Virus record (IMG/VR): IMGVR_UViG_3300020392_000075
Location: 1-24,791 of that record
Reading direction: 5' to 3' (one strand)
Source: a virus
DNA: 24,791 nt
Below the pieces are notes generated by a model. The model did not search any database. It saw only the letters and a program-made list of their open reading frames with translations, and had not been told where the DNA came from. Position numbers and translations under genes: made by a program. Position 1 is the stretch's first letter. The number at the start of each line of letters is the position of its first letter. This document shows positions 1-24,791 of the stretch, piece after piece.

Positions 1-878
1 CAATTTAAAAAGTTTATAGACGATATAGTTTGAAGTACTGCTGATCTAGTATTAAAGAACATTATAGTACCAATAGAACCATTTATATAGTCTAATGCTC
101 TATTGCTTAACCTACTGCCTGAAAATAATCTATTTTTACCAGATTTCATTCTAGCTAATATATTTTCTAATGCTTCTCTATACTTAGCACCATATGCAGC
201 TTCAAGTTTATTTAAATTTTCTTGGTTAAATATTTCACTAATGTTATCTAAAAAACCTGATTGCTGTAAATATTTTTGTCTTTTAGTAGTATTAAGTAAA
301 TCTATAAGATCTGTAGTTATAGTACCAGCTAACCACTCTTGATCTGGTTTTACATAGCCATCACCTTTTGTAACAGATAATATTTGATCAGCAAAAGCTT
401 TTAATTTACCGTTAGCATTTACTATATCAACAAGTTCAGATAAGTCTGTTTTAGATAATCCAGGTATATCATGACCCATTTTATTAAACAAATAAACTCT
501 AACTGCTTGTTCGTTAGTAAAACCGCTTTCATTTGTTTTTCTAAGATCTTTTGGAACGTCTAATGATTTTTTAAGTATTCTAAAATCTTGCATCATTTGA
601 ACTCTATCTCTTGATAAATTTTCTATAGCTCTACCATATGGATCTAACAAATGTTCTTTAAACCAAGCCATTTGACTATCACCTAATTTACCTTTGCTTA
701 ATAGCGGATATAATAATCCCATAAAGTCTTCAGCTGAGTAAGGTATAAAGAATTTTTTATTACCTTTATTAGCACCTCTTACTTTTGCTTTAGCTCTTGA
801 ATATCTTTTTTCTGATGCAATGCCAGTTTTTTGCTCTATGATTTTATTTATTTCAGCACTTATAGATTTACTAAATTT
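1..878 (-). other. C-terminal helical module of the giant protein (incomplete)
   Basis: Residues 2035 to at least 2326 follow the last KFSKS motif. The segment is mostly helical and contains FFIPYSAEDF (2077-2086), the stretch LLYPLLSKGKLGDSQMAWF soon after it, TTKRQKYLQQSGF, and near the edge NGSIGTIMFF and AVLQTISSINF. It resembles the large helical regions that accompany enzymatic domains in phage polyvalent proteins, but no specific family could be fixed by eye. The reading frame is open to base 1, so the true end of the protein is outside the window. Confidence 0.45.
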
Positions 879-3800
879 AACTTTAGCTTGTTGTACTTTT
901 GATTTAACGTCTATTTGATCTAATACATCTCTAACAGCTTCAACATTACCAAATGCATCATCAGCAAAATAAAAGTCATTATAACCTTCTGCAGCTTTAC
1001 CTACAATCCAATTAGCTTTGGCAGCTCCTGTAGAATTACCTAATCCAATTATATTTTCACGCTTAAACTCTAATCCTTCAGATTTTAAAAACTCATATAT
1101 AGCATCAGCTGATTCAGGCGCGCGCGCTGTTAACACAAATAAATCTTCATTACCTCTAGCATCTCTAATCTTTTTAGCTACATTAAATAGTGGACCACGC
1201 TTACCATCTCTTACAATATTAAAGTCGCTAAAATCCATAACAGCACCTTGAGCTACTAAATCAGCTCCTTTCTCTGCAAACTCTTCAGCAGTAAGTTGAC
1301 CTTCAGTTCCATCTGTATTAGTATAAAATACTATACTTTTAGTTTGAGCTAGTGTGTCATCAAAATCAAATACTCTTATTTTTTTAACCGGGGCGTTTAA
1401 TTTTCTAGCATTAGCTAAAGCTTCATCAACTGTCTTAGCATAACCAATGACTTCATCATTTGTTACACTTTTACTAAACTTTGCTCCAGGAACACTAGAC
1501 AACTCTTTTATATTAGACTCTTTAGCTGGAATTTTAGTTTCTAATATCTTAACAGCATCTGTGTTTAACAATGAAGCCATGCTTGAAGCGTCATCTAAAG
1601 TGTATGAACTTTTAGGTATATTTCTTAATCCGCTTGGAAGTATTCTTAAGTTTACTGTAGTCATAGGTATTCCATCGCTACCAATGCTATTACTAGGCAT
1701 TACTCTCATGTTTAGATCAACATTTCCAGTTAACTCTGGAATAGGTAATCCTAAAGGATTTTTACCCATAAAAAATAATCCACTATCTTTAAGCTGTATA
1801 TAACTAGTAGGTGGAACTTTATTTTCATAAATTTCTTTTACTGGAGATATATCAAACTCAGCTTTTTGTGTTATAGCTTTTTGTAAACCTTCACCTTTAA
1901 TACCATTTGGATATTTTTCTTTTAAATAATTATACTTAGGTTTTAAATCAGCTACTTTTTTAGCTGTTAATCCTTCTCCTAGCTGTAAGTATATTTCCAT
2001 AGGAAGTTTACCTGTTCTATCGTATAGTTGTAAATCAGCACCTAATTCTCCAGCTCTTTTTCTATAAGCTCTTATAGCTTTGTAAGCTGGATTTATTAAA
2101 AGTTTTTTTATTTCTTCTTTAAAAGTATATGGCTTTCCTTGAACTTTACTGTTAAAATTAATTTTACCATTTCTATATATTAAACCAACGTCACCGTATT
2201 GAGCTTTTGCAAGTTTAACTTCTACATCAAAACTGTTTCCAAATATTAAAGCTGCAAAATCAGGTATACCAACTTTGTTGCCACCTGCTTGATCTGAAAC
2301 TTTAAATCCTTTTATTTTTAACTTTTTTAATCTTTCTATAATAACATTTTCATATGCAAATCCTCTGTTTTTGCCTATTTTTTTAAGCTCAAGTTCTATA
2401 GCTTCATCAATACTTATAGTAGGATTATTAGTTAATATTTGATTAACATTTTTCTCAAAACCTTTTCTAAGTTTATCTCCTTTTATATTTAACTCTTCTG
2501 CTTTTTTACTTGAAAGACTAAACTTAACGTTAGGTTTTCTTTGTATTTTTTCAGCAACTTTAGGCTTTGTTTCTTTAGTTACTTCTCTACCTTGTATTTC
2601 TTGTACTTCAGTAAATCTTTCAAACACTTTAGGATCTTCAAGTACTTCTAACGTAGCATCTTTACCTAGTTCTTTAGCTATTGTTTGTGCTAGCTGAGTT
2701 TGTTTAGATGCTGGTCTACCTTTTTTAGGTGCTAAATGAAACTCTACAAATTCTTCTTGATTATAAGGTTTTTTAGTAAATAAACTAGGTCCAGCAGTTC
2801 TAGGTGTATCACTTGGTAGTAATCCATCACTAATAGCTTTATCTACTTCAGTTGGTGATAAATTCTTTTTTTCTTCAATAATAAAATCTTGATATGATTT
2901 ATTTAAAATATCTTGTGGTATCAAATCATATATTTGTTCACCATACTTTTGCAAAAATGTTTTGTATTTATCGCTACTAGGTTTACCCATCAACTCTTTG
3001 ACGTCATTAGTCAATTCAGTAGCATAAGTATCTTGCAATGTCTTTTTAAACTTAGGATCAGTTACTTCAGGTATTCTAGTTCCAAATGTTTTAGCAACAA
3101 CATCTTTTACTTTGTTGTATAAGTCACTGCCTTCCTTAATATCTAAAGCTCTTCTTAAGTTGGTAGGTGGTTTTGGCTTTTCAGTTATTTCAACTTCTTC
3201 AACTTCTGTAGTAGGCTCTGCTATGTCAACTCTTTCCGCTATATCACCTTCAAATACTTCACCTAATACTCTTTTAGATGCTTCAATAGCTCTTGATGGT
3301 AAAAACTTATTTATATAAGCAGCAAGTGGAACGTCTGATTCAGGATCATAAGCTTGTATTAAATCTAATATACCACGCTCACCTGTTTCTATTTCATCGG
3401 TAAGTAATTGTCTATCAAAACCTGGAGCTTCGCTTCTGCGTTGTACTATTTTATTTACAATAGGTTTAAACTCTTGTATTATATCTAGTGCACCAGCAGT
3501 GCCTTGATTAGTATATATTTCTTGAACCTTATCAGACGCTGTTTTAGACATTTTAATTATATCGTCTTCTTCTTCTGGCTCAGCTAATCTTACTCCTTCT
3601 TGTATATTTGATTGATAATTCTTAATAAAATTAAATACATCATTAGCATCTTTTAAATCAAACATCCAGCTTGAATCTCCAAATATATCTTTAGATATGC
3701 CATTTATAAAGTTCTTTAATGATGGCATAGTTTCAATATCATTTAAGTCAATCAAGCCTAAAGCAACAGCATTATTCATTTGAGCCATTATCTCTTCAGC

Positions 3801-6800
3801 ATCAGCAGTAGCTTGGCCTCTTCTACCTGATTTTAATATTACTTTACCTCTACCACCTGTTTTATAAAGGTTAAACCTAGCAATTAAATCGTTATAATCT
3901 TTTTCTTTTATTTTACCAAGTTCAAATTTATTTCTTAAAACTTCAATAGCTTCATCTACAGCTTTAGTAGCTTCTTCGCTTAACATACCGTTTTTATCTA
4001 CTATGTTTTTAGCCTTGTTTTGTATATGGAATAATTCTTCTAAAGGTGCAGCAGCAGCGTAACCTGCTAAGCTCACATCTCCAGACATAGCTATTTCTCC
4101 ATCAACTACTCTTTCATTTATAATTATATTATTACCTACGGCAGCTGCATTGTTTCCACTTTCAATAACAGTCTCTACTTGTGCTAGTTCTTCTTTGCTT
4201 AAATCAGTTAAATCATTTCTCCAATTAGCATTATCAGTATCTACAACTATAAACTTACCATCTTTAGGCATAAGCGTCATAGCTACATTTTTATAAAAGT
4301 CATACAAACCGTAGTAATATTCAGCATTTAAGTTTATAAAACTTTCACCTAGTTTTTGTCTAGTTTCTTTTATTTTATTTCTATCTTCTTTCGCTCTTTT
4401 GCTAAGTAAATCTTCTCTTTTTCTATTTAAATTATTATATTGTTCTTCAAGTTTTTCTTTAGCTTTTTTACCAGCTTCAGATAAATCTCCTGTAGCTCCA
4501 AGTTTAGTTGCTTGACCTTGAACTTGTCTCATTTGTCTAGATAAATCAGCTGCTTCAACTATTTCTTCAGTAGTCATTGCATTTAACTTATTTAAAGTCA
4601 TGCCATCAGCAAAAGCTAATTCTGTAAGAAGTTCTCTTCTTCTTTTTCTCAATTGATCTCTTTCAGGACCTGCTTCTAAAGCACTAAACTGCTCTTGAAG
4701 TTGTATTAACTCTAAAACTTTTTCTTCATTTTGTTCTATTTCTTTGCGTATTGTAAACTCGTTTTTAATCATATTACGAGTATTACCCATAGTTTTAGGT
4801 GCCATTATAGCTAAAGAAGTAACAGCAGTATTAGCAAAAAATTCTTTATCTAAACCTTCTATCATAGATTTATTTTCACCTAATACAGATATATCTATAA
4901 TGTTATGTGCTATTTGAGTTAATGTTTCTTCAGCTTCTTCTATAGTTATAGCTCTACCAGCGTTTCTACTTATGCCAGATATAGCGTTTTTAGAAACATT
5001 AGCTGCAAAATTAAGTGGTGATTTATACGCTTCTGCTTTAAACTCTTGTTTACCTATGTTTCTAGCAAGACTACCAGCGTCATTTATTATTTTTAATGAA
5101 CCAAATGTTTCAGCTAAAGCTGCTGTACCACCATAAGCATAAGATGAAAAAGCTTTTTGAGCAAAACTATAATTAGATATTCTTTCTAAATCATCGTACT
5201 CTTGTTGCAATTGTTTCTTTTTATCTAAATCAGATTCTAAATCTATTTGCTTTTTTAATTTAGGTAAAGACTCTAGTGCGTTAGCTTGTTGTAACTCTAT
5301 ATCTCCGTATCTACCACCTGATTCACCAACAAAGAATATAGCTTGAGCTGTTCTTGTACCATAAGTTGCTAATTCACGAGCTTTTTGTCTAGCTATTTTT
5401 TTACCAGCTTCAGTAGCTCCTTTTATTAACATACCTCCTTTTAAAGCTGCGCCACCAGGTACAAATGTAGTAACAATAGATGGAGAGTTATTAGCTAGTG
5501 ATTCACCAAACCAATCAAAGAAATTTACATTTTCATTTTCAATATCATCTAAAGTTATATTATCTGGTATAGTAGTAGCTCTTTTTTCAGCTAATTTAGA
5601 ATTATAATCTCTTGTGGTTTTAGTTAAGAACTCTAAATAATTGTCTATAGAGTTTATTATTTTAGTATTAGAATCATCTACTAAAAATCTACCAGCTTTT
5701 AATAATAGTTGATTAGTTAAAGATCCAAGATTAAAAGTACCACCAATAAAAAACTCCTCTAATGCCATACTTGTTCTGGCGCTCAAGCTGTAGTCTAAAC
5801 TTAGCTGTTTTTCTATTATGCCTTTAGTCTCTACATCTCTTGATTTATTTATTAATGACTGTATTTGCTGGTCATATAATTTTTGTTGTTTAAGTAAATT
5901 ATCATAAACATTATCTAAACCTTTTACATTAAAATCATTTTGTATTTTTTCAGCTTCAGCTATTAAAGTTTGATACTCTTTTATTTGAGAACTACTACCA
6001 TCATTTATATTACCACTAGGTATAGTTTTTTCAATATCATTTACTTTCTTTATAACTTCATTAATAGCATCTTGATATGGCTTTGCTTGCTCTTGATATT
6101 TATCAAAATCACTTTTTAATATTTTACCACTTTCTTTTATAAACTCTGTAGCACGATCTAAACCTTTTTGTGCGTCTTCTAATGATTTATATGGCTTATC
6201 GTCTCCAAATGGAGCCATTAGCTCTCTAATGTCTTCAGGAACATTTCTTAAAAAAAGTTGAGTTTCTTTTCTATATATTTCGTTTAAACTTTGATTTTTA
6301 ACAGCTTGTATTTCTGCTTGATTTTGAATACTAATAGGTGTTAACTCGCCTGTTTGCTCGTAATTTTCATATTGCTTGAACTTTTCAGGTCCTAAATACT
6401 CTTCTATAGGTTGATATACTTTACCAACTCTTTTAGTACCACCGCCAGAAAAAGCTTCTGCTTCTTCTTTTGTTAAAAAACCTTGTAGTAAACCTTCTTT
6501 TTTATATTGAGCATAGCTTATATTTTCATAAAAATCAGGCTCAACATTTTCATCTGTAACTATTGAAACAGGTCTTTGATCTAGCTTAAAATAATTTTTA
6601 GCAGTTTCTTCTGTTATTTTTTCTTCAGGAGTTTCTTTTAATGTAGTTTCTAAGTTGTTAAATATCTCGTCAGCTTCTAACTTTTTTCTTTTTTCTTTAT
6701 TTTCTTTACTACTATATTCCTCAAAAGCTTCTCTCTCTTCCATTAAAAAAATACCTCTATCCCACCTTTTATTTCTAGCAATAATTTCATCTGGTGTTTT

Positions 6801-6980
6801 AGTAGATTCTTTTTCTTCTACTTCTATAATGTCGTCACTATTTATTATTTCTTCTTCTTTAGAGTCTATTTTATCTTCTCCAATAAGTTGTTCAAAAGTA
6901 AAAGCATCGTCAATAGAAGCTTCTTTATTACTAGTTTGATTAACTAAATCTTCAAATGTAAATTCGTTATTTTCTATCAT
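1..6980 (-). CDS. Giant multidomain (polyvalent-type) virion protein, C-terminus beyond left edge
   Basis: A single open frame runs from an ATG at 6980-6978 to the left edge without a stop, giving at least 2326 residues. The start overlaps the stop of the upstream gene as ATGA, so translation is probably coupled. Visible order: twin FTFE(D/Q)L(V/I) motifs (residues 7-13, 27-33); acidic, helical stretch (about 40-450); Gly/Ala-rich weakly hydrophobic part (about 488-730); coiled-coil-like charged helices (about 740-900); zincin-like segment (about 948-1070, EELFH at 981-985); long linker; PD-(D/E)XK nuclease-like domain (E1544, PD 1573-1574, E1587-x-K1589); HAD-like domain (D1872, D1874, T1951, K1988, D2007, D2008); helical C-terminal module from about 2035. 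Position after two helical proteins resembles the T7 gp14-gp15-gp16 ejection set. No lysozyme or transglycosylase motif was recognised. A role as ejected cargo acting in the new host is inference; the multi-enzyme make-up fits phage polyvalent proteins. Confidence 0.9.
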   Translation of the reverse strand, partial: MIENNEFTFEDLVNQTSNKEASIDDAFTFEQLIGEDKIDSKEEEIINSDDIIEVEEKESTKTPDEIIARNKRWDRGIFLMEEREAFEEYSSKENKEKRKKLEADEIFNNLETTLKETPEEKITEETAKNYFKLDQRPVSIVTDENVEPDFYENISYAQYKKEGLLQGFLTKEEAEAFSGGGTKRVGKVYQPIEEYLGPEKFKQYENYEQTGELTPISIQNQAEIQAVKNQSLNEIYRKETQLFLRNVPEDIRELMAPFGDDKPYKSLEDAQKGLDRATEFIKESGKILKSDFDKYQEQAKPYQDAINEVIKKVNDIEKTIPSGNINDGSSSQIKEYQTLIAEAEKIQNDFNVKGLDNVYDNLLKQQKLYDQQIQSLINKSRDVETKGIIEKQLSLDYSLSARTSMALEEFFIGGTFNLGSLTNQLLLKAGRFLVDDSNTKIINSIDNYLEFLTKTTRDYNSKLAEKRATTIPDNITLDDIENENVNFFDWFGESLANNSPSIVTTFVPGGAALKGGMLIKGATEAGKKIARQKARELATYGTRTAQAIFFVGESGGRYGDIELQQANALESLPKLKKQIDLESDLDKKKQLQQEYDDLERISNYSFAQKAFSSYAYGGTAALAETFGSLKIINDAGSLARNIGKQEFKAEAYKSPLNFAANVSKNAISGISRNAGRAITIEEAEETLTQIAHNIIDISVLGENKSMIEGLDKEFFANTAVTSLAIMAPKTMGNTRNMIKNEFTIRKEIEQNEEKVLELIQLQEQFSALEAGPERDQLRKRRRELLTELAFADGMTLNKLNAMTTEEIVEAADLSRQMRQVQGQATKLGATGDLSEAGKKAKEKLEEQYNNLNRKREDLLSKRAKEDRNKIKETRQKLGESFINLNAEYYYGLYDFYKNVAMTLMPKDGKFIVVDTDNANWRNDLTDLSKEELAQVETVIESGNNAAAVGNNIIINERVVDGEIAMSGDVSLAGYAAAAPLEELFHIQNKAKNIVDKNGMLSEEATKAVDEAIEVLRNKFELGKIKEKDYNDLIARFNLYKTGGRGKVILKSGRRGQATADAEEIMAQMNNAVALGLIDLNDIETMPSLKNFINGISKDIFGDSSWMFDLKDANDVFNFIKNYQSNIQEGVRLAEPEEEDDIIKMSKTASDKVQEIYTNQGTAGALDIIQEFKPIVNKIVQRRSEAPGFDRQLLTDEIETGERGILDLIQAYDPESDVPLAAYINKFLPSRAIEASKRVLGEVFEGDIAERVDIAEPTTEVEEVEITEKPKPPTNLRRALDIKEGSDLYNKVKDVVAKTFGTRIPEVTDPKFKKTLQDTYATELTNDVKELMGKPSSDKYKTFLQKYGEQIYDLIPQDILNKSYQDFIIEEKKNLSPTEVDKAISDGLLPSDTPRTAGPSLFTKKPYNQEEFVEFHLAPKKGRPASKQTQLAQTIAKELGKDATLEVLEDPKVFERFTEVQEIQGREVTKETKPKVAEKIQRKPNVKFSLSSKKAEELNIKGDKLRKGFEKNVNQILTNNPTISIDEAIELELKKIGKNRGFAYENVIIERLKKLKIKGFKVSDQAGGNKVGIPDFAALIFGNSFDVEVKLAKAQYGDVGLIYRNGKINFNSKVQGKPYTFKEEIKKLLINPAYKAIRAYRKRAGELGADLQLYDRTGKLPMEIYLQLGEGLTAKKVADLKPKYNYLKEKYPNGIKGEGLQKAITQKAEFDISPVKEIYENKVPPTSYIQLKDSGLFFMGKNPLGLPIPELTGNVDLNMRVMPSNSIGSDGIPMTTVNLRILPSGLRNIPKSSYTLDDASSMASLLNTDAVKILETKIPAKESNIKELSSVPGAKFSKSVTNDEVIGYAKTVDEALANARKLNAPVKKIRVFDFDDTLAQTKSIVFYTNTDGTEGQLTAEEFAEKGADLVAQGAVMDFSDFNIVRDGKRGPLFNVAKKIRDARGNEDLFVLTARAPESADAIYEFLKSEGLEFKRENIIGLGNSTGAAKANWIVGKAAEGYNDFYFADDAFGNVEAVRDVLDQIDVKSKVQQAKVKFSKSISAEINKIIEQKTGIASEKRYSRAKAKVRGANKGNKKFFIPYSAEDFMGLLYPLLSKGKLGDSQMAWFKEHLLDPYGRAIENLSRDRVQMMQDFRILKKSLDVPKDLRKTNESGFTNEQAVRVYLFNKMGHDIPGLSKTDLSELVDIVNANGKLKAFADQILSVTKGDGYVKPDQEWLAGTITTDLIDLLNTTKRQKYLQQSGFLDNISEIFNQENLNKLEAAYGAKYREALENILARMKSGKNRLFSGSRLSNRALDYINGSIGTIMFFNTRSAVLQTISSINFLN
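891..1385 (-). other. HAD-superfamily phosphatase-like domain within the giant protein
   Basis: This is residues about 1866-2030 of the giant protein. All four HAD motifs are present: motif I RVFDFDDTLA (nucleophile D1872, acid/base D1874), motif II FVLTARAPES (T1951), motif III GAAKANW (K1988) and motif IV YFADDAFGNV (D2007, D2008). Spacing is normal for a small HAD fold with a modest cap. The complete set predicts Mg-dependent phosphatase or nucleotidase activity. The substrate is unknown: a nucleotide, a DNA 3'-phosphate or an alarmone-like molecule are all conceivable. KFSKS directly follows the domain at residue 2035. Confidence 0.82.
2061..2378 (-). other. PD-(D/E)XK nuclease-like domain within the giant protein
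   Basis: This is residues about 1535-1640 of the giant protein. The signature elements are in order: a helix with an acidic residue (FAYENV, E1544), then a strand with GIPDFA (P1573, D1574), then FDVEVKL (E1587, K1589), giving P-D-x12-E-x-K, followed by AQYGDVG and a basic helical region. This matches the alpha-beta-beta-beta-alpha core of restriction-like and Holliday-junction-resolvase-like nucleases. The following region, with SGLFFMG and NPLGLPIPE around residues 1733-1748, may be the domain's C-terminal half. The domain is flanked by KFSLS at 1486 and KFSKS at 1834. The DNA substrate cannot be predicted. It could act on the host chromosome or on incoming phage DNA. Confidence 0.65.
3771..4139 (-). 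other. Zincin metallopeptidase-like segment with altered HExxH (EELFH)
   Basis: This is residues about 948-1070 of the giant protein. A beta-strand-like stretch, GNNIIINE (949-956), is followed after 24 residues by a helix containing PLEELFHIQN, and about 77 residues later by an acidic helix, EEIMAQ (1062-1067). This strand, HExxH helix, distal Glu order is how zincin domains of phage polyvalent proteins look. Here the first His of HExxH is Glu (E981), with E982 and H985 kept. The domain may be an inactivated or atypical peptidase, or the likeness may be accidental. No second helix-borne His ligand is obvious. Confidence 0.35.
5301..5519 (-). other. Gly/Ala-rich, weakly hydrophobic region of the giant protein
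   Basis: Residues about 488-560 include NSPSIVTTFVPGGAALKGG and later AIFFVGESGG. Similar Gly/Ala-rich hydrophobic pieces recur near residues 590-610 and 715-730. None is long enough for a confident transmembrane helix. In ejected phage proteins such regions may be partly unfolded for passage through the portal or may contact membranes; that is inference. Confidence 0.35.
6882..6962 (-). repeat. Tandem N-terminal short motif FTFE(D/Q)L(V/I) in the giant protein
   Basis: Residues 7-13 read FTFEDLV and residues 27-33 read FTFEQLI, exactly 20 residues apart, within the first 35 residues and separated by a polar, probably disordered linker. The codons differ (TTTACATTTGAAGATTTAGTT versus a divergent second copy), so the conservation is at protein level. 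A duplicated short linear motif at the extreme N-terminus could be a docking or packaging signal that tethers the protein inside the capsid; that role is inference. Confidence 0.7.
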
Positions 6981-8614
6981 GGGTTATAAAATGAGTACTT
7001 ACCGTTTTGATTTACTATGTAATTTTTACCATTATATCTAAATGTAGAACCTGGCGATAATGATTTTATTGCACTAGCATTGTTGGAATAATCTTTAAAT
7101 CCTAAATTAGGATCTGCTTGTTCTAATATTGGATCTGGTTGCATAAATTGTTCTGAACCCGCTTGTAATAAATCATCATTTAAAGATTCTATACCAGATT
7201 CATTAAACTTATACTCTACACTTTGAGTTCTTTGATCTTCATCTAAATAAGTTGGTTTAATAACAAAATCTCCATCATCATCTATACCTAATGTAAAATC
7301 AGTTATTTGGTATTTCTTACCACCTATATCTATATTTTTATTTAAGTACTCATCAAAAGTACTAGTTATAGGATCTGTAAGCTCTTTCCAAGATTCATTT
7401 GTTTCAATAATAGCATCAACTATTTCTTTATCACCTTCTGCTTTTTCCAAACTTCTATCATAAAATTCTTTAATAAGTTCTTTTTTAGTTTTACCGCTTT
7501 TTAATTTTTTGTTTTCAAACTCATCAACAGCAATTTTAGATTCAATAAATGGTAGTCTAGTTTTTAGTTTTTGTTTTTTGTCTTTTGCTAATTGTAATTT
7601 TTCTCTTTGTAAAGCTAAACTTTTTCTTTGATATTCATTCATAGGTTTTTCAACTTCTTCAGTGTATTTAGTTATGAATTTATCTTCTGGAAATTGTCTA
7701 TCTATCATGTATTTAATTAAAGCTTCTTTTGCAGCAGCTTTTTGCATGTCATCACCTGTCCACGCATCCATGTTGTCAGAATCTTTACCTAAGCCATAAC
7801 TAGTGAATAATTGATATGTTGACTCATTAACTAAAGCACCTAGATTAGGACTTTCTCTTAATCTTTTTTCAAATATTTCTTTAGCTCTTTCAAAATTTTT
7901 AGTCTCTTCAGTACTAAGAGTTCTACCATTTTTTATTTTTTCTATAACTTCTGTAGAAACCAAACTCTGTAAACCAACGGCGTTTTGTTTTATAGTTTCG
8001 TCTATTTCTTTGCTATAATCACCTGCATAGTTAACTAAATCAAAACCATCTTTTTTAGCCTTAACAAATGCGGTGCCATTGAACACGTCCTTACCGTTTA
8101 ACTGTGCTATAATATTTCCATTTTTAACTCTAAATGAAATATTTTTACCACCAGAACTAGCGTCTTGAACAAATTTATAATAATCTTCATTATTACTTCT
8201 TAGCAATTGTTTAGTAAAATTTCCAGTATTTTGAGTTTCTTTTAATTTTTGTCCTTCGTCATTTATTGCAGCCATTAACGCGGGCACATTGCCTATTATT
8301 TTTTCTATTTCGCTTTTCTTTTTATTGTACGCAGATCTATCACCTTCAAATGTCTGTATATCTAACTTATAAAGCTCGTCTAGCTCATCACTTATTTGAC
8401 TTTGCAGTAAGTTTAAAGCATCCATATCTTCCATAGTCTCTGTTTCGTTTAGACTATCTTGAAGTTCTTGATTTCTTATACTTGCTGCATTTTCAAAGTC
8501 TTCAACAGTTTTAAACCTATCAGCAATACCTTTTCTAGCTTTACCAATACCTGAAATTATTTCTCCTGTTGGGTTAAAAAACGCTATACTTGTATTTGGC
8601 TTTCTATAACTCAT
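6977..8614 (-). CDS. Putative virion-internal helical protein (545 aa)
   Basis: This gene lies 10 bases after the preceding gene, and its TGA stop overlaps the ATG of the giant protein gene (ATGA). The product is soluble, charged and mostly helical, with acidic N-terminal helices (about 40-100) and a basic coiled-coil-like stretch (about 330-360, QREKLQLAKDKKQKLKTRL). A small beta-rich piece at the C-terminus contains STFRYNGKNYIVNQNGKYSF. No signal peptide, membrane helix or enzyme motif is seen. Placed between an Ala/Gln-rich small protein and a giant protein, it fits the T7 gp15 position in an internal/ejection cluster. That is a positional inference, since I see no sequence similarity to gp15. 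No Shine-Dalgarno precedes the ATG. The coupling suggests it is made in step with, and may pack together with, the giant protein. Confidence 0.85.
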   Translation of the reverse strand: MSYRKPNTSIAFFNPTGEIISGIGKARKGIADRFKTVEDFENAASIRNQELQDSLNETETMEDMDALNLLQSQISDELDELYKLDIQTFEGDRSAYNKKKSEIEKIIGNVPALMAAINDEGQKLKETQNTGNFTKQLLRSNNEDYYKFVQDASSGGKNISFRVKNGNIIAQLNGKDVFNGTAFVKAKKDGFDLVNYAGDYSKEIDETIKQNAVGLQSLVSTEVIEKIKNGRTLSTEETKNFERAKEIFEKRLRESPNLGALVNESTYQLFTSYGLGKDSDNMDAWTGDDMQKAAAKEALIKYMIDRQFPEDKFITKYTEEVEKPMNEYQRKSLALQREKLQLAKDKKQKLKTRLPFIESKIAVDEFENKKLKSGKTKKELIKEFYDRSLEKAEGDKEIVDAIIETNESWKELTDPITSTFDEYLNKNIDIGGKKYQITDFTLGIDDDGDFVIKPTYLDEDQRTQSVEYKFNESGIESLNDDLLQAGSEQFMQPDPILEQADPNLGFKDYSNNASAIKSLSPGSTFRYNGKNYIVNQNGKYSFYNP

Positions 8615-8624
8615 ATTTTATATA

Positions 8625-9398
8625 TTAATATCCTAAAGGAAGATTCGATAATGCCTGTGCAGTTTCAGCAATTACATTAGCTTGATCAACAGAAACATCA
8701 ACGCCTTGTTGCTCAGCTCCAGCTATAAACTGATCTATATTTACTACATCACTATCTCCAAATGAATCACTTGGTTTTATGAAAGGCGATATTGCGGATG
8801 TCAAACTTTCTGTTAAACCACCTACGCCTGAGCCAAATGCACCTGCTTGTCTAAGCGCTTCAATATCGGCTAAACCTTGTAATCTGTCTAACTTAGCTTC
8901 TTCTCTTTTTTCTTGCACACCCATAATATCAGCTTGACCTTTAGCTTTGTATAAATCAACTTGTAATTGACCTTGAGCTTGTAGCTTTTGATTTTTTACC
9001 TCTTGTTTTTCTATGCTTGATGCAATACCTTGTTTAGATTTTAAAGCTGCTTGAGCTAAAGCTGTAGCGCCACCAGCACCTGTTTTTCTAATAGCATCTA
9101 AAGTATTAGCTAACGCTAGATCAGTTTGTTCAGCTTTCATTTCTGCAGCTTTAGTAGCAACTTGAAGATCTCTATATGGATTTTGTACGCTAGCATAAGG
9201 ATTAACTAATCTTTGTCTACCTTTTTCTAAGTCTCTTATTTGCCTTAAATAATCTTCTTGTTTTTTCTTAGATTTATTAGCTTGATTTAGCCCTATAAGA
9301 GATGCACCAGCTTGCACAGTTGATCCAATCAAATTAGCTTTATCTTTATCACTCATACCGCTTGTTAAGTTGCTTAAAAATTCTCCTATGTCACTCAT
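8625..9398 (-). CDS. Putative small internal virion protein, Ala/Gln-rich (257 aa)
   Basis: This is the first of three consecutive internal-type genes, beginning 6 bases after the 566-residue gene. The N-terminus has a Gly/Ala amphipathic stretch, ANLIGSTVQAGASLIGLNQA (about residues 21-40). A long, charged, Ala/Gln-rich helical region follows (about 40-185, with KAAEMKAEQTDLALANTLDA and ALAQAALKSKQGIASSIEKQ), then a Gly/Ser segment (GAFGSGVGGLTESLTSAISPF) and an acidic tail. Size, composition and position match the T7 gp14-like small ejection protein, which inserts in the host outer membrane, but no sequence homology could be shown. The alternative is a chaperone or head-completion protein. 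The start ATG follows an A/T-rich leader without a Shine-Dalgarno sequence. Confidence 0.8.
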   Translation of the reverse strand: MSDIGEFLSNLTSGMSDKDKANLIGSTVQAGASLIGLNQANKSKKKQEDYLRQIRDLEKGRQRLVNPYASVQNPYRDLQVATKAAEMKAEQTDLALANTLDAIRKTGAGGATALAQAALKSKQGIASSIEKQEVKNQKLQAQGQLQVDLYKAKGQADIMGVQEKREEAKLDRLQGLADIEALRQAGAFGSGVGGLTESLTSAISPFIKPSDSFGDSDVVNIDQFIAGAEQQGVDVSVDQANVIAETAQALSNLPLGY

Positions 9399-9404
9399 AA
9401 TATT

Positions 9405-11105
9405 TTATCTTGATGATACTACAAATTCTGTTGATACAGCAAATAACTCTTTAATGCCACCTGTATTAGTAGTTGCATCTGTGGAGACTTTTACTGTAGT
9501 AAAAAATCCTTTTATACCTGTTGTTTCATTACCAAATAAAACTTCACCAGGTCTTGCTGAACTATCGTTTACTAAGTTAGCAAAATATTTATTTTCTTTT
9601 CTATTAAAACCTACCCTATACTCAACACCGCTTTCTATATAAATTCCTTCACTGTAGCTTTTTATCGGTTTAGATTTATCATTATACTGATTATAACTAG
9701 AGTTTTGCAAATCAAAACCTTCTTCGTCTGAAACAAATGAATCAACTTCCCAACCATTTGTTCCTTCGTAGTTTATAGTTTTAAATACTTTTTGTATAGA
9801 TGGATTAGAATTAAATATAAACGTTATATTTGACTCAGATGTAACACCATAAAATTCATTTCTATTTTGATTAGAGTAATGTTCGTAAACTTCAGAAGAA
9901 GTCATAGTATAATACTTGTTTTTTAAACTAGCTAAAAAATTAGGTTTATAAGTAAAAAAACTAACCCAACCATTTATATCTTCTTCAAAAGTAACTGTAT
10001 AATAAGATGAATCTTCATTGTTAAAGTTTTCATCTTTTTGAAGTGATACAGTGTAATTAGAATTATAATTATCCCAACCACCAATTACTTTATCTTTTAT
10101 ATATTTTGTAAATATAATCGCGTCAGGTGTAGCAACTGGCGAACCAGGATTGCTATTTAAATATATAGTATTTGTATCGTACAACCCAACAACGCTAGTT
10201 GTTATAGTAGGCGCACCACCCGTTTGTGGTATTTGAACAACCATACCTTTTTCTATAGAAGACATGTTTGAGCCTGATACAACTATTTTAAATGGATTTA
10301 CACCTACACTAACAAATGTAGCTGTTACATTAGTAGGTATAAATAAGTCGTTTATTTCTTCTAATTTATCCCTAAAAAAGTCAGACATACCATAGCCAGA
10401 TATTTCTGTAAGACCATCACTAGATAATCTCATTACTTTACCTCTATACTTGTCTACAAAATATCTTCTAGTGCCAAATACTGCAAAACTTTCTGGATTT
10501 TTGCTTATTCCGTATTCACCTACGTAAGGAGTTACTTGACCTATAACTAAATTAGTTGATGTAACAGTTCCTGATCCTTCAGCAGAAAAAATAGCATCTT
10601 TATCTATTAAACCTCTACTTACTTTGTTTTCTTGGAATATAGCTAAATTACTATCTAAAGCATGTAGCTTCTGTATAGACCCATAATTAGGATCAACTGC
10701 TTTAGTAATTTCTTCACCAACTGAAAAAACATTTGTTTGATTTAAATCAGTTCTAGAATTAAAAACACCTGAATATATTAAAGCATTAGATCTTCTCTCT
10801 TGCGTGCTAGAATCTTCCTTTAAATAAGCCCTAACACCGTATCCAGTTTCAGCCTCGTTAAAACCACCTCTAAATCTAGACTCTTCAACTATCCAGTTTC
10901 TAGAAAGCTGTCTGCTTCCAATATTAGTGCTTCTACCTGGTGGATTATTACTAGACGTTGGAAACAAAGGATAGTCGTAAGAAGCTCCTTGTGGATTCCA
11001 AGGTAAACCAGGAAAAGTAGATAAATAAGCATCAGTACCAGAAGTAGAGTTATTTATATTCTTCTTTAATACAAAAGAGTTAAAATACTTTATATTAATA
11101 GCCAT
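9405..11105 (-). CDS. Tail/connector structural protein (566 aa)
   Basis: This is a beta-rich protein of the tail part of the module. The N-terminal region has a Gly/Pro/Asn-rich stretch (FPGLPWNPQG, residues 31-40), then NWIVEESRFRGGFN (70-83). A conserved-looking core follows: YSGVFNSRTDLNQTN (111-125), SVGEEITKAVDPNYG (128-142), KVSRGLIDKDAIFSAEG (161-177) and GTRRYFVDKY, ending with GLTEISGYGMSDFFRD (231-246). The second half (about 255-566) consists of strands such as NEFYGVTSESNITFIFN, reading like repeated beta-blades. Signature stretches of this kind are, as I recall them, frequent in uncultured marine phage structural proteins without assigned function; no search was run. It follows the 1142-residue protein after a 38-base A/T-rich gap. 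A role in the nozzle, hub or fibre attachment is inferred from context. Confidence 0.82.
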   Translation of the reverse strand: MAINIKYFNSFVLKKNINNSTSGTDAYLSTFPGLPWNPQGASYDYPLFPTSSNNPPGRSTNIGSRQLSRNWIVEESRFRGGFNEAETGYGVRAYLKEDSSTQERRSNALIYSGVFNSRTDLNQTNVFSVGEEITKAVDPNYGSIQKLHALDSNLAIFQENKVSRGLIDKDAIFSAEGSGTVTSTNLVIGQVTPYVGEYGISKNPESFAVFGTRRYFVDKYRGKVMRLSSDGLTEISGYGMSDFFRDKLEEINDLFIPTNVTATFVSVGVNPFKIVVSGSNMSSIEKGMVVQIPQTGGAPTITTSVVGLYDTNTIYLNSNPGSPVATPDAIIFTKYIKDKVIGGWDNYNSNYTVSLQKDENFNNEDSSYYTVTFEEDINGWVSFFTYKPNFLASLKNKYYTMTSSEVYEHYSNQNRNEFYGVTSESNITFIFNSNPSIQKVFKTINYEGTNGWEVDSFVSDEEGFDLQNSSYNQYNDKSKPIKSYSEGIYIESGVEYRVGFNRKENKYFANLVNDSSARPGEVLFGNETTGIKGFFTTVKVSTDATTNTGGIKELFAVSTEFVVSSR

Positions 11106-11143
11106 ATTATATAATCACTTATTTATATTTTTTGTTACTTAAG

Positions 11144-14100
11144 TTATACTACACCAACTGTAAAAGTGTTTGAAAACGCTGATAAACCGAAACCACCTGC
11201 ATCTATTGCTTTTATTTTTATATTATAAGAACCTGAACTAATTGTATTTTTTGCATTTATATTAAAAAAAGATCCATTTTGAACAACTTCAAAATCATTA
11301 TTAATAGTTCCGTCTGAATTGTGAACAGTATAAAACAAATCTTCTCTATTTCTATTTATATCTGCAGATCCATTTAAAACATCACCTTCTTCTATTGCAG
11401 CTGCTAATAAAAAAGGAGGAGAAGCTCCAGGAGCTATAAGAGAATTACCAATTTGATGTCTCCAAAATGGAGCAGTATTTTGTAATCTACAGTTTGTTAT
11501 TTTTACAGGTACATTTAAGTAATCAGGTGTTTGACCTATTAAAAATATATCACTAGCTAATAAATTAAAAGTATAAGTTTCTTGAACATTAGCGTTAGAT
11601 CCAAACATAAAAGTAGAATTAGTTTGTATTCTATGTGTTCCACCACTAGAGGATATAAGGTTGAATTCACTAGTTCTATTATTTCCATTGCCATCTACTA
11701 CAGTATCTAGCGTTAGTGTATAAGGATTTGTTATATCATTTCCCGTAGAATCAACTAAAGAAAGATTATTAGTGACTAAAGTACCAGACGTATCACTTTC
11801 GTTGTGAAAGTACTCTATATCATCACCTTCTGCAGTATTATTACCGGCAGTATCTTTTACACCAGCTGGTAGTCCAGCCGCTGGAACTTCATTATTATAA
11901 TCTGATATTAAACCTGAAGTAGAACTTTCCCAATATATATCTATTACAGATTTAGTTGGAAATGTCTCAAAAACACCTAAATCTTGCCAAGCTCTCTCTA
12001 TTTTATCTTTAGCAGTTTTCATGTCAGTTACAGAAGATCCATTTACTAAACTAGCCGTGTACTCAGGTGTTGCTCCAATTTTAAAATCTGTTTCTATTGT
12101 GGCTATAAATGGATTTGATTGTGAATTAAAAAATATATCATGAAAATTTAATACATACGGATCACTAGTTGAAGTTTGCGATCCAAAGTAAGGATAAAAA
12201 GGTTGAGGTGGAACAGTAGTATCTGAGCTTCCAAATGGAAAACCATTGCCTTTAGTAGTTGTCCAAGCGCCTAAATCTTTAAAAGGTTCTATTGATATTA
12301 CTTTTTCTCCACTAGCACTTACTGTTGACTGCGTATTGTAAGAATCTGTACCGTCATATATAGGGTTAACTCTATTTAATAATTTAGTTTCACTACCAAA
12401 AGTAGTATCATTTGCATTAGATGAAGTTTTAAGTTCTCTTGGTACTTTATTTATATTATCACCAAATATATTTATCATAGATATTCTATTTGCTTGAATA
12501 AAACGTGGTAAATAATTTTGTATATCAGTAAGAATATCTTCAAAATCAAAAGAAGAACCGTTTTTTAATTGTGGCGCTACGTCCCATAGTAATTCACCGG
12601 CTAAAGCCCCAGGCACGTATACATTGTAATAATCTTGCTCTTGTTGTTTTACTACTACTCTATACGTATAGTAACCTAAAGGATTTGTTTCAGAATATAA
12701 ACCTGGATAACCTGGTTTAGAAAGTGAGCTAGGTATTTTACTTCTAACGTTAAGCTCTAATTGATTGCCAAAGAAATTATTCCAATCGCTACCGAAATTA
12801 TCATAACCAGCATATATAGTTGAATTTTTATTTTGTGTTAAGCTAGATGTAAGATCGTTCAATATGACATTAGAAGCTCTACCATATCTATCTACTAATA
12901 CTATTCCTACTTGATAACTTCTATTTTGCTTTACTGTATGTGTAGGAAACTCTATAGTAAAGTTATTATTTTGTGGTTTTTGTATATAATCTAAGTCGTA
13001 ATCTAAATTATCAGGTGAACTATGTTTGTCTAAAAAGTTACCATAAATAACTCTATTACCTACAACTTCTTGTGTTAATGCCCTAACTGGAACTTTGTCA
13101 TGAACTCTTATTAATTCAGCCTCTGGTAATGCTTTTATAGGTTTTGTAGATAAATAGTTATATTCATATTTAGTTGTTGTACCTAAAGAAGTTATTTTAG
13201 ATATATCTACATCTTCAATAACCCTAACTGCTTGCTCATCAGAGTTTTTAACAAGTATTTGTATTTCTTTAACTTTAAGTTTATCTTCAAGCTCACTGGC
13301 ATTACACGGTAATGTTAAATTTAATTTAACTTGATCAACTCTATTTTCCATAAACTTAACATCTGTAGCTTCAGATGCTACTTCTTCATCGTCGTTTATA
13401 AAATAACCAAATTGTTTTGGTACAAAAGCTGATTGAGTGAATGGAGACATTAAAGAATATTCGTTGTCGTCGTATTTAAACCTATAACTAAACTTAGCAA
13501 ACTTATCTTTTAATATATTAGTATCACCTTTGTATGATGCGTTGTAATCTGGATTTGTTCTTGATATTGTAACTATATCACCGACAGCAATTGTATTAAT
13601 GAAACCAGGTTCAATTTGAATTTCCGTATTTGGAGCATTATATCCTGGATTACCGACTATAACATGATGAGTATCTGTTTGGTTTGAAGTTATTTTAACT
13701 TGATCACCAACGATTATATCTCTATTGTCTCCACTTCTACTGTATTCACCAGATATAGCTAAAAAACTAGAATTACCAGTAGCGGGATTAGAGTTAGTTT
13801 CACTTTTAGTAACTATATGTGCAGGTAAAAACTGTTCGTGATTAGATATTAATGTACTATTATTAGAGCTATCTATAAAACTAAAAGTTTCATATGGAGC
13901 AAACTTAGCTACAGATATATGGTCTTCATTATAATAATAAGGATTAGATCCTGCAGAATCTTCGTAACTATTGTTAAATGCAAAATCAACATTTATTTTT
14001 CTAGGTTGATTTCTATCATCAGTCCAAAATAATAAATTTTCTAATATATTAACACTTATAATTGGATGTGTTTTAGAAAAATTTAAAAAGTTACCTGCTA

Positions 14101-14572
14101 CTAAAACTTTACTATTGCTATTTATAATATTGTATCTTACTATGTAACACGCAGCTCCTTTATATTTCCAAATTCTAGGTATTACAGTTGTGTCAACTGA
14201 ATCTGACGGCGCAAAATTACTTAATTGATCATTAGAAGAGTCTGTATAATCAGTTAAAAATAGATATATACAATCTCTTGATATATCCATAAAGTAACCT
14301 ATTATTTCTAATCCTGATAAAAATAATTCATTAGGTCTTACATTAGCACCGTACAAATCTAGAGCTTTTTGTATTTCTAAAGACTCTATTTTAGATTTTA
14401 AACTAGTAACTTTAGTATTACCAAGTATGTTTTCTAACGCACCAACATCAGCACCTTCAGACCTACTAACACTTATATTTTGTGCGTCTCTATATTCGCC
14501 ATTAGGTATAAGTCTAGCATCCAAGTCTTTGTTCATCTTGGATCTTAAGAAATTATTTTTTATCTCTGGCAT
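11144..14572 (-). CDS. Large tail or nozzle-like structural protein with C-terminal cadherin/Ig-like domain (1142 aa)
   Basis: The N-terminus carries the striking block NKDLDARLIPNGEYRDAQN (14-32), followed by SEGADVGALENILGN. The body is rich in strands with aromatic and Asn residues, for example LENLLFWTDDRNQPRKINVD (about 180-199), a pattern seen in beta-propeller-like phage tail proteins. Further on, KVPVRALTQEVVGNRVIYGNF and SYQVGIVLVDRYGRAS resemble blades of the same fold. The last about 100 residues (DVLNGSADINRNREDLFYTV, then SGSYNIKIKAIDAGGFG) look like a single cadherin or Ig-like domain, a common adhesin add-on in tails. The gene starts 2 bases after the upstream stop. Genome position after two connector-like genes suggests a T7 gp12-like or crAss-like muzzle role, which is inference. 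There is no signal peptide. Confidence 0.82.
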   Translation of the reverse strand: MPEIKNNFLRSKMNKDLDARLIPNGEYRDAQNISVSRSEGADVGALENILGNTKVTSLKSKIESLEIQKALDLYGANVRPNELFLSGLEIIGYFMDISRDCIYLFLTDYTDSSNDQLSNFAPSDSVDTTVIPRIWKYKGAACYIVRYNIINSNSKVLVAGNFLNFSKTHPIISVNILENLLFWTDDRNQPRKINVDFAFNNSYEDSAGSNPYYYNEDHISVAKFAPYETFSFIDSSNNSTLISNHEQFLPAHIVTKSETNSNPATGNSSFLAISGEYSRSGDNRDIIVGDQVKITSNQTDTHHVIVGNPGYNAPNTEIQIEPGFINTIAVGDIVTISRTNPDYNASYKGDTNILKDKFAKFSYRFKYDDNEYSLMSPFTQSAFVPKQFGYFINDDEEVASEATDVKFMENRVDQVKLNLTLPCNASELEDKLKVKEIQILVKNSDEQAVRVIEDVDISKITSLGTTTKYEYNYLSTKPIKALPEAELIRVHDKVPVRALTQEVVGNRVIYGNFLDKHSSPDNLDYDLDYIQKPQNNNFTIEFPTHTVKQNRSYQVGIVLVDRYGRASNVILNDLTSSLTQNKNSTIYAGYDNFGSDWNNFFGNQLELNVRSKIPSSLSKPGYPGLYSETNPLGYYTYRVVVKQQEQDYYNVYVPGALAGELLWDVAPQLKNGSSFDFEDILTDIQNYLPRFIQANRISMINIFGDNINKVPRELKTSSNANDTTFGSETKLLNRVNPIYDGTDSYNTQSTVSASGEKVISIEPFKDLGAWTTTKGNGFPFGSSDTTVPPQPFYPYFGSQTSTSDPYVLNFHDIFFNSQSNPFIATIETDFKIGATPEYTASLVNGSSVTDMKTAKDKIERAWQDLGVFETFPTKSVIDIYWESSTSGLISDYNNEVPAAGLPAGVKDTAGNNTAEGDDIEYFHNESDTSGTLVTNNLSLVDSTGNDITNPYTLTLDTVVDGNGNNRTSEFNLISSSGGTHRIQTNSTFMFGSNANVQETYTFNLLASDIFLIGQTPDYLNVPVKITNCRLQNTAPFWRHQIGNSLIAPGASPPFLLAAAIEEGDVLNGSADINRNREDLFYTVHNSDGTINNDFEVVQNGSFFNINAKNTISSGSYNIKIKAIDAGGFGLSAFSNTFTVGVV

Positions 14573-14574
14573 AA

Positions 14575-15672
14575 TTAATGTTTAATCCATTTAGCTTTAT
14601 TTCTTAGTACTTGAGCTATTTCTTCTGTCTTAATATTACTTAATCTTATTTTAGCGTTTCTAAGTGCCGAAAATCTTTCTCTTTTAAATCTATTTACGAT
14701 ATATTCTGGTACATTAGCTCTTCCAGATAATACACCATGAGCTATATGCATGTAAATAGCTTGCTCTGCCATTTTAGGTATTTTCATATCAGCATCATAA
14801 GCTAAACCATCTGATATATATTCTAATATTATTATTTTACCTACAAGCTCGTTTGAAAAAGAAAATGTACCTAATCTTTCGTTTATAGTAAATGTACCGT
14901 TAACTTGAGCTTCTTCTGGTTGTAGTCCATATCTTTGCCCTAATAAAAATTCTTTTCTAGGAAGTCTATAATCATCAGGTTGATTATTAGTAGTTGAAGA
15001 CATAGCAGCCCATCTATCTTCAGTTATAGAATTATTAGACTCTATATTATTTCCGTCGTCATCTTGAGTTGGTATACCATTATTATCTTGTATTGGTAAT
15101 TCTTTAGGATTAGAAGTAACTCTAGTTGGATATATTATGTGTTTAGCACCTACATCATCTATCCAAGAACATTTAACATAGTTTACATAATCTTGTGGTA
15201 TTGCTACAGATAAACTCGGCGGTATAGTAAGTTCTTGTGATTTAATACTTTTTAAAGTATCATATGAAAACTCTTGCAAGCCTCTTTTAGCGTGAAACAT
15301 AATATCAGTTCTTTTACATGCAGGTATAAGTTTACCAGCGCCTACATAGCCTACTATAAAATTGTTTATTACATCACTTAGTTTAATATATTCGTAACTA
15401 CCATAGTTGTCGTTTATAGCTGCTTGTGTAAGCCTTACTAATATATTATCATTAGCTGCTAGAGAAATAAACACAGTTACTAAATTATTAGTAACTTTAT
15501 ATTGATTAATGTTTAATGCAGCTCCGTTTCTTTCTACAATATAATTAGGTATTGGAGAATCAACAAGCGTAGTATTAAAAGTACAATTAAAAGTTTGATT
15601 AGCACCAGCTTGTGATACAAAAGCTTGTTGACCAGAATAGTATTGAGCGTTAGTTTCGTTTAGTAATGCCAT
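14575..15672 (-). CDS. Connector/neck-like structural protein (365 aa)
   Basis: The N-terminal 80 residues are beta-rich (NYIVERNGAALNINQYKVTN, 43-62, then VTVFISLAANDNILVRL). This is followed by a helical, well-defined block: YEYIKLSDVINNFIVGYVGA (94-112 region), KLIPACKRTDIMFHAKRG (114-131) and LQEFSYDTLKSIKSQEL (132-148), then IPPSLSVAIPQDYVNYVKCSW. A variable acidic loop with the near-repeats QDNNG and QDDDG (195-207) interrupts the fold. The C-terminus is basic and helical (about 320-365). The gene lies 3 bases after the adaptor-like gene, so the two are almost certainly one translational cluster. I recognise this type from marine phage genomes as a head-to-tail structural protein. The exact position in the virion is not known to me. 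Confidence 0.82.
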   Translation of the reverse strand: MALLNETNAQYYSGQQAFVSQAGANQTFNCTFNTTLVDSPIPNYIVERNGAALNINQYKVTNNLVTVFISLAANDNILVRLTQAAINDNYGSYEYIKLSDVINNFIVGYVGAGKLIPACKRTDIMFHAKRGLQEFSYDTLKSIKSQELTIPPSLSVAIPQDYVNYVKCSWIDDVGAKHIIYPTRVTSNPKELPIQDNNGIPTQDDDGNNIESNNSITEDRWAAMSSTTNNQPDDYRLPRKEFLLGQRYGLQPEEAQVNGTFTINERLGTFSFSNELVGKIIILEYISDGLAYDADMKIPKMAEQAIYMHIAHGVLSGRANVPEYIVNRFKRERFSALRNAKIRLSNIKTEEIAQVLRNKAKWIKH

Positions 15673-15675
15673 TTA

Positions 15676-16380
15676 TTATGATTTTTCGTTTACTTCTTCT
15701 TGTTGTACTTTTTGCGCAGCAGTTTGTACTATTTGTGGATCTCTTATAACTATACCTTGATATAATAATATTCTTAATATTATTTCAGTTCTTTCTGAAT
15801 TATGTAATTCAAAGTTTGTAGCGTTAGCTGAATCAAACAATAACTGGCCTAAAGTGCCAGTTGTAAAAGCCCAATTAATTTCTTTTGGTTTTTTAACGTA
15901 TTGACATTTAATTTTTGAATTTATATTCGTAGGGTAAATCAATATTTTATTATCTTCATACAAATAAATTGGTTGATCAAGACTTGGTCTAGTAAGAGGA
16001 GATTTATTTATATTATAAAACTCTGCTCTACCTACTCTCTGTACTTCTACAGGAAATTTATTATTAGGTTCAAAGGTTAAAGAGCCTAACCTATATAGAT
16101 CAGATGGCAGTGTGAATATGCCACTAGTAGTATTTATAGCATTAGCTTCAGCTTTAAACTCTGCTATTTTTTCATCTGTAATAGCAACGCGATTAGAATA
16201 TTCCATATCAGTTTGAGGTACACGCAATTGCTGATTTAAATCTTCAAAATAAGCTTCAAATATTTCTCTCTGTACTTGACTACCTATTTTATTAAACTCA
16301 TCAGGCGTTATATAACCTCTTTGTTCTTTATTAAGTATAAGTAATACGGTTTTATATACTGTATCTACGTTTACTGCCAT
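15676..16380 (-). CDS. Head-tail adaptor (gp6/ring-like) protein (234 aa)
   Basis: The protein begins with helices (DTVYKTVLLILNKEQRGYIT, 6-25; FNKIGSQVQREIFEAYFEDL, 29-48), then a strand-rich core with GIFTLPSDLYRLGSL (87-101), PIYLYEDNKILIYPTNIN (137-154) and KIKCQYVKKPKEINW (156-170). It finishes with helices carrying ERTEIILRILLYQGI. The pattern 'DLYRL ... I.IYP ... KI.C.Y...P...W' is typical of small connector/adaptor proteins that sit under the portal. It is the first gene after the strong terminator, so it may be transcribed from a nearby promoter or by read-through. The ATG lies directly after the terminator U-tract and an A/T leader, with no Shine-Dalgarno. Confidence 0.8.
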   Translation of the reverse strand: MAVNVDTVYKTVLLILNKEQRGYITPDEFNKIGSQVQREIFEAYFEDLNQQLRVPQTDMEYSNRVAITDEKIAEFKAEANAINTTSGIFTLPSDLYRLGSLTFEPNNKFPVEVQRVGRAEFYNINKSPLTRPSLDQPIYLYEDNKILIYPTNINSKIKCQYVKKPKEINWAFTTGTLGQLLFDSANATNFELHNSERTEIILRILLYQGIVIRDPQIVQTAAQKVQQEEVNEKS

Positions 16381-16390
16381 TATAAATATT

Positions 16391-16420
16391 TTAAAAAGAG
16401 GCTACCAACCGCAGCCTCTT
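16391..16420 (-). terminator. Strong rho-independent terminator after the 257-aa gene
   Basis: On the minus strand an 8-base-pair stem, AAGAGGCT paired with AGCCTCTT, encloses a 9-base loop (GCGGTTGGT), and the 3' arm runs straight into TTTTTAAAA. The stem bases are 16396-16403 and 16413-16420. It stands in a 57-base gap between the stop of the 257-residue gene and the start of the adaptor gene, and points in the direction of transcription. It should end, or partly attenuate, the head-gene transcript. Confidence 0.85.
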
Positions 16421-16437
16421 ATGATTATAATCACTTA

Positions 16438-17211
16438 TTATTTTAACTTTTTCTGTATAGATTTATATACTTCTACGCCTTCATCTGTTTTAAACCAAGC
16501 GGCTAAAGCCGAATATGGATTTTCATCAAATGGAACGTTCATAAGTTTTCTATTATTACTAGTCCAAGAAAAAGTTCTTTGATCTTGTGATAAGTCTAGT
16601 ATTTTAGCTTCAACAGCTTTAATACCAAAATTTCTAAGCTCAACATTTTCATCATTTGCTAATTCTAAGAACAAACTAGGATTAGATCTAGCAAACAATA
16701 ATAAATCTCTTTTAAGTTCCTTAGAACTCATCTTAGATACACTAGAACCAGACTCAACTCTTAATATAGCTTCAGCTTGGTCTATATCCATAGATTTAGC
16801 AGCGTTTAAAGCTTCTATTTCTATTTCTAAATAATCTAGTTCATCTACAGCTTCTTGCACGTCATCTTTTTCTGCGTACAATTTATTTCTATTTGGATGA
16901 TATAGCGACAACATTTTTTGTAAAGCTACATCTGATTTAGGAACTGTTAATACGCCGTCTTCAAAAACAATATGACCTAACGTAACAGGTCCTTCTTGCT
17001 CATCTACAAATGGACTTCTCATATTTGTAGCATATCTAAGTTCTCTATTGTAACCTTTTTCTTCATCAAAATACATCAATGGTTTTCTCATTGAGTGTCT
17101 TGAATTTATTCTAAATGTTAAAGGTGAAGCATCATTTAATAAATGATAATGTCTATCTTTAATTTCCCAAGTATCTTTTTTTACTTTAGGCTTTTTTTCT
17201 TTTGTTTCCAT
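16438..17211 (-). CDS. Conserved-looking phage protein of unknown function (257 aa)
   Basis: The start chosen is the ATG at 17211 (METKEKKPKVKKDTWEIK). An in-frame ATG nine codons upstream would give a 266-residue form, but those codons come from an AATAT-repeat leader and encode only hydrophobic residues. The N-terminus is Lys-rich. The core contains LTFRINSRHSMRKPLMYFDE, NRELRYATNMRSPFVDEQEG and HIVFEDGVLTVPKSDVALQK, followed by acidic helices (EAVDELDYLEIEIEALNAAK) and a Leu/Glu-rich helical part. No signal peptide or enzyme motif is evident. It looks like a DNA- or capsid-associated structural protein common in marine T4-like and Bacteroidota phages, but I cannot name it. It is bracketed by two hairpins, so it may be an independently controlled unit. 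Confidence 0.85.
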   Translation of the reverse strand: METKEKKPKVKKDTWEIKDRHYHLLNDASPLTFRINSRHSMRKPLMYFDEEKGYNRELRYATNMRSPFVDEQEGPVTLGHIVFEDGVLTVPKSDVALQKMLSLYHPNRNKLYAEKDDVQEAVDELDYLEIEIEALNAAKSMDIDQAEAILRVESGSSVSKMSSKELKRDLLLFARSNPSLFLELANDENVELRNFGIKAVEAKILDLSQDQRTFSWTSNNRKLMNVPFDENPYSALAAWFKTDEGVEVYKSIQKKLK

Positions 17212-17232
17212 AATATAATATAATATAATAAT
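17212..17232 (-). repeat. AATAT pentamer leader directly before the 257-aa gene
   Basis: On the plus strand three exact AATAT units and a partial AATAAT run from 17212, ending immediately next to the ATG; on the mRNA this is ATTAT ATTAT ATT-type sequence. It takes the place of a Shine-Dalgarno sequence and is unable to form a strong hairpin. The same pentamer array abuts the scaffold gene start at 20213-20227. Confidence 0.8.
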
Positions 17233-17237
17233 TAACA

Positions 17238-17261
17238 AAGACCCCGCCTAAGCGGGATCTT
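17238..17261 (-). terminator. Hairpin/attenuator-like terminator between the 91-aa and 257-aa genes
   Basis: On the minus strand AAGATCCCGC pairs with GCGGGGTCTT around a TTAG loop, making a 10-position stem. The single G-T wobble on this strand would be a C-A mismatch on the other, so it is built for leftward RNA. The 3' side continues TGTTAATTATTATATT, a weaker U-tract than the next terminator. It probably ends part of the capsid transcripts, or it acts as an attenuator or mRNA-stabilising stem. Confidence 0.7.
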
Positions 17262-17271
17262 AATAGTTGTT

Positions 17272-17547
17272 TTATGCTACAGTAGTAAATACAGTTGTAT
17301 TAGCTACAGTTCCAGAAGCATCTGGACCAGCATTTATACATTTTAACCAAGATGCTTGCAAGCTAGCTTCTAAAGCTCTAGCAGCAGCAGCATCAGCTAA
17401 TGTAATACCAGCTGTAATAGTTGAACCACCAATGTAAGTAAATACACAGTTGTTAGAACTATTGCTAGCAACAATCTTTAATAATTCCTCAGAAGGAATA
17501 TATAAAGGTTGATCAGTGTTATATTTTGCTTCTATTAATTTAGCCAT
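17272..17547 (-). CDS. Small protein after the capsid gene (91 aa), possibly decoration or head protein
   Basis: The product has 91 residues, with the N-terminus AKLIEAKYNTDQPLYIPSEE, a short beta-strand part (FTYIGGSTITAGITLADA) and an Ala-rich helix (AAAARALEASLQASWLKC). The C-terminus is Thr/Val-rich (TVANTTVFTTVA). It follows the capsid gene by 27 bases and is followed by a hairpin. Small proteins in this place are often capsid decoration or head-completion proteins. No family was recognised, so the role is inference. The start is at an ATG with an A/T-rich leader and no Shine-Dalgarno. Confidence 0.72.
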   Translation of the reverse strand: MAKLIEAKYNTDQPLYIPSEELLKIVASNSSNNCVFTYIGGSTITAGITLADAAAARALEASLQASWLKCINAGPDASGTVANTTVFTTVA

Positions 17548-17574
17548 AATTTCTAATCTTTAAAATGTTAATAA

Positions 17575-19026
17575 TTATACAGTTGACTTAAATAACACGA
17601 AGTTATTAGCACCTTGTACACAAAGTAATCTTTCAGATAAGAAATGGATTTGCATTGCGTCTAAACCAGTAGTAGCAGCTCCTACAGAACCTACAACCCA
17701 TGTTTTCATTCTTCGGTCATCAGCTTCAGAAGCTCTATATCTTACATGTAAGAAAGGTCTTCTAATGTTAGTACCTAATAATTGATCATACACAGTTGAT
17801 GTTCCAGCTGGAATCATTACACCGTCAATGTCTCCAATATTTCCTCTAGTTGAAAAATCATTTAGATATTTCCAATCAGTTTTATAGAAGTCATAAGAAC
17901 CTCTTCTAAAACCAGAGAATCCAAAGTTAAGCGCCATGTCTTCTTCGTTATTAAATAAACCATAAGATACAGCTCCAGTTGAAGCATACGCACCGTTCAT
18001 AGCGGCAATCATATCATCAAAATCTAAAGCAGTTCTTCTTGATAAGAATAACATGTTTTCTTCAATAGCACCTTGAGTGTCTAATTGCTTAAGGATAGTA
18101 TCAAAATCTCCTAATGCACCTGATCCAGGAGCAGCAGCACCAGCAAAATCATTATATACATTACCTCTATCTTCGATAGCAGCAAATAAACCTTCAGAAC
18201 CATCTACAGAAACACCACCGCCTCCTTTTTTCTCAGCTTCAACCATTGCCATTTCTAAGTAATCTTCAAAACGTAATCTTGTTTCAGATTCAGCTTTTAG
18301 ATACCATAAAAATCCTGATTGACCAGCTTCAGTAGCTACTTCAACCCAACCAATTTGAGCAGTATCAGATCCATTTACTTCGTAATAATCTTTAATGATT
18401 ATTGGCTTATTTGAAAACTGTGTAAAGTCAGGAGTAATAGCAGCAACTTTAGAAGTGGCTAAATTATCAGCAGCTTCCATACCTGCAGTTCCTTTTTTAA
18501 ATTCAGAACCATATACAAACACTTTGGCGTCTGTAGCGTTAAGAATATCACCTAAATTAGCTACCTTGTATGTTTCAACAGTAACTGTTGCTTTAGGTCC
18601 AGCTTGTATAGCGCTAACATCATCAACTCTAGCTTTTATTGTTTTTAAATTAGAAGAAACTATAATAGTAGCACCTTTTCTAATAGCACAGTTTTTACCA
18701 GCTTCTAAAGGAACTTCAATAGTAGTGTTTGAAGCAATAGTACAATTATTATAAGCGATGTGTAATCTATTCTGCTCAGACCAAATTACTTGATCAGACA
18801 TCATAGGCATTTCAGCGCCTACCATTCTCAAGAAACCTTGTAAAGTTCGATTTCCGTATCTTTCGATCTCTGCTTCATACAATTCTGGTAAGTATTGTTG
18901 AGCAAAAGTATCAGTGTTTCCAGTTCCAGTGCCATCGTTAAACTTTAGATAATTAGTATCTAAAGCTTGTTTTTTAGCAGCTGGAATTAAAGTTGGAGGA
19001 AAAGCTCCTCCAGTTGCAAAACTCAT
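17575..19026 (-). CDS. Major capsid protein (483 aa)
   Basis: This is the fourth gene of the head cluster, directly after the scaffold-like gene. The N-terminus is short and Gly/Pro-rich (FATGGAFPPTLIPAAKKQAL), then comes LYEAEIERYGNRTLQGFLRM (about 50-69), a long conserved-looking helical segment preceding the strands. Mid-protein Ala/Val-rich strands (KTIKARVDDVSAIQAGPKAT) match an HK97-like P-domain. A Gly-rich loop, EKKGGGGVSVDGSEG, follows. The C-terminus ends with LSERLLCVQGANNFVLFKST, as in capsid proteins of tailed phages with this gene order. Length is normal for an unfused capsid protein. No maturation-protease gene is seen nearby. The alternatives are few, and position together with sequence make this a firm call. 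Confidence 0.9.
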   Translation of the reverse strand: MSFATGGAFPPTLIPAAKKQALDTNYLKFNDGTGTGNTDTFAQQYLPELYEAEIERYGNRTLQGFLRMVGAEMPMMSDQVIWSEQNRLHIAYNNCTIASNTTIEVPLEAGKNCAIRKGATIIVSSNLKTIKARVDDVSAIQAGPKATVTVETYKVANLGDILNATDAKVFVYGSEFKKGTAGMEAADNLATSKVAAITPDFTQFSNKPIIIKDYYEVNGSDTAQIGWVEVATEAGQSGFLWYLKAESETRLRFEDYLEMAMVEAEKKGGGGVSVDGSEGLFAAIEDRGNVYNDFAGAAAPGSGALGDFDTILKQLDTQGAIEENMLFLSRRTALDFDDMIAAMNGAYASTGAVSYGLFNNEEDMALNFGFSGFRRGSYDFYKTDWKYLNDFSTRGNIGDIDGVMIPAGTSTVYDQLLGTNIRRPFLHVRYRASEADDRRMKTWVVGSVGAATTGLDAMQIHFLSERLLCVQGANNFVLFKSTV

Positions 19027-19048
19027 AATTTTATAATTTTAGTTTAAG

Positions 19049-20212
19049 TTATTTTTTTGTTTTTATTCTTAACTTAGAACTATTTGCTCCTGATATTGCT
19101 TTAACTCTCAATCCATTAATAAAAACATCTCCAGCGTTAGCAGCAGTTTGCCTAGCATCTTCTGTTATATTTTTAGATTTAGCAGTCATATCTTTAATAG
19201 CATCGGACTTGCCTTGCTCGTAAAAATGACTAGCTATAGTATCAGCGTTTTCAGCAGCATAAATGGCTTTATGATAACCAGCGTAATCTTTGACTTCCCC
19301 TTTATTATCTAGGAACTTCCCAACAAGATTAGTTAAGTCAGATTGGTTTTTAGCTACATTTGTGGTATTAGCAACTTTAAACCTAAACTTCTTATCTCCA
19401 ACATCAAAATTAAAACCTTTAAATTCTTTGTTGAAAAAGTTGTCGGTTCTTTGTTTAAACCTTCCATGTTGCTCTTGAACCATTTTCTGTTCTTCGTTGT
19501 ATCTATTGAAAAAGTCCATTGCTTTTTGTTGTTCTTGAGTAACGCCCGGTCTCAACTTGATCTCGTCGTAATACTTCTTTTTCGTTTCCTCCAAAAAGCT
19601 TTTGGCTTTAGCAATTTCTTCTTTATAAGCAAGTTTCTTTTTTCTTATATCTCGCTCATCATCGACCTCTTCATCATAGTTAAAATTATCTTCCATTAAA
19701 AAGCTAATTTCTTCGTAATCTAAGTGAGGTCTAGTTCTTCTATAATACTCTTGTAATAAAGTATTATTATCTACATTAGAATAATCAGCATTAATCCTAA
19801 CATAGTCTTCAACTGTTCCACCTGTATCTTCCATAAACTGCACTAGCTTTTCTATATTTTCTGGAAGTTGTCTTTGTTCGACTACAGGTTCAGTAGTTTG
19901 TTCTACTACTGGCTCTTCAGTTTGTTGTTCTTCTTCAGTAATTTCACTTATAGTAATTACCTCTTCTTCTTTTTCTTTACTTTCTCCGGAAGGTTCTTCA
20001 ATTGTTTCTTCGTTGTTTTCTTGAGGAACTTCTTCGCTAACTTCGGATCCGTCGCGAACAGATACCTCATCTGTTTTTTGCTCTTCAACGGCATCTTCTT
20101 CTTTTTTATTTAAATCTACTTTTATTGTTTCATCTTGTGAAACAAGTTTTCTAGGCCTTCCAGGTTTTTTCTTTACCTTAAAAGATCCTTCTTCTTTTAC
20201 TTCTTCTGACAT
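19049..20212 (-). CDS. Scaffold-like acidic protein with an AT-hook (387 aa)
   Basis: The protein sits between portal and major capsid genes, the usual place of the scaffolding protein. It is extremely acidic over residues about 25-115 (long runs of E, Q, T, V such as EEPSGESKEKEEE), which is probably disordered. Charged coiled-coil-like helices follow (about 190-240, with KKKLAYKEEIAKAKSFLEET). It ends in a basic tail (SSKLRIKTKK), the classical capsid-binding tail of scaffolds. KKKPGRPRKL at 14-23 contains the GRP core of an AT-hook, unusual in a scaffold. No protease or nuclease motif is seen. The start is preceded by AATAT repeats and no Shine-Dalgarno. Confidence 0.72.
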   Translation of the reverse strand: MSEEVKEEGSFKVKKKPGRPRKLVSQDETIKVDLNKKEEDAVEEQKTDEVSVRDGSEVSEEVPQENNEETIEEPSGESKEKEEEVITISEITEEEQQTEEPVVEQTTEPVVEQRQLPENIEKLVQFMEDTGGTVEDYVRINADYSNVDNNTLLQEYYRRTRPHLDYEEISFLMEDNFNYDEEVDDERDIRKKKLAYKEEIAKAKSFLEETKKKYYDEIKLRPGVTQEQQKAMDFFNRYNEEQKMVQEQHGRFKQRTDNFFNKEFKGFNFDVGDKKFRFKVANTTNVAKNQSDLTNLVGKFLDNKGEVKDYAGYHKAIYAAENADTIASHFYEQGKSDAIKDMTAKSKNITEDARQTAANAGDVFINGLRVKAISGANSSKLRIKTKK

Positions 20213-20227
20213 AATATAATATAATAG
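20213..20227 (-). repeat. AATAT pentamer leader directly before the scaffold gene
   Basis: AATAT AATAT AATAG on the plus strand abuts the scaffold ATG at 20212. The same pentamer array precedes the 257-residue gene. These are the only two copies noticed, both exactly at gene starts; the segment probably replaces a Shine-Dalgarno signal. Confidence 0.75.
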
Positions 20228-20234
20228 TTAATAA

Positions 20235-22655
20235 TTATCTAGGTGTAAATTGTTCTAAACCAAATCCACCTAATGTATCATTACCTGCTGACTCAAAGTT
20301 TTTAGGTAACAAATCATTTTTTCTTTGGTCTATAAGCTCACTTTGCTGTGTAGCTTGTATTTTAGTTCTTTCGTCTTTACGATCTTCTTTAAATTTATCT
20401 TCTTGTACTTTAGCTTGCCCTTGAGCTTTAGTTAGTTGCATATTGTAATTAAATTCTAACTCCATAAGCTGTTGCTTAACTTGAGCTTCTCTTTCCATTT
20501 TTTGTATTTCAAAATCAGATTTAGCTTTTTCAAGTTGCATTTTTTGCTCAGTTAATACTTGCTGCTTTTGTGTTTCTGCTAATGCAGCAGCTTCAGTTGC
20601 TTGCGCGTTAGCTTGTGCTTGAGCTTGTATATTAGCTTGCTGTGCTTGTTGATCTTTAGCTGCTTTATCTTTTCTACGCTTTTTAAGCATTTGATTAGCT
20701 AACTTTAAATTGTTAACTTCTCTAACATCTATTACATCTTCTAAATCTATTTGCCCAGCTTGTAAAGCTATTTGTATATTTTGTTCAAGCAGTTGCTTTT
20801 CTTCTTCGTCTGGTTCAAGCTCTAAGAATATACCAAAATCATGCATGCTTAATTTTGATAATTCATCTAATGTACCTACATTATATCTTGATATACTTTG
20901 CATCAATGATTGTTTAGTCATTGGAAACATTAACGCGTCTGAAGCTCTTAATGATATATTCTCACAAGTCTTTAATGTTAAATATAAACTAGCTTGAAGT
21001 ATATGTCTTGTTGCTGTATTACTATTTGCAGCTGCTAATTTTTGTAAACCAACTAATGCATATTTATCAGGAGTGCTACCGTCTCTTGCTTCATTAAGCC
21101 CGGTTACATCTCTTATCATCTGTAAATAATATTGATAAGTCTGTATTAAGCTTTGTATTTTACCTAAGCCATTCGAAGTTTGAAGTTCTTGTATTGGTAC
21201 TTTACCAGGGTTAGGACCACCATCTTGCGTAAAAGAACGACCTACTATACTACCAGTTTGGAAATACATGTTTATAGCTTCGGCTGGATTATAGTTTGTT
21301 CCATTACCAAGATCTACTTCTGCTAAACCGTCTACATCTACAAAAACGCCATCAGGCACCATCCTAGACATAACCTGTTGTAGTTTTAAATGTGTAAGCT
21401 GTATCATATCAGCAAAACCAGTTATTCTGCTTACAATTGATTCTATACGACCTTTGTATAATCTAGGTGCTACTATATTATAATTCATATTAACTCTAGT
21501 AGTATCAGAGTTAGGTCTAGTCATATTAGGACATAGTGACCAATTAAGCATCATATTATGACCAAGTATTTTAGCACCTTTATATAAAGTTTCTATTGAT
21601 CTAAAAGCTTTTTTAAAGTTATCAGTTTCAGGCGCTTCTAAAAATACATCTTGTTTTTCTAATGTTTTTTCTAAACCTGATGCAGTTTCTTTTATTTTAA
21701 ATACTTGATTAGTATAAGTTTTATATTCAAAGTAAAGTACTTGAACAGTTTGATCGTCATAACGACCGTTAAAATTTCTAGTATAATTAGTATTACCAGG
21801 ATATTTTTGTATTTCTTCTATTTCAGAAGTAGTTAAGTTTGGAAATTGTTTTTTAAGTTCTGGTAAACTTATTGACTTAACTTCGCCAACATAATATAGA
21901 TCATCAAAGTTTGGATCATCTGTATAAGAATAAACTAAACTAGATGGATCGACGTAATCTATTTCAATACCATTTGATCTATTAAAGTTTGTTTTAACAC
22001 ATGCTATGCCAAGAACAGTTAAATCATAATTTAATCTACGTCTTATTAAATCATATCTATTGTAATCTAAAACTTGATTAATTACTTCTTCTTCTGCTAC
22101 TTCAATAGACTCTTTATAATTCATTTGCATGTGAAGCTGCAAGTCTTCTTCGTTTTCTAGCTCTAAACCTTTACCTTGAGACTTTGATACGTCTAAACCT
22201 GTTACTTGTTTAATTTGATTTATAATATCTTTCTGCGTCATGTCTCTTTGTAAAGCTTCTGCATAAGCAGTTCTTTTCATTATAGACTCAGGATCTTGTG
22301 CATATGCTTTAATTTCATAGCTTCTTTGAGACATACCATTAACTACAATATCAACAAACTTAGGTATAACAGGTACAGGCTTCCAGTCTAAATTAAGATA
22401 TGATAAATCACCATTTATAGATAATTCATCTTTATATTTTTGTACAGATTGCTCACCTCTTGCGTATAATCTTAATCTATGAAAATTATTGTAGTTAGTA
22501 TTAAATCTATCATAACGACCTCTATCACTTCTAAACCACTCGTCTTCTATAGCTCTTGCAACGCGTAAACCGTAATCATATGTAGCTTTTTCTGCGTCTG
22601 GTACTACCTGACTTGGAAAAGAACTTGTTGTGTTTGCGTTTGGAATTATATTCAT
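20235..22655 (-). CDS. Portal protein (806 aa)
   Basis: The portal forms the dodecameric DNA channel at one capsid vertex. The start ATG directly follows the terminase stop (TAAATG, zero gap), so expression is coupled. The N-terminus contains the stretch YARGEQSVQKYKDELSINGD, followed by VPVIPKFVDIVVNGMSQR. Near residue 513 lie the helix IRDVTGLNEARDGSTPD and ALVGLQKLAAANSNTATRHI, a typical portal stem-and-wing pattern. The C-terminal part (about 645-800) is a very long Gln/Ala/Lys coiled-coil (QAQANAQATEAAALAETQKQ), longer than usual, suggesting a barrel extension. Size fits large portals of podoviruses. The sequence resembles portals of marine and Bacteroidota phages rather than T7. Confidence 0.9.
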   Translation of the reverse strand: MNIIPNANTTSSFPSQVVPDAEKATYDYGLRVARAIEDEWFRSDRGRYDRFNTNYNNFHRLRLYARGEQSVQKYKDELSINGDLSYLNLDWKPVPVIPKFVDIVVNGMSQRSYEIKAYAQDPESIMKRTAYAEALQRDMTQKDIINQIKQVTGLDVSKSQGKGLELENEEDLQLHMQMNYKESIEVAEEEVINQVLDYNRYDLIRRRLNYDLTVLGIACVKTNFNRSNGIEIDYVDPSSLVYSYTDDPNFDDLYYVGEVKSISLPELKKQFPNLTTSEIEEIQKYPGNTNYTRNFNGRYDDQTVQVLYFEYKTYTNQVFKIKETASGLEKTLEKQDVFLEAPETDNFKKAFRSIETLYKGAKILGHNMMLNWSLCPNMTRPNSDTTRVNMNYNIVAPRLYKGRIESIVSRITGFADMIQLTHLKLQQVMSRMVPDGVFVDVDGLAEVDLGNGTNYNPAEAINMYFQTGSIVGRSFTQDGGPNPGKVPIQELQTSNGLGKIQSLIQTYQYYLQMIRDVTGLNEARDGSTPDKYALVGLQKLAAANSNTATRHILQASLYLTLKTCENISLRASDALMFPMTKQSLMQSISRYNVGTLDELSKLSMHDFGIFLELEPDEEEKQLLEQNIQIALQAGQIDLEDVIDVREVNNLKLANQMLKKRRKDKAAKDQQAQQANIQAQAQANAQATEAAALAETQKQQVLTEQKMQLEKAKSDFEIQKMEREAQVKQQLMELEFNYNMQLTKAQGQAKVQEDKFKEDRKDERTKIQATQQSELIDQRKNDLLPKNFESAGNDTLGGFGLEQFTPR

Positions 22656-24791
22656 TTATTTTATTTTTGAAACATAACCTGTATTATCGTATTTTTTAAT
22701 ACCTAAATTAATAATTTTTTTATGTCTTTCTGGCATAGGCCTATATCTATTCTTGTTACAAGCCATGATAGCTAAACCAGAACTAATAGAAGCATCGTGC
22801 TTTGTTCTATTATTAATATTAAACTGTGCCCAGTCTTCTAATGTTTTTTGAAAATACATATCGCCGTATCCTTGCTCCATTAATCCTACATGCTCTTCTA
22901 TGTAGCTTTCAATAGCTGAAGCATGCGCTTGCTTAATATCTTCACTTGTGTTTGGTATACCACCTATTTCTTTTTCAGTAGGCGATAATTTATTCCATAT
23001 TTTATCAGGACGATTCATACTAAAACCTCTATAACCTCTTCTTTTAATATGATATAACAACCTTGGTTTATTATTTTCAGCAAGTATAGGCATGCCATAA
23101 AATACCATAGCCATTAATACATCTTCAAAAAATATTTCAGCTGTTTGAGGTCTAGCTATATATTCAAGAAAAAAGTGATTAGGCGGAGCATCTTCCATTG
23201 AAAATTTAGTAAGTCCATGAAGTGCACCATTAGAACCTTTACCATCTACAGTTCCTGATATATCATAAGAGTCACAACCAAATGCACCAACATGCTCGTT
23301 TCCAGGGTATTTTGTTCCATTTTTTATAATCACTCGGTTTTGCAAGTTTTTAGGTGGAACCCAAGATATTAAAAATCTACCATTATTGTTTGGATTAAAC
23401 ACAACTTTAGTATCTTTAATTCCTGCTTGCCACATGAAACTACCTTTTGTTACGCTAGCAATATTACGTATTTCTTCGTTGTAGTCTATTTGTTCGTATA
23501 TTTTAGTTAAATTAAATAAACTATTTTTAGTTTCGTCTCTAAACGCATGTTGTTCAGTTCTTGGAAATTGCCTATAGTATTCGTTTAAACTATCGCTGTC
23601 GTTTTTTAATCCTTCAACTTCGTTTTCCCAATGTTCGATAACTCCTGTTGTAATCTCAAAACCGTCTCTTGTTTTAACTGTACTTTTTTCTCTAGTGAAG
23701 ACAGGTAATCCATAAGTATCCATGAATCCTTCGTAGTTCCACTCCATAGGTATGAACAAGCTATAGAGCCCAGAAGATGTTTGTCCATTTCTATTTCGTC
23801 TTGTAACGTCGCTATTGTAGTATAGTTTTTTAAAATTTTCTCCACCTTTATCTAATGCATTTGAAGTTGAGCCCATCATACATTTTCCAACAATTCTTGA
23901 TCCTAATCTTAATGTAGTTTTTGTAACTCTCCAGTTGTTTAATATATTATCAGGACGTTCCCATTTGCCACTTTCATCGTGCGCTAATAACTTTAGCTTT
24001 TCACCATCATAAGAGTTATCACCTGTATTTTTCCAATCAATAGTAGTATCTAAACCTTGTATATCTAATGCTTTTATATTTTCTTCGAGTTTTCTTCTCG
24101 TGAGTTTAGACGCTGGAACTCTGTAAGCCAATTCTGTTTTTGGTCTATCCATACCATCTTGTATTGGCTTGAAGAAAAACGGATAGTTAACAGATATTGG
24201 AACAACTTTATCGGTGAACATTTTCTTTGCGTCAGATCCAGACTTTGATAATATACCGAATCTTGAATCGCTTGATATTGTAGCTGTGTTAACCAATTCC
24301 GCTGATGCCATGAAAGAGAATCCAGATCGTCTATTTTTGAGATAACACATTCCGTAACATCTGTTATCTGCTTTACACGCTTCCCAGAATATAAAGAATA
24401 ATCTATTTGCTTCTCTATAGTCGGGTGCACCAACATCGATTTTTGACCATTGCAAGTACATGTAATGAGTACCAGTAATATATACAAGATCGCCATTGTT
24501 GTAGAAATGAAAACCTTGCTCTCTTCTTTTAAATTCTTCATCTATATAATCGTACCACTTTTCTTTAAAATCAATTGGATATTCTTCCCAATCAAATCTT
24601 GTTTTTATTCTTTGTAATTCTTTTGGGTATTCAAATCTTTCCCAATATTGTCCCGCTTTATCTTTGCTTCGTTTATACGGTTCATTTGTTGCTGGTAAAG
24701 CAATGCGGAGATTCTGTATTTCGATGATTTGTCCAATTGTTCCATTTTTGCTTATTACTATAAAATCGTAATCTTCATTATATCCGTACTT
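22656..24791 (-). CDS. terL: Terminase large subunit, N-terminus beyond right edge (711 aa visible)
   Basis: ATP-driven DNA-packaging motor and headful or end-cutting nuclease. The frame is open to base 24791, so the start is outside; an internal ATG at 24461 is not the true start because the upstream 110 codons (e.g. EQGFHFYNNGDLVYITGTHY) are clearly coding. ATPase: atypical P-loop NRRSGFS (RRSGFS at 24315-24332), Walker B LKLLAHDES (D at 23976-23978), coupling motif GSTSN (23859-23873). Nuclease: first acidic motif FGCDSYD (D at 23271-23273), second FFEDVLMAMVFYG (E at 23124-23126), third KHDASISSG (D at 22794-22796), so the RNase-H-like fold is complete. The motif set resembles terminases of Bacteroidota phages; the P-loop resembles lambda's variant Walker A. 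Ends 0 bases before portal. The small subunit must lie outside. Confidence 0.92.
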   Translation of the reverse strand, partial: KYGYNEDYDFIVISKNGTIGQIIEIQNLRIALPATNEPYKRSKDKAGQYWERFEYPKELQRIKTRFDWEEYPIDFKEKWYDYIDEEFKRREQGFHFYNNGDLVYITGTHYMYLQWSKIDVGAPDYREANRLFFIFWEACKADNRCYGMCYLKNRRSGFSFMASAELVNTATISSDSRFGILSKSGSDAKKMFTDKVVPISVNYPFFFKPIQDGMDRPKTELAYRVPASKLTRRKLEENIKALDIQGLDTTIDWKNTGDNSYDGEKLKLLAHDESGKWERPDNILNNWRVTKTTLRLGSRIVGKCMMGSTSNALDKGGENFKKLYYNSDVTRRNRNGQTSSGLYSLFIPMEWNYEGFMDTYGLPVFTREKSTVKTRDGFEITTGVIEHWENEVEGLKNDSDSLNEYYRQFPRTEQHAFRDETKNSLFNLTKIYEQIDYNEEIRNIASVTKGSFMWQAGIKDTKVVFNPNNNGRFLISWVPPKNLQNRVIIKNGTKYPGNEHVGAFGCDSYDISGTVDGKGSNGALHGLTKFSMEDAPPNHFFLEYIARPQTAEIFFEDVLMAMVFYGMPILAENNKPRLLYHIKRRGYRGFSMNRPDKIWNKLSPTEKEIGGIPNTSEDIKQAHASAIESYIEEHVGLMEQGYGDMYFQKTLEDWAQFNINNRTKHDASISSGLAIMACNKNRYRPMPERHKKIINLGIKKYDNTGYVSKIK

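What the first reader, a model, noticed from the sequence alone, without database searches (positions are those of the whole stretch)
1..6980. Giant multi-enzyme protein in the ejection-protein position of the structural operon
The sequence shows one frame of at least 2326 codons carrying, in order, a zincin-like segment, a PD-(D/E)XK nuclease-like domain, a complete HAD phosphatase-like domain and a helical C-terminus, translated in overlap with a helical protein. It sits where T7-like phages place their ejection proteins but has no lysozyme or transglycosylase motif that I can see. Phage polyvalent proteins are known to combine such activities, and delivery with the genome is the accepted idea for them. 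Inference: a virion-packaged effector that takes several activities into the cell before any phage gene is expressed, for instance against host DNA or defence signalling.
Basis: partly seen in the sequence, partly recalled or inferred. Interest (0 to 1): 0.85.

Follow-up and report, generated by a model that had tools for sequence, protein, structure and literature searches.

The report
Modular giant virion protein of phages
A marine relative of the crAss phages carries, in the last gene of its particle-building operon, a giant protein assembled from swappable enzyme modules, including a nucleic-acid-end-repair phosphatase and a piece that looks like a bacterial sigma factor, probably injected into the host together with the phage DNA.

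Summary
Confirmed: the minus strand of 3-6980 is one open frame of 2326 codons that runs off the window, last gene of a crass-like (not T7-like) structural operon, overlapping the upstream gene by 4 nt. Relatives (84 distinct copies studied, at least 568 contigs carry the C-terminal module) are 2331-3858 aa. The HAD domain is real, its catalytic motifs invariant in 61/61 aligned copies, and its fold is closest to the T4 Pnkp 3'-phosphatase (Z 11.2). The HAD flap loop is an insertion slot: empty in the window, filled in relatives by a P-loop polynucleotide-kinase-like domain or an ADP-ribosyltransferase-like domain. The zincin is real in the family (HExxH...E) but the window's copy has lost the first zinc ligand (EELFH). 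The PD-(D/E)XK motif is present but shared by only two relatives; its fold is untested. The protein is a mosaic of at least four ancestries. Syntenic last-gene giants of cultured Cellulophaga phages were found in virions by MS/MS. Best reading: an injected 'polyvalent' cargo protein for nucleic-acid end repair and host-transcription capture; activities and delivery are inferred.

The parts
3..6980 (-). giant modular protein P0001, at least 2326 aa, 3' end beyond the window
   Evidence: relatives 2331-3858 aa
4701..5543 (-). residues 480-760: helical, Gly/Ala-rich hydrophobic segment (candidate membrane/channel part)
   Evidence: phmmer relatives in 16 of 101 giants; hydropathy maximum at 501-519, 1.26, below a clear TM helix; function inferred
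3681..4283 (-). residues 900-1100: zincin-like domain, motif EELFH at 981-985 in place of HExxH, third ligand E1063 kept
   Evidence: weak structural match to the N4 vRNAP gp50 region that carries its zincin, Z 4.5
3252..3548 (-). residues 1145-1243: sigma-70 region-2-like domain
   Evidence: VIA-align: top 38 rows all sigma factors, Z up to 7.8; PDB sequence search top 4 all sigma factors; relatives hit Sigma70_r2 and sigma70-ECF
2481..3197 (-). residues 1262-1500: conserved helical domain of unknown role, pLDDT mostly above 90
   Evidence: the PDB sequence search gave only ClpC-like weak hits
1761..2423 (-). residues 1520-1740: PD-(D/E)XK-like cassette (PD...VEVK, around 1573-1590)
   Evidence: 74-78% identical to L071/L072 only; motif; fold not resolved
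891..1403 (-). residues 1860-2030: HAD phosphatase, Pnkp 3'-phosphatase-like
1301..1302 (-). between residues 1893 and 1894: flap-loop (C1-cap) slot, empty here, holding a P-loop kinase or ART-like domain in relatives
   Evidence: hairpin around the site in the model
3..875 (-). residues 2036-2326: conserved helical C-terminal module (continues beyond the window in relatives)
   Evidence: 58-90% identity in over 80 loci; predicted all-helical
3543..3554 (-). KMSK junction motif, residues 1143-1146
2514..2525 (-). KFSL junction motif, residues 1486-1489
1470..1481 (-). KFSK junction motif, residues 1834-1837
867..878 (-). KFSK junction motif, residues 2035-2038
6977..8614 (-). 545-aa protein, position of phi40:1 gp100 / crAss001 C2
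   Evidence: synteny; overlap ATGA
8625..9398 (-). 257-aa protein, relative of phi40:1 gp99 (virion protein by MS/MS)
   Evidence: phmmer 2.1e-9
9405..11105 (-). muzzle protein, C-terminal part (crAss_MUZ_C)
   Evidence: E=8.2e-12
11144..14572 (-). muzzle protein, N-terminal part (same PHROG 14478)
17575..19026 (-). major capsid protein
   Evidence: PHROG 13704 E=1.9e-90
20235..22655 (-). portal protein
   Evidence: PHROG 6547
22656..24461 (-). terminase large subunit (frame open to window end)
   Evidence: PHROG 6681; 67% to MW202828

Best explanation
P0001 is a cargo ('polyvalent') protein packed in the head of a marine crass-like podovirus and ejected into the host with, or ahead of, the DNA. 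A constant C-terminal part (Pnkp-type HAD 3'-phosphatase plus a long helical module) is joined to an interchangeable upstream part: N-terminal helical region, zincin, sigma-2-like domain, helical domain and a variable cassette (here PD-(D/E)XK). Most likely mechanism: the helical ends serve packaging and ejection; the HAD removes 3'-phosphates from nucleic-acid ends (in relatives together with a kinase nested in its cap loop), so that breaks made by host nucleases can be sealed before phage genes are expressed, perhaps by a ligase; the sigma-2-like part touches host RNA polymerase to favour early phage transcription. In most relatives the zincin may cut the chain at linkers; in this copy it is probably inactive or altered. 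Shown: domain order, motif conservation, mosaic ancestry, insertion slot, predicted fold of the HAD. Supported by position only: virion location. Inferred: ejection, all enzyme activities, RNA polymerase contact, processing.
For: Slot: last gene after TerL-portal-MCP-rings-muzzle-two small proteins, the place of crAss001 gp47 (packaged, PMC10172136) and of phi40:1 gp101 and phi18:3 gp123, MS/MS virion proteins; neighbour P0003 matches MS/MS protein gp99. HAD: PHROG 415 'polynucleotide kinase' 1.4e-6, NCBIfam DNA-3'-Pase as top but weak hit, 0.0099, best fold T4 Pnkp phosphatase Z 11.2, rmsd 2.6, 122/142 aligned, then Pnkp1/Rnl/Hen1 complex Z 10.7, others 9.6 and lower; catalytic residues 61/61. 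Kinase in relatives: AAA_33 up to 3.9e-18, PHROG 505 polynucleotide kinase 1.1e-8, nested between HAD motif I and motif II, at least 7 state changes on the tree for kinase and ART together. Sigma-2. Mosaic. The 63-kb relative G001 encodes an ATP-dependent DNA ligase and DnaB/Toprim proteins; Pfam at 1e-3 showed no RNA polymerase and no RNA ligase.
Against: No direct proteomics for this phage or for any sequence homologue of P0001. The cultured phages' giants share position but no detectable sequence. HAD profiles gave no significant PDB sequence hit and NCBIfam E is only 0.0099. The window's own sigma-like segment has no sigma Pfam hit and hhalign to E. coli sigmas gave 9% probability. About two thirds of relatives lack the strict sigma-like motif. 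The window lacks the nested kinase.
Confidence: 0.66

Rival explanations
1. It is mainly an ejection (channel) protein of the T7 gp16 / crass C1 kind; the enzyme-like domains are structural remnants that no longer catalyse.
For: Position next to C1/C2-like proteins; long helical and Gly/Ala-rich parts; zincin of this copy has lost a ligand.
Against: HAD catalytic residues are invariant in 61/61 sequences, HExxH and third E conserved in 43 of 46, Walker A kept in nested kinases: active-site selection is strong. No strong transmembrane helix.
Confidence: 0.2
2. It is a diverged crAss-type RNA polymerase subunit or RNAP-associated protein (crAss001 gp47/gp49/gp50 counterpart).
For: Same gene position as gp47, annotated putative RNA polymerase subunit; gp47 also holds an HExxH; the sigma-2-like domain hints at transcription.
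Against: The C-terminal profile finds nothing significant in gp47, gp49 or the part of gp50 held; the DFDDT motif belongs to a complete HAD fold.
Confidence: 0.08
3. The HAD acts on a small molecule or a protein (counter-defence or host control, as in the Legionella HAD effectors Lem4 and Ceg4), not on nucleic-acid ends.
For: Lem4 (Z 9.0) and Ceg4 (Z 7.6) are also structural matches; ART-like domains occupy the same slot in two relatives.
Against: Pnkp phosphatases rank first and second, PHROG and NCBIfam labels agree, and the domain repeatedly nested in it is a Pnkp/zeta-type kinase.
Confidence: 0.25
4. The sigma-2 resemblance is a chance arrangement of helices, without RNA polymerase binding.
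For: VIA-align Z below 8 can be common for helical parts (tool note); hhalign 9%; control profile A11 also gave coherent weak hits to another family, ClpC.
Against: Fold match, PDB sequence ranking, Pfam and NCBIfam (sigma70-ECF 6.8e-5 in L082) all name sigma region 2, and the Pfam/NCBIfam hits fall on the same stretch.
Confidence: 0.3

Closest known systems
Polyvalent proteins of phages and conjugative elements (Iyer et al. 2017, PMC5512222)
   Same: Several unrelated enzyme domains in one very large protein, zincin as hub domain, proposed injection and proteolytic processing; ART domain type shared (ART-PolyVal).
   Different: Searches of the main text for 'polynucleotide kinase', 'sigma factor' and 'crAss' found none, and 'HAD' only as the verb; no Pfam hit in the window's protein.
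T4 polynucleotide kinase-phosphatase (Pnkp)
   Same: Closest fold of the HAD (5uj0_B, Z 11.2); a Pnkp/zeta-type kinase co-occurs in one polypeptide in relatives.
   Different: In T4 Pnkp the kinase precedes the phosphatase (own knowledge); here it sits inside the HAD, in the flap loop after motif I, and both are part of a giant protein in a virion operon.
crAss001 cargo proteins gp45, gp46, gp47 (PMC10172136)
   Same: Gene order after the muzzle gene, giant protein last; packaged in capsid and thought to be ejected before DNA.
   Different: No sequence match of the giant to gp45-gp50; crAss001 packages RNA polymerase-associated proteins, whereas no RNA polymerase was found by Pfam in the 63-kb relative of this group.
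Cellulophaga phi40:1 gp101 and phi18:3 gp123 (Callevirus, Baltivirus), Elemovirus gp18
   Same: Syntenic last gene of the structural operon; virion proteins by MS/MS in phi40:1 and phi18:3.
   Different: 1691-3694 aa with no detectable homology to P0001 and no HAD motif.
N4 virion RNA polymerase gp50
   Same: Giant injected multi-domain virion protein with a zincin domain; weak fold match over the zincin part (Z 4.5).
   Different: No N4-type polymerase domain detected here; a sigma-like rather than a polymerase module.

Membership tests
Phage polyvalent proteins | two or more domains of disparate activity in one polypeptide | tested here: met
   HAD fold, zincin motif family, sigma-2-like, PD-(D/E)XK motif
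Phage polyvalent proteins | zincin metallopeptidase with HExxH (frequent, not obligatory: about 36% of them by Iyer et al.) | tested here: not met
   window copy reads EELFH; 43 of 46 aligned copies keep HExxH
Phage polyvalent proteins | delivered into the host with the DNA | not testable with these tools
   only positional support from MS/MS of virions of syntenic proteins
HAD phosphatase superfamily | motifs DxDxT, T/S, K, DD and the Rossmann-like fold | tested here: met
   D1872, D1874, T1951, K1988, D2007, D2008 invariant in 61 sequences; fold
Pnkp 3'-phosphatase | closest structural kin is Pnkp phosphatase | tested here: met
   5uj0_B Z 11.2, 4xru_D Z 10.7, next 9.6; a shared fold does not prove the substrate
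Pnkp 3'-phosphatase | 3'-phosphatase activity on polynucleotides | not testable with these tools
   needs an assay
Pnkp (bifunctional) | 5'-kinase domain in the same protein | tested here: not met
   absent in the window, present in L005, L016-L020, L022, L023
PD-(D/E)XK nucleases | PD-x(n)-(D/E)xK motif | tested here: met
   IPDF...VEVK; D, E and K invariant in three sequences, P is S in L071
PD-(D/E)XK nucleases | restriction-endonuclease-like fold | tested here: inconclusive
   pLDDT 20-40 with three sequences; no Pfam or NCBIfam hit
Sigma-70 family | region 2 fold and sequence | tested here: inconclusive
   fold Z up to 7.8, all top rows sigma factors; Sigma70_r2 1.4e-3 and sigma70-ECF 6.8e-5 in L082; window itself below detection
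Sigma-70 family | region 4 (-35 recognition helix-turn-helix) | tested here: inconclusive
   the following helical domain gave no sigma hit in the PDB sequence search; phage sigma factors aligned over about 210 columns only with high rmsd
Crass-like podoviruses | portal, MCP, terminase, muzzle homologues in crass gene order | tested here: met
Crass-like podoviruses | virion multi-subunit-type RNA polymerase genes | not tested
   only the T7-type family PF00940 (control silent) and a Pfam scan of G001 were run

The most novel reading that the evidence does not exclude
A large, uncultured marine phage group injects a giant mosaic protein that carries a sigma-factor-like module to capture host RNA polymerase and a Pnkp-type end-healing phosphatase whose cap loop is an interchangeable slot for whole enzymes (kinase or ADP-ribosyltransferase): a nested, swappable cassette system inside a virion protein.
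Probability: 0.33. Interest if true: 0.87.

Novelty: new variant of a known kind. Interest (0 to 1): 0.68.

Why it matters
The C-terminal module is on at least 568 IMG/VR contigs, yet in the protein search no GenBank phage record gave a match. If the protein is injected, it would show how podoviruses without their own virion RNA polymerase could prepare the host: repairing broken ends and steering host RNA polymerase before any gene is expressed. The HAD cap loop that accepts a kinase in some relatives and an ADP-ribosyltransferase-like domain in others is a naturally evolved plug-in site inside an enzyme, directly testable with single-domain biochemistry.

Tried and rejected
T7-like assignment: rejected, neighbours are crass-like. 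RNA polymerase reading of the DFDDT motif: rejected, it is motif I of a complete HAD. PF00940 search over 12 relatives: silent also in the controls, so it carries no weight. First whole-protein alignment script used a file with all proteins joined and is not used (only the lengths of relatives are cited); alignment A4 misplaced fragments and was replaced by A5 and A6. Direct PDB sequence searches with the C-terminal and HAD profiles gave nothing. Foldseek alone was weak for both models (E above 0.05). tblastn of the whole protein against GenBank phages: no match. Phage host: genome-contig hits are short contigs in unrelated MAGs (two of them Bacteroidetes/Flavobacteriaceae), so host stays open. 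The KFS(K/L) linker motif as a zincin cut site: considered, enriched about twofold and off-domain, but untested. Literature searches found no description of this protein, of a kinase nested in a HAD cap, or of a virion-delivered sigma factor in the open-access library; subscription journals are not covered.
Full report
What is in the sequence. The minus strand of 3-6980 holds one open frame of 2326 codons from an ATG to the window edge. Its start overlaps the stop of the upstream 545-aa gene by four bases, ATGA. The record ends with the window, so the C-terminus must be read from relatives: the nearest in the C-terminal part are 2412 (L015) and 2449 aa (L004), and complete or nearly complete copies range from 2331 to 3858 aa.

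Context. The operon reads terminase, portal, scaffold-like, major capsid, ring proteins, a muzzle protein in two genes, a 257-aa and a 545-aa protein, then the giant. The Pfam crassvirus muzzle domain (8e-12) and the PHROG families place it with crass-like podoviruses; its capsid and terminase relatives in GenBank are Elemovirus, Callevirus, Baltivirus, a Maribacter phage and a Manatee Spring genome. This is not a T7-like phage. In crAss001 the same slot is gp47, a packaged RNA polymerase-associated protein of 262 kDa. In cultured Cellulophaga phages the last gene (phi40:1 gp101, phi18:3 gp123) and most genes before it are annotated from experimental MS/MS of virions, and the window's 257-aa protein is a sequence relative of phi40:1 gp99 (2e-9). 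The giants themselves show no sequence similarity between these phages, so virion location of P0001 rests on position.

Relatives. A scan with P0001 gave 22 loci. After removing duplicates, 83 relatives plus the window were studied. The C-terminal module (HAD plus helical part) is found in all; the upstream part is a patchwork. In the window, residues 1-1150 are closest to L002 and L078, 1160-1520 to L015 (83-89%), 1520-1850 to L072 and L071 (67-78%), 1850-2326 to L004, L015 and L003 (about 88-90%). So the protein is a mosaic of at least four ancestries, with joints between domains.

HAD domain (residues 1860-2030). Motif residues D1872, D1874, T1951, K1988, D2007 and D2008 are invariant in 61 of 61 aligned copies. 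The AlphaFold2 model of 1500-2326 is good here (pLDDT mostly 70-88), and VIA-align ranks the T4 Pnkp 3'-phosphatase first (Z 11.2, rmsd 2.6, 122 aligned of 142), then Pnkp1 in the Pnkp1/Rnl/Hen1 complex (10.7), other HADs at 9.6 and below. The first two are tied and the third is 1.6 below the first, so the Pnkp link is favoured rather than proven. PHROG 415 'polynucleotide kinase' (1.4e-6) and NCBIfam DNA-3'-Pase (0.0099) agree.

The insertion slot. In eight relatives of the first set (L005, L016-L020, L022, L023) about 200 residues stand between HAD motif I and the rest of the domain, exactly between window residues 1893 and 1894. They form a P-loop kinase: GGPGSGKS, AAA_33 up to 4e-18, zeta toxin, PHROG 505 polynucleotide kinase 1e-8, weak hits to PDB chain 4gp7 (by own knowledge the Clostridium thermocellum Pnkp kinase domain) and to NCBIfam bacter_Pnkp. 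In L095 and L112 about 130 residues at the same place resemble ART-PolyVal (8e-4 and 0.04, below Pfam's cut-off). In the model the slot lies between two short strands (residues 1883-1887 and 1893-1897) that follow strand 1; by general knowledge of the superfamily this is the flap hairpin that receives C1 caps. On a tree of 79 C-terminal sequences the slot state changes at least seven times, so whole domains were gained or lost repeatedly at one site. I found no description of this in the open-access library.

Zincin (residues 900-1100). In 43 of 46 aligned copies the motif is HExxH with a glutamate about 78 residues after the second histidine; in the window, L002 and L078 the first H is E (EELFH) while E982, H985 and E1063 remain. 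The family thus has a gluzincin-like site; this copy has probably lost or altered metal binding. Structural support is weak: the only zincin-bearing match is the N4 gp50 region 2142-2363, Z 4.5, which overlaps the kind of MPTase region that Iyer et al. describe for the N4-like RNAPs (PMC5512222).

Sigma-like domain (residues 1145-1243). This was not in the finding. The model of 881-1520 gives, in VIA-align, sigma factors in the first 38 rows, all covering this stretch (best 6xl5_F Z 7.8; RpoS regions 1.2-2, 89 of 94 residues, Z 7.5). An HMM of 25 relatives against PDB sequences puts four sigma factors first (E 0.017-0.43). Pfam Sigma70_r2 is hit by three relatives (best 1.4e-3) and no other family is hit more than once; NCBIfam sigma70-ECF hits L082 at 6.8e-5. 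Against: the window itself has no sigma family hit, hhalign to five E. coli sigma factors gives 9% though in the expected register, a control profile of the next domain also produced coherent weak hits to one family (ClpC), and only 30 of 83 giants show the strict motif (chance 0.7%). I put 0.7 on common fold and about 0.4 on RNA polymerase contact.

PD-(D/E)XK cassette (residues 1520-1740). The motif IPDF...VEVKL is clear, with D, E and K conserved in L071 and L072, and an invariant E upstream. Only those two of 83 relatives carry the block. The fold could not be tested (three sequences, pLDDT 20-40) and Pfam and NCBIfam are silent.

Linkers. The short motif (K/R)(F/M)S(K/L/R/I) occurs four times in the window, each time at a domain joint (1143, 1486, 1834, 2035). 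Over 84 proteins it occurs 89 times against 42 expected, almost never inside the zincin (2) or HAD (0). It may be a protease cut site, a linker preference or a recombination scar; untested.

Mechanism. Most likely: packaged cargo, ejected early, with an end-healing phosphatase as constant enzyme and variable helpers. A 63-kb relative encodes an ATP-dependent DNA ligase and DnaB/Toprim proteins, while a Pfam scan at 1e-3 found neither RNA ligase nor RNA polymerase; this fits repair of DNA ends and use of host RNA polymerase, but the scan was limited. Shown here: architecture, conservation, mosaic, slot. Inferred: packaging, ejection, activities.

Verdict. Novelty: new variant of a known kind (polyvalent virion proteins).

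Noticed in passing
9405-14572: The muzzle protein is split into two genes (566 and 1142 aa) that both match PHROG 14478 (1474 positions); in Elemovirus and phi40:1 it is one gene, in Maribacter phage Panino two.
   Followed up: partly
residues 1143, 1486, 1834, 2035 of P0001 (3554, 2525, 1481, 878 on the minus strand): A short KFS(K/L)-type motif marks joints between modules and is enriched about twofold across relatives, almost absent inside the zincin and HAD domains.
   Followed up: partly
L024 (crAss001 gp47), L027 (elemo gp18), L031 (Manatee giant): The giants without detected homology in the same slot of crAss001, Elemovirus and the Manatee Spring phage also contain HExxH motifs, so a zincin in this slot may be general.
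   Followed up: no
L116-L119 (63.4-kb relative): A near-complete relative encodes GroEL and GroES in its late region; Elemovirus and the Manatee Spring phage carry both too.
   Followed up: no
L026:31774-37263: In Maribacter phage Panino the same slot holds an 1829-aa protein annotated tRNA methyltransferase, next to a large tRNA array and a tmRNA.
   Followed up: no
L126-L132: Short contigs with this module are binned into MAGs of unrelated organisms (actinobacterial, Aliivibrio, Woesearchaeota, Bacteroidetes), probably mis-binned phage contigs.
   Followed up: no
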